A stretch of DNA of 64,000 nt from Hysterangium stoloniferum (Eukaryota; Basidiomycota; Agaricomycetes; Hysterangiales; Hysterangiaceae), in NCBI GenBank assembly GCA_015178975.1, contig WHVD01000041.1, positions 434,001-498,000 on the forward strand. The letters are read 5' to 3'. Shown in pieces: positions 1-64,000 of the stretch. A program made the translations under genes and the position numbers. A model generated the notes under the pieces. It was not told the origin of the DNA. It did not search any database and saw only the letters and a list, made by a program, of their open reading frames with translations. How positions within the stretch are numbered: position 1 is the first letter of the stretch; each line of letters opens with the position of its first letter.

Positions 1-684
1 CTGAAATTATATAGACTATTGAAATTCTTTAAAGGGCACTCGTTGAAGGCTTACTCACGATTTCGGTCTTCGCTCGTGCTATTTCTTTCTCTAACCTGCT
101 GAAACGCTCCGAGGTAACGTCTTTCGGTGTGTGCATCTCATCGCCTGATTGAACATCTGAGAATGGTATCATGGATGTAACTTCTGCACTGAAAAACCCA
201 GGGCCGACGATATGAACGTAGGAATTAATCTTATTCGTAAGTCCCAGTCCTTGTTCAAATTTTGTCTGATACAACTGTTGAAGCTTTTCCCGGAAAACAA
301 GAAGGTTTTCGTATCGTTTTGGAAGAACCTTCGCACTAAATAAGTGGTTTAAATGAGAAATATTAAGGTGAGCATCACCTGTTGCTTCCGTAATTCTCCA
401 ACACTACTTGCACCCGCCTTGGCATGCGATCCCAACGCTTTGACGTATCTCAAACATTCACCCTCGAGCGAGTTACACTTTTCCATCCACTCATCAACTT
501 CCTTGCGCCTCTCTCCTATCTTTGCATGGACACATTCGACCAGTGCTTGATGAAGTTCGGTAAGATCATCGGCAAGTGCAGATGAAGGAAGTCCCAATTG
601 AACATGTAATGAGGGAATAAGAGGCGTCTGGGTAGTCAAATGAGCCTGTAGTGAGGCCAATAGAGATTCTACAGTTGTAGCCAT
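1..684 (-). CDS. ase1: Ase1/PRC1/MAP65-family microtubule-bundling protein, N-terminal part (runs off the left edge)
   Basis: Minus-strand gene whose first two exons lie in the window. Exon 1 is 684-379 (306 nt, phase 0, starting MATTVESLLASLQAHL), followed by a 50-nt GT-AG intron (378-329). Exon 2 is 328-59 and begins VLPKRYENLLVFREKLQQLY. A second GT donor at 58 and a CAG at position 1 suggest intron 2 is 58 nt and ends exactly at the window edge. The family signature is the N-terminal rod: LGLPSSALADDLTELHQALV, the E-C-x-R-Y-x-K-A-L-G segment, ELRKQQ-VLPKRYE, then a Y-x-T-K-x-E-Q-x-x-x-L-T-N block. Ase1/PRC1 proteins dimerise, cross-link antiparallel microtubules and organise the anaphase spindle midzone. 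No TATA box is obvious upstream. I see no break in the visible part. The C-terminal spectrin-like and microtubule-binding region is outside the window. The family call is from remembered motifs, not a search. Confidence 0.8.
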
Positions 685-1003
685 TGTGACGCGCAGTCGT
701 GAGGCGAGTCAACAAAGCGAGCCACGCGTGCCGGTTGAACGTCACGTGACCGGTTTAAACAAATTCATTATGTAACCTTCCACTTGCTAAGCCCCTTCTT
801 AAGATCTAACACGATCCTACTTATAACTATACATCTTCAATGGAGTGACCTTGCAGAGAAATTAATTTGTTGTGAAGAATGTGGCCAAACCTCCGAACTT
901 CGAAAGATTGTCCGTTACGTTACGTAAGTCAAACCAGTGGTATTTGAGGATTTTTTATAATTCTAGATTTTTGCTCATGGATTTTTTCCCCATTTGTGAT
1001 AAA
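685..1003. other. Intergenic/promoter side of ase1
   Basis: AT-rich sequence upstream of the ase1 start. I see no coding region, RNA gene or repeat copy before the Copia insertion at 1009. Confidence 0.5.
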
Positions 1004-1008
1004 CCAAC

Positions 1009-1219
1009 TGTTAGAAAGTAAAACCTAAATGTAACTCAGTCATGTTTATCATATAACGGACTGAGGTAGTACTACTGTAATTCCAGATTATATACTTGAC
1101 CACGTACATTGCTAGGCACCACTAATAAGGTTGTGGATACTGTGTGCCTGTGTCTGATGTTACATGGTCTTGGGATCGGTCAACTTGGGCTGCATGTATT
1201 TCGATGGTGTTATCCAACA
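1009..1219 (-). repeat. 3' LTR of the Copia element
   Basis: Begins TGTTAGAAAG and ends TTATCCAACA. It matches the 5' LTR at 5909-6228 over most of its length, although the two differ in total length (211 versus 320 bp). Confidence 0.92.
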
Positions 1220-1231
1220 CTCCTCCTCACC
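1220..1231 (-). promoter_or_regulatory. Copia polypurine tract
   Basis: On the element's sense (minus) strand GGTGAGGAGGAG abuts the 3' LTR directly, the expected place for the plus-strand primer. Confidence 0.7.
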
Positions 1232-4200
1232 ATTGAAACTCCTCACCATTGAAACTCCTCCTCACATGGTGCTTCCTGCATCAAAGACCTTATAATAAAA
1301 AAACTGTGAGTCTTCACAAGTTTCATTGAAGACCTAGAAAACTGCGAATCTTGATAAATTTAGATGGTTCGAGTGGTTTGGTAAAAATATTGGCAAGATT
1401 ATTAGAAGTATTGACATAATATAGGAAAAAATCTTGTGAAAGGACGCGTTCCCGCAGGAAGTGGAATTTAATATCGATGTGTTTGACGTGGGAATGTAGG
1501 AGAGGATCTTTGGAAAGGTTAATAGCCGCATTGTTATCACAAAAGATGGTGGTGGAGGTAGAGCAAGGGAATGAGATCCTGGATAGTAATGATTGAAGCC
1601 AAGTGCCCTCTTTGACAGTTTTGAAGGCAGCAACATATTCAGCCTCACAGGAGGAGGCAGCAACAGTTTTTTGTTTCTTCGTGCTCCATGATATGACGCC
1701 AGATCCTAAAGTGAAGGTATATCCGCTAATGCTGCGATGGGTATTGAGGCAGTTGGCCCAGTCAGAATCAGTATAGCCGGTAAGCATGATATCATTAGAA
1801 CCACCAAGGCATAGTTTAAGGTTTCTTGTTCCTTTTAAATAGCAAACAACACAGATGGCAGCATTCCAGTGTGATGTGGAGTAGCTGTCGAGGAATTGCG
1901 AGAGTTGTTGAACAGCAAAAGATATGTCGGGCTGCATGGAGATTGCTAAATAAAGGAGACATCCAATGAGAGATTGATAAGGTATTTTGAGTAGGTTAGT
2001 GATTTCAATAGTCGATTGTGAGGTTCGGTCAAATTTACGAAGTTTGAGGCTGTGATCCATAGGTGTAGAGACAGTAGTAGAATCCGCCTGACCAAATTGA
2101 CGTACAATTTTATCGATAAGTGCAGTTTGGGATAGGTGGACGGACTTTGTGGGTCAATCCCAGTCCACCGTGATGCCAACAACAAAACGGATGGAGCCGA
2201 GGTCTGAAATAGTCCATACACGACGCATTTCGTCCTTAAAGGCATTGTTTTCAGTGGCAGTGCTCGCTATCGAGAGAAAATCATCGACATGTACTGCAGC
2301 GATGATGATACCATTGGGAGTTCGCCTATAATAAATACAAGATTCGCATGTAAGTCGAGTGAAACCCCAAGCGAGCATTTGCTCGTTCATGGTTTTGTTC
2401 CATATTCGACCACTTTGTTTCATACCATATAGGCCCCGGACTATCATCCACACGTAGTCTTCTTTCCCAGATTCCTCAAAACCTTCAGGCTATGCCATGT
2501 ATTGTACTTCATCATCAGGTAGTAGACCATAGAGAAAAGCGGTTTTGATATCGATTTGTTGTGCATCCCAACCAAGAGTGGTGGCAATATGGAGTAGAAT
2601 TTGCCAGGATTCCATGCGTGCAGTCGGTGAGGTAGTTTTATGGTAGTCTTTTCCGTACACTTGTTCAAAACCTTTAAAGACTAACCTGACCTTCCAACAA
2701 ATGGCTTTTCCAGATTCATCATGTTTGATGCGAAAAACTGGGTGCCCTTTTCGGATTTTGCATCCCTGAGGAACTTCGGAATGGGGGATTAGTTTGTACA
2801 CCCCCATATTCTTGAGGGAGTCCAACTCTTCCTGGAATCCAGCCTGCCATCTTGAAGCGTCCCCTGAATGAAGGGCTTCAGCCCAAGTAAGTGGCTCATC
2901 ATTGCATGTTAATGGGTTGATTCCAAGTGTTTCAGGTAAACCAGGTAAGTCATTATCAGTATTTACTGAATTAGAGAAAGATGACAGGATATGTTGGAGG
3001 TTATTGTCATTAAGAGTTGGTGTCAAGGCAGGGATTGCTGTGTGTAACTCATTGATGGTATGTAAATGTTCCTGTCACTGTAATCTCAAATGCTCAGCAC
3101 TATCCTTTGATTCCTGAATGGCACGATCAAGTCGAGCAGTTGACACAGGTTGCCCAGCAGTTGATCGACTTGAATGCCGAAGGGAGAGATCTGGTGGATC
3201 ATTGATCTCCTGCATGGGAGGTAAAGTCTGCTGTGGTATGATCACCGGAGAATCAGGCAGGACAGGATTATCAAGGGAGTGATAGTCAGGAGATGAGGGT
3301 ATTAATTCCGGCTCTGATTCAGTGTCTAGAGGGTCAGTAGACTTGTTGGTAGTAATACGAGGATGACCATCATGGCTTTTGAGAAATCGAACATGATAAG
3401 AGGTGTAGATGAGCCGTGTTTTTGGATCGAAACACCTGTATGTTTTAGATTTTTCATTATATCCAATTAGAACACATTCAATGGAGCATTTGTAGATCTT
3501 CGGATTTACCCTATTTTGAATTAGGACAAAAGTGCGACAACCTATTTCTCTCATGTAAGAATAGTCTGGTTTTCATCCATGCCATAGTTCCCATGGTGTT
3601 TTACCCATTAAGGATTTTGTAGTTGTTTTGACATGTAAATGAGTTGCGGTGAGATAAAATTCGTCCCATAAATAAGGAGGTAGTCCTGTGTATATTCTCA
3701 TTGTTCTGGCTTTGGCCATTAAAGTGCGATGCAGCCATTCAACACATCCAATGTGTGCAGACGTGTATGGAGCCGTGAATTGGTGATTGGTTCCCCGAGA
3801 GGCCAACCAATGAGCCATTTCATGGCTTTTGAGTTCGCCATTGTCGGTCTGATAAGTTCCAACCTTTAACCCAGTTTTGACTTCACGTGCACATTCCCAT
3901 GACTGAAGATAGGAGAATGCTTCACTTTTTAGTTTGAGTAAAATAGTCCAGGAGTAACTTGAATAATCATCTACAATATTCATGACATAGTTCTGTCCAG
4001 TACGTGAAGTGACTGAATTAGGGCCAGATAAATCTATCCACACTTTCTCCAATTTTCTCGTCACTCTGTGCCCTTCTCCTGTTTCACGTATTTTTGGGAC
4101 AGGGGGTTTTGTCTGTTTGCCAAGAATACAAGCGTCACATTTAGTAGGAGTGATGGAAGTGTTGGGGGGTATCACACCTTGGATGAGTCCTGTGTTAAGC

Positions 4201-5897
4201 ATGTCACGAATGGCTTGGTAATTTGCATGACCAAGCCGGTGATGCCAAGATTCAATGGTGGGTGTGTGATGAGCAATGAGAATATGTTCAGTTTGGGCTG
4301 AATAGAGATTGAGGGAGTATAGATGTTTATGGGGGAGTAGAGTACCTTGGGCTATAGTAGCTCCAGATGATTTTGAGGTAAGCCAACATGAGATGTCATC
4401 GAAGTGTGCTATGACGTTCGAATCTTTTTCCAAGCGATGGATGGATATTAGTCGTACTGTAGCGTCTGGGATGTATGTATAAGACATTTTTAAGCAGTAT
4501 ATGTGTACCGTGACCTATTCGTAATTTTATGTCTCCAATACTGATTGCCCAGACGGAAGAACCACCCAAACCCTTAACAGAGTGGGGAGTGACTGCTTTC
4601 AAGGTGAGAAAGTCAGTGCGGTTAGGAGAGATATGTATGGAGGCACCGCTATCCATCCAAAAAGGATGCGAGTCATTGGAGATAGGCATTCGAGTGGTGT
4701 GGGACACAGGGGTGATATCAGTAGTGTTGATAGCAGCCATTGTAGGTTTGCTGTGTTTAGACCAGTCGATATTTGTCTTCAACTCCTCCTCAATGACAAG
4801 CCAGCCATCATACTCAAGTTGATCATCTGGTGATAAGGGAAGGGAAGGAATGGAGGGTTGGATGGCAGAGGCCAGGTTGGCAGTGGGTGTGTTCGAAGAG
4901 GAAAGATCAGATGGGTCAATGTTGACGAGTAGATCACACCATCAGTGCCTTGCAGTCGAATGGGGATTTTCAGTTTGGGTGTAGGAGAAATTGAGCTGCT
5001 CAGTTTGGGTTCAGGGGCAAGTGTGTTTGGAGCTGGGCCAGTAGATTTAGGGCTACGGGTAGCACGATGAGCCTGTTTGGATTCCTCAAGGGATTTTCCT
5101 GCCATTCCTCCACCAGGACGGATGCAGAATTCCACCTCATGGTAAGCACGTTTGCAGTTCGAACAGATGACAGATCCAGACTTTGATTGGACCGAGAGGG
5201 CAATAGAGTCAGTGGTATGGGTCTTGTCGGATTTAAGTAGATTTGGCTCATTATCTAGATGAAAACATAGTTGGGTAGAGGTGAATGGAGTAGAGTCTGT
5301 GGATACTGAGATATCCTGGGTGATGATTGATTGCACATTACTGAAGTCATTCCCAAGTGAGCCCAAAAGAGCAATGCATTTCAATAAATCCTTTGAGATG
5401 TTGCCCATGTCGTAGGCACAGTCAATGAGGGAGCAAATCTTTTCTGCAGTGACGGGTAAGGGAGTAGAGCGGGCACAGCAAGCAGTGAGAGCTTCCTGCA
5501 GCAATTGTACTTGGCGGATAGGCCCTTCGCTTTGGTGGCATTGCCGGATCGTCTCCCAACAAGCCTTCACACCCAATTTGCGATCCAGGTAATCCTGCTC
5601 AGATGCCTCGACAGTGGAAATAATGAGAGCAGTGGCTAGGGAATTATTTGCTACCCAGTTGGCCTTGGTGTGAGGTTCAGTGATATTGGGTTCAGGGATT
5701 GTGCCATTGATATAACCAGATAGGCCAGTGAGGGTAATGAAGAGGTCTGTGGCACACAACCAAGGCTGGTAGTTCGATTTTAGTTTGTTGAGTTTAGGAC
5801 CAGTATAGGTGATATTGGTACGGACAAGAGTAATAGAGGGTGCAAGTGCATCCATGGATGTTGGGGATGTCATAGTTTGGTTTTACTCAAAGAAATA

Positions 5898-5908
5898 GGC
5901 CCATAACC
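5898..5908 (-). promoter_or_regulatory. Copia primer binding site, half-tRNA type
   Basis: Immediately next to the 5' LTR the minus strand reads GGTTATGGGCC. This is complementary to the anticodon stem-loop of eukaryotic initiator tRNA-Met (GGCCCATAACC), the internal tRNA primer known from Drosophila copia and relatives, rather than to a tRNA 3' end. Confidence 0.8.
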
Positions 5909-6228
5909 TGTTAGAAAGTAAAACCTAAATGTAACTCAGTCACGTTTATCGTATAACGGACTAATATTTTATGTACCTAAATGTAACTAATAAACATTTA
6001 TTAGTTACATCGAGTATAGATCCATAACAACCTTTACTTACCTCAGTCATGTTTATTGTATAACGGACTGAGGTAGTACTACTGTAATTCCAGATTATAT
6101 ACTTGACCACGTACATTGCTAGGCACCACTAATAAGGTGTTGTGGATACCGTGTGCCTGTGTCCGATGTTACATGGTCTTGGGATCGGTCAACTTGGGCC
6201 GCATGTATTTCGATGGTGTTATCCAACA
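5909..6228 (-). repeat. 5' LTR of the Copia element
   Basis: Starts TGTTAGAAAG, ends ATCCAACA, and is flanked outside by CCAAC, the target duplication. In element orientation this is the upstream, promoter-bearing LTR. Confidence 0.92.
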
Positions 6229-6233
6229 CCAAC

Positions 6234-6635
6234 TTCCCATGATGTTCAGGATGCCATACTGCTTCGTACTATTTCGATCTCTGTGTGAGGCTATAATTTT
6301 TTATTTTGTTAAATGACGGGCTCCTTCCTACCAAGAGTTCCTATTGAACTAGGTATATATCTCGTTTTCCGAGTGTGTGAAATATTTTTAACTATGATGG
6401 AACTAGCCATTAAGTACCAAACATGGATATGCAGAACAATATAGAAGTTCAAAGTTTGCATCCCAAGATATGTATATTGACTTAGCCTCATGAATTTATC
6501 CTTTTGTCACCGTAAATACTAGTACAAGGTGCAGTATGGGAAATGTCTGGAATGTGGAAAAAATAGCAGACTCAAATGCAGAATGTTACAATGGTGTTGT
6601 TGTTCAGTATTTGTTAGAATGTAGGTACAATCAGT
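6234..6635. other. Non-coding stretch beside the Copia element
   Basis: No convincing gene, RNA or repeat seen. Confidence 0.4.
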
Positions 6636-6638
6636 CAT

Positions 6639-6732
6639 GCCTTGCCAGCCCAATCGGTAGAGCGTCAGACTCTTACAGTCCCTCTGACCCTCTCTGGCCA
6701 GGTAAGAATTTTAAGGTTGTGGGTCCGAGTAA
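6639..6732 (+). tRNA. tRNA-Lys(CTT)-like relic, probably a tRNA pseudogene
   Basis: The 5' half is tRNA-like: an A-box-like GCCCAATCGGTAGAGCG, then an anticodon arm with a perfect 6-bp stem GTCAGA/TCTGAC around a loop that starts CTCTTA (CTT anticodon) but is longer than 7 nt, like an intron-bearing or padded loop. A B-box-like GTGGGTCCGAG follows, but the matching 3' half of the T arm and the acceptor strand are missing. It is most likely a decayed tRNA-Lys copy or a tRNA-derived SINE head. Confidence 0.4.
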
Positions 6733-6734
6733 TC

Positions 6735-7700
6735 TATTATATAAGTCCATCTGCACATTGTGTTTGAGCCGATAAGGGGATTATAGCCTGATGATTTTAT
6801 ATCCATAATTCAAGTGTTTAGTGGATGCGATGGCTTCAACCGTGAATGTCTGTGGCACCATCGTGAATATTTCCATGTATGTTGCTTAGATGTGGATGTG
6901 CTATCCATTTTCATAGGTCTTTCATGTTGTTTAAATCACTGATTGGTATGCAGCCCTATTTTTGGTTCTGATGCTTCATTTGAACTGACCTTCACCTTAG
7001 TATGTATCCGAACTTCAGTGCGTTCGTGAATGGTATTTGTACCTGGAGATGATGTATCGGTCAGAATAGTTGCTGGTTACCACCATATTTTATTTGTTTT
7101 TGAAGTTGATCACCATGTTTATAGAACCTTTCTCGCTAGCTGACTATGAAACTGCCTTTGAGTTGAAGCATCATCGTTGACAGTGGCTCCCTGCCCATAA
7201 CCACAGCAAATTGTGAAAGTTCCTATTCACTGGGGAGAAGTGTGAAAGAGAGACAATCCAAATTGGCACAGATCAGAAACACAAAAAATATTCATCGCTT
7301 TGAGGGAAATACACTCCCATGAAATCAAGACCAGAAATAAAAGAGGCACAACTTATGGAAGCGTCAAGAATTTTCCTGGGGAATATTCCCTGTTGTAAGA
7401 CAAAACTGGAGCACACTGAACTCAGAATCTGTTGAAATTTAAGGGGCTATTTGTGGCTTTCAATCTCGTCCAATGAATTCGAATCTAGAATCTCAGCCTG
7501 GTGGCAGATGGATTAGATTAGGTACAGATACTCAATATATTCAAATTCAGACTTCGAGCTCCAATAACCAGAAGACAGAAGAGGTTTCCTAATGAACACG
7601 AAGTATCAGAACAAAATTGTGTAAATATTTGGATGGATCTAAAGAACACACTAGTCCCATATACCGTTATTGATCAGCCCGTTGTAGAGAGTTCAATCGG
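6735..7700. other. Non-coding relic stretch
   Basis: Long AT-rich sequence with no sustained coding frame. I recognise no repeat family in it. Confidence 0.4.
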
Positions 7701-8943
7701 AAAGAGACTAATATGGCTATAGTTTCAAGTCATGTCACAGCACAAATTCTTATATATACTTTGGCACTCAAGACGACTTCTACACAGCCAAATCAGTTTC
7801 ATCAAACAGACGACCAAAACTCCATCATGTTCAACACTGCATCGTCCTCCAAAGTAACCCTCAGTTCCTACGTCCTCCAAAGTAACCCTCAGTTCCTACT
7901 CGAAACCGACTCTTCACTCCCAAATAGAACTCCAGCCAATAACATCTCGCTTCTCCTCATCCTCAGACATCATTTCCAAGCCCCTACCAGCCCACTCATG
8001 CTCCTCCAAGAAATACCATCGTTTCCTCCGTCAACAAGGTATTTGACTCCCATACGCTCCAGACGATCCTGTCTTCATTCGTATAGAGCACTATGATGGC
8101 TCCTCCGAAATCCTCCACTATCGATTCGATTGAGTGTTTTAGCAGGACTGTTCCCCACCATCATCGGGAATCTATTACATGGCAACGTTCACTCCAGTAG
8201 GAGATCACAGAGGACCCAAGTTATTTAGGACCCCGGTTCCAGAGGGAAGTCAAGTAGAGCCTCGTCGAGGTCGTCGTCGATTCGTGTTCCTTGCATGGTT
8301 GTGGAGCCTACTCACCACCTGGTTCTAAATGGTGATTGATTATGTCCCCTCCTTATACTGCAAAACTAGGAACACAATACGTCCAATCTCGGTTCATCGA
8401 TTGGTAATATTGTCAAGATTTCGAAATCAAGCATAGCATTTGAGGGTGACGCATTATCATGGGATTCTTGTGTTTCTGACTCATATCATCGATGTTTCAT
8501 CAGCCATCACTTCTATTACTCCATCATCCCTATTGTCTGACTCACTTCCCCTATTGTTCTATTGTGTTTCCCCATTTATCCGTATCACATGTCTGATCTC
8601 ATCTTTTGTTTGTCATTCTCTTATTGTTCAACGCAGCCTCCCCCTATTATTGTTCCCAGCTTTACTAACACTCCTATTGTGATGACTCAGAGATGACTCA
8701 CACCATATCGCATCGTTATTGTGTCGTTGTTTGTAGATGTTTGATTTGACCTGTGCTCTCTCATGTATATAAGGGCCTCTCTTTTGCCCACTATTGAACA
8801 AGCAATTTTGTTGTATCTCATTTCGAAGCTCATTCTTAAGGACAATCTCTTAAGTCTTACTCTCAGTCTCACTCCTACAGCCAGTAAGGGATACTGTAGT
8901 GTCTCTTATTGTTGAAGTTCTACACTCCTCGACATTAGGCTTA
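7701..8943. other. Unassigned low-constraint region with an LTR-like tail
   Basis: Contains an open frame of about 127 codons at 7713-8096 (+) that I do not recognise. Its composition (Ser/Pro/Leu rich) and an internal 26-bp direct duplication near 7850-7905 do not look like a conserved protein. A TATA-like TATATAAGGGCC at 8766 followed by pyrimidine-rich sequence could be the remains of an unrelated LTR or promoter. Confidence 0.3.
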
Positions 8944-8948
8944 CGTCA

Positions 8949-9671
8949 TGTTAAGAACTGGAAACTGACTAAATGTCGGTGGCCGACGGGGACCGATCGG
9001 AAGGACTTGGCTTCAGCTTATGTGCTGCGCCCTCGCAATTATCCGTTGGTTGTCCTTAAATTTCAGACGGGCGAAGACTAAATCCTAAGAAGAACCTTTC
9101 GGCGAGATACCGATCGGAACCGAAGGACAAGTCAAGTGTCAGGCCGAGGGGTCGGGGCTGAGAGTGGGCGAGCGCACGCGAAGGTGGATGGGGGATTCTC
9201 AGTATGAGACTGCTACAGACGTAAGAGGGTATTCTGAGTCGATATTCTGATTGCCTAGTAACTACAACTACAGCGGGTTCATATACAAATAACAGGCGTC
9301 TGGAAAATACTAATGGGGAGAAGGGCGGAAAACGGTATTAGCATTAAGCTTGACTAGGAATGGGAAGTTTATGATTAGTTCAGAGGCCGATGATAACTGA
9401 GAATGGAAATTACAATAAAAGGAAATAGTTCGAGGACTACAAATATAGATAGACATGTGTGAAACATAGAGTGGAAACGGATCAACATAATGAAAGGGAC
9501 GTATCAAAACATAACCAGACAGAAAGGCGTAGTTGGGTTTGATTGACCGGAGAGCATATGTCAGCGTCGGGGAACCAACGGCTTCTGAGATCTTGTCTTG
9601 TTGAAGACGTATAACTACGATATACCATTGGGGACCGTCGGTGTGTGAAGGGTTGCGACACAGTCGTAACA
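8949..9671 (-). mobile_element. Solo LTR, Gypsy family A
   Basis: A 723-bp LTR in minus orientation, TGTTAAGAACTG to CGTAACA on the plus strand, flanked by a perfect target duplication CGTCA (8944-8948 and 9672-9676). It matches the LTRs of the full element at 25599-33185 along its length. No internal sequence remains, as expected after LTR-LTR recombination. Confidence 0.93.
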
Positions 9672-9676
9672 CGTCA

Positions 9677-11180
9677 GCCTTTTGATATCATCTTCGTTTA
9701 CGTCATCCAAGGTCCGATCTCTAGCCTCTCGCTCCGAGTGTGTTTGGTTATAGACTGGTTTCAAGAACGACTGTGTCAGTGACCGTCATAAAGACTTGAC
9801 CGTTGCGCGCAGGTTATTAGGTCTTTTCCTAGTAATGAACTTACACCGTTCTCAAATTCAAATCTACATGTGAGTCTGCATGCTTGTTCACTGGGGTTGG
9901 CACAACTTGGTCAAATGAAAGCCAATCAAAACTTGGCTCCTCTGCACTCTGCCAATGACAGCTATCTGCATTGACAAAAAGTGCTCCTCTGCACTCACTC
10001 TGAATAAATCCATTAATCTAGACATGGTCCAAGGTGTAAGTGACTAAACCGTAACCTAAAGTGACATACCCCTAGAATTGCCAAGACATGAACCATCACC
10101 TGAATCCAATACATCAACCAGTCTAGCGACTCTCTCATCTTTCCAAGGCAAAAACATCCAATGGATGCATTCACTAGCAGGTCGCCCATGGCCAAATAAA
10201 GCTTTATCAGTGGCTTGGAGTGAAGTGTTCTGTTGTGGGTGTCCTTCCTGCTGGTATTATCCTTTATTACCTCCCCATCCCCTTGCTGGAGGCTCTTCCT
10301 CATCCTCCACTTCATTCATGTACCCTGCCAGCACTGCATCCCAGGCCAAGAGTCCTGTGTCAGCCCACTCATTTTTCCCCTGGTAATACAGATTGTGAAC
10401 ATAGAAATTTGCATATTGTATGTGTGAGGTGGTGGCAGTCCATGGCATTGGGAAGTAAGCACTTTGGTTAATGTATGAATTAAATGGAGTTTGTACCTTC
10501 AGCATCCTCAGACTCTACCTGTATTTTTTCTTTGCCTTTATCATAGATGTCGGGGTGTCTCTTGGACCAACACACAGCTTAGAGCCTTATGTATCACTGG
10601 ACTAACTTCAGTTTGTTGTCCCAAAGTGTCCACCCCAAGGCAGATACATCATCGTAGATTATTGACTGATAATCTGTTGCCAGGCTTTCTTTTACTTTAT
10701 TAATGCTTCCGGGAAGTGGTATAAGAGACAAAAGAAATAGTCATAGAAAATGAAGTAAGTGAGAGGGATGAAGGAATATCTATTGTGAATGTTACATAAG
10801 AGTGTGGGAGATCATCTTATGATAACTTGTGTACCATTGAAAGGCTGTCATTATCAGCCTCACTACAGATAGAATGAAGTCTTCTTTATTTTAATAGGAG
10901 TATGATACAAGATGAATGTGAGGCTCCCATGGGAAAGGATTTTATGGTTGAAAAGATTCCCCTCTTATCACTGTGGAATGTATACTTATATATCTGCTTG
11001 GAACAATAAGATTGTGGTAACAAAAGGTATCTGAAAACAAGGAAGATGTGACAGGAAAAGGAGAACAAAGGTTGATGGGAGAACAATGGTCAAGGGTAAT
11101 CGAGTGGCAGCACAAGGAATGCTTGAGTAGTTGAACAAAGGAAGTGGTTGGGAATGGTGGTGTATGTATGTCACTGGAAT
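9677..11180. other. Relic region without a recognised gene
   Basis: A short segment at 9897-9945 (shared core TTGGTCAAATGAAAGCCAAT) recurs at 13843-13888 beside the HEAT array, so it belongs to a dispersed repeat. Minus-strand frames at 10013-10505 (for example GKNEWADTGLLAWDAVLAGY) could be exons of a decayed gene, with a possible GT-AG intron near 10220-10262, but I cannot name a family. Confidence 0.3.
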
Positions 11181-11182
11181 AA

Positions 11183-11814
11183 CCCCCCTCCAAAACATTT
11201 TAGGATCCTTAGTAGAGCCTTATTTATACATAAACTCCAATAGTCACACTGGGGAAAGCCCTGTAATAATTACATAAGCAGGGTGAAAATATTGACCTGA
11301 ACTGGATTTGAACCAGTGACCACTAAGTTTGGATTACATGTCTAGTGCTCTTAACCCCTGAGCTATCAGGCCATTAAGAGTAGTTCTATTAAGAACCAGT
11401 TACTACTGAGATGATTAGTCATCAGTAAGATATTAATATATCCAGGTCAACCATTACTCATTCAACAAGCCCTTGCTCCAAAATTTTTTAAGATCCTCAG
11501 TAGAGGCTTATTTTATGTAAACTCTGCCAATCACTCATCAGATCCTTAACTGATTTAAAGTTGGTTAAGAATACAACATGTGATTGGTGGGTTTAGAATC
11601 CAACAAACTTTTGGATCCTTAAAAGATCCATAACTGAGTTAAAATTGGCTAAGGATCCAACATGTGATTGCAGGGTTTAGAATCCAATAAAATTTAGGAT
11701 CCTCAAAAGAGCCCCAATCAATTTTAACTCTGATAAGGATTCAATGGATGACTGTTGGAGTTTATATAAAATAAGGCTCTACTGAGGATCCTAAATTTTT
11801 TTGGAGAGGGGGGT
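11183..11814. repeat. Fold-back element arms, copy A
   Basis: A left arm at 11183-11240 (CCCCCCTCCAAAACATTTTA, then GGATCC and a stretch ending AAACTCC) is the inverted complement of 11757-11814 (GGAGTTTATATAAAATAAGG ... GGAGAGGGGGG). The arms are about 58 bp and the spacer holds the tRNA-like sequence and the left arm of copy B. The pattern fits a MITE or fold-back DNA element. No transposase is present. Confidence 0.6.
11293..11372 (-). tRNA. tRNA-like gene or pseudogene, best fit Thr(TGT) or Tyr(GTA)
   Basis: The minus strand folds as a tRNA: 7-bp acceptor GGCCTGA/TCAGGTC with one G-T pair and discriminator A; D arm GCTC-AGGGGTTAA-GAGC; T arm ACTGG-TTCAAAT-CCAGT; variable loop TGGTC. The anticodon arm is poor and about 5 nt too long (around CTAGACATGTAATCC), so the anticodon cannot be fixed: the standard register gives TGT with A at position 33, while a shift of one gives GTA. 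It lies between inverted-repeat arms, so a tRNA pseudogene carried by a transposon is likely. Confidence 0.5.
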
Positions 11815-12766
11815 TATCTCAGTGTCATCCTGTTACGACCGTGTCGCAGCCATTCGGCCCCGAGGTTATCGCCACCTATCGACGATTCAAGTTATCGCTC
11901 AAGTCACCACATCGGAAACCATCGCCCCCGATGCTGACGTATGCTTTCGCGGTGATCAAACTCCATTTATGCCCACGTCAAAATATACTCGTACTATCTG
12001 GTTAAAACTTTTGATACGTCCCTTTTATTATGTTGATCCATTCTATCCTATGTTTCACATATGTCTATCTATATTTGTAGTCCTCGAACTGTTTCCTTTT
12101 ACCGTAATTCCGCTCTCGGTTATCATCGGCCTCCGAACTAATCATAAACTTCCCGTTCCTAGTCGAGCTTATTGTCAATACCCTGTTCTGCTCTTCTCCT
12201 AGTTAGTATTTTCTAGATGCTTGATACCTGTATATGAACCGGCTGTAGTTGTAGTTACTAGGCAATCAGAATATCGACTCAGAATACCCTCATACGTCTG
12301 TAGCAGTCTCATACTAAGGATCCCCTCATCCGCCTTCGCGTGCGCTCACCCACTCCCAGCCCTGACCCCTTGGCCCGACACTTGACTTATCCTTCGGTCC
12401 CGATCGGTATCTCACTGAAAGGAACTCTTTAGGATTAGTCTTTGCCTGTCCGAAACTTAAGGACACACTACGGATATTTGCAAGGGCGCAGCATATAAGC
12501 TGAAGCCAAGTCCTTCCGATCGGTCCCTGTCAGCCACCGACATTAGTCAGTTTTCAGTTCTTAACACATCCATTGAATCCTTATAAGAGTTAAAATTGAT
12601 TAGGGATCTTTTGAGGATCCTAAAGTTTATTGGATTCTAAACCCTGCAATCACATGGTAGATCCTTAACCGATTTTAACTCGGTTATGGATCCGATGAGT
12701 AATTGGCGGAGTTTATATAAAATATGCCTCTACTGAGGATCCTAAAAATTTTTGGAGCAAGGGCTT
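11467..12766. repeat. Fold-back element, copy B, interrupted by a solo LTR
   Basis: Arms at 11467-11523 (AAGCCCTTGCTCCAAAATTT...) and 12710-12766 are inverted complements. Inside, the motif GGATCCAACATGTGATTGCA and a following TTTAGAATCCAATAAA block repeat in direct and inverted form, so most of the sequence pairs with itself. The solo LTR at 11831-12566 sits in the middle. Confidence 0.6.
11831..12566 (+). mobile_element. Solo LTR, Gypsy family A, inserted in the fold-back repeat
   Basis: A 736-bp LTR from TGTTACGACCGTG to CAGTTCTTAACA, flanked by the perfect target duplication CATCC (11826-11830 and 12567-12571). Removing it rejoins sequence that matches, in inverted form, the fold-back arm at about 11715-11750. 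This dates the insertion after the fold-back element. Confidence 0.93.
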
Positions 12767-12991
12767 TTCCCGGTGTGTGGTAAGGTGGCCAGGCTTACAC
12801 TATTACTCTGTGATTATCAATGTGTTTAAGCTCTTCTTTTAACAACATACAATCAGACACTGCAAGAATCATTGGCCTTTTACAACTCAGAAAATCAAGT
12901 TCTAGTGTTTGTATTACTCCTGTTACCATCCAGGAATTCTGTTGCAATGTGGAGACACAAGATTGAGGTTCCACATTAATATTGTTGGAGT

Positions 12992-13367
12992 CACTGGAGG
13001 CACCCCAAGGTTTTTGGAGTTGGAGAACCTTCTGAAAATCCTATGATTTGGCCAAATTCTTTAAGAGTTCTTTGAACTGATAAATTGTTTGAAATTTTTT
13101 AGTTTTAGTAGGATTTTCTAAAGTGAAAAATCATATCTGAAAACTTTGAATATTTGTATCAGGAAATCTGAGGAAACACCATTAGTTAGAGTTTCTTGAT
13201 ACAAATTTTTTAAAGTTTTCAGATATAGTTTTCCACTTTGGAAAATTCTACTAAAACTTAAAATTTTTAAACAATATATCAGTTCAAACAATTTTTAGAA
13301 ATTTTGGCCAAATGTTAGGATTTTTGGAAGGTTTTCAAACTCCAAAAACCTTGGGATGCCTCCAGTG
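12992..13367. mobile_element. Hairpin MITE, 376 bp, almost fully self-complementary
   Basis: Terminal inverted repeats begin CACTGGAGGCACCCCAAGG and end with the complement CCTTGGGATGCCTCCAGTG. Pairing continues inward for about 170 bp on each side to a short loop near 13170-13200. It has no coding capacity. The CACTG tip resembles CACTA-like or hAT-like termini. I could not identify a target duplication with confidence. Confidence 0.75.
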
Positions 13368-13710
13368 AATTAGGCTAATGCGTATCTATAAAGTTGAAAG
13401 GGCACGGAACCCCGTTGGTCTTATTGTGCGTCCCTATTGGGACTTTTGTCTCACTATTCTTTTTGTTCTCGTTGTAGGCTAATTGTTCTATTGCCCGGTA
13501 TTGTATGGACCCATGATCCTTGCTATTGTTCTCTCGTACTTAATACGAACCTCACGAAACTATGTACTTCCCAGTCGATTCTTACTACTCGTCGACTGAG
13601 ACATACTATTTGTTGTACACATCCCGTTTGGAAGAAAAACGTTAAACCTGCCGAAATCACAGAGAAGCTTCAGATCTCTGATTTCGGCAAGAGGATTTTT
13701 CTTGTGACGG
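13368..13710. other. Spacer between MITE and right inverted arm
   Basis: Not recognisably coding. It contains a perfect-looking small hairpin at about 13650-13690 (GCCGAAATCACAGAG with CTCTGATTTCGGC). Confidence 0.35.
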
Positions 13711-13896
13711 GATGTGGGACTTCAATCTTGTGTCTCCACATTGCGACAGAATTCCCGGACGGTAACAGGGGTAATACAAGCACTAGAACTTGATTTTCTG
13801 GGTCGTAAAAGGCCAGTGACAGTGTCTGATCGTATGATGGCACGACTTGGTCAAACGAAAGCCAATCAAAACTTGGCTCTCTGCACTTGACCAAAG

Positions 13897-16800
13897 TCGA
13901 ATTTCAAGCCACCATTGAGCCTGTCATTCCCGCCATTGTTAAACTGTTGAAGGACTATGCCTCTGACGTTCGATCATGCATGGGTAGTATCGGTACTGGG
14001 GAAGATTTCAGACCAAGGTGCGGTGTGTGATAATGGGATGGGAATCCAGCTGATATTTGACTAAAGCCGAATTTCGAAGCGGCCGTTGCGCCTGTCATTC
14101 CCGCCATTGTTGAACTTTTGAAAGACTTTGACTCTGATGTTCGATCAAGTGCATCATTGGTCCTGGTGAAATTTTCAGAACAAGGTAATCCAATAAATCT
14201 TGCTGAAGGATTTGTCTCAACTCTCCATAGAGGAGTTTCTCCCTCTCGTCAGGGTTGCCATATGTGTGGCGGTAGACTTCTCGGACAAGACGCACTCAAC
14301 GCTGCCTAAATCACCTTCAATCCCACTTCAACGCACGCCAATTCCCTCTTTTTTTCCATCTCATTCTGATCGACCTCGCGGTAATCTAGTGAATGTGCTC
14401 GATATACGAGACATCTTCGCATTGCCTACTTGTCGTCTGTCATCAACTGTGGATCTCTTGCATAGTACTGATTGTTTATTGCGTCATGAAGCCATCAGGG
14501 TCATTCAATACGCAACAATTACATGTACGTGAAGAGAGGTCATGTATTATACATTGACTAATTTCCATACCACTTTAAAGCACCGAATTTTTCACTTGCT
14601 TTATGCAGATTCGACCTCAGAGCGAAAAGGAAAGTTCTCTCTGATAACAGTGGTCACTGCTCTGCATATGTTTGGTATGTGGACCAACTCCCCGTCAACC
14701 GCCAGGATTCATGGACTTCCAGACGCTTTTGGAACCGCATTACCCATGCCATTGCCGACATTGTCGAACTGTTGAAGGACTCTAGCTGGGGCGTTCATTT
14801 AAGCGCACTATCGGTCCCGGGGAAGGTTTCAGAGCAAGGTGCAGTGTGTAATAATGGGATGGGAATCCCGCTGACATTTGACCACAGCTGAATTTCGAGC
14901 CGCCATTGCAGGTGTCATTCCGGCCATTGTTAAACTGTTGATGGACTCTGGCTCTGGCGTTCGATCAAGCGCAGTATCGGTCTTGGGGAAGGTTTCAGAG
15001 CAAGGTGCGATGTGTGATAATGGGATGCGAATCCCGCTGACATTTGACCACAGCTGAATTTCGAGCCACCATTGCGGGTGTCATTCCCCCCATTGTTAAA
15101 CTGTTGATGGACTCTGGCCCTGGCGTTCGATCAAGCGCAGTATCAGTCTTGGGGAAGGTTTCAGAGCAAGGTGAGGTATGTGGTAATAGGATGAGAATCT
15201 AGCTGAGATTTGACCAAAGCCGAATTTCGAGCAGCCATTGCGCCTTTCATTCCAGCCATTGTACAACCGTTGAAGGACTATGCCTCTGCCTCTGACGTTC
15301 GATCAAGCGCAGTATCGGTCCTGGGGCAGGTTTCAGAGAAAGGTGCGGTGTGTGATAATGGGATGGGAATCCCGCTGACATTTGACGAAAGCCGAATTTC
15401 GAGTGGCCATTGGGGTGTCATTCCCGCCATTGTTGAACTGTTGAAGGACTCTGACTCTGATGTTCGATCAAGGGCAGTATCGGTCCTGGGGAAGGTTTCA
15501 GAGCAAGGTGCGGCATGTGATAATGGGATGGGAATCCTGCTGACATTTGACCACAGCCGAATTTCGAGCTGCCATTGAGCCTGTCATTCCCGCCATTGTT
15601 TAACTGTTGAAGGACCCTAGCTGGCAGGTTCGATTAAGCGCACTATCGGTCTTGGGGAAGGTTTCAGAACAAGGTGCGGTGTGTGATAATGGGATGGGAA
15701 TCCAGCTGACATTTGACCAAAGCCGAATTTCGAGCCACCATTGCACCTGTCATTCCCGCCATTGTCAAACTGTTGAAGGATTCTGACGATAACATTCGAT
15801 CAAGCGCAGTATCGGTCCTGTCCTGGGGGTGGTTTCAGAGCACGATACGGTGTGGGTGTGATAATGAGGTGGGAATCCAGCTGACATTTGACCACAGCCG
15901 AATTTCGACCGGCCATTGCGGATGTCATTCCCGCCATTGTTGAAATGGTGAGGGACTCTGACTCTGACGTTTGAGCAAGCGCAGTATCGGTCTTGGGGAA
16001 GGTTTCAGAGCAATGTGCGGTGTGTGATGATAGGATGGGAATCCCATTGACATTTGACCACAGCTGGATTTCGTGTGGCCATTGCGGCTGTCATTCCCGC
16101 CATTGTTGAACTGTTGAACGACTTTGACGATAACTTTCGATCAAGCGCAGTATTGGTCCTGGAGAAGGTTTCAGATCAGAGCAAGGTGCGGTGTGTGATA
16201 ATGGGATGGGAATCCCGCTGACATTTGACCACAGCCGAATTTCGAGCCGCCATTGAGCCTGTCATTCCCGCCATTGTTGCATTGTTGAAGGAATCTGACT
16301 CTGACGTTCGAGAAAGCGCAGTATCAATCCTGGAGAATGTTTCAGAGCAAGGTGCGGTGTGATAATGGGATGGGAATCTCGCTGACATTTGACCACAGCC
16401 GAATTTCGAGCAGCCATTGCGGGTGTCATTCCTGCCATTGTTGCACTGTTGAAGGTATCTGACTCTGACGTTCGAGAAAGCGCAGTATCGGTTCTGGGGA
16501 AGGTTTCAGAGCAAGGTGCGGTGTGATAATGGGATGCAAATCCCGCTGACATTTGACCACAGCCGAATTTCAAGCCGCCATTGAGCCTGTCATTCCCGCC
16601 ATTGTTGCACTATTGAAGGAATCCGACTCTGACATTCGAGAAAGAACAGTATCGGTCCTGGGGAAGGTTTCAGAGCAAGGTGTGGTGTGTGATAATGAGA
16701 TGGGAATCCCGCTGACATTTGACCACAGCCGAATTTCGAGCCGCCATTGTGGTGTCATTCCTGCCGTTCTTGGACTGTTGAAGGACTCTAGCTGGCACGT

Positions 16801-17340
16801 TCAATAAATGGGATTATCGGTCCTGGGGAAGGTTTTAGAGCAAGGTGCGGTGGGTGATAATGGGATGCGAATCCCGCTAACATTTGACCACAGCCAAATT
16901 TCGAGCGGCTATTGCGGGTGTCATTCCTACTATTGTTGAACTGTTGAACAACTCCAGCTGGTGCGTTCAATTAAGCGTAGTATCGGTCCTGGGTAACGTT
17001 TCAGAGCAAGGTGTGGTGTGTGATAATGGGATGGAAATCCAGCTGACATTTGACCAAGTTGAATTTCGAACCGCCATTGCGCCTGTCATTCCCGCCATTG
17101 TTGAACTGTTGAGAGACTCTAACGATAACGTTAGATCAAGGGTATTGTCTATCCTGGGGAAGGTTTCAGAGCAAGGTGCGGGACGTGATAATGGGATGGG
17201 AATGGAATCCAGCTCACATTTGACCACAGCCGAATTTCGAACCGCCATCAAACCTGTCATTCCTGCTATTGTTGCACTGTTGGAAGACACATATTTTCAC
17301 ATTCAAACCCAAGTTGTTGACCTGCTCGTTAAGCTAGCAG
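13897..17340 (+). repeat. Tandem array of about 18 HEAT exon + intron modules (period about 166 bp)
   Basis: Each module is a 117-nt exon followed by a 47-54-nt intron. Exons in order: 13897-14017, 14067-14184, (break), about 14717-14838, 14888-15004, 15054-15170, 15220-15342, 15392-15507, 15557-15673, 15723-15844, 15898-16014, 16064-16185, 16235-16351, 16399-16515, 16563-16679, 16729-16844, 16894-17010, 17059-17175 and 17230 onward. Introns start GTGCGGTGTGTGATAATGGG, carry a CTGAC branch-like motif and end TTTGACCACAG. Every exon begins in the second base of a codon (phase 1-1), so modules can be gained or lost without shifting frame. Introns are as similar to each other as exons are, so whole exon-intron units were copied. 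Confidence 0.88.
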
Positions 17341-17607
17341 CTCATGATGTGTACTTTGACATGCAAGTCAACCCTTTCCCCTCACCCATGTTTTCAAAGA
17401 TTGCCTTCGTGAAGTTATTATTGGCTGAAACTTACCACACCACTGCATATCTCTTGTTAATGCTGACAATGACACAGTTGTTTCAGCTGGAGGTACGTTG
17501 TCTCCTTACCAACATTAAGCTGCAGGTGGTCCTATTTGCATTGTGTCACCTATATTTAACTGCACCAACTTTGCCACATTGTTGTATGTTGTTGAAATCC
17601 TCTTGAA
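13897..17607 (+). pseudogene. HEAT/ARM-repeat protein gene built from amplified exons, partly degraded
   Basis: Exons encode a 39-residue helical repeat of the type AEFRAAIAPVIPAIVELLKD plus SDSDVRSSAVSVLGKVSEQG, matching HEAT repeats (two helices, conserved D and R between them). HEAT proteins are protein-interaction scaffolds; no catalytic domain is visible. From 17230 the repeat diverges (LLEDTYFHIQTQVVDLLVKL) and runs into a non-repeat tail (to about 17600), probably the true C-terminus. Several middle modules are damaged: an exon one base short (15392-15507), an in-frame TAA in 15557-15673, a lost donor after 15844, an in-frame TGA in 15898-16014, and a short exon with a stop in 16729-16844. 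Modules such as 14888-15342 and 16235-16679 are clean. Either a pseudogene or a gene that splices around bad modules. The stretch 14185-14716 between modules 2 and 3 is non-repeat (frame with LSIEEFLPLVRVAICVAVDF), origin unknown. Confidence 0.65.
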
Positions 17608-18288
17608 ATCTATAAATGTTTGTATCCTCTAGTTGTCATGAATGCTGATCTTGGCAGCCTGTGTAAGCCATACCATTCCTGAAGTTCCTCATATTTTCTT
17701 CTTTATAATACATTTCATCGGGGATATTTCTTCTAAGCAAATTCAAGTGTTAATCCTGCAAATGGATAGACATGAACTATTAACATCATTGTATTTTCCC
17801 AATATAGTTCATAAGTGGATAAATAGTGACAACTCCATCCAGTCCTACATATGGCTGATACTAGATCCAACATGTATTTGTGTCATTTGTTACCTTATTC
17901 ACATTTCTTCTGTCCTTTCCCAGTTCTTGGAAATATCAGTGCCAGTATTCAATACACAGATCTATCTTTGCTGTTTATCTGACAGCTACTGCAAAACCTA
18001 CATACATATGTCTATAACAAATATAACTTCTCAATTGATACAAACAGTGGATCAACTGAGGAATTGAGTGTTGGTCTCTGGGTATTTATAGCACATCGGA
18101 GACAAAGGATGCCATGACACCAAAATAAATGTTAGGAATAAAGAAAAGGAATTAATGGCTGTAAGACATGATCACAAATAGATGTTGTTCTAAAATCACA
18201 TGTGTAACTTGCCAATGACACAATCTGATTGTCTTGTTGTTTTGAGTATGTGTACATAAGATAACAATGACTGGAGTGAGTTTTCTGC
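17608..18288. other. Region downstream of the HEAT array
   Basis: Open frame of 141 codons at 17642-18067 (+) is hydrophobic and AT-rich with no motif I know. It could include decayed 3' exons of the HEAT gene. Nothing else seen. Confidence 0.3.
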
Positions 18289-18293
18289 CAGGG

Positions 18294-19122
18294 TGTTAGG
18301 ATACACACACAGGGCAGGTCTCTGGAGAAACCCATGGGATATACGGTAGGACTTGGCTTCAGCTTATAGGCTGCGCCCTCGCTAGATCGTGTTGTCCAAT
18401 TTCGAATGGGCAGACGGGAATCCCGGGGAGTCCGGGCGGGGTTCGTGGGTTGTGGGTCGTAGGTTGTAGGTCAGAGGTCCTGGGTCGTAGGTCGTGATAG
18501 TTGAGAGAGGTACATAGATGCACCGGAGCCCGTGGGCTCCGACTAGTGAGAGCGATGTGAATCAAGCAAGGGTTTAGAGCGGAAAATGGATTAGATTACT
18601 GGGGGGAATCTAAGCTAATTTTCTGACTGGATTGTATGTACAACATCTGCCAGTTTAAATAGACCATGGAGTAAATGTCATACCGAATCCAGTAATAATG
18701 AAATGAAGTGAGCAAAACATCAAACGGGAATAATAAACACCAAGTTTGGTGTTAGGAACAGGACGGAACGGAGCAGAGTCCGAATCATGACAAAGCATAA
18801 CCCATAACGGGAAATGGAGCAGGAGCGGAGTCCTAAATCATGACAGGTCATTTGACTAAAACGGGAACGGGGCTCAATTAGAGCGGTGACGGGATTCTGA
18901 GTGGGGTCTGGTGACTGATGCGTGGGACGAAGATGGACATAGACAGAGACGGAGTCCAGGGGAAGTCCGGTGACTGATATGTGTCATAATGAGGTCGAAC
19001 ATAACAAGTCTTGATGTACGGAGTCCAGGCAGGAAATCCTATAAACAGACAATTGGTGCGTGTAGGGCATGGTGGCATACAGGTTAGTGCCCAGAGTCTG
19101 GCAGGATTGTCCAGTCGTAACA
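18294..19122 (-). mobile_element. Solo LTR, family B
   Basis: An 829-bp LTR, TGTTAGGATACAC to CAGTCGTAACA on the plus strand, flanked by the perfect target duplication CAGGG (18289-18293 and 19123-19127). Family B differs from family A over most of its length but shares the TGTTA...TAACA ends and the core CTTCAGCTTATAGGCTG near the end. A second copy is at 59064-59862. Confidence 0.88.
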
Positions 19123-19127
19123 CAGGG

Positions 19128-20160
19128 GAGACAAGCTGTATATTTCACTACAACATGTTCCATATGTATATGTACTGAAACCCTTAGCAGGCAATGTGAG
19201 GTTAGGATTCAGAGGCTGCTGACTGTAAGACTCAGCGAGATACATATATGTATATGTCAAAAGGCTAATCACTCAAGTATATAACCAGTCAATGCCAACA
19301 TTGTCTGGAGGAATGAGAGTCTCTCTCATGTAGAAAATACTATCTATTTACTGTGTTTATAGTATCAAGGAAGTCAAAGTCTAGTTAATCTCTAAAGGGA
19401 ATATGTATACTAATAGTATGTGGAACAATAGTCTTCCACCAGTAGGACATTGTTTGCAGCTTCTGTAGTGGGGTGGCAAGTTAGTAACAGATCTAAAACT
19501 AACAGTTAGCTCAATGGACCAATCACTTGTAAAAGCTAAGCAAAAATATAAAACTTTATTTTACCACTTACTGAACTTCATAGGTATTGCAATTCCATCC
19601 AAGTATCCAGTGTCATTTTCATTGACTATGGCAGTGAATGTAAGACCCTATTCCTATAGAAGGATATGGTGGAACTAAAGATCAAACAATGGAAGTTCTT
19701 TTTCTTTGTTAAGTACAAGTGTTAGGATCCCATCATTTTCAGACCCCACAACCTGTTTTTGGACCCAAAGCCCCTGCTGTCTCACTATTGGTACCCTGCC
19801 CACAGTATCATTGCCCACAGTGCCCCCAATACTTCTTTACATTGTAATTTAGCCCTCTAGCCTTCCACTCCATCTCTGTCCCATTCACTCCCCTGTCTCC
19901 ATCTCCACATATACATTTAATTTGCTACCTTTTTAGTATTGCTTAGTACTTCACATTTAACTTGCTACCTTTTTAGTATTGCTTAGTACTTCACATTTTA
20001 GTTCCCCTTGTTTTTCTGTTAAGTTCCGAACAAAGATGTGGAAGTCCCACAGAGGTTTCTGGTAATTATTCCAAACACTTTTCTGCGAATGTCCCATGGA
20101 GTCCCCAGGTAATAAGTCTGGGGAGTTCTGGGATATTAGTACAAGACAGTGTATCAGAAT
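19128..20160. other. Non-coding relic stretch with a 40-bp tandem duplication
   Basis: Two adjacent copies of a 40-bp unit (TTTGCTACCTTTTTAGTATT...) lie at 19914-19993. No gene seen. Confidence 0.4.
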
Positions 20161-21190
20161 AATTACCAGAAGGTACTGCTGAGATGGACTTGGCTTCAGC
20201 TTATGTGCTGTGCCTTGTACACTCATTTGGGTGTCCATATTTTGAGCTGACAGAATGCATACAAGGAAGATGTAGATTCTGGAGTTCCCATGGGAGTTCT
20301 GGGAATCAAGTGTGCAGACAGATAAGAGGAGTCAAGACTGGATCAGGATGTATTCAGGGTGTAACTACATAGTTTGAGATTCAAACTGGATTGTAAGTAC
20401 ATGAGTATGGGAGACTTATTTAGACTTTGAAATGTAGTAATACCAAATCCAGTATTAATGAGGGGCAGAACTATTAAACAGAAAACAAAACAAGTAAATA
20501 CTAAACTGGGAATTTGGGACAGGACAGAACAGAAGCGGAGAACGAATCATGACAGGTCATTAGACCATAATGGGAACGGGACTCTGTCAGAGGGGTTCTC
20601 GGGAGTCTGGCCAGGGGTCTGCTGACTGGTCCGTGAGATAAAGAGTGTTGGGTGCAGATATTTAGGGTGGAGTCTGGAGTCTGGCAGGTTTTCCAGTTAA
20701 CTGTAACCTGAATGGAATGGAAGCAGAGGACGAATCATGACAGGTAACATGAACAGAGAGTTGGGTATAAACAGGTTGACATGCAGGTCCAGTGGAGTCC
20801 GAGGGCTGGTGCATGAGACACAGTGTCGGATATAGACAGGTTGATGTGCAGGTCTGGTGGAGTCTGAGGACTGGTGCATATAGGGTGACATGTGGGTCCT
20901 GGTGGAGAGTGGAGACTGGCAGGTTTTCTGTATACCTTGGGTATGATATATAGAGTCAACTGTGGAAAGCGCAGAGTCCAATGGGTTCTGGGTCATAACA
21001 GAAAGTGTCTAGTCAAGGAGCAGACTGACAGAATGGGATGTGAGTTAAAAGGTACTTGAGGGATGAGGGTTGGGTTCCGGTGGATTCTGGATCTTGATAC
21101 TGGTGCAGAAGATGGTTCAGTACCTAATATAATATCTGAAGGATACTCTGTGGAGTTCCCAGGAATGGGTCTTGAAGTTTCCTACATTGT
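20160..21190 (-). repeat. Degenerate LTR pieces related to family B
   Basis: The core CTTCAGCTTATGTGCTG at about 20192, then blocks that match family B in the same order (ACTGGATTGTA, ACCAAATCCAGTA, CGAATCATGACAGGTCAT, GGCAGGTTTTCCAGT). From 20706 a second partial 3' half repeats (CGAATCATGACAGGTAACAT ... GGTCATAACAG). Sequence 20960-21170 recurs at 45950-46170. Borders are not clean and no target duplication was found. Confidence 0.6.
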
Positions 21191-21378
21191 CATCTACTTC
21201 CCTTGATCCATTTGACACTTCACTTCTTTGATCCGCCTTCTGATCATCCTTCTTACTGTAGTATAAAACTTCTCTCATGTATGCTACAGTTCTCCAGTTC
21301 AAAAATTGACTTAGATTACCTCCTTTTAGTTCTCAGCCTTTCCCTCTCATCATTATACCCTCCAAATGTGTCTTCGGC

Positions 21379-21660
21379 AAACCATGACCTCTTTACTCTT
21401 CGACTTTTAGTTATTTGGCCCTTCTGCTGGGCTCACAGGTCTCTGGGGAAACCCACAGATATTCTAGGAAAGGATATGGCTTCAGCTTATGTGCTGCACC
21501 ATCACAAAATCATGTTGTCAAACCATGACCTCTTTACTCTTTGACTTTTAGTTATTTGGCCCTTCTGCTGGGCTCACAGGTCTCTGGGGAAACCCACAGA
21601 TATTCTAGGAAAGGATATGGCTTCAGCTTATGTGCTGCACCATCACAAAATTATGTTGTC
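21379..21660 (+). repeat. 141-bp tandem duplication
   Basis: Units 21379-21519 and 21520-21660 are nearly identical, differing by a few C/T changes. Each carries the LTR core GCTTCAGCTTATGTGCTG. This is a recent local duplication inside an LTR relic. Confidence 0.9.
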
Positions 21661-22030
21661 CAACTTCAGACAGGAGTGGATGGGAAACCTGTGGGTTCTG
21701 AGAATATGCTGGGAAGATACTAAGTTGAAGCTACATAAGTTGATTTTCTGATAGGATTGTATGTACAGATAGCTACTTTGACTATATAGACTTGTAGACT
21801 ATTGTATTACTAATTCAGACATACAAAAAGACATAATACATAGGTATACAATAACACAATGAACCAGATGACAAATGGGCAAAGATGGATTGGGAACAAG
21901 GGGGTCTGGAATGTCCAGGTGGGGTCCAGTGCATGGTATGTTGCTGTATAGAGAGCTGGGTGCACATAGGCTGGGTTCTGGGTTCTGGCAGGTTTTCCAG
22001 TCCTGGAACCTCTGGTCAATTGAGTTAAGT
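21420..22030 (-). repeat. Third degenerate family-B-like LTR
   Basis: After the duplicated head, the sequence follows the family B order (TTTTCTGATAGGATTGTATG, an AT-rich TATA-like stretch, and GGCAGGTTTTCCAGTCCTGG at the end). No target duplication is visible. Confidence 0.5.
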
Positions 22031-22341
22031 GTTGATCTTTGCTTATATTGTACTATCTGCTTCGTTTGAATATTGGTGCACCCTAGGAGGGTGTTTATAA
22101 TTACTATAATCTCAAATATTTACTAATAAAAGTCTTATTTTAACAAAACTCCATCTTTAAATAGTGATATCTATTCTGAAACAATTATATCATCAAAAAA
22201 CAACCATCAGAAATAGTTCTCCATATTACATCTTATACAACCCATAGTTGCCAAACTCCACTACATTTATAGAGTTGGACCTCCTGACTAGTATGATCTC
22301 TATCATTAGCCCCCCAATTAACTCATTCCTCATCATTGGCC
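22031..22341. other. Non-coding stretch before the solo LTR
   Basis: AT-rich, no gene seen. Confidence 0.4.
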
Positions 22342-22346
22342 CCCCA

Positions 22347-23571
22347 TGTTAAGAGCAGAAACTGACGGATGTTGGCTGGCCGACAGGGACTGAACGGAAG
22401 GACTTGGCTTCAGCTTATGTGCTGTGCCCTCGCAAGTTACCATCGGGTGTCCTTAAATTTCGGGTGGGCGAAAACTAGTCCTGTCAAGTAAACCTCTCGG
22501 TAAACTACCAATCGGAAACCGAAGGATAAGTCGAGGGTTGGGCTGAGGGGTTGGAGACCAAGAGTCGGAGACTGAGAGAGTCGGGGACTGAGAGTCGGAG
22601 ACTGAGAGAGTCGGAGACTGAGAGAGTTGGAGACTGAGAGAGTTGGAGACTGAGAGAGTTGGAGACTGAGAGAGTTGGAGACTGAGAGAGTTGGAGATTA
22701 GAGGTTGAAGTCATAAATGTAGCTTGAATCGTAAATCGGATGGAGTTGGAATGTGGTGGTCGTGAATAGATAATGGAGTCAGAAATTAGAGGGGTATCTA
22801 AGTTGATCTAAGTTGATCTAAGTTGATATTCTAAGTTGATATTCTAAGTTGATATTCTAAGTTGATATTCTGATTGCCTAGTAACTACAACTACAGCAGG
22901 TTCATATACAAGTAACAGGCATCTAGAAAATACTAATGGGGAGAAGGGTATTAACAATAAGCTTGACTAGGAATGGGAAGTTTATGATTAGTTTGGAGGC
23001 CGATGATAACCGAGAGTGGAATTACGATAAAAGAAAATAGTTCAAGGACTACAAATATAGATAGACATATGTAAAACATAGGATTGAACAGATCAACATA
23101 ATGAAAGGGACGTATCAAAAGTTTAACCAGACAATACAACTATTTTGACGTGGGCGTAAATGGAGTTTGATCATCGCGAAAACATATGTCAGCTTCGGGG
23201 GCCGATGGTTTCTGAAGTGGTGACTTGAGAACGTTTAAGTGGCGATAACCTCGGGACTGATAGGGTTGCGACACGGTCATAACACGAGAAAAGGGAATAG
23301 TCCATGGGCCACAAGTATATATGGGCATATGTGAAACATAGAGTAAAACGGATCATCATAATGAAAGGGGATGTATCAAAGTATAACCAGATGGTACGAG
23401 TATATTTTGACAGGGGCGTAAATGAGGTTTGATCACTGTGAAGGTATACGTCAGTGTCGGTGTTCCAAAGGTTGCCAAAATAATGACTTGATCAATAACT
23501 TGGAACATCGATAGACAGTAGTATTCTCAGGGACCGTCAGATTGCGACATGGTTATGACACAGTCGTAACA
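22347..23571 (-). mobile_element. Solo LTR, family A, with an internal partial second LTR and minisatellites
   Basis: The whole 1225-bp block is flanked by the perfect target duplication CCCCA (22342-22346 and 23572-23576). It begins TGTTAAGAGCAG and reads as a family A LTR to 23284 (CATAACA), then repeats the last 290 bp of the LTR in diverged form to 23571 (CGTAACA). A 16-bp minisatellite GAGAGAGTTGGAGACT lies at about 22557-22695 and a short CTAAGTTGATATT repeat at 22799-22873. Confidence 0.85.
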
Positions 23572-23576
23572 CCCCA

Positions 23577-24900
23577 ACTTAGAGTTTTCTTTCCTTCTTC
23601 AGCTTAGATCTTAACAACAAGGCTGAGAGAGATGGGCAACATGGAGAACTATTTCAAACTTTGTATGTCCATTTTCAACTTGGATAGGAACTTGAAAAGT
23701 TTGTAACTGGAAGACCAGACCAAATAGTATGCATACACACAATAATAAACCTTTCACTAGAGATGTCTAACCCAGGTGTTCTATCTCTGTCAATGTTATC
23801 TCTCTCTCCACTTGCTTTTTACCATATAGACCTTCTAGTATCATCCATACATAGTCCTCTTTGCCAGGCTCAATGAAACCTTCAGGCTGTTCCATATACT
23901 GTATTTCATCCTCTGTTAGTCTGTTGTGTGTTCCAACTGAGAGTGGCAGCAATATGGAGTAAAATATGCCAGGATTCCAAGTGCATAGTAGGTAAGGCCT
24001 TATGATAATCCTTATCATATATTTGCTCAAAACCTTTGAATATACATCACACTTTCCAATGAACTGTCTCACCAGATTCATTTCATTTCATTTGAAAAAT
24101 GGGCTGTCCCTTTCTAATTTTACACCCCTGAGGAATTTCAGATTGAGGGATGAGTTTGTACACTCTCATAGCCTTGAGGGAGTCCAATTCCTCCTGAAAT
24201 CCAACCTGCTATCACAAGGCATTGCCTGATTGGAGGGCTTCTGCCCATGTCTGTGGTTTCTCATTACATGTTAATGGATCAACCCCAAGAGTATCAGAGA
24301 TAGCAGGTACAGTAAATTAATATCCATGTTTGGTAGGTCAGATGCAAACTGGATTGATGACAAATTTTGTTATAATTTATCAATATGAACAAACAGTGGA
24401 GAAGGTACTGTGGTGGCTTCATGTAATTCTGCATTTATTGGTGTGTAAATGTTCCTGCTTTTGCAGTCATAATTGCTTAATACTGTCTCTAGAGTCTTGG
24501 GTAGCACATTCAAGCTGTACATGTGAAATGGGATGTCCTGACATAGTATGGCTTGAACACCATGGGGAAGGAAGTTCATTTGGTAGTCTGTCAATAGGCA
24601 TGGGGAGAGGAGGTGGTTTGTGTTGTGGTAAGATCGGGGAAGGATCTGTAAGATGCCCAATAGGAGCCATAGGGTTTTCATCCAGGAAGAAAACCTCTGC
24701 ATGCAGTCTCCTGCTTGCTGATGAATCTGGCCTTTTCCTTTCACAACTCTGCTGATGCACATGCAAAATTTTAGTTCAGGAGGACACTCCTTGCATTCAG
24801 GGTCACCCTTGCTGGTGAGTCATGGTTTTCCATTCCCTGTAGATCCCTATGCAAATATTTCATCCAGGACAGAACCTCTGCATACAGCTTCCTCCTTACT
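23577..24900 (-). mobile_element. Copia retrotransposon fragment
   Basis: Minus-strand reverse-transcriptase relics at about 23790-24250, including DEIQYMEQPEGFIEPGKEDY and YVWMILEGLYGKKQ, match the reverse transcriptase of the Copia element at 1009-6228 (which has a closely similar EVQYMA and YVWMIVRGLYGMKQ segment). Upstream sequence to about 24780 matches the region between integrase and reverse transcriptase. It is heavily decayed, with no LTR recognised. Confidence 0.75.
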
Positions 24901-25121
24901 GGTGAATCTGCCCTATGTGAGCAAAACCTGAATCCTACATCACAAAAATCTCAACCCTAGATTCCCCAAAGCTGAACCTTATGTGAATGGAATATGAATC
25001 CTACGTGATACCGGCTAGAGTCATATAACTCTACAATGCCACCAGAGTGAGGGACCTTTCTGCCAAATACAATTACAGTATAGGAAGCCCTCATGACTTA
25101 ATGCACCTACATGTATATATA

Positions 25122-25160
25122 CAGTGACTCACAAAAATGTCCCAATGTTTTACACTTTTT
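25122..25160 (+). repeat. Possible Tc1/mariner terminal inverted repeat
   Basis: TA followed by CAGTGACTCACAAAAATGTC resembles the tips of fungal Tc1/mariner elements. No matching inverted end or transposase was found in the window, so only one end may survive. The rest of 24900-25593 holds nothing I recognise. Confidence 0.4.
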
Positions 25161-25598
25161 GATTGTTTGATGAATAGCTTGAGAGCAACAACAAATATAA
25201 ACAAAGTGTTGGTGTATCAAACATAGTGTTTGATCATGGCTATGTCTTCCGTGGAAAGATATGTTTGAAATTAAATTAAATTTTCAGCAGAAATTGAAGG
25301 AAGCCATATCATCCAACAGACTCAGGATCTCCAAACAAGGCTTAGAAAGGGGAGGAACCACCAGAGTCAATACAGAGTAAAGATGTTGCTCAAATAGACC
25401 TTTGATCAATGACAAATTGAGTTGGGATGGCCTTTGTTGAAGAATGATACAGATATGACTAACACATCAAGACTTGTAAATTTTGGAACTCCAGAGAACT
25501 CCTTGACACTTGTTTAAAATCTGGGTCACAATAAAAAAATGTGATGAAAGCATCCTGACACGTGATGGCTTTTGAGCAAGTAGCAAAGCTTCACCATC

Positions 25599-26322
25599 TG
25601 TTATGACCGTGTTGCAACCCTATCGGTCCCGAGGTTATCACCACTTATCAACGTTTCAAGTCACCATCTCGGAAAACATCGGCCCCCGAAGCTGATGTAT
25701 GTTTTTGCGAAGATCAAACTCCGTTTACGCCCATGTCAAAATAACTCGTATTGTCTGGTCAAACTTTTGATACGTCCCCTTTATTATGTTGATCCGTTCA
25801 ACCTTATGTTTCACATATGTCTATCTATATTTGTAGTCCTTGAACTATTTCCTTTTATCATAATCCCACTCTCGGTTATCATCGGCCTCCGAACTAATCA
25901 TAAACTTCCTGTTCCTAGTCAAGCTTATTGTTAATGCCGTTTTCTGCCCTTCTCCCCATTAGTACTTTCTAGATGCCTGTTACTTGTATATGAACCCGCT
26001 GTAGTTGTAGTTACTAGGCAATCAGAATATCGACTCAGAATACCCTCATACATCTGTAATAGTCTTATACTAAGAATCCCCCCATCCACCTTTGTGTGCG
26101 CTCACCCACTCCCGGCCCCGACCCCTTGGCCCGACGCTCGACTTGTCCTTCGGTTCCAATCGGTATCTCGCCGAAAGGAGCTCTTTAGGGTTAGTCTTTG
26201 CCCGCCCGGAATCTAAGGACACCCTACAGATATTTGCGAGGGCGCAGCACATAAGCTGAAACCAAGTCCTTCCGATCGGTCCCTGTCGGCCACCGACATT
26301 AGTCAGTTTTCAGTTCTTAACA
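25599..26322 (+). repeat. 5' LTR of Gypsy family A element
   Basis: TGTTATGACCGTG to CAGTTCTTAACA. It contains a TATA-like TATATGAACCC at 25987 and the predicted RNA start and self-priming sequence at 26020-26030. Confidence 0.95.
25987..26030 (+). promoter_or_regulatory. Predicted LTR promoter: TATA box and start region
   Basis: TATATG at 25987-25992 lies 33 nt before AATCAGAATAT (26020-26030). That 11-mer is the exact complement of the putative primer site after the LTR, which in self-priming elements marks the 5' end of the RNA. Both motifs are kept in the solo LTR copies. Confidence 0.6.
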
Positions 26323-26324
26323 GT

Positions 26325-26335
26325 ATATTCTGATT
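26325..26335 (+). promoter_or_regulatory. Putative self-priming primer binding site
   Basis: Two bases after the 5' LTR the sequence ATATTCTGATT is the perfect 11-nt complement of AATCAGAATAT at 26020-26030 in the LTR. No match to a tRNA 3' end is evident. Tf1/sushi-type elements prime with the first 11 nt of their own RNA, and the length and place agree with that mechanism. Confidence 0.6.
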
Positions 26336-26360
26336 TCACACTCGCATTTTCCATTTAATC

Positions 26361-27659
26361 ATGCCCCCGAGAAGAAATGCCAAGCCAAGCGGTGAAGCAG
26401 AATCTTCCACTCTCAAGTCTCCTTTCATGTATACAGCCCGAGCTACTCAGAGAACCCCGCTACCAGAAACCTCCGAAGAATCTCGCTTTGTGGAGATTAC
26501 CGGCGATGCTGAAGAAGTAACTGAAGCAACTGATCCCGAAGCAACTGAAGAGATTAACAATCAACCAGTCTCGGAACACGAACCCGAGGATGGCGACCAA
26601 CCTCAGGCTAGTGGCTCCAAGAAGTCCACAAAAAAGAAACCGGCTCTCGACCCTGAAGAGACATGGGAATTGTTTTCAGGTACTCTAGGATCCCTTAATG
26701 AATTCCTTAAAAGCAATATCAAGGAAAAGGAACCTGGGCAAACCCGAGTCAACAAACCCGAGCCATTCACTGGCTCAAACCCAAAGAAATTGCCGACATT
26801 TCTTATGCAATGTCGATTCAACTTTCGGGACCACCCGGCTGCATTCGCAACGGATGACCGAAAGGTAAACTTCGCACTCTCATACCTTAAGGATTCCGCA
26901 GCAGCCTGGTTTGAACCCGCATTCTCTGGCCTCACCTCCGAAGACCCCAATTGGCTTCACGATTGGGATGCCTTTGTTGAGGAACTCGAAACCAACTTCG
27001 GTCCCTACGACCAGACCAGTAATGCTGAAACTGCGCTTTCTAATCTCAAAATGAAAGACACTCAGCGCATCACCGATTACATCGTCCAGTTCAACAACCT
27101 CACCGCGCGTTGTGACTGGGGCGATTCGGCCCTCCGTTACCAGTTTTACTCCAGCCTTCCGTCTCGCCTCAAAGATGAAGTTTCCAAAGGAGAGACTGGC
27201 AAGCCAAAGACCCTCCCTCTCATGCGTCTGAAAGCCCAAAATGCAGACGCCCGATACTGGGAACGATGTTCGGAAATTAGTCGTGAGAACCCTTCGGATA
27301 AGAAATCGTCGGACAATAAGAACGCCAACAAGTCTGGTAATCAAAACACCAACAACAGTGGCAATTCGACCTCCGATAAGAAGTCCGAAAACAAAGGGGC
27401 TAACGACAAAAAAGGCAAGGGAAAACAGTCGAATAAGTCTCAAGACAAAGACAAACCCGACTTAACCGGCAAACTCGGCTCCGATGGCAAGCTCCTACCA
27501 CAGGAAAAGCAACGCCAAATGGACAACAACCTTTGTTTGTTGTGCGCAGATCCCGGACACCGAGTCGCTGCATGCTCAAAAGCCACAAAAGCCCGATCGG
27601 CCAATATGGCCACGACCTCACCACCGGCCAAGCCGGCTGCCGAGTCAAAAAAAGATTAA
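26361..27659 (+). CDS. gag: Gag of Gypsy family A element
   Basis: 432 codons starting MPPRRNAKPSGEAESS, in one open frame. An acidic, disordered N-terminus (about residues 1-115) precedes a Gypsy-type capsid region (about 130-320) with AAWFEPAF and DWDAFVEELETNFGPYDQTS. A low-complexity K/N/S-rich linker follows, then a CCHC zinc knuckle CLLCADPGHRVAAC near residue 395. Gag packages the element RNA into cytoplasmic particles. The pol region follows in another frame overlapping its end, as is usual in Gypsy elements. Confidence 0.85.
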   Translation: MPPRRNAKPSGEAESSTLKSPFMYTARATQRTPLPETSEESRFVEITGDAEEVTEATDPEATEEINNQPVSEHEPEDGDQPQASGSKKSTKKKPALDPEETWELFSGTLGSLNEFLKSNIKEKEPGQTRVNKPEPFTGSNPKKLPTFLMQCRFNFRDHPAAFATDDRKVNFALSYLKDSAAAWFEPAFSGLTSEDPNWLHDWDAFVEELETNFGPYDQTSNAETALSNLKMKDTQRITDYIVQFNNLTARCDWGDSALRYQFYSSLPSRLKDEVSKGETGKPKTLPLMRLKAQNADARYWERCSEISRENPSDKKSSDNKNANKSGNQNTNNSGNSTSDKKSENKGANDKKGKGKQSNKSQDKDKPDLTGKLGSDGKLLPQEKQRQMDNNLCLLCADPGHRVAACSKATKARSANMATTSPPAKPAAESKKD

Positions 27660-30600
27660 GCAACTCTCTAGATTCCATGCGGTTGGAGAGTTGCATTGAA
27701 TCTCCTCACACACTGGAAAATTGTCACCTTAACGCATCCACCTTGTATGATCCTAATTCTTTGTTCATAAATCTTACTTCGGAACCTCTCGGGAATCTCA
27801 CTTTTCGAGCCCTCATAGATTCAGGTTCAACCCATTGTTTTATAGATACAAGTTTTTCCCAAAAAAATCAGTTAAAAACCTATGCAATAGACCCGATTCC
27901 GCTCCGACTCTTTGATGGTACCTCAAACTCCATAATCTCGCAAGCCTGTGAACTCCGACTTCGGTTCCCATGTGGAACCTTTCAGACAGTTACGTTTTTT
28001 GTAACACAGTTGGACCCGAGTTGCTCCGTGGTTCTAGGTCATAACTGGCTCACCCGCTACAATCCGTTGATTGATTGGGTATTGGGCAGTATCCATTTCC
28101 GAAACCCGTCGGTGCCCGATACGACTGGTCCATTTCTGCCTGTTTCGGCAAACATGGCCTCTACAGCACCTCCAGCCCCCGTGGCAAATCTGAGCTCTCC
28201 ACCGCCCATCTCTCTAATAAATGCCGCAGCTTTTATGAGAGCCATCAAGTTGGACGGCTCCCAAGCATTTACAGTCAATCTTAAAATTGACGAAGTCACC
28301 GGTCGCTTTGCATCCCCAGTGGCTGAACCGATCGCAGATTTGGAAGGTGTTCCCAAAAAATACCATGAATTTGCAGATGTCTTCAGTAAACAAAAAGCAG
28401 ATCGACTCGCCCCTCACAGGCCTTACGATTTGAAAATTGATATTGAAGATGGTTCACATCCGCCCCTAGGCCCAGTTTATCCTCTCTCGCAGTCCGAATT
28501 ATCGGCTATCCAAGATTTCTTGGACAAACATTTGGCTATAGGTTTTATCCGACCCTCAAAGTCTCCTTATGGAGCCCCTGTCCTATTCGTTTGGAAAAAA
28601 AGACGGTTCCCTTCGACTTTGCGTTGACTTTCGAGGACTAAATGCGATCACTTGAAAAGACAAGTACCCATTACCACTATTCTCTGATTTACTTGATGCC
28701 CCTCGGAAGGCCTGAATCTATACAAAGATAGATCTCAAGCATGCCTATCATTTGGTTCGGATCACTGAAGGCGACGAATGGAAAACGGCTTTTTGCACTC
28801 ACTATGGCTCTTTTGAATGGTTAGTAATGCCTTTCGGCCTCACCAACGCTCCGTCGGTCTTTCAACGTTTTATCAACAATGTTTTTTTCGACCTCCTCGA
28901 CGTTTTTGTCATTGTGTACTTAGACGACATCCTCATATTCTCCAAAGACCCTACACTTCATGACGAACACGTTCGTGAAGTTCTCCGAAGACTCCAAAAG
29001 CATGGTCTCTTTGTGAATGGTAAAAAATGTTCTTTTGATGTCGACACAGTTGAATATTTAGGTTTTATGATGGACCTGACGGTCTCTGCATGGACAACTC
29101 TAAAATTCAAGTCATTCAAGATTGGCTGGAACCCCGAAAGGTTAAGGATATTCAATCCTTTTTAGGCTTTGCCAATTTTTATCGTCATTTCATTCACAAC
29201 TACTCAAAAATTACCGTTCCGCTCACTCGTCTTACTCGCAAAGACGCCCTGTGGATTTTCTCCGAAGAATGCCGATCGGCATTCCAGGAGTTGAAAAGTG
29301 CGTTTACATCTGCCCCTATTTTGTCGCATTGGAAGCCCAACGTTCACGATAAGGAACTACTCGCAATATTTGAAGCTTTCAAGACATGGCGACATTATTT
29401 GGAAGGCTCGGCCCACCCGGTAGATGTCATTACAGACCACAAAAATTTAGTTTACTTTTCAACCACAAAACTTCTCACCCATCAACAAGCTCGATGGTCC
29501 GAATATCTCTCTGCTTTCAACATGGTAATTCGTTTCCGTCCCGGCCGCCTTGGTGGAAAACCCGACGCTATGACTAGACGATGGGACATCTATCCTAAAG
29601 AGGGGAGTAGCGACTATGCCACAGTTAATCCGCATAATTTCAAGCCTATGTTTTCATCGGAACAACTGTCTGCGTCTATCCGAGCCACTTACCTCATTCA
29701 TCCAGTCTTGCAAAGTGTTATCCTTATGGATACCGAAAAATTACATCAAGACATTCTATTGGCAATCCCATTAGACCCAGTCACCAAAGCACACCTCGAT
29801 AACCCGTCCGATCCCGATCAACCCCGATGGTCATTAGACTCACAAGGTTTCATTAGACTTGACAATCGCATTTATGTACCGGACTCCGACACCCTTCGGC
29901 TGCGAATCCTACAACATAAGCACAACCACCCAATCTCGGGACATTTTAGCCTCAATAAGACCCTCTCACTCATTAGAAGAGAATATACATGGCCCGGCAT
30001 CCGAGATTTCGTTAAGCACTATTGTAAATCTTGTACTACATGTTTACGCTCTAAATCACAGCGACACAAACCATATGGCCTACTCAAACAATTACCAATA
30101 CCGGAAAAACCTTGGAACTCGATTTCTATGGATTTCATCGAGCACCTACCGGTATCCGAAGGTCACACAGCAATCCTAGTTGTTGTGGATCGGCTTACCA
30201 AACAAAGTATTTTCATTCCAACATATGACACAATAACATCTGTACAGTTAGCTGAACTATTCGTCACCCATGTATTTTCCAAGCATGGCGTTCCATCGCA
30301 TGTCACATCCGATCGCGGATCCGAGTTTGTCTCTCACTTCTTTAGGTCACTCGGGAAAGCACTAGATATGAAGCTACACTTCACTTCTGGCTATCACCCG
30401 GAAGGCGATGGCCAAACCGAACGCATGAATCAAACCTTGGAACAATACATCCGTGTCTATTGCAACTATCAACAAGATAATTGGAAATCACTACTACCGC
30501 TAGCCGAATTCGCATGTAACAACGCACCAAATGCCACTACTGGCATTTTGCCCTTCTTCACAAATAAAGGCTACAACCCCAACATCGCAATCCACCCGGA

Positions 30601-31210
30601 ACGCGATCTCGCATCCGCCCGTGCTCAAGACTTTGTTATAAACCTTGACGAGCTACATCAAGAACTTCGTAAAACTATCACAATGGCTCAAGAACGATAC
30701 CAATGGTCTGCAGATAAGAACTGACTTCCGCCTCCTGACTTTAAGATCGGAGACCGAGTATTGGTTAAAGCTGAGTTTTTCCGAACTACTAGACCCTCTA
30801 AGAAGCTCTCTGAAAAATATTTAGGTCCTTTTGAAGTCATAGCACAAGCCGGCACACTTTCATGGACGCTTCGGCTCCCCGACAACATGCATGCAGTGCA
30901 CCCGGTATTTCATGTATCTATGTTAGAACCTTGTGTCCCTAACAGTATACCGGATCACATACAACCACCACCTCCACCCGTGATTATTGATGGGGAACCA
31001 GAATTCGAGATATCAGAGATCCTAGACTCAAAAATTGACAATTGCCGACGCTCATGCAAATTACTTTATTTGGTCAAATGGGCTGGCTATGAAGGTACAG
31101 ATGAAGAAACTTCATGGATCCTAGCTACCGAGCTCGGTAATGCCTCAGAAATCGTTTTAGGGTTTCACCAAGCTTATCCGAACAAACCCAGTCCTCTCAA
31201 TTCTTTATAA

Positions 31211-31485
31211 GCCTATCATGCGGTATCTGACCTTTTCCTGACTATGCCTTATGTTTTCACTCTATGATTTGTTTGTTTTAAAGAAAAACCGATATATTTC
31301 TACTATCTAAGTTTCTTCCTCTACAACTTCTCCCTCCTCTCTGGCCTCCGAACCCTCCCCTGCACCGACAGCCACCGATACCGCACCACCGACCTTTTCC
31401 GACACCCCAATCTCATGCCCAATTCCATCGCAACTCGAGACTTCCATTGCTCAAGCTGACCTCCAAGAGACTCGATAACACTGGT
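31211..31485. other. Spacer between pol and the antisense gene, Gypsy family A
   Basis: The 3' ends of pol (+) and of the antisense gene (-) converge here, so it would hold the terminators of both. No feature is recognisable. Confidence 0.4.
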
Positions 31486-32287
31486 CTACTTCTTCAGCCC
31501 GATGCCCAAAAGTCGCAACTGCTCGGTCATGAGCCCTTGATGTCGCAGAGTCTCATTTCGGAACCGAGTCGTCTCCGAGAAGTATGTCCGCATAAGGCGG
31601 TTTTGCTCTTCTAGAGCATCGGCCTGTCGCTCCTGGAATGATCCATCGGCCCCCGGGAAGACACACCCAAGCTTCTGATCGGCGCACTCTTGGCAAGTGT
31701 GGCCCGGACCATTGGCCCAGGGATGGCAGGTTTGACCCCGTTTCGTGCACCAATTGCACTTAGGGTCATTTTCGGGCCCCGCCTTGGGGACCTGCTTTTG
31801 TTTCTATAGGAAAATTATTTAGAAAGGTTTTTTATTTAGGAAACCGAACCCACCTTGGGGCTCGACGGCCCCGGTGCATCCTCCTCATCCTCCTCTCCCT
31901 CTTCGTCATCGGACTCCGAAGGCATCACAGCCTTGCGCTAACAAATATTGTCAGTAAGGTTTGCAAAAGATACCGGAGCCGACTTACCTTTCCCTCCTGC
32001 TTCTTTTTCGTCGCCTCCTCCCACGCCCGATCGGCCTCCTGCTGCTTGTTCTTTGCAAGTACTGCTTCCCACTGCTTGCGCACAGCCTCTTCCACCGCCT
32101 GTTTCTTCTCCTCGGCCTCGATGGCCGCCAACTCCTCCTTCTCCTTCTGCTCCTCCTCTTCACGCGCCTTTCTCTTCTGCTCGAGTATACGCTGACGCTC
32201 CTGCGCGTTCGCCGTACCACTCGGGACCGACATGGGCGTGACTGTTAACCTAACCGGGAAGGGTTTCGACCCCGAGCCTATGGTCAT
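31486..32287 (-). CDS. Antisense accessory gene in the Gypsy element: coiled-coil protein with Zn2Cys6-type cluster
   Basis: Minus strand, between the chromodomain end and the 3' LTR. Three exons (32287-31988, 31937-31854, 31803-31486) are separated by two 50-nt introns (GTAAGT...TTAG and GTGGGT...ATAG), both phase 0, giving 233 codons without an internal stop. Start is at MTIGSGSKPFPV; a second Met (MSVPSGTANAQ) lies 18 codons later. Residues about 25-95 are a K/E/A-rich coiled coil (ERQRILEQKRKAREEEEQKE), exon 2 is strongly acidic (SESDDEEGEEDEEDA), and exon 3 holds CNWCTKRGQTC plus CQECADQKLGC. The spacing C-x2-C-x6-C-x10-C-x2-C-x6-C fits the fungal Zn(II)2Cys6 DNA-binding pattern. A further helical segment ends the protein. 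It appears whole while pol beside it is broken. Function unknown; DNA or chromatin binding is an inference. Confidence 0.7.
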
Positions 32288-32447
32288 GGTGGTTAAGGGA
32301 AGAGAAGTAGAATTTCAAGCGCCAGGACCCCTCAAATTTTTATATGTGAAATTTTGCCGAGTCACATGATGTTTTGACACACCCAGCCGTACCCGACAAG
32401 TTTTTACGTACAGGATCTAGATTTTCGGCCTTCTTGGGATTTCGGCC

Positions 32448-32461
32448 AAAAGGGGAGATAC
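32448..32461 (+). promoter_or_regulatory. Polypurine tract of Gypsy family A
   Basis: AAAAGGGGAGATAC directly precedes the 3' LTR, the usual site of the plus-strand primer. Confidence 0.65.
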
Positions 32462-33185
32462 TGTTATGACCGTGTCGCAACCCTATCGGTCCCGAGGTTA
32501 TTGCCACTTATCAATGTTTCAAGTCACCATCTCGGAAACCATCGGCCCCCGAAGCTGACGTATGTTTTCGTGAAGATCAAACTCTGTTTACACCCACATC
32601 AAAATAACTCGTATTGTCTGGTCAAACTTTTGATACGTCCCCTTTATTATGTTGATCCGTTCAACCTTATGTTTCACATATGTCTATCTATATTTGTAGT
32701 CCTTGAACTATTTCCTTTTATCATAATCCCACTCTCGGTTATCATCGGCCTCCGAACTAATCATAAACTTCCCGTTCCTAGTCAAGCTTATTGTTAATGC
32801 CGTTTTCCGCCCTTCTCCCCATTAGTACTTTCTAGATGCCTGTTACTTGTATATGAACCCGCTGTAGTTGTAGTTACTAGGCAATCAGAATATCGACTCA
32901 GAATACCCTCATACGTCTGTAATAGTCTCATACTAAGAATCCCCCCATCCGCCTTCGCGTGCGCTCACCCACTCCCGGCCCCGACCCCTTGGCCCAACGC
33001 TTGACTTGTCCTTCGGTTCCGATCGGTATCTCGCCGAAAGGAGCTCTTTAGGGTTAGTCTTTGCCCGCCCGAAATCTAAGGACACCCTACGGATATTTGC
33101 GAGGGCGCAGCACATAAGCTGAAGCCAAGTCCTTCCGATTGGTCCCTGTCGGCCACCGACATTAGTCAGTTTTCAGTTCTTAACA
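32462..33185 (+). repeat. 3' LTR of Gypsy family A element
   Basis: Same length as the 5' LTR, followed by the CCATC target duplication. Confidence 0.95.
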
Positions 33186-33190
33186 CCATC

Positions 33191-34192
33191 TTCACTTCTA
33201 GGGTTTTCCTCTTCTGGCATGCAGGATCTGTCGGCCTGGTGTATACCACATACAGCAGGTCGCTCTGTGATCCTGAACAGGAGTGTGACAATGTGATCAA
33301 TTTGCATATAGATGCTGGCAGAGTGTTAAATTTGATGATGAAACACACCTTTTTATAGGGGGAGTCCACCAATTATTGCAACTTTTCATATGAAGATGCT
33401 AATTGTGGACCATGCATTTGGAGGCTAATGTGTGTCAGAACCACTATACACCTCCCAGAGCACCAAACCTATATTGTCAGGAGGTGCTTCACTAACTGAC
33501 ACAAGATATTGAGACACAAGTACTTTTATTACAAGCTTATTAAATCCTTGTAGATTGTGTATTACAATAGAGTCAACTCATACTATTTTTGATACAGAGT
33601 AGGATGTCTTCCATTCTCTGCCATGGCGGCCATGAGTCTTCATCTCTGACTGTATGACTGAATTCAATGATTCCGTACAGAGGGAACACAGCATCGTAGG
33701 AATCATATAGTCAAAGATGAACTCCAAGAGCTTGTTGTGAAGGCTGAGAATGCTGGTAGGAAATTTCTTGGGGACAGTATTAAGAAAGCTCGAGGGATAT
33801 ATATGTGATTCATAGACATGGCTGACATTATATATATATATATATTTATTGGGAAGCTTCTACCAAAAACATATACGACAATGTCGAAAATTCCACTCTG
33901 GTCAGTCGCAGATATAAAACTGGTGGACTTGCGCACCATGGGTGCTGGAGGTAACGCTGAGAACTTTTCATCTATCTCGGTGTAGACTCCTAAGTAGAAT
34001 GATGAAGAATAACGGAAGGAAGGAAGATACAGCTTCGCTACTGAAAAAATACCTTTCGTGCACCAACACCAACGATTTACATACAGCTCAGCATGAATAT
34101 ATTTGCAGAAAAATCTCCAAGACAAGTGGTGACACGGTTAATACAACTTGAGATAAAATACTTCCGCTGGCATCCCTAGTTCATGTGTCCTT
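33191..34192. other. Region between Gypsy A and elongin C
   Basis: Continues the pre-insertion sequence of 25593. A (TA)n run lies at 33832-33845. A short coding-like segment at 33701-33792 (+) reads IVKDELQELVVKAENAGRKF, probably a relic exon of unknown origin. Nothing else can be supported. Confidence 0.35.
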
Positions 34193-34745
34193 CTACGCTT
34201 CAAGATAGTCAGCTGCCATCAATCTTCACAAGAGAGTAAGTGAAGAATACATCAGCTCGCCGATAAATATACATACGTTTCCAGAGCCAGCTCGGGTACA
34301 ATCCGTTCGGTAAAATCAGGGATGTCTTCTCCCGGCCCTGCCTTTTCGTACTGTGCTTTGAAAACAAGGTATTCCATAACTTTTTCGGTAACCACCGCTC
34401 GTCTGACATCGACAACTCAGCGTTAATGTTATCTTACTTGAAGGTATTGGATCATGACTCAAACCTACAAACTCAACTGGCAAGTGTTCGAGGTTGATTC
34501 CATAAATCCACCTGATCAAAAACAAAAAATAAGTCTATTATCCCATCGTGATATTCCAACACCTACTATCAAGCATGCCCCTCAAAAAGCCACTGCAATT
34601 GGCCGCTTTTCGTGGTATGAGGAACATGAACCCGTCATCGCTGCGAATCTTGATCCAGTCAGAATCATTCTACTAAGTTCCTCAGATTTTCGAAATAGGG
34701 ACAATTCTTTATAAGAACCACCTTATTATTTGCGTCTTGAGACAT
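34193..34745 (-). CDS. elc1: Elongin C (Skp1/BTB-POZ fold)
   Basis: Five exons on the minus strand: 34745-34722, 34669-34567, 34511-34469, 34402-34277, 34223-34193; introns of 52, 55, 66 and 53 nt with GT-AG ends. They join to 327 nt, 108 residues, in frame throughout. The protein starts MSQDANNKNDSDW, continues IKIRSDDGFMFLIPRKAANC (elongin C has [20 protein letters not shown] here), then VEYL-like TEKVMEYLVFKAQY, EDIPDFTERIVPELALE and the end LMAADYLEA (human end LLMAANFLDC). Length matches the family (about 100-112 aa). Elongin C is the adaptor in elongin BC-cullin E3 ligases and in the elongin transcription complex. No damage is visible, so this is a live host gene in a repeat-rich setting. 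The gene is so split that simple frame searches show only fragments. Confidence 0.85.
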
Positions 34746-35430
34746 TCTTAAAAGAATGTTGCGCGTGGCTTGAGTTGGATAGACGTGTTGTCGCTGATGT
34801 AATGACGCAGGCAATGTCCAATTGTTTACAACTGTTCCGAGTACCCAAGGCGGAGTTCAAAATTTAAAAAAATCCCGCTTTCTACCCACAGACAAATTGT
34901 GCCATCTCAAGAATGAGACCAATTAAGACACAATAATTTGGGATGTATATAGTATATACATAGATCTATGCACAAATATATAGATATACACTATATCATA
35001 TACACTCCAAATTACTGTACTAGAGGCTTTTTAGTAGTGCTCCCTGTAATTTTCTTATATTGTTCCAATAGTTAGTACACCCTCTGGGAATATTTCTAAG
35101 GTGGAGTAAATAGTTAGTTCCCATTGGAGTAAGCTGTCATTCTATTTTTAGACACCCCATATTGTCAAAGCACCTAACAGAACCCCCTTAACCTTTTCTC
35201 TTTGGATATCCTTCTGCTAGGTGAGTAGTTTTTCATCCTGTATGTATATACATATTAGCCATCTAATAGACTTTGGATATCCTTCTGCTAGCTTTGTGTG
35301 AGTCCACAGGTCCTGTTTGAGGTTGCCCCTACAGTTTCCCCATACTAGTTCAGTATAAAGTCTCCCCCTGTATTCTACTATCCCTTAGTTTGAATATTGA
35401 CTTAGGTATTCTGTTAAACTATAAGGCCAA
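34746..35430. other. Upstream region of elongin C and intergenic DNA
   Basis: No TATA box is clear. 34940-35010 is an AT-rich near-palindrome. Nothing coding seen. Confidence 0.4.
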
Positions 35431-35439
35431 AGGGGATCT

Positions 35440-36310
35440 ATGCTGGGGGGCCAATGATAGAAATCATACTAGTTGGGAAGTCTGACCCTACAAAACAAAT
35501 GGAGCTTAGCTTCAATGTATGTGTAGTGTCCTCACATGAACTGTTAAGGTGCTCTGGTATTTCAAACAGAGCAGACAGTAGGATGGAGACTAAAGACAAC
35601 ACTTAGCTCAATTGACCAGAGGACTAAAATACTAAGAGTCATGTAGGTAAGAGTCATGGCTTGTGGATGACATCTTCAAGAGGATTAAGAGAAGAGTAAG
35701 TAATCTTAAGTTGATATTCGAACTGGAGAACTATAGCATACATGAGGGGGTTTTCATACAAAGTATGACAGATGAATGGAAGGCTGACCAAGGAAGTGAG
35801 AAGTCATGATGGGTCAAAGGAAGCAGGAAAAAGGGCAAGGATCAACTAAGACTAAATGTGATAAAGACACAAGTATTCTAAAAGTTGTGAGGTGGCAAAT
35901 AGAAGATACATACAGAATAGGTGATGGGAGAGCATCAGGATGGAGATGGAATGGGATGGCCAAAAGGGTAATCTGCAGAGGGACAGGTGTCAGGGCATTG
36001 CAGGCAATGACACCATGGTCAGGGATACTGATAGCAGGGTGCCAGATGGTTACAAGGATAAAACCAAGTTGCAGTGGTCTGAACTGATAGGATTCTAACA
36101 TATTCCCCCACTTTGTTATTAGTGTCTTGGACTCTAGTCTTTGGCAATTCCAGACTCTAATCATTGTCAGCTTTAGACTCTGGCCCTCCAGGTAACAGCT
36201 AAGTCTTGATTACTTTGTTTACAATGTACTTCTTGTTGGTTTCCAAAATACCAGAGCACCCAGACAGTTCATGTGAGGGTGCAACACATAAGTTGAAGCC
36301 AAGATCCACT
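35440..36310. repeat. Pair of facing, degenerate LTR ends
   Basis: 35510-35560 (GCTTCAATGTATGTGTAGTG, then CTCACATGAACTGT) and 36250-36305 (inverted: ACCAGAGCACCCAGACAGTT, GTGAGGGTGCAACACATAAG) are inverted copies of an LTR core related to families A and B. They seem to be remnants of two LTRs in opposite orientation. Confidence 0.45.
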
Positions 36311-36365
36311 TGTCTTAGAACTGAACCCCCAGTTAAGTCCAGGTCTTTGATCTCAACTTGGAGTT

Positions 36366-36830
36366 CATGTTTTAATCAAAGCTGAATTCTTCTGGACTAT
36401 TTGACCTACCAAAAAGCTTGCTGAGAAATATCTTGGCCCTTGTGAGATTATGGCTCAAGCTGGCACACACCCCTTGGCCCTTTGGATTCCCAATACCATG
36501 TGTGGTACATCCTGTCTTCCCCATCTCTATGTTAGAACCCAGCATGCTGAATACCATTCCTGAATGCATTCAACTTCCAACTCCACCAGTCACTATCAAC
36601 AGACAGCCCAAGTTTGAAATTGAAGCTGTTCTAGATTCAAAAATTGATAATTGGTGATGCACCTGGAAGCTACTCTACTTAGTTAAGTGATCTGGCTATG
36701 AAGATTCTGATGAAGAAACATCTTGGATTCTTGCTACAACTTGGAAATGCTACTGAAGTTGTTTCAGACTTCCATGGTGCAAATGTGGGTAAGCCAGGAC
36801 TGTTATCTAACTTTTAACAGTTTGCCAGCC
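36366..36830 (+). mobile_element. Chromovirus fragment (integrase end and chromodomain)
   Basis: Translations match the end of Gypsy family A pol: TKKLAEKYLGP, HPVFPISMLEPSMLNTIPEC, IEAVLDSKIDN and a chromodomain remnant ending DEETSWILATT. Strongly decayed. No LTR is attached, although a family A LTR lies 700 bp downstream in the same orientation. Confidence 0.75.
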
Positions 36831-37523
36831 CTCCAATAATTGCTATCCCTTCATTTTAGATTCACCTCATTACTCTCAGTTTGTCCTATGTCTCTCTGGC
36901 CTTGCTTTAGTCCTCTTAGTTCATTGTCTGTTTTTGGTCCGCTGATGTCTTTTGTTTTCTTACAGTCCACACTTGTTGTTCTTCTCATAGATTTACATTT
37001 TATTTAATAGTCATGCTCTCCAGATCTTCCACATTTTGCCCCTGTACACTTTCTCCTATGTTGGCAGGCCTTGTCCTTTTTCTCTGCCATCCCTCTATTC
37101 CCACCATCATTACCTCCCAGTCTATACTCTGCCCAAAGCCTCCCTCATCTTTTTGGCCCACCACTGTTCCCTCCACTTAGTACTGTACCAAGCCATGCAT
37201 GGCCTCCAATATCTCCTTCTACATCTTGCTAATATCCCACAACACTTCCACCACAGGCTCCAATGTTGTTGATGCATAGCTGCACCCCTTCTTCACCCTG
37301 TTGCACTGTGCACAAGCTAGGCCCATGGTGTGCAGTGGACCACTGCTACTGTGCATCTTGTACAGGACAGCAGACCCATGACAGCAGGCTTCCTATAAAC
37401 ACATTAGCAAGACAAAAAAGAATAACAAGAATGAGGTTACTCACCAGTCAGCTCCCACCAACTCCCCCAGTTCATTCTCTTCCTCCCCTCCACCTTGTCA
37501 TCCTGGCATTTCCACTTTCCCTG
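36831..37523. other. Pyrimidine-rich relic, possibly former Gypsy interior
   Basis: Lies between the chromodomain fragment and the family A LTR, at the place where the full element has its post-pol spacer. No coding frame is convincing. Confidence 0.35.
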
Positions 37524-37528
37524 CAACC

Positions 37529-38685
37529 TGTTATGACCGTGTCGCAACCCTATCGGTCCCGAGGTTATCGCCACTTATCAACGTTTTCAAGTCACCACTT
37601 CGGAAACCATCGGCCCCGAAGCTGACGTATGTTTTCGCGATGATCAAACTCTGTTTACGCCCACGTCAAAATAACTCGTATTGTCTGGTTAAACTTTTGA
37701 TACCTCCCTTTTATTATGTTGATCCATTCAATCCTATGTTTCACCTATGTCTATCTATATTTGTAGTCCTTGAACTATTTCCTTTTATTGTAATTCCGCT
37801 CTCAGTGATCATCGGCCTCCGAACTAATCATAAACTTCCCATTCCTAGTCAAGCTTATTGTTAATACCGTTTTCCGCCCTTCTCCCCATTAGTATTTTCT
37901 AGACGCCTGTTACTTGTATATGAACCCGCTGTAGTTGTAGTTACTAGGCAATCAGAATATCGACTCAGAATACCCTCATACGTCTGTAACAGTCTCATAC
38001 TAAGAATCCCCCCATCCGCCTTCGCATGTGCTCGCCCACTTCCAGCCCCGACCCCTTGGCCCAACGCTCAACTTGTCCTTCAGTCCTGATCGGTATCTCA
38101 CCGAAAGGAACTCTTTGGGATTAGTCTTCGCCCATCCAAAATCTAAGGACACCTATGGATATTTGCAAGGACACAGCACATAAGCTGAAGCCAAGTCCTT
38201 CCGATCGGTCCCTGTCGGCCACCAACATTAGAGGTTATCATCGGCCTCCGAACTAATCATAACCTTCCTGTTCCTAGTCAAGCTTATTTGTCAATACTGT
38301 TTTCCACTCTTCTCCTAGTTAGTGTTTCCTAGATGCGGAATACTTGTATATGAACCCATTGTAGTTGTAGTTACTAGGCAATCAGAATATCGACTCAGAA
38401 TACCCTCTTATACCTTTAGCAGTCTCATACTAAATACTCTACTATCCACCTCTGTGTGCGCTCGCCCACTCTCAGTCTCCGATCCCTTGGCCTGACACTC
38501 AACTTATCCTTCGGTTCCGATCAGTAGTTCTGCCGAGAGGTATTCGTTAGGACTAGTCTTCGCCCATCCGAAATTTAAGGACACCCGACGGAAAGTTGCG
38601 AGGGTGCAGCACATAAGCTGAAGCCAAGTCCTTCCGATTGGTCCCCGTCAGCCTACCGACATTAGTCAGTTTTCAGTTCTTAACA
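37529..38685 (+). mobile_element. Composite family A LTR (one LTR plus a second partial LTR)
   Basis: 37529-38231 follows the family A LTR nearly to its end, then at 38232 the sequence jumps back to GGTTATCATCGGCCTCCGAA and runs through a second LTR 3' part to CAGTTCTTAACA at 38685. Flanks CAACC and GTAAG do not match, so this is not a simple solo LTR; recombination between two insertions is likely. Confidence 0.8.
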
Positions 38686-38690
38686 GTAAG

Positions 38691-38969
38691 TCGGAACATT
38701 GGCATAGAGAAAGTGAGAAGGGTTGACAAGGATGATCTAGTGAAGGTTGATCCTGTTAGAATGAAAGAAGGGAAGGGGGATCAGGGCACAGAATAGTGAC
38801 CCTAGTGGACAAATAGACCACTCAGACTCAGACTCAGACTCAGATTGACCACATGTGGACAGAACCAAAGCCATGAATAAGGACTACTATGGATACATGT
38901 GGGTACTTAGGGTTCCGAACCACATATTCCAACAGGGCCATGGAGCAAAGTATCTAGAACAAACACTGG
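38691..38969. other. Spacer with a CAGACT microsatellite
   Basis: A (CAGACT)n run of about four units at 38821-38846. Nothing else seen. Confidence 0.4.
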
Positions 38970-38974
38970 GAGTC

Positions 38975-39279
38975 TGTAAGGGTGACTCTCTAGACCACAC
39001 TAACTCGCACTATGACTGAGTTGGGGTACTAGCAGAGGAAATCCAAAGAGAGTTTATACCTGTCTAATTACATACATGTAGAATACAATATTACTTACCT
39101 AGCAGAGGAAATCTGAAGAGAAAAGTCTAAGGAATCCTCAGCTAGTGGGTGACTAACTAAAGGTGCAGCGGAGTTTGAAAATGTGATAACAACAAGATGC
39201 CCCCCTCAGTCTTTACTTATGAAACTATATTAAGGAGAGTCAGAAATGAAATTAGAAAACTTAAGATTGTCCCCTGACA
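38975..39279 (-). repeat. 3' LTR of Gypsy family C
   Basis: TGTAAGGGTGACTC to CCCCTGACA on the plus strand. The element's polypurine tract AAAAGGGGGAGTGA (minus strand) abuts it at 39280-39293. Confidence 0.9.
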
Positions 39280-41747
39280 TCACTCCCCCTTTTAAGGTAT
39301 GGTGTCCTGACATGGTGTTGCTGCCAGTAGAGTCCAGGCTTGACCTTTTGAAACCCTGGAATCTGGGTCACTCGTACTGTGGTGGTTGGAGGTTGCCTTG
39401 ATCCTCGAATAGGGCCCTGGATTGTTACTGCCTCTGGATGTTGTGTGTGGAAGTCTGCTGTCAAGGCAGGGGTGAATACCTTATGTCCTGGTTCCCAGCT
39501 ATTATGTTCCATGCTGAAACCTTGCCATTTTATGAGGTATTCAATTCGCCCATATCTCCATCTACTGTCCAATACCTTCTCAACCTCATACTCAACCTCT
39601 TCTTCCACCACTATTGGATCTGGGGGTGGTTTAGCATGGTGGCCAATGATCGGATCCTCAATCTTTGGTGTCAGTTTCACCACATTGAAGACTGGGTGAA
39701 GTCTATTCATTGACCTGGGCAGTTCCAACCTATAGGCAATTGGTGTGAGACCTGTTCAAGTACCTTAAATGGCCCTAATCAAAGGTGTGAAAGCTTCTTT
39801 GAGGGTTGGGCCATTTGAATGTCACTGGCATCTAGGAAAACTTGGTCTCCTGCCTTGAAGTTTGGTGCTGGGGTTCACCGATGGTTATAGTACTTTGCCA
39901 TCTCATCCTTTGCTTTAACCAGTGCTGCTTTTGCCTCTTCAAGAGTTTCAGCCATTCGATCTCGAAAATCATTCACTGATTCTACCTTGTTGGATTGAAG
40001 GTCTGGTTCAAAACCCATTTGTGGATGATGTCCACAGTCTAACATGAATGGTGTCTGTTGTGTAGATGCATGGATATGGTTGTTATATTGGAATTCTGCA
40101 AGTGGGAGAAGATCAACCCAGTCTTATTGGCGCTGATTTACAAAAATCCGTAGATATGTCTCCAACTCATGATTGACTCATTCAGTCTGCCCATCAGCCT
40201 AAGGGTGGTAGGCTGTGGAATAGGCTGGTTGAATACCAAGGAGTCAGTATAATTCCCGAGTGAATTGACTTGCAAACTGTGATCCACAATCTGAGATAAC
40301 TCGCTGTGGAAGTCCATGATGCTTCCACACATCCTTGAAAAAGATCCAAGCTGCACCAACAGAGTCAACAGTCTTATGTGTAGGTAGGAAGTGACCACAC
40401 TTTGTCATGAGATCTACAATCACCATCACTGAATCATACCCTTGGGATTCAGGTAGGTCAACTATGAAGTCAACACTAGTTGTATCCCATCAATCTTCTG
40501 GTGTGACATTTGGGTGTAATTCCCCAATTGGGATTCAACGCTGGAACTTGGTGTGCATACAGATGTCACAGGTCTTGACATACTGCCCTATATATTGTGA
40601 TATACCTGGCCACCAAAAGTTGCGACTGATCAGCTCTAAGGTCTTCCATTGTCCTGCATAGCCAGTGACCCGAGAGTCATGATGCTGTTCCACAATTCTA
40701 CACCTCAGTTCTGGGTCAGTTGGTACATATATTTTTCCCCGATACAATACCAGTCCATCCTCCTCTGACCATTCCATTAATCTGATGGATCGGCCACCAG
40801 ATCTTCGGAGCTCCTTCACTGCTGTGATCGCTGCTTCCTCCTGTTCACCCGTCTCATTTCCTTGACGAATAGCAGTGAGGAATTCACGTTCTGGCCCATG
40901 TATTGACACACCCTCCATGGCTTGAATTGCAAAAAACTCTGGTTTAAGTAGGGTTATGTCTGAGTTGTCACCCTCACCAGAGCCATAGTCAGGCTGGCGA
41001 GAGAGTGCATCAGTTTTGCCCATCGAGTGTCCTGGTCAGTGGTGCAGTTGGAAATCAAAATGTGCCAGGAACAGGGACCATCGGGCCTGTCTTCGATTTA
41101 ACTTCTTTGAGGACATGAAGTACTCAAGATTTTTGTGGTCAGTCCACACCTCCACTGAGTGTCGTGCCCCCTCTAGGAAATGTCTCCACTCATCAAAGGC
41201 ATGGATCACTGCAAGCATCTCTTTGTCATGGATCTCATAATTGTGTTTGACAGCTGACAGGCTTTTTGAGTAAAAGGCAACAGGATGCCACTTTCCATCG
41301 TCCTGCTGTTGTAAGAGGACTGCTCCAGTCGCATGGTCTGATGAGTCAGCTTCAACTCGAAATGGTTTTGAGTCATCGGGCATTGTCAGAATCAGTGTAT
41401 TTGTAACCAGATCCTTGAGGAAAAGGAAAGCTTGGTCCTCTGTTATAGTCCACCTCCAAGCTGATTCCTTGTTTGTGAGGTCAAACAGTGGTCGTGCATG
41501 GTGGGAGAAATCTGCTATAAATCGCCTATAGAAGTTGGTAAACCCAAGGAAGGCTTGTACCTCTTTCTGGCTAGTTGGAGTAGGCCAATCACGCACACCT
41601 GACACCTTGATTGGGTCCATCTCTGCTTGGTTTTAAGATATGACTAGGCCCAGGTATTCAATCTTTGTTCTTTCAAACTCACACTTCTCTGGCTTAAGGT
41701 AGAGCTTATACTCACGAAGATGCTCAAGGACCAGTAATAGGACACAG

Positions 41748-42480
41748 TGTTACGACCATGTCGCAGCCGTTCGGCCCAAGGTTATCACCACCTATCGACG
41801 ATTCAAGTTATCGCTCAAGTCACCACATCGGAAACCATCGCCCCCAATGCTGACGTATGCTTTCGCGGTGATCAAACTCCATTTACGCCCACGTCAAAAA
41901 TACTCGTATTATCTGGTTAAACTTTTGATATGTCCCTTTTATTATGTTGATCCGTTCTATCCTATGTTTCACATATGTCTATCTATATTTGTAGTCCTCG
42001 AACTATTTCCTTTTACCGTAATTCTGCTCTCAGTTATCATCGGCCTCCAAACTAATCATAAACTTCCCATTCCTAGTCGAGCCTATTGTTAATACCATTT
42101 TCCGCCTTTCTCCCCGTTAGTATTTTCTAGATGCCTGTTACTTGTATATGAACCCGCTGTAGTTGTAGTAACTAGGCAATCAGAATATTGACTCAGAATA
42201 CCCTCTTATGTCTGTAGCAGTCTCATACTAAGGATCCCCTCATCCGCCTTCGCGTGTGCTCACCCACTTCTGGCCCCGACCCCTTGGCCCGACACTCGAC
42301 TTGTCCTTCAGTCCTGATCGGTATCTCGCCGAAAGGAACTCTTTAGGATTAGTCTTCGCCCGTCCTAAATTTAAGGACACACTACAGATATTTGCAAGGG
42401 CACAGCACATAAGCTGAAGCCAAGTCCTTCTGATCGGTCCCTGTTGGCCACTGACATTAGTCAGTTTTCAGTTCTTAACA
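41748..42480 (+). mobile_element. Solo LTR, family A, nested in Gypsy family C
   Basis: A 733-bp LTR from TGTTACGACCATG to TTCTTAACA with the perfect target duplication CACAG (41743-41747 and 42481-42485). It lies in the pol region of family C, in opposite orientation to its host. Confidence 0.94.
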
Positions 42481-44810
42481 CACAGCAATGTTCCTCAAGT
42501 GTCTTGGTAAAGATGAGGATGTCATCCAGGTAGACACATACGACTCCTTCAGCAATCAAATCCCGAAAAATATCATTCATCATAGTCTGGAAGGTTGCTG
42601 AGCTGTTAGTGAGACCAAAAAACATGACTAAGGGTTCAAACAACCCTCTATTTGTTCGGAAGGCAGCCTTCCACTCATCCCCCTCTTTTATGCGAACATT
42701 GTTGTAGCCCCATCTAACATCAAGCTTTGTGAAATACCATGCCCCTTTCAATTGATTTACCAGCTCTACAATGAGTGGGAGTGGATATCGATTTTTTATG
42801 CTTTGGTCATTCAGTATACAGTAATCTTGGACAAGTCGAAGGGAGCCATCCTTCTTCTTGATGAAGAAAACTGGGGATGCCATGGGTGACTTAGAAGGAT
42901 GTATCCGACCAGTTGCCAAGTTTTCAGCAATAAAGATATCCAGCTCTGTCTGCTCATTGAGGGACATAGGGTAGACCTTACAATTGGTTGATTTTGCATC
43001 AGGGATTAGTTCAATTGCATGGTCCCAATGTTTTCGATCTGGTAATGAATCAAATGACTCCTTAGAAAACACATCTTCAAAGGTGTGGAGATACTCTGGG
43101 ATGACATCTCGGAAACCTTTTGGACTCAATGTGTTGAACCTTGCACTAGCCTCTGCTAATCGCTGAGACACTGTAGCAGATGCTTGAATCTGACTTGGAG
43201 TCAGTTCTGGGTGCAGCACTGTGACAAATACCCGATCTCCATCTTCAATCGAGTCATCTGTTTGGTCCTGCACCTCATCAGGCTGATCAGGTAGCAAGTC
43301 AGGAATTGGCTCTTCTATTTCCTCAGATGTGAAGATTGGGGCTGGGGCATCTCTGCAAGCTTGTAAACATCTGATCTCTTCACATGCCCGGAGGGTTGAT
43401 ATTTTACACTCTTTACAGTGTGGGTTGCAATGAGTCATCTTGACTTCTTGTGTCTGCCAATTTATCTCAGGATTGTGATCCTGAAGCCAGGTATAGCCAA
43501 GTAAAAGGGATCCCTTCCCAAGCTTGGTGACTGCAAATAATGCCTTCTCTGAGTGGTCCTTGTAATGGAGGACCAGTTCAGCAACTTCAGTGATTGAACC
43601 TGCTTCATTGGGTGTCCCATCTATATTGTACACATGGACTGGGTAAAGGAGTGATCATGTGGCAATTCCATTTTCATGCACATAGTCTCAGTCAATGAAC
43701 AAACCAGTTGCACCGCAATCAACCAATGCACGAGTCGATTGGAGGAGACCAGTATCAGTTGTTTGGAGTTCAACCTTTAGGTGTAATGATTTGGCAGTTG
43801 CAGTTGAGGCAATAATGAAAGATTTTGGAAGACGGTGTTCCCAAACTGGTCTTCTACGATGTGAATGGACAGAAGGGGGCTTGGATGGAGTAGGTATGAC
43901 TTGAATTCCAGTGCCCTCACTCAATGGAGGTTCAACTTCAGATGTATTAACTGTACATACATCATCAACTGAGAGGACACTGAATCTATTTGAAAGTGGC
44001 AGCGAGGGCATACCCTTCACTCGCTGCTGTCGGGAAAACCCAAAACAGGCTGTAGATCAGCCCCTCACGGAGAATCATCAGCTTCAGCCACCCTACTACA
44101 AGCAATTCGGACATCCGCTTCAGCAAGCAGGATATCCATAGCCATGTCCTGTCCTTCCTGATCAAGGCTAGTGAGTAGCAAACGGATCCTCTGCAGTTTA
44201 CGAGGGCAGTCTCGACTAAAGTGACCCGGTTGACAACATTCGAAGCAGAGGGTCAAAGGAAGGCTGCAGCCTTTGGTTGCATCGATGTCCATCGCATCGA
44301 TTGGTTTTGAGAAAGGTAGAGTCAGTGTAGGGTGTGGGGGAAGTGGGGGAACGACGTGAGGGAATATTGGGGGTTTCGGTGTGACCGGTCACATTGTGAC
44401 ACCTGCTGAATGAAAGATTTTGTTCACATTTCAGTTTCAGTCAAAGCGGGAAGTGGCGTCGTACCAGCCTTGCTCATTGTCATCATTCGGGGAGTTTTCC
44501 ATCGTCACAACCTGGGTCTGGATACTCAGTAAGAGGCATGTCGATATTTCATCACGATAGCTAATGAGTCTTTGTAACCTGCAAGGTCAACGAGTTCTCG
44601 AAACTCATCAGTGTACTCATCGACCATTCTTCGGGCTTGATGGTATGTCGTTCCTTCTAATTTGATATGGGCCATAGCTGCTTCATCAGCTGGAAAGAAT
44701 TCACACTCAAAGGTCTGCATGAAGGTCTCCCACGAAGGCATTGTCTCTCCTTGACTCCACAACTGATTCACAAAAAGGGTGGCTTGACCGGTCTTCATGA
44801 ATGACACCAC

Positions 44811-45142
44811 TGTAAGGGCAACCCTAATAGTGGATATCACACTAGTAGAGGAAATCCAAAGATATATATAAATGACTAAATACAAGATAACTATCTACTC
44901 ACCTAGTAGAGGAAATCCAAAGAGAAAAGTCTAAGGAAACTCTACCAGGTGTGACACGTCAGCTATACAGCACACAGTGTATTTTCCCACGCATTAAGCG
45001 CCCTCTTACATCAGTTCAATGTACCCTATAAAGAATAAGGTGTCCTGTTATGGGGAGGTAATAAAATGGAATAGACAATAAGGCATAATCTGGGGGGTAC
45101 TAATCTGGGGAAAATAAAGTGTGAATGACTTGTCCCCTTACA
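44811..45142 (-). mobile_element. Small solo LTR related to family C, nested in its gag
   Basis: A 332-bp LTR from TGTAAGGGCAACCC to GTCCCCTTACA, flanked by the perfect target duplication ACCAC (44806-44810 and 45143-45147). It shares with the family C LTR the tips and the block GGAAATCCAAAGAGAAAAGT, but differs elsewhere, so it is a sister family. Confidence 0.85.
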
Positions 45143-45617
45143 ACCACCCACTGAACCTTCGTCTCATCCATCTGGAATTTCAACCCATTCATGCTGATGT
45201 ACAACAGACATGAATTGTAGAAGGTACATCTGCCAGATCGATCACCATCATACACGTTTGGGAGTGGAACCTTCAGACCTGAGTTGGTTGAAATGGCAGA
45301 AGAGGTCAATGTAGGTAACACAGTCAGTTGTGGAGGATTCATTGGTGGTTGCGATTGTACGGTAAGTTGCTGGAGGATTTGTTGCAACAAGTCTGTGTTT
45401 TGTTTCTGGGAGGCTTGGAGTTCGTGAATGTCATTACTGTGCTGTTCCAGCACCTGGTGAGGATCAGTTATAGAAGCCAACATGATGGTAAAAGTGAGGG
45501 GTGAGAACCACATGCAAACTCGAATTAGAGATCTGTAGAGATGTCAAACTCGTGATATTGAATATAGCTTGAAAATCATGGTGGTAGTTCCAGTCACTCG
45601 ATGAGAGACTTTTCTTC

Positions 45618-45922
45618 TGTAAGGGCAACTCTCTAGACCACACTAACTTGCACTATGACTGAGTTGGGGTACTAGCAGAGGAAATCCAAAGAGAGTTTAT
45701 ACCTGTCTAATTACATACCTGTAGAATACAATATTACTTACCTAGCAGAGGAAATCCGAAGAGAAAAGTCTAAGGAATCCTTGGCTAGCGGGTGACTAAC
45801 TAAAGGTGCAGCGGAGTTTGAAAATGTGATAACAACAAGATGCCCCCCTCAGTCTTTACTTATGGAGCTATATTAAGGAGAGTCAGAAGTGAAATTGGAA
45901 AACTTAAGATTGTCCCCTGACA
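45618..45922 (-). repeat. 5' LTR of Gypsy family C
   Basis: Same ends and length as 38975-39279. Just inside it, on the sense strand, AGAAAAGTCT also occurs (as complement) in the LTR, a 10-nt candidate for self-priming like family A, but weaker. Confidence 0.88.
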
Positions 45923-45927
45923 GAGTC

Positions 45928-46190
45928 CAACTGGAAGTCTGGGCTGGGAAATGGCTAGGGACATGTGAAGAAGTCAACTGTCAAAGGGCAGAGTCCGAAG
46001 GGTTCCGGGTCATAACAGGAGGTGTCTAGTCAAGGGCAGAATACCAAAATGGGATTTGAGTTGAAGGGTACTTGAGGGATGATGGTCAGGTTCCAGTGGA
46101 TTCTGGATCTTGATACTAGTCTGGAAGATGGTTCAGAACCTGATATGATATCCAGGAAATAATCTGTGGAGTCTCTGGAAATGGATCTTC
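45928..46190 (-). repeat. LTR relic shared with 20950-21190
   Basis: Matches 20950-21190 block by block (AAGTGTCTAGTCAAGG-like, GGTACTTGAGGGATGA, TGGATTCTGGATCTTGATAC). It is the pre-insertion target of Gypsy family C. Confidence 0.6.
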
Positions 46191-47295
46191 ACACTACCAA
46201 TCCATATTATGGATCTTACTCCAAAAGGATAGTCTACAGATGATTGATTGACTAACTTTGGTCAGATGCAGGATAAATATTAATATTTCCCCATTCTCCA
46301 GATTATCATCTGATGGACTGGTTCTGAATGAAATATTAATTTTATGTCAAATGAAATATTAATTTTATGTCAAATGAAATAAATATACATATCTGTATAC
46401 TTGATTGAGTAAATAATTTTCAAAGTTTTTGGTTATGCTCCAAGTCAAAGGAATTTATGGGGGAGCTGGTGACCCAATAAGGGGATTTGGAAGTGTAAAT
46501 AGTTAGGAAACTGATTAAAAATATACATAGGGATGATACTGAGTTAAGGAAAAATAAGAAATAGAATGTCTCCTTACAGAAACAAAGTGATACAGAGAAT
46601 AGCAGAGAGCCATTGGAACAGAAATGGAGGAGTGTGGCTCAAAATGGAAATAACTTGAGTATGAGTTGTTGGTACACCATCATCAGGGATGCCAGTGTCA
46701 GAGGTACTGAATGGCAGGTTGCTGGAAAGATGAATACTCCAAGTGGGGTTCTGAAATGATGGTTCCTAACACCTCCATGGAAAGACATTACAGGGCTGAC
46801 CCTCACTTCAAAGGGTAAATGAAGTTTAATCCTGAGCTTTTGGTTACATTGATTAAAAATAGGTGATTTGGAAGATTGGAAGGCTGTTTTGAGAGACTGG
46901 AGCAAATTATATGATTGGATGAGGTACAATACATTGTGATGACAATGTATCTTAACAATAATTAATGTCTGATTTTAAGGGTATTTCAATGCATATTGAT
47001 GGTCTACAAGGCATCGAAATCCATCCTTGAATCTTTCAAGTGGCTTACAGCACCATTAATCGATCTTCCTTATCATAGTAGTTTCAGGTTATTTCACTGT
47101 GTGGGTGACTGCTGCCAGAACATATTGGTGGATGAGGCAGTGCACACCAGATTCTTTCTGTGGTAGATCATGAGCCAACTGTGATTGGAGAACCACATTA
47201 AGTTGAGATTATAAAATACTTGCTTCGAATTTTTCTTCAGACTCAGAAGAACAGATTTCTGCAAGGCAGGTGAATCCTGAAAGTTTGCATTAGTG
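46191..47295. other. Non-coding relic stretch
   Basis: AT-rich, with a short direct repeat ATGAAATATTAATTTTATGT near 46328-46370. No gene recognised. Confidence 0.4.
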
Positions 47296-47299
47296 GATT

Positions 47300-47699
47300 C
47301 TTTTGGCTTTCAAATTATGTAATGGTAATGCAATTTTTTATCTATTCCAAGCCCAAAAAGAACTTCCTGGCAGCTACTGATTTCAAAGTGATCTTATATT
47401 TTATCACAGCATAGGACCTTAGGACACTGACTGCTCCCAGGAATCCTTGGGACAAAGCAGTGAAAGCCTTTCAGAAAAGGCTTTTTGAACTTTCCAAAAA
47501 ACCCAAGGAAAAGATAGAATTTTTTAATCCAGTTATTTTCCCTGTTTTGGAAAGCAGACTGTTCATAGCCAAGCACCCTTTTTATTACTGGCCAGATGGC
47601 AAGTTGTTTCCTACTCACATACCTGATAAGAACTACGCTTATGGGGTCACTCTTTTGAACACTCACCTCATAGATTGGCACCTCCTCAATAACTATTGA
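47300..47699 (+). pseudogene. MYND-family paralogue, 3' fragment
   Basis: Translation matches the middle of the intact gene at 48317-49423: KPKKNFLAATDFK (intact: KPKKDFLADVDFK), then VIFPVLESRLFIAKHPFYYW (intact: VFPALEDKPFIARYPFRY). The frame is interrupted between the two blocks and the 5' half with the zinc finger is missing. A truncated tandem paralogue in the same orientation. Confidence 0.7.
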
Positions 47700-48216
47700 A
47701 TATACATGAGAGTTTATTATGCAGGTAATAACTCAAACAACTTATAAAAGATCAATCGAGGGCAAGGTGCCACTGTTAGATTTAGTGACTTGGCAAGATA
47801 TGTTGTGTAATATTGTGGGTCCATAGTCAACACCAGTGAATCTTCATCTCACTCATCTGTCCGTGTCCGTGTCTGAGCCTCCGCACTTTTAGTGTATTAC
47901 ATCCAGCCCCCCTCTTATCATTAACAGCAATTGTGTCAAATGAAATTTCCAGTACCCCTTTCCCTTAAACAGCAGTATGTGATGGGACTACAGTGCTCAG
48001 AATGCTGTGACTAAAAATAGGAAAACAATTCGATCTGAAGATTCGTCTCAGTTTTATGTGCGCACTTTCCCCGTTCCCAATCAATGTGAAAGCTGTAGTG
48101 GTCGTACGGAATAATTGATATATCCCCGCATCCGACTACTGTGGTACTAGCTGACTGCTCGAAATTAAAGTTACGGTGCCAGATGCCAAATGTAGCACTT
48201 CTGTGACGGCACAACA
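47700..48216. other. Intergenic and promoter region of the MYND gene
   Basis: 48160-48290 recurs in part at 50010-50130 upstream of the third copy, so the promoter was duplicated with the gene. Confidence 0.5.
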
Positions 48217-48220
48217 ACAT

Positions 48221-48231
48221 ATATATATAAG
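48221..48231 (+). promoter_or_regulatory. TATA box of the MYND gene
   Basis: TATATATAAGA about 95 bp upstream of the start codon at 48317. Confidence 0.5.
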
Positions 48232-48316
48232 AGGCGTCAACTTGCGGCCATCGAAGTCTGTTCTTCTCCTCTTCACACATCACATTGCTACTTTGAGAGA
48301 GTGTCTGCCATTAGTG

Positions 48317-49423
48317 ATGAAGAACTGCTCCGTTTGTGGCATACGGGCGTACCATGCATGTTCTAGATGCACCAATGCTATGTACTGCAGTAGAGAACAC
48401 CAAAAACAGGTCGGTGTGGTACCCTTTGGGCCAAGTTTTTCCGTTGACGAGCGTATTTTTACAATATAGGCATGGCCTGAGCATAAAATCGTCTGTCACG
48501 AGGCATTTCAAATTGGTATTTGGGCATCGGGACAGATCCAGACTGTAACACCCGTATTCGTTCCCGTTTCTTCGGGCAAAATAGAAACGCTCCCTCGCGA
48601 TAAAATAGCTAAACTGATACCCTGCCCTATCCAATATCTCAAAATCATTATGTCACCCTTCTCTACGCTATTTGGCGCCGACCATCACATCGTCTGCGCT
48701 TTTAATGGTGGTCCACCATCGTCTGGAGCGTGGATGGGCTCTATCCCATTTTACAGCACACCGGGTGACCTGTGCTGTCACGCTGTACACATGACCCGCT
48801 CTTTGGTGCATTCATTTGGATCCCAGATCAACGGCAGCGCTGTCTTTTTCTATCTCAAACCTAAAAAGGATTTCTTGGCCGATGTCGATTTCAAAGCCGT
48901 GCAAGAGTTTATTTCAGAGTGGGATGAGACAGATGCGGATTGCTCACAGACAACGCTCAGAAGACTGGCGAAGGAATTCGAAACAAACCTAAGCAACTTA
49001 TCCTCCTCCAAATCCGAAAACAGAGTGGACCGTTTTGACGTCTTCGTATTCCCTGCCTTGGAAGATAAACCTTTCATTGCAAGATACCCCTTCCGTTATA
49101 TCCCTCCTGATGATCAAGAACCGCTCGGCGCCCATAGCCCCGTCACTGGATATATTCTCGGGGATGGTTTTCGTAGCAACGTCCCCATAATCGACCACAA
49201 AACAAGCAGTTATCACACAATTTTCTTCAGAGACGAGTTCATGAAGGATCACTCTCCTGTGAACCAGTCGATAGTTCAAGCAACGAAGGGAATGGCTACA
49301 CACCCATGGGCGGGAAACATTATTGTCTCAAAGGCTGATATGCTTGGTGGGAATACTATGGACGTTCGTGCGAAGGATCTCAAGGCTATAATCAGCTATT
49401 TTGCTGCCTATGGGCAAATGTAA
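48317..49423 (+). CDS. MYND zinc-finger protein (complete)
   Basis: Two exons, 48317-48409 and 48470-49423, with a 60-nt GT-AG intron in phase 0; 348 residues. Residues 1-45 form a MYND finger: CSVCGIRAYHACSRCTNAMY then CSREHQKQ, and across the splice WPEHKIVCH, giving the C-x2-C ... C-x2-C-x4-YCS-x2-HQ-x2-W-x2-HK-x3-C pattern. The splice joins the finger in frame, which supports the intron. The remainder (SPFSTLFGADHHIVCAFNGG ... KDLKAIISYFAAYGQM) is a fungal extension I cannot assign; it has no SET-domain motif that I can see. MYND fingers bind proline-rich partners, so a role in protein interaction is inferred. Two damaged paralogues flank it. No break visible. Confidence 0.82.
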
Positions 49424-50005
49424 CAGAGAATGCATACAAGTAAAGCACGACTCCTCTTCTGACTCTGCTTTTTTCAAGCCACATGTACAACTATTCATTC
49501 TACAGGGTTTTCACAAAATTATTTCCAATTGAAATTTAGGTGTGTCAATGATTAAGTAGATCAGGATTTACGACACAGGAATATATTTCATAAGCAGGTT
49601 GAGACGTATGCCTGCATGTGAAAAAAAGCTGGAATGATCGTAGAAACTCGAGAGATTGCGACCGGTCTACAAGAGTTGGACCATGGATGTATTATTTAGC
49701 AGATGCCAAGCATTTTCAAGGCAAGAAAACATTGATAATCAACTTCTTTATTCATGATTGGTGGTCGCGACAGTCTAAATACGACCAGTATCCGTCATAC
49801 AGCCATTCCTCAAACAATACTCATTCCCACTGTTAGTGTCCAGCACAAGTGATATGAGTAATTCCTCAACCAAAAGAATCGAGTTTGCAGTTCATATTAT
49901 TATGTTTTCATGAGTCATTTCCTAAAGCTCGCAAAAAATCCCTTGGTTTACTTATACAGTACATTTTTGATATAATTCCTGAACCCGACCACCGAAGTAT
50001 TAGTT
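49424..50005. other. Intergenic DNA in the MYND cluster
   Basis: No gene or repeat recognised. Confidence 0.4.
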
Positions 50006-50009
50006 TACC

Positions 50010-50787
50010 GCCCGAAATTAGAGTTACGTGGCACTCCTGTGACGGCACAACGATAACATACAGAGGCGCCAACTGCGTCGGTGACTTAGGTCGCATCTTC
50101 TCTTCACACACCATAGTAGCGAGAGTTTGCCGGTGGTATTTACGGGGACTAGTCATGAAGGGGTATGGCGTTGGTGGCACGCAGGCTTCCATAGGTGTTC
50201 TCGGTGCGCCGGTATTTTGTACTGCGGGAGAGAACAGGTCGGCGTGGCTTTTTTTGTCAGGTTTTCAGACCGACCTGTTTCTTACGGCGCAAAGGCCTCT
50301 CCGGGGCGTAAGGTACCTCCCCACGGGCACTTTCGGTGCGGTGTTTTGACTTCGCGGCAGGCGGGGCCGAACCATAGCTCCTTCGCCCTACACGAGAGTG
50401 ATCCAACATTAATGGCACATGCGATGTGGTGCCGGTGGTCGGCGCTGGATGATGTGAGAAGTGGGAATAATAATCTCGAGATGTTGAGCTATTAGTTTGG
50501 ATACGTTATCGTGATAGAGTTTCTCGTCCGAGGTAAATTTTGGGGCTGTGCAGACGTTCGTTTCACCGTGCGGTACCTATGGTGCCGATTTCTCTCCAGA
50601 AACCCCAAAGAGATTGGCAAATGAGTTTGAAGAAAATGCTGTATCTCTATCCTCCAACTGTGAGGGCAGGCTGGTCAGTTTCGACATTAACCTTTACCCT
50701 GCCTTGGAAGAGAAACCGGTTATTATGAAACACCTATTTCGAAGATCTAATGAATATCCATCGTATTTGCATACTGGTCAGGAATAG
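50010..50787 (+). pseudogene. MYND-family paralogue, degraded
   Basis: 50010-50130 matches the promoter and leader of the intact gene. The finger region (50155-50255) aligns base by base but its cysteine pattern is disrupted (one frame still reads CSRCAGILYCGREQ). 50548-50787 reads RLANEFEENAVSLSSNCEGR and LYPALEEKPVIMKHLFR, matching RLAKEFETNLSNLSSSKSEN and VFPALEDKPFIARYPFR of the intact copy. The middle section is lost and several frames are needed, so it is a dead tandem duplicate. Confidence 0.72.
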
Positions 50788-51578
50788 TATACCCTTGGAA
50801 ATACCCGCATACAACAGGTTTCGATATTTAAACCAGATATCTCGGTTTGTTACCATGCGGACATGAGGGAGACCTTCATATATTCAATGGCTCTCCTCTT
50901 AACCTCTTAACCATCTCATAATTCAAGCAACCATGGGCAAGCGTCATGCCAATGGTCTGGAAACCTTTTAGCTTCTAAAACAAAATTAATTGGTTTAATG
51001 TCGCTATGGATGTTAATTAACGCGAAAGAAATGAAGGCTGTCGTCGATTATTTTATTGAAGATGGACAAGAATTTCTTTAACATGGCTGCGTAGTTAGCA
51101 TGAGTCATAGTTTTGGTCAATTTGATCTTTTCAGTTGACATGTTCTATACATTCCTGGAGCAATTGACAACCAGAGAGGCTATACGGTTCATCAAGCGTA
51201 AGGGTTTGGGTATGTCTAGGGGGATTGCACCTTGTATATAGATAGTACCTACATGTAGAGTAAGCTACGATTTTGGCCAGTAAATAGGGACATTGGAAAG
51301 GTAGTGTGTCTAAAGGCATTGGCGAGCATTCTTAGATATAGACAATATACACAGCATATCTACTGATGGAATCCCACTGCCTGACTCGGATATTCTTGAC
51401 AATTTTGCTGTATTTAGTTGGGAGCCAGAAGCTATCCGGGCTGGCCGCTAACCAGAGAGTGACTTTTAATCTACCAGTATTACTATTGGTAAATAAACAA
51501 TGGCACATGACCCGGAATATCGACTACTTCAATGAACTACAACCACATGCCATAGAGCCTTGATTAAATCTGCCAGCC
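50788..51578. other. Non-coding stretch
   Basis: 51000-51080 may be the last relic of the MYND paralogue (AKEMKAVVDYFIEDGQEFL against the intact AKDLKAIISYFAAYGQM). Otherwise nothing recognised. Confidence 0.4.
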
Positions 51579-52407
51579 TCAGACGCAACAAACAAGTTCG
51601 CCGCAGATCATTGTAAACCACCCATCCTCTCGTGCTCCCCATTCACGCCAGGCTTTGGAAATGTTCGTCAGCTCTTCCTCATCAGCGTGACCACCCGTCA
51701 ACGCGGTCTTTGCAACAAAGAACTCACAATTCTGTCGGCCCACATCTCACTCCACCATGTCTTCTCCTCCGGGGTATTGTAACACCAGGTACTTGCCATT
51801 GCCTTGACATTTGACTTGGAGAATCCAGCTTTTCTCGCCCATGCATGCATCTGGCGTCCAGCATCTGGTTCACCACCCACGGAACGCGCAACATGAACGT
51901 AATGGTTCTTCCATTGCTGCAGGCCTTCGACCTCAGGGAACCATATTATTGAAGAATAATCTGCATCACGAACGGCAACATATCCCCCCCTGGTTTCGTG
52001 ACACGGCGCATCTCCCGCAATGCCTATACGGGATCGTGAACATGCTGCAATACTTGATGGGCGTGTACAATATCAAATGTACCATCATGGTATTCCAGGG
52101 CATGTACGTTTCCAACTGCGAATTCAGTGTTTTCAAGGGCGCGTTTGGAGGCTGTGCTCCGTGCTTGCTGCAAGATATCTGGTGCATGCTCAAGACCGAG
52201 TACTTTTCCCTGTGGAACGAGGGCGGCGGCGGCGGCGGCGAAGTCGGCAGTTATAGTCCCAGGTCCGCATCCAACATCGAGGATGTACATGCTTGGGTTA
52301 ATATAATCTAGCATGTATGCGGCAGAATTCTTGGCAGTCCTCCACGTGTGCGAGCGGAGAACCGACTCGTGGTGACCGTGGATATATTGGGTGGTTGTTT
52401 GTGACAT
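51579..52407 (-). pseudogene. SAM-dependent methyltransferase (UbiE/COQ5-like), pseudogene
   Basis: Starts at 52407 with MSQTTTQYIHGHHESVLRSH. SAM-binding motif I is ILDVGCGPGTITADF (residues about 42-56), followed by GLEHAPDILQQAR, the NVHALEYHDGTFDIVHAHQ motif II region and LREMRRVTKPGG. The C-terminal half (GGEPDAGRQMHAWARKAGF, TPEEKTWWSEMWADR, AWREWGAREDGWF) matches a common fungal class I methyltransferase of about 270 residues. Three lesions: an in-frame TAG at 52024-52026 (a CAG-to-TAG type change), an extra C in the C7 run at 51984-51990, and a frame change near 51710. No introns are needed. The substrate is unknown; related proteins act on small molecules. Confidence 0.75.
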
Positions 52408-52786
52408 AACACTTGCTAGTGAGGTATAATGGCAGCTGGTGGCATTGTCAGTATTTAGTTATTATTTTTCAAAAACATACTCAAGTGTGAAATCCATGTG
52501 GAATACTTACATATTTTGCGGCCTGGATGATGAATACTTTTCTGGATTGACATCGACGTGTTTATGGGCTGGGGGGACAAGACATGGATACACTAGATAC
52601 ATCGCAGGTAGAGTAGGCTCACCCCCAGGTCAGGTCTTACTATTTCCTTCACAAAATGATTTTTACTACACATATACAAGTTTGCGTGTTATATATGTGA
52701 CTCTGAATTATGATCAGCATGACTCGAGTGGTGTGAATTGGTCCAGCGCCCCCTTATGTAATAGTTCGGGATGGTTCGATTGTGTG
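52408..52786. other. Intergenic DNA
   Basis: Nothing recognised. Confidence 0.4.
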
Positions 52787-53076
52787 GCCATGGGAAAGTG
52801 CCGCGCAGGGTGCCGCGAATATCTCAAAATGCCCTCAAAAACTCATTTAACTAGCATAAATAGATATAAATTTCCATCTATTCTTCATAATATATCAATA
52901 TGTGTACTGGGGGCCTGCTAATTTACTTTAAGAGTTAGTTTTAATGTTTAAAATGGTGTATTAGGCCCTTTTCTCATAGCATATCATTTAACATGATATT
53001 TTGAGTATTACCTTTCAAAATAGGACTCTGTTTTAGTTTAAAACCAAAATATGCGTTCGAAGCAATTGTCATGCAG
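52787..53076 (+). repeat. GC-tipped MITE-like repeat, copy 1
   Basis: GGCCATGGGAAAGTGCCGCG, then an AT-rich body (TTTAACTAGCATAAA, TTCTTCATAATATATCA, TAATTTACTTTAAGA). It matches 56346-56645 in the same orientation. Its 3' tip is missing or diverged. Confidence 0.7.
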
Positions 53077-53560
53077 TCAAATTTAATTTGGACTTAAATG
53101 TGGGGTTTGTCTCAATCATGGATCGTCTTAATAAAATACTATTAGATTCAACGTGTATCATTAGCCCCTCTCTGGAACTATTAAGTATCCTTCTCATCGT
53201 ACTTACTATTTTTTCCATTTTTAAATCCCCAAACTGCCATTATTATGAGGAATGGGCAGACCTTAGTTCCCAAATCACGCTTAGTTCCCGACTCACCTTA
53301 TTCCCTGGTTCTACAGAACAATACATGTTTAGAAATTCTTTATAAAAGGCTTCATTTTTGGACTTAGTGATGATTGATACATATCACAAGAAAATGACAT
53401 GTTGGCTTTGACAACATCAGGAAAGTGGGAAGATCAGTAATTATGCCATCTATATTGTCTAGAGCCATCTAGGAGAGCTAACTAGCTCGGCTAGACACAG
53501 CTAGACACACTACTTTCGCGAGATCCCTATTTACTAGTCGGTATAAAAACTTACTATAGA
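53077..53560. other. Non-coding stretch
   Basis: Nothing recognised. Confidence 0.4.
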
Positions 53561-53635
53561 TCTAGGGAGTCTAGGGAGTTTGGGGAGGCTAGGGAGTTTA
53601 AGGAGGCTAGGGAGTTTAGGGAGGCTAGGGAGTCT
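53561..53635 (+). repeat. Small minisatellite
   Basis: About four imperfect copies of an 18-bp unit CTAGGGAGTTTAGGGAGG. Confidence 0.75.
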
Positions 53636-54336
53636 ACATGGTGTAGTCATTCCCAAATCCCTGATGAAGGGGACTTTCCCACGTGATGTACCAAACAGCG
53701 TATGTTGACTTTTCTGGGATTTGGGATAGTGAAGGGATTACGAGCATTGGGGTTCGGGTCGTCGCTGTCGAAAATCACCACAGAGTTTGGGTTATATAAG
53801 GTCTCTTTGTATTTGTTTAGTCTTTGTCTGTTTACAACGAGTACCGTCCTCACTCAGACAAGCGGGAAGTTGTCTAGGAATAACACCAGAGAAGTTTCAA
53901 CAGTATGATGAATAGGTATTACAAGCAATGTGCAGAAGGAGGCGCAGGTTTGATTGTCACAGAAGCCACTAGATCTGGTTACGCATCAAGGGCGAGTCCC
54001 ATGCTTGATATTAGAGATCCCTACTCTTGATGTTAGGTTTTGCGGGGCTAATAACCTGTAGAAGTTTCACACTGAGTGATATAGTGATATACCCTTCATT
54101 GAGAGGATACGTGCTCGTTCGTTATACTATATTGTGTGGCTCGCGCGACTTGAACTATACGGCTCTCCTGAATTCACTGTGTTCAAGTTTACCAGAGGTA
54201 GCTGATGTACTAATGCTTCTACTTCAACAAAACGGACATCGCATATCAGGTTCATACAAAATCTTAGGCGACGTTACTCTCCATTATTCATATTATTAGC
54301 AACTCACCCTGTCAGGGCCTGCATTGAAAAAAATCC
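53636..54336. other. Possible oxidoreductase relic and downstream region of the P450
   Basis: At 53906-54029 the plus strand reads MMNRYYKQCAEGGAGLIVTE followed by ATRSGYASR, resembling the Y-Y-x-Q-R-A-x-x-G-G-x-L-I-x-x-E segment of Old Yellow Enzyme family flavin oxidoreductases. No other part of that family was found, so it is at best one exon of a dead gene. Confidence 0.35.
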
Positions 54337-56299
54337 TTATTGATATTCTGTTTCCAGGATCCTGGCTTTTGTGTGTTGTGACCTCGGAGATATAGAACAA
54401 GTATAGGGAGGAGGATGTCTTTGAAAGAGGAGAATGTGGATGTTCTAGCATTGCTTTGGTGTCTGTATAGTTTTACTCACAAGAGAACAGGTCCCTCTGC
54501 AACCGGAATAGTCGCGTAGCTGATGTCAACATTTTTACCTTCACTATCCTTTGGAGGGGCGAAATTAAAAACAGCAAGGAGACTTGCAATCGACATCCAG
54601 AGTGACGTATAAGCGACTTCCTGACCCGGACAGACGCTGCATCACGAGCAACATGGTTGGTATATGAGCGCATATTATAGCTGAAAATACCCATACCGTC
54701 TTCCAAACCCAAAAGGGCCTCGAGTAGCTGGATCTGCTTCTGGGTTCTTGTCCACACTGACTAGGAATCGCTCTGGGCGAAATGTGAACGGGTCGCTGTA
54801 TACTGTCTCGTCACGCAACATCGCCCATACATTTGTTAAAATGATGCTTTCTTTAGGAATTCTATACCCTCGATACTCGTCCTCTTCAGTTGTAGCATGA
54901 GGGAGTCCAGTCCCCGTGACAGGAATCCACCGCAATGATTCTTTTAATAGAGCATCAATGTAAGGCAGGTGGGGACGATCGTCGAACGAGGGCAAGCGGA
55001 AACTGATGTTGTCCGGGGAGCCTAGTACCGTGTCGAGCTCTTTATGGGCACGATGTTGGACATCCGGATTAAGGACAAGTGCGAGGATGCAGGATTTCAA
55101 AGGGATCACGGTAGTATCTGATCCTGCTGAGAATATTGTTAGCAAGGATCTCGTCAATAAGCTACTTAAAATATAGAGAAGAGATCCCGGAACATACCAC
55201 CATATATTGAAGCGGCAATTTTTGTTATGTCGTACAGTAATCCCGAGTCGGACATCTCACCAAGGTCGCCAAGTGCGTCACCCACGAAACAAGCTGAGGC
55301 TTTCCCGACGGCCTGTAAGGTATGGGTCATCAAACTATCCAGATTTATTCCGGGATACTTACTAGCCATCTCCTGTAAGTTTCAAAAGGTACACGAGCTA
55401 ACTTTTCGTTAATTTCCCTCGCCTCCTTAGCATATCCCTTAAATTTGTTCCCAGGAAACCACGACGGAATGTATTTCACTTTGATAAAGGTATCTCAGTC
55501 CCCTCTAAGTATTCTTCAATTAACTTACTCCATGGTATGATATTTACCAGAAACTTTGTAGGGTTCATTCCTAGCGCCACTTTTGTTGCAAATTGCTCGG
55601 CGAATTGTACATGGGGGTCATTTTTCGGTTGCACGTCAAAGCCATATACCATTCCTAGGAGCACGTTTCCTATCATATGGTGTATACTCACGTCTAACTC
55701 CGCCGGAGAGCGTAGTAGCGACCGGAGGAGTGTGTGTGTAGACGACACCTGTCTTGACGAATAGGACGCCTTTACCGTTGGAGAATTGATATGCTGCGCA
55801 AAAAGACGGCGGTATCTTTTCCAGCTTGAACTGTATCGTTTCATAGCAAACGACCAATCCAGATCCATGCTGTGGATGTATTGGCCATCATCCGACACTG
55901 TAGAATAAATCGTGTATCCACTTACAGATCTGGATCATGAATCATAGGCATGTATGGTCTGTCGGAATAGATGGCTGAACGTCGTTCTAATAGATCGTTC
56001 GCGACGTCGACAGAATTAATGATAATAATGTGCTTCCCAAGCACCTCCATATGGACGATGTCTCCGTATTTCTCTCGCCACTCTGTGTAAATCTCATACT
56101 CTCGAGATCTTGGCATATTGAACAAATTTCCTAGTAGTGGTAGCGGTTTGGGTCCGGGGGGTAGAGGCAGTCGTTTAGACAGAAAGATACATCGAGTCCA
56201 CACACTGACCACTGCGATGACGCCAATGAGTAAGGCAGTGCCAGGGACAGAAGGCGTCCAGTCAGCATATACATTGTAGAATTTGCCGTCGTTCCCCAT
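54337..56299 (-). CDS. Cytochrome P450 monooxygenase (complete, seven exons)
   Basis: Exons: 56299-55926, 55869-55529, 55478-55363, 55312-55201, 55126-54697, 54636-54481, 54418-54337; introns of 56, 50, 50, 74, 60 and 62 nt, all GT-AG. They join to 1611 nt, 536 residues, with every phase consistent. An N-terminal membrane anchor (about residues 18-36, GTALLIGVIAVVSVW) leads to the proline hinge LPLPPGPKPLPLLGN. Helix I AGSDTT, the K-helix KESLRW (E-x-x-R), FRPERF, and the heme loop FGFGRRVCPG with the cysteine ligand (split by intron 5) are all present. The C-terminus CSISPRS matches fungal P450s of the CYP5037/CYP620-like kind. It should be an ER-bound heme-thiolate monooxygenase needing a P450 reductase; the substrate cannot be told. 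A complete gene between two copies of a MITE-like repeat. Confidence 0.88.
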
Positions 56300-56345
56300 T
56301 GCCTTAGTGTGTTAGAGCAGTGTGGAAAGATAGCTCCGGTCCGTG

Positions 56346-56690
56346 AGGGCCATGGGAAAGTGCCGCGCGCTGCCGCGCAAGTGCCGCGACACCTCAAAAT
56401 GCCCTCAAATACACATTTAACTAGCATAAAATAAATATAGTTTTGTATATATTCTTCATAATATATCATATGTCTACTGGGGCTCTGCTAATTTACTTTA
56501 AGACTGGGTTTTAATGTTTAAAATTGTGAATTAGCCACTTTTTTAAGAGTATATATCATTTAAAATGGTATTTTGAGTATTAACATTCAAAATATAGCTA
56601 TGTTTTAGTTTGAAGCCAAAATGTATATTCGCGGCAATTGTCCACTTTTCGCGGCACCCCTCACAGCAGTGCGCGGCACCTACACAGTGA
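56346..56690 (+). mobile_element. GC-tipped MITE-like repeat, copy 2
   Basis: The left tip GTGCCGCGCGCTGC at 56360 and right tip GCAGTGCGCGGCAC ending at 56679 are inverted complements, with a second inverted block (GTGCCGCGACACC / TTTTCGCGGCACC). The roughly 320-bp body is AT-rich and non-coding. It lies 50 bp upstream of the P450 start and may contribute to its promoter. Confidence 0.7.
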
Positions 56691-57210
56691 GATTCAATGT
56701 CGGAGTTTGAAAAACTTCCGAGCCTCAACAGTCAATATTTGCAAGTCCTGACCCAAAGCACACTATATCATTTGGTGACACTCTGATCAGCTTTTCTACT
56801 ATCCACTGTTATTGAGCATTGTTTCTTTCCAGTTATTCAACACTTCTGTAAGGGTTTGGGAATCTCTTACTTTGGAAAGGTACTATCCTTCCTCTTAGAT
56901 AGTTGTCTCTTTTTCTTATTTTTTATAGCTTGCTCTTTGATTAGGTTAGGAGTACCTGGCTGATAGATTAAGACAGTGAGAAGTTACCTCTTTCACTTAT
57001 ACAGTGTGAGTGGCTTCCACTCTAGACTCTAAGGTGTAGGTTTAGTGTTTATCTGTTTTGGTCACTCCCACAGCAACAGATTATATTATACAAGTCAGGG
57101 AAATATATATACAATACACTGCTTACTGGACTTCCTGAAATTTACAGTATTCAGTTATTCCTCTTACATATTTCTCTAATAATATATCATCATAACATTT
57201 TTTTGAACTG
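56691..57210. other. Intergenic DNA
   Basis: Nothing recognised. Confidence 0.35.
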
Positions 57211-59063
57211 ATTCTCATGTATTATTTATATAGTTTCTGTTCCATCATTTTCACAAACTATTTGGATTTCATTCTAGGCCTGATATTGTCAATACCAAAG
57301 ACAATAAACCAAAAATATCTATTCCTGGAAAAGGTATGCCAAGTTTCCCTTAGTGATGTCTTTATTTTACAAATTATATACATACTGTATGTAGTTGTTG
57401 GACTGTACCATCATGGACCTTATCCACCTAGGATGTTACCTGGTTATGACCTGGATGGTATGTACAAGATTCAAAAGCAATTAAAACATAGTTGTGACTG
57501 TGGATGGAATTTACATCATGTGACATGCAATGTACTGTCCACACTTATTCATTATAAAAATGGGACTATGTATCACAATAGTGGGACACACCCCCACCAA
57601 TGACCCACTCATAAACTCCATCTTCTTCCCAATGAACAATCTCACTCCACAAAATATTTCAGGAACATCCAAAAATGGGCTCACTACAATTAGCTGTTGG
57701 CATTCCTGGATTTTCTGGTCCAGGTACATCTGTCACAGAGATATCCCCAGTTCTATTAAATGTTGATCGTATTCTGTATGAGAAAAAAATTGTTCACAAG
57801 AGAAATAAGATTATTGGAGGGACTACAGAATCAGACTTGGAACAGTTGGCTGAGTTTGGATCTCATTATCTCAAGGATTTACCAATGACTACATTCACTG
57901 TGATGAATGTCATAATTGGTCTCATATTGCTTGCCAACGTGAAGGAAGAGCTAGTAGTAACCTTGGAAATAAGCCATTCATTTGTGATGAATGTGATATG
58001 GTTCAGATTCAACTGGCATTGCGACCTCAATCAGAATGGTATGTGAACTTGTTTGATATTTGGATAACCTCTTACAGTTGTGTTTTAAATAGCTCAACAG
58101 CTCAACAGCTAAATAATTATGCTACTCAACCTTTGCACAAGTGCCTCTTGTAAGTTTCCAAATCCAAATTCACCTTCAATTGTCTTAGTGTATATTAATC
58201 ACATGTAGACCTGGTTTGGGTGCCCTTGTCCAAAATGGGAAGTATTACTATCCTGTGCAGCTAATTCAACTTGATCATGATTCTGATCCCAAAAGATGGC
58301 ATGTAAAATGGTGGCGACACAATCACTATCATAATTTATCTTCAACAGAGTCATGGATTCCAGAACATGATGTTATTGACTCCTTGTGGAGGGACCAGAA
58401 GTACAGATGGAAAATTAGAGTAAGCTATTTGAAGGTATTTGTAGTTATTAACATAACTGAAGTTTGACTTTATAGTTGGGAAAATGGGATTTGGTGTGCT
58501 CATTATCACAGGAGGATGACAAGATCTTAGATTACCTTCATTATCCCTCATCTCTAATATTTGATGCTCTTCTAAAACCTCATCTTCCATTACTTAACAA
58601 GCTGGTGAAGACACCAAAACAAGTTAGAAGGGAAGAATGTCCTGCCTTGGATTACCTGTACACTGGGAAGGCTATTTCAGAGTTGAAGGCTGAATCCACT
58701 TACCTTAAAAACCATCTTATATTGTTTTCTGGAAATCTCTCCTCCATACAAATTGCCATGACACATTATTGGCTGCATATGAACCTAGACTCTGGTACAA
58801 GGAACAAGGATAAATGGATCCAAAGAGTACCTGCAGCCCATGCAATGACTCTTCTTATCCTCAAACAGTCCTACACCCAATTATCCCCTGATAACCCACC
58901 TTTTGAGGATCTTCCTAAACATACACAACTATTTCAAGACCTACTGAAGCACTCATGGTATATACAGCATAGCCAGGGACCACCTTTCCCTGCTATAGAT
59001 GTTGACAAAGAGGCCATTAAATTACTTGAACATGAAATGTCTGAGACTTCAAAAGCAGCAGGG

Positions 59064-59862
59064 TGTTAAGGGTGCGTACATGGAGGGTTTCCAGAGAAAC
59101 CTTCGGGAAATCTGGTAGGACTTGGCTTCAGCTTATAGGCTGCACCCTTGCGAGATCGTCTTGTCCAACTTCAAATGGGTGGATGGGAATCCTGGGGAGT
59201 CCGGGCGGGCTTCATGGTTGAGAGGTTGGAGAGTCGAGATAGATAAGTTGGAGGTTGAGTGATAGATGCCATGGGCTCCGACTAGTGAGAGCAGTGTAAT
59301 TCAAAGAGGAATTTAGAGCGGAAAATATACTAAGATTACTGGGGAGAATCTAAGCTGATTTTCTGACTGGATTGTATGTACAATATCTGCCAGACTATAT
59401 AGACTGTGGAATGAATAACATACCAAATCCAGTAATAATGAAAATGAAACTAACAAACATAAAATGAGATAAGTAAACACCAAACTTGGTGTTAGGAATG
59501 GGAGGGAACGGAGCAGAGTCCAAATTGTGACAGGTCATAAAACCATAATGGGAATGGAGCGGGAGCGGAGTCCAAATTGTGACAGGGCATTTGACCATAA
59601 TGGGAATGGGGCTCAGTTAGAGGGATGATGGGTTTTCCGAGTGGGGTCCGGTGACTGATGCGTGGGACAGAGTTGGACATAGACAGGGACAGAGTCCGGC
59701 GGGTATTCTGGTGACTGATACATGAAGTAATGAAAGTCGAGCATGGACAAGTCTGATGTACAGAGTCTGGTGGGAATTCTGGTAAACTGACAATTGGTGC
59801 GTATAGGGTGCAGGTGCATATAAGTTAGTGCCTGGAGTCCGGCAGGAATTCCGGTCATAACA
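59064..59862 (-). mobile_element. Solo LTR, family B, inside the PHD-finger gene
   Basis: A 799-bp LTR, TGTTAAGGGTGCG to GTCATAACA. It matches the copy at 18294-19122. The left flank CAGGG (59059-59063) and right flank CATGC (59863-59867) differ, so the target duplication was lost or this is a recombinant. Confidence 0.85.
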
Positions 59863-60080
59863 CATGCCTGCCAGCTTTCAACAAGGGGAATTGGATGCAG
59901 GTAATTATCAGAATAAATGGAGTCCATATCCGTTTGTTCCCTACTCTTGGAATGAATGTGATATTCCTGAACCAGAGGAGACTGAATATCAGGTATTTTA
60001 CATCAATTTCAAAATCTGATATAGATTACTACTCATACTTTGATATAGCATGGGCCAGAATGTAGTGAAGGCAGTGAACC

Positions 60081-60826
60081 TGTTATGACCCTGTCACAAC
60101 CCAACGGTCCCCGAAGTTATCGCCTCCTATTGATGATTCAAGTCATAGTTCAAGTCCTCACATTGGAAACCGTCAGGTTCTCGATGCTGACATACGCCTT
60201 CACGGTGATCAAACTCCATTTACACCCCCGTCAAAATATACTTGTACTATCTGGTTAAACTCTGATACGTCCCTTTTATTATGATGATCCATTCTACTCT
60301 ATGTTTCACATATGTCTATATATACTTGTAACCCTCGGACTATTTCCTTTTCTTGTAATTCCGCTCTCGGTTATCTCACGGCCTCCGAACTAATCATAAC
60401 CTTCCCATTCCTAGTCAAGCTTATGTATTTGTCAATACTGTTTTCCACTCTTCTCCTAGTTAGTGTTTCCTAGATGCCGAATACTTGTATATGAACCCAT
60501 TGTAGTTGTAGTTACTAGGCAAGCAGAATATTGACTCAGAATACCCTCTTACACCTCCAGAAGTCTCATACTAAGTACTCCACTATCCGCCTTTGTGTGC
60601 GCTTGCTCACCCTCAGTCCCCGACCCCTTGGCCCGACACTCGACTTATCCTTTGTTTCCAATCAGTAGTTTTGCCAAGAGGTATTCATTAGGACTAGTCT
60701 TCGCCTGCCCAAAATTTAAGGACACCCGACGGATAACTGCGAGGGCGCAGCACATAAGCTAAAGCCAAGTCCTTCCGATCGGTCCCCGTTGGCCCACCGA
60801 CATTAGTCAGTTTTCAGTTCTTAACA
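60081..60826 (+). mobile_element. Solo LTR, family A, inside the PHD-finger gene 3' end
   Basis: A 746-bp LTR, TGTTATGACCCTG to TTCTTAACA, with the perfect target duplication GAACC (60076-60080 and 60827-60831). Confidence 0.93.
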
Positions 60827-60990
60827 GAACCAGACACTCAAGAATCCCATATTTTCCCTCTAAATAGACCAAAACCCTGACCAGCTCTGAAGCACAAAGC
60901 AGAGGAAGTGTGTGAGGAAGCTTTGTTTGAGAAGCAATCTGAAAGAATACTCAGAAAACAACCCAGGTTGAATTATAAAGAGACTTGAAG

Positions 60991-61334
60991 GTATAAAATA
61001 TTTTAATGCAAATAAACAGAGTTTCTGTATATATAATTTGTATTTGAAGAGTATTTCACACATAGTATTCGACATTTTTTGGAGCCTCTGTCATCCATAA
61101 GTTAAGTTATTATTCAATATGCCAAAATAGAAAGGGAATGGTAGTTTTTCTGTAGAGAAGTAAGTTTAAATGCAATGTGATGTAACACCATATTCAGATT
61201 GGATTGCAAATACTATTTCTACATATATGTGTATATAGACAGAGGAGTTATTTTAATATGTAAGAGGTTATCCAAATATCAAACCAAGTTCACATACAGT
61301 TCTGATTGAGGTCACAATGACAGTTGAATCTGAA
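60991..61334. other. Tail of the PHD-gene copy and spacer
   Basis: AT-rich. 61080-61330 has parts in common with the intron and spacer sequence around 58030-58210 in inverted form. No separate gene. Confidence 0.35.
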
Positions 61335-61510
61335 TCATATCATATTCATCACAAATGAATGGCTTATTTTCAAGGTTACTAACCCTTCCTTCATGTTGAC
61401 AACCAATATAGACCAATTATGATATTGATCATAGTGAATATAGTCATTGGTAAACCCCTGAGCTGCCTCCTCATTGTTATCACCAGTGCATCTACAGTGA
61501 CATGAGATTG
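61335..61510 (-). pseudogene. Inverted PHD-finger fragment (second copy)
   Basis: Minus strand reads HCRCTGDNNEEAAQGFTNDY then IHYDQYHNW, the same PHD region as 57870-57990 but with zinc-ligand cysteines changed. It contains a CRCTGDNNEEAAQ stretch absent from the first copy, so the first copy lost part of the finger. Confidence 0.65.
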
Positions 61511-62590
61511 GAAATAGTGGAGTCCATATTCTTTCATTCCTTACTCTTGGAATGAATATGATATTCCTGAACCAGAAGAGACTGAATATTAGGTATTTCA
61601 CTATCAATTTCAAAATCTGATACTTATACTTTCATGTATGTAATATGGGTTTAGTGAATGCAGTGAACCAGACACTCAAGAATCTCACATTTGCCTCTAA
61701 ATAGACCAAAATTCTGATTAGCTCAGAAGTACAGAGCAGAGTGAATGGGTGAGGAAGTGTTAAGAACTGAAAACTAACTAAAGTTGGTTGGCCGACAGGG
61801 ACCGATCAGAAGGACTTGGCTTCAGCTTATGTGCTGTGCCCCCACAAATATCTGTTAAGTGTCCTTAAATTTTGGACGGGCGAAGACTAATCCTAACAAG
61901 TTCCTTTCGGTGTAATACTGATCGGGACCGAAGGTTAAGTTGAGTGTCGGGCCAAGGGGTCAGGGACCGAGAGTGAGCGAGCGCATGCAAAGGTGGAAGA
62001 CGGAATTCTTAGTATGAGACTTCTGGAGGCGTAAGAGGGTATTCTGAGTCGGTATTCTGATTGCCTAGTGACTACAACTACAGCGGGTTTATATACAAGT
62101 AACAGGTGTCTAGAAAATACTAACTGGGAGAAGAGCGGAACACGGTATTGACAAATAAACTTGACTAGGAATGGGAGGTTACTATTAGTTCGGAGGCCGT
62201 GAAATAACCGAGAGCAGAATTACGAAGAAAGGAAATAGTTCGAGGGTTACAATATATATAGACATATGTGAAACATAGGAAAGAGCGGATCATCATAATA
62301 AAAGGGACGTATCAGAGTTTAACCAGATAGTTCGAGTATATTTTGACATGGGTGTAAATGGAGTTTGATCACTGCAAAAGCATATGTCAGCATCGGGGGC
62401 CAATGGTTTCTGATGTGATGACTTGAACGGTAACTTGAATCGTCGAATAGGTGGTGATAACCTCGGGGACCGATAGGGCTGCGACACGGTCATAACAGGA
62501 AGCTATGTTTCAGAGGCAGCCTAAAAGAATACTCAGAAAATGACCCAGGGTGAATTATGAAAAGACATAGAGGTATGGTAAATCCTAACC
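61505..62590 (+). pseudogene. C-terminal part of the PHD-finger gene (second copy), with a nested LTR
   Basis: Matches 59905-60990: SWNEYDIPEPEETEY against SWNECDIPEPEETEYQ, then the same tail (CCAGACACTCAAGAATC...). A family A solo LTR lies at 61758-62497. It joins head-to-head with the inverted fragment at 61335-61510, so the duplication was rearranged. Confidence 0.65.
61758..62497 (-). mobile_element. Solo LTR, family A
   Basis: A 740-bp LTR, TGTTAAGAACTG to GGTCATAACA, with the perfect target duplication GGAAG (61753-61757 and 62498-62502). Confidence 0.93.
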
Positions 62591-62613
62591 CTGACCCTAA
62601 CCCTAACCCCTAA
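62583..62613 (+). repeat. Interstitial telomeric repeat
   Basis: CCTAACCCTGACCCTAACCC, continuing TAACCCC: about four units of CCCTAA, the complement of the fungal telomere repeat TTAGGG, inside the chromosome segment. Confidence 0.8.
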
Positions 62614-62734
62614 TAACAAAGTTTAATGTAGATAATATTCACTTTTAAGAGCATATAACATAATATAAAGCATTTCACACATAGTATTTGACGTTTTTTA
62701 GAGCCTCTCATCCACAAGTACAGTTGTTTCAGTG

Positions 62735-62855
62735 TCGTGGCAGTTACCTTCCTAATTAGGAAGTGCTGCGCAGGTCGCGGCAGTCAGCCTAATTAGGAAG
62801 GACAACTGCCATGACTTGCATGGCTTCCTACTTAGGAAGGTAACTGCTGCAACAT
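62735..62855. repeat. Compound inverted repeat
   Basis: GGCAGTTACCTTCCTAATTA at 62738 is the near-complement of 62830-62852 (CTACTTAGGAAGGTAACTGC), with further CCTAATTAGGAAG copies between. It can form a large hairpin. A GTGCTGCGCAGG motif inside resembles the tips of the GC-tipped MITE. Confidence 0.6.
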
Positions 62856-62859
62856 GCAA

Positions 62860-63119
62860 TTTTTTCATGTAAACCTAGAACCCATGTCATTTAGAAGTTA
62901 TATTTTATTATTTAAGACTTTAATAAGTTAATTTGAGAATTAGTACCACTCAAGGAAGGGCTAAAACTAAGTATGTGCCAATTAAAGTGGTGCACAAGGT
63001 ATATTTCAGCAGGAAAATGTATACTAGATGTAACAGTGCTCATGTTTTGATGATATAATGTCAAATATAATTTTATTTTGGTAATTTTCAATACAAAATT
63101 GATGAAGTATCTACTGATT
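62860..63119. other. AT-rich non-coding stretch
   Basis: Nothing recognised. Confidence 0.4.
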
Positions 63120-63640
63120 TTGAAAAAAGAAACATGTCGCAGCACTTGCGCAGCAGTGCGACACCCTGCGCGGCAGCATGACACCCTGCGCGGCAGCGTG
63201 ACACCCTGCGCGGCAGCGTGACACCCTGCGCGGCAGCATGACACCCTGCGCGGCAGCTTGACACCCTGCGCGGCAGCTTGACACCCTGCGCGGCAGCATG
63301 ACACCCTGCGTGGCAGCATGACACCCTGCGCGGCAGCATGACACCCTGCGCGGCAGCATGACACCCTGCGCGGCAGCATGACACCCTGCGCGGCAGCATG
63401 ACACCCTGCGCGGCAGCATGACACCCTGCGCGGCAGCATGACACCCTGCGCGGCAGCATGACACCCTGCACGGCAGCATGACACCCTGCACGGCAGCATG
63501 ACACCCTGCACGGCAGCATGACACCCTGCACGGCAGCATGACACCCTGCACGGCAGCATGACACCCTGCACGGCAGCATGACACCCTGCACGGCAGCATG
63601 ACACCCTGCACGGCACTTTCCTATAGCCCGGTCCATGAGA
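63120..63640 (-). repeat. 20-bp minisatellite inside a GC-tipped MITE copy
   Basis: About 23 units of GCGCGGCAGCATGACACCCT from about 63141 to 63616. Units up to about 63460 carry GCGCGGCAG, those after carry GCACGGCAG. The outer flank GCACTTTCCTATAGCCC is the complement of the GG(C)CATAGGAAAGTGC start of the repeat at 52787 and 56346, and the inner flank (CGCAGCACTTGCGCAGCA) matches its subterminal part, so this is a third, inverted copy that expanded. The long cysteine-rich minus-strand frames across it are by-products of the repeat. Confidence 0.85.
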
Positions 63641-64000
63641 ACCGCCCCCGGCTGTACAAATCAATGATCCCAGGACCTCCGGTACCGAAAATGTAGGTTG
63701 GGCACCAGTCAATTAAGGCAAAGGACCGTGAAAGTGTGGCAATTTGTAACAGTGTCGTTTTTCAATTTTATCAGCCGCAGATCACACTGCTGGGGTGAAC
63801 TATTTTTGTGTACCACAAAATCCATCCCAAGGAGATGAACTTTAAGCAATATTTTTTGGTACCAAATCTTACTTAAATATAGAATTAAAGGTAACCTTTT
63901 GGTTGAATTTAGTTTGTCAGCAAATATCTAATATTGTGCATGCCAAAATATATCCAAAAATGACCTTTCATCGGCAGTGTGACCACATAAAATGAGACAT
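63641..64000. other. Non-coding stretch to the right edge
   Basis: Nothing recognised. Confidence 0.4.

Follow-up and report, generated by a model that had tools for sequence, protein, structure and literature searches.

A spliced antisense gene with a Zn2Cys6-like cysteine cluster between the chromodomain and the 3' LTR of chromoviruses of the fungus Hysterangium stoloniferum

The DNA considered here, called the window below, is a stretch of 64,000 nucleotides of the basidiomycete Hysterangium stoloniferum (assembly GCA_015178975.1, contig WHVD01000041.1, positions 434,001 to 498,000). Positions 25599-33185 of the window are occupied by a complete Ty3/gypsy chromovirus, flanked on both sides by 5-bp target-site duplications CCATC. 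The carrier is assigned to the chromoviruses by the gypsy order PR-RT-RH-IN together with the chromodomain and the LTRs, the Chromo match (24.8 bits) being marginally below the cut-off of 25.1. On the minus strand, a gene of three exons runs from an ATG at 32287 to a stop at 31486 and encodes 233 residues; it is situated between the end of the chromodomain ORF (31210) and the start of the 3' LTR (32462), tail-to-tail with pol. The features are as follows:

25594..25598, no strand: left target-site duplication CCATC, read directly, equal to 33186-33190
25599..26322, plus: 5' LTR of 724 bp, TG...CA, 96% identical to the 3' LTR
26361..27659, plus: gag ORF of 432 aa, open (Pfam Retrotrans_gag, 4.1e-12)
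27533..31210, plus: pol in broken pieces
27533-28627, plus: pol piece with protease
28752-29165, plus: pol piece with RT
29090-30724, plus: pol piece with RNase H and integrase
30761-31210, plus: pol piece with SH3_Tf2-1 (63.9 bits, cut-off 30) and chromodomain (Chromo 24.8 bits, cut-off 25.1)
31486..31803, minus: exon 3 of the antisense gene, cysteine cluster and C-terminal helix, ending early in the window copy
31510..31641, minus: long helix after the cluster, a possible dimerising coil (single-sequence AlphaFold2 of exon 3)
31663..31758, minus: C-x2-C-x6-C-x10-C-x2-C-x6-C cluster, six cysteines kept in 30/30 copies
31804..31853, minus: intron 2, 50 nt in the window (46-52 nt in copies), GTGGGT...ATAG
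31854..31937, minus: exon 2, RKA..., acidic linker, SSPK; length identical in 30/30 copies, similar exon in the diverged D family
31938..31987, minus: intron 1, 50 nt, GTAAGT...CTGAC...TTAG; splice sites kept in 30/30 copies, branch-like site also in diverged copies
31988..32287, minus: exon 1, start and charged N-terminal region
32337..32346, minus: inferred TATA box of the antisense gene, TATAA[AG][AG] in 45/48 copies
32361..32381, minus: upstream box TGTGTCAAAACATCATGTGAC, TCAYGTGAC in 44/48 copies; family D has a similar one
32414..32447, no strand: conserved block next to the polypurine tract, containing two TTTCGGCC; GGCYGAAAATCTAGATC in 39/48 copies
32462..33185, plus: 3' LTR, with CGG-N3-CCG dyads at 32543, 32746 and 33150
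33186..33190, no strand: right target-site duplication CCATC, read directly

Elsewhere in the window, the same family is represented by whole or partial LTRs with 78-90% identity, at 8949-9521, 11831-12566, 22347-23284, 60081-60827 and 61758-62497. Pieces of another gypsy element with RT and RNase H matches lie at 41036-43633 (minus strand) and contain a solo LTR of the window chromovirus family at 41748-42480; a copia-type remnant (Retrotran_gag_2, gag_pre-integrs) is found at 3573-5873 (minus strand). The segment 15000-18000 includes a piece of a HEAT-repeat gene (16884-17606) and holds 34 CCGC/GCGG against 12.9 expected.

The initial annotation had read this locus as a minus-strand gene with three exons, 233 residues, two 50-nt introns, an acidic exon 2 and a six-cysteine pattern, placed antisense between the chromodomain and the 3' LTR, and all of this is confirmed by the sequence. 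It had also called the gene whole and said that it stays open although pol is broken. The first statement was mistaken and the second fails for the C-terminal fifth of the window copy, which is truncated at 233 residues, whereas full-length copies encode 292-300; one frameshift and one stop distinguish it from a full-length copy. Reading from the second ATG gives 274-276 residues in 12 of the 30 copies aligned, 267-269 in two more and 215 in the window copy. The frame is unbroken in 14 of these 30 copies, the reference included, a biased rate because the copies were picked by their similarity to the gene.

All counts of homologues refer to the window's own genome (111 Mb in 554 contigs). A DNA search for the gene gave 290 first-look candidates, the best 40 of which were scored, all 40 at an identity of at least 90%, and a second search for places of the gene gave 253 matches; homologous copies, which the initial annotation had proposed to look for, are abundant in this genome. 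The main alignment consisted of the window copy and the 29 best others (n = 30); another twenty copies of greater divergence were added, which makes 50 loci of the window family in all. In each of the 30 aligned copies, intron 1 begins with GTAAGT or GTGAGT and ends with TAG or CAG, intron 2 begins with GTGGGT and ends with TAG, and all six cysteines are present. The exons have the same lengths as in the window in 29 (exon 1), 30 (exon 2) and 29 (exon 3) of the 30 copies; the length of intron 2 differs from that of the window in 19 of them (46-52 nt).

Copies within the family differ in their antisense cassettes, designated A, B and C. Cassette B (loci L031 and L033-L037) is strongly diverged, its introns being only 50-51% identical to those of A, which is near random; despite this divergence, splice ends, lengths of 48-53 nt and branch-like sites are retained in the five B copies modelled, with a gene-model script that required AAG before the second donor. 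The ratio dN/dS (NG86) was estimated in a sample of 9 A, 4 B and 2 C copies out of 29 gene models from 49 rows, the two C copies being short and L035 frame-shifted at its end. For the antisense gene, it amounts to 0.144 between A and B (dS 1.83), 0.120 between A and C (dS 1.07) and 0.160 between B and C (dS 1.59); the corresponding values at the chromodomain end in these copies are 0.073, 0.177 and 0.093. Differences between A and B are distributed over the three codon positions as 20.7/23.4/51.5% (7 A vs 3 B copies). Within family A the ratio is higher, 0.33-0.36, because of CpG decay, which causes many changes at arginine CGN codons, and reliance is therefore placed on the A-B, A-C and B-C comparisons; the integrase rows were left out as unreliable, L031 being broken in this part and few codons being available in L018. 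With 0.12-0.16 beside 0.07-0.18 at the chromodomain end, the antisense protein has been preserved with roughly the same strictness as the pol end. The suggestion that the gene is under selection proves right: selection is purifying and, at 0.12-0.16 between deeply diverged cassettes, far from neutral.

Preferential sparing of the gene after insertion was also considered and is not accepted. The gene has 27 lesions in 26.1 kb (30 copies, 9 of the lesions in L003); in pol there are 29 in 13.4 kb for 30 copies of the chromodomain end, and the integrase end of 27 copies shows 41 in 19.4 kb. Rearranged copies inflate these pol figures, and the choice of copies had been made by similarity to the antisense gene.

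As follows from the way the element replicates, introns of the antisense gene survive retrotransposition because the genomic RNA carries their complement, which cannot be spliced; with the introns in the wrong orientation on this RNA, the gene must have an antisense promoter of its own. A putative TATA box and an upstream box lie at the expected place and are conserved in the promoter alignment (n = 48, L041 and L042 having been excluded beforehand). The motif TATAA[AG][AG] is missing in L029, L043 and L047, and TCAYGTGAC in L026, L043, L047 and L048, of which L043 and L047 appear rearranged there. Comparison of L033-L037 with the window gives 88-98% identity over the ten 100-base bins that precede 31000, 49-82% between the chromodomain end and the middle of U3 and 80-96% in the remaining LTR, where present; thus, a block made up of the antisense gene, its promoter and the front part of U3 has been exchanged, presumably by template switching. 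As a counter-case, L032 is a recombinant in which a B-type antisense gene is fused to an A/C-like promoter and U3, and it counts against strict co-inheritance of gene and U3.

The gene also occurs in a second, diverged chromovirus family. A search with PF24626 for other chromoviruses gave 2638 first-look candidates, the best 150 of which were scored, and the downstream stretch was read in four loci; three of them (L071, L072 and L074, referred to as family D) hold an antisense gene with a charged exon 1, an acidic exon 2 starting with RKA and an exon 3 containing C-x2-C-x6-C-x9-C-x2-C-x6-C. Its introns of 48-50 nt occupy the same two positions as in the window gene, under a script that required RKA and AAG at the junctions, and the frame of L074 breaks downstream of the cluster. 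Upstream of the gene, TGTGTCAAA...TCATGTGA and TATATAAAA are present in family D, arranged in the order seen in the window family. Profiles of the D and A-C proteins align with an hhalign probability of 95.5 and a score of 62.3, which none of 60 cysteine-keeping shuffles matched. With D exon 3 as the query, a protein search yielded 1334 candidates; about 110 of the best 150, which were scored, are without an internal stop (counted by eye). When the two best-150 lists were crossed, 91 pairs of SH3_Tf2-1 and gene were found within 3 kb, all 91 on opposite strands and all 91 with the gene downstream, with a gap of 478-505 bp in 90 pairs and 2846 bp in one, and no same-strand pair; the remaining 59 entries in each list lack a counterpart in the opposite best-150 list and are uninformative.

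In the window family, the chromodomain could be scored in 49 of the 50 loci, the window included (L041 gave no match), and in all 49 the gene is antisense to it and downstream. An LTR in the expected sense follows beyond the gene in 46 of the 49, being absent in L042, L043 and L047. To the question raised initially, whether the gene always lies antisense at this place in chromoviruses, the answer is positive in every scorable locus of two families of this genome; the A loci were located via the gene itself and the D loci via the best-150 lists, so that the counts refer to copies with the gene. Both families have the position that characterises the aORF-3R class, i.e., an antisense extra ORF between pol and the 3' LTR, and the gene is likewise conserved as other proteins of the element are (0.12-0.16 vs 0.07-0.18 at the chromodomain end). 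A decayed chromodomain (68%) at 36378-36767 of the window is followed by antisense C-x2-C-x6-C halves at 37364-37332 and 37314-37282 in different frames, and this remnant (36300-37528, one CpG in 1229 bases) may represent a third, older family with the antisense gene. A solo LTR of the window family directly follows it at 37529-38231. No cluster half was found on either strand in the 1.9 kb downstream in L073 (C441:1414200-1416090), a chromovirus of another clade and chromodomain type that, as a single element, is a thin control, nor in L070, a fragment related to the old remnant of the window whose sequence ends about 0.4 kb past the chromodomain. Outside the genome, a scan of IMG/VR gave no relatives, and a scan of prokaryote genomes gave one match (43%) of residues 29-109, the charged region, to a contig of a bacterial MAG (L051), which is left out of account here.

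Cysteine spacing in both the window family and D fits the definition of the fungal Zn(2)-Cys(6) binuclear cluster (PF00172), which is C-x2-C-x6-C-x(5-12)-C-x2-C-x6-8-C. Pfam Zn_clus gave no match at E <= 10 in eight A-C proteins and 8.2 bits, below the cut-off of 21, in a D protein; at E <= 10, PF04195, the domain of Retand TRP28, was likewise absent from the Pfam matches. A profile of the cluster scored 27.3 against 11 host Zn2Cys6 domains, the cysteine-keeping shuffles having a mean of 19.4 and 5 of 40 being as high or higher, which suggests that the likeness to host domains is mostly one of cysteine spacing. None of the 76 Zn_clus places of the genome coincides with a place of the antisense gene among the matches listed (compared by eye). 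The designation Zn2Cys6-type in the initial annotation stands as regards the spacing and the six cysteines (30/30) and not as regards the Pfam family, which has no match in the window family; judged by sequence, the cluster is Zn2Cys6-like and not a member of PF00172. Single-sequence AlphaFold2 modelling of exon 3 (mean pLDDT 71) predicts residues 55-98 as helical, with pLDDT 84-91 from residue 61 on, and two short helices at the cluster halves followed by a long helix, the cluster blocks being of low confidence (58-68). Two short helices at the cluster halves with a following helix are the layout of the Zn2Cys6 fold. Foldseek found no PDB match of this model at E <= 0.001, and a PDB sequence search with the window protein gave nothing; the profile gave three weak, FEN-1-like matches to the charged helix (E 0.008-0.065).

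Zn2Cys6 proteins bind CGG half-sites. The CGG patterns of U3 given here were picked out after trying several, and the p-values are guides only. Dyads of the type CGG-N0..5-CCG number 3 in the window U3 against 0.21 expected and 3-4 in four other A/B copies against 0.40-0.59 (dinucleotide shuffles), and they are weak in C copies (1 in L050, p 0.064; 2 in L045, p 0.030). Copies of family D have direct repeats CGG-N2..7-CGG, 13 vs 3.5 in L071, 7 vs 1.8 in L072 and, not significantly, 4 vs 1.6 in L074 (p 0.094), along with 5, 4 and 3 CGG dyads against 0.9-1.6 expected. The base before CGG is mostly T in A/B and in one of the two C copies (2 of 5 in the other, L050) and is T in 1/30, 0/21 and 0/16 cases in the D copies. 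TCGG/CCGA reaches 2.1-2.4 times the dinucleotide expectation in the A, B and C element stretches, an enrichment that is common to LTR, gag, pol and the gene and missing from host flanks; D stretches are below expectation and L073 is not enriched. The controls within the window are an unrelated gypsy remnant with 14 vs 7.1 and a copia remnant with 9 vs 11.6, and since the motif is about twofold up in the former, it need not mark targets of the antisense protein. CpG decay varies only mildly with context (22 copies), being 0.18 for CCGA vs 0.22-0.32 in most others, with CCGG and GCGA about as low; context-dependent decay alone is probably not enough to cause the enrichment. The CGG dyads and arrays of U3 are circumstantial, candidate sites of the antisense protein.

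Taken together, the sequence evidence makes it almost certain that the antisense gene is a working protein-coding gene of the element. An open frame arising by chance opposite a GC-skewed untranslated region would have the skew in its favour and nothing else; it is already refuted by the kept splice sites and cysteines, dN/dS, the gene model in family D and the fixed D spacing, and its probability is practically nil. Host genes with Zn2Cys6 clusters do exist in this genome, and passive carriage of a host gene after a single capture, or host DNA lying beside the element, might be imagined, but hundreds of candidate places, two diverged families, the fixed spacing and dN/dS far below 1 between cassettes at dS above 1 make this hardly credible. 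The captured host factor of the initial annotation is, in its passive form, refuted by the fixed position in two families and by selection; the gene is an accessory gene of the chromovirus lineage and not a stray host gene. The active agent could also be the antisense RNA, pairing with genomic RNA or feeding RNA silencing and so lowering activity, and such roles have been proposed for antisense transcripts of other elements (PMC7264820). An RNA function requires neither codon-level constraint over three cassettes nor near-invariant exon lengths nor kept splice sites, all of which are found here, and it would be insufficient alone given selection at the protein level; we consider this explanation very improbable.

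In our opinion, the antisense protein is probably a DNA-binding factor that works in the nucleus on the LTR of its own element. The gene would be transcribed from its own promoter, with the conserved TATA box and upstream box at the expected place, and the protein would enter the nucleus, dimerise via its C-terminal helix and bind with its Zn2Cys6-like cluster CGG half-sites standing as dyads or arrays in U3; binding would control transcription of the element or shield it from silencing. Among the roles offered initially, regulation of the element or of its silencing fits best, and for a DNA-binding LTR factor we would lean slightly towards an activator or anti-silencer rather than a self-repressor. 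On steering of integration, another of these roles, the data speak neither for nor against. A charged, helical protein with a cysteine cluster might instead serve another step, as a nucleic-acid chaperone, in nuclear import of the pre-integration complex or in the choice of target site; for antisense extra ORFs, a part in nuclear import and in the regulation of retrotransposition has been discussed (PMC7264820), and the excess of TCGG/CCGA in the unrelated gypsy remnant (14 vs 7.1) is compatible with such a function. An antisense promoter of its own would rather suggest a separate gene product than a part of the particle, and the CGG dyads or arrays in U3 also speak against this alternative, which we regard as unlikely, if clearly less so than the RNA explanation.

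A DNA-binding LTR factor could, more specifically, be a VANC-like self-recognition factor inside an LTR retrotransposon, with family-specific seeded CGG sites and an exchanged cassette, each family de-silencing its own copies. The target sites would be inverted CGG, mostly preceded by T, in A/B and direct CGG arrays preceded by A, G or C in D. This extension is speculative and, as a whole, rather doubtful.

Several known systems resemble the one described here in part, among them VANC of the Arabidopsis VANDALs, which are DNA transposons, HBZ of HTLV-1, which has a bZIP coil, and brtn of the Boty-like elements of Botrytis cinerea. The primary paper on brtn is reportedly Zhao et al. 2011. In the accessible accounts, the Boty-like elements are fungal gag/PR/RT/IN/chromodomain elements with an extra antisense gene (PMC4227169, PMC8365987) placed between pol and the 3' LTR (PMC7264820); unlike in the present gene, no cysteine cluster, introns or promoter of its own are mentioned in these descriptions, the comparison being by description and not by sequence. 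Plant Retand, Grande and RIRE2 elements (TRP28, gene23) likewise have antisense extra ORFs: in Grande, gene23 is preceded by a promoter of its own and its product is nuclear (PMC7264820), and TRP28 ORFs, surveyed over 617 assemblies, are present in 97% of Retand clusters and thought capable of binding DNA (PMC11963269). Retand differs in belonging to a non-chromovirus lineage, and the window protein has no PF04195 match. VANC is encoded by the element and targets short element motifs, often in tandem repeats that differ between related families (PMC5735166); its protein domains are unrelated, and the likeness is an analogy only. HBZ is described as the nuclear product of an antisense retroelement gene (PMC11963269) and is alike by description; in HTLV, unlike here, the antisense promoter is inside the 3' LTR (PMC7264820). 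What such extra antisense genes do for LTR retrotransposons is described as unknown (PMC7264820, PMC11963269). A literature search, with most subscription journals outside its reach, found no publication on an antisense gene with a cysteine cluster in chromoviruses of fungi. Extra genes on the antisense strand are already known from LTR retrotransposons, and what appears to be new is a spliced version with a cysteine cluster under selection.

For the study of such genes, this is a tractable case, in which a compact protein with a candidate DNA-binding cluster is encoded by a spliced gene needing its own promoter. Two diverged families and hundreds of candidate places are available, with family-specific candidate target sites beside the gene. 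For annotation, the finding is a warning that Zn2Cys6-like gene models in fungal genomes rich in transposable elements may be retrotransposon genes. Whether retrotransposons supply themselves with transcription or anti-silencing factors would become directly testable here by a binding assay.
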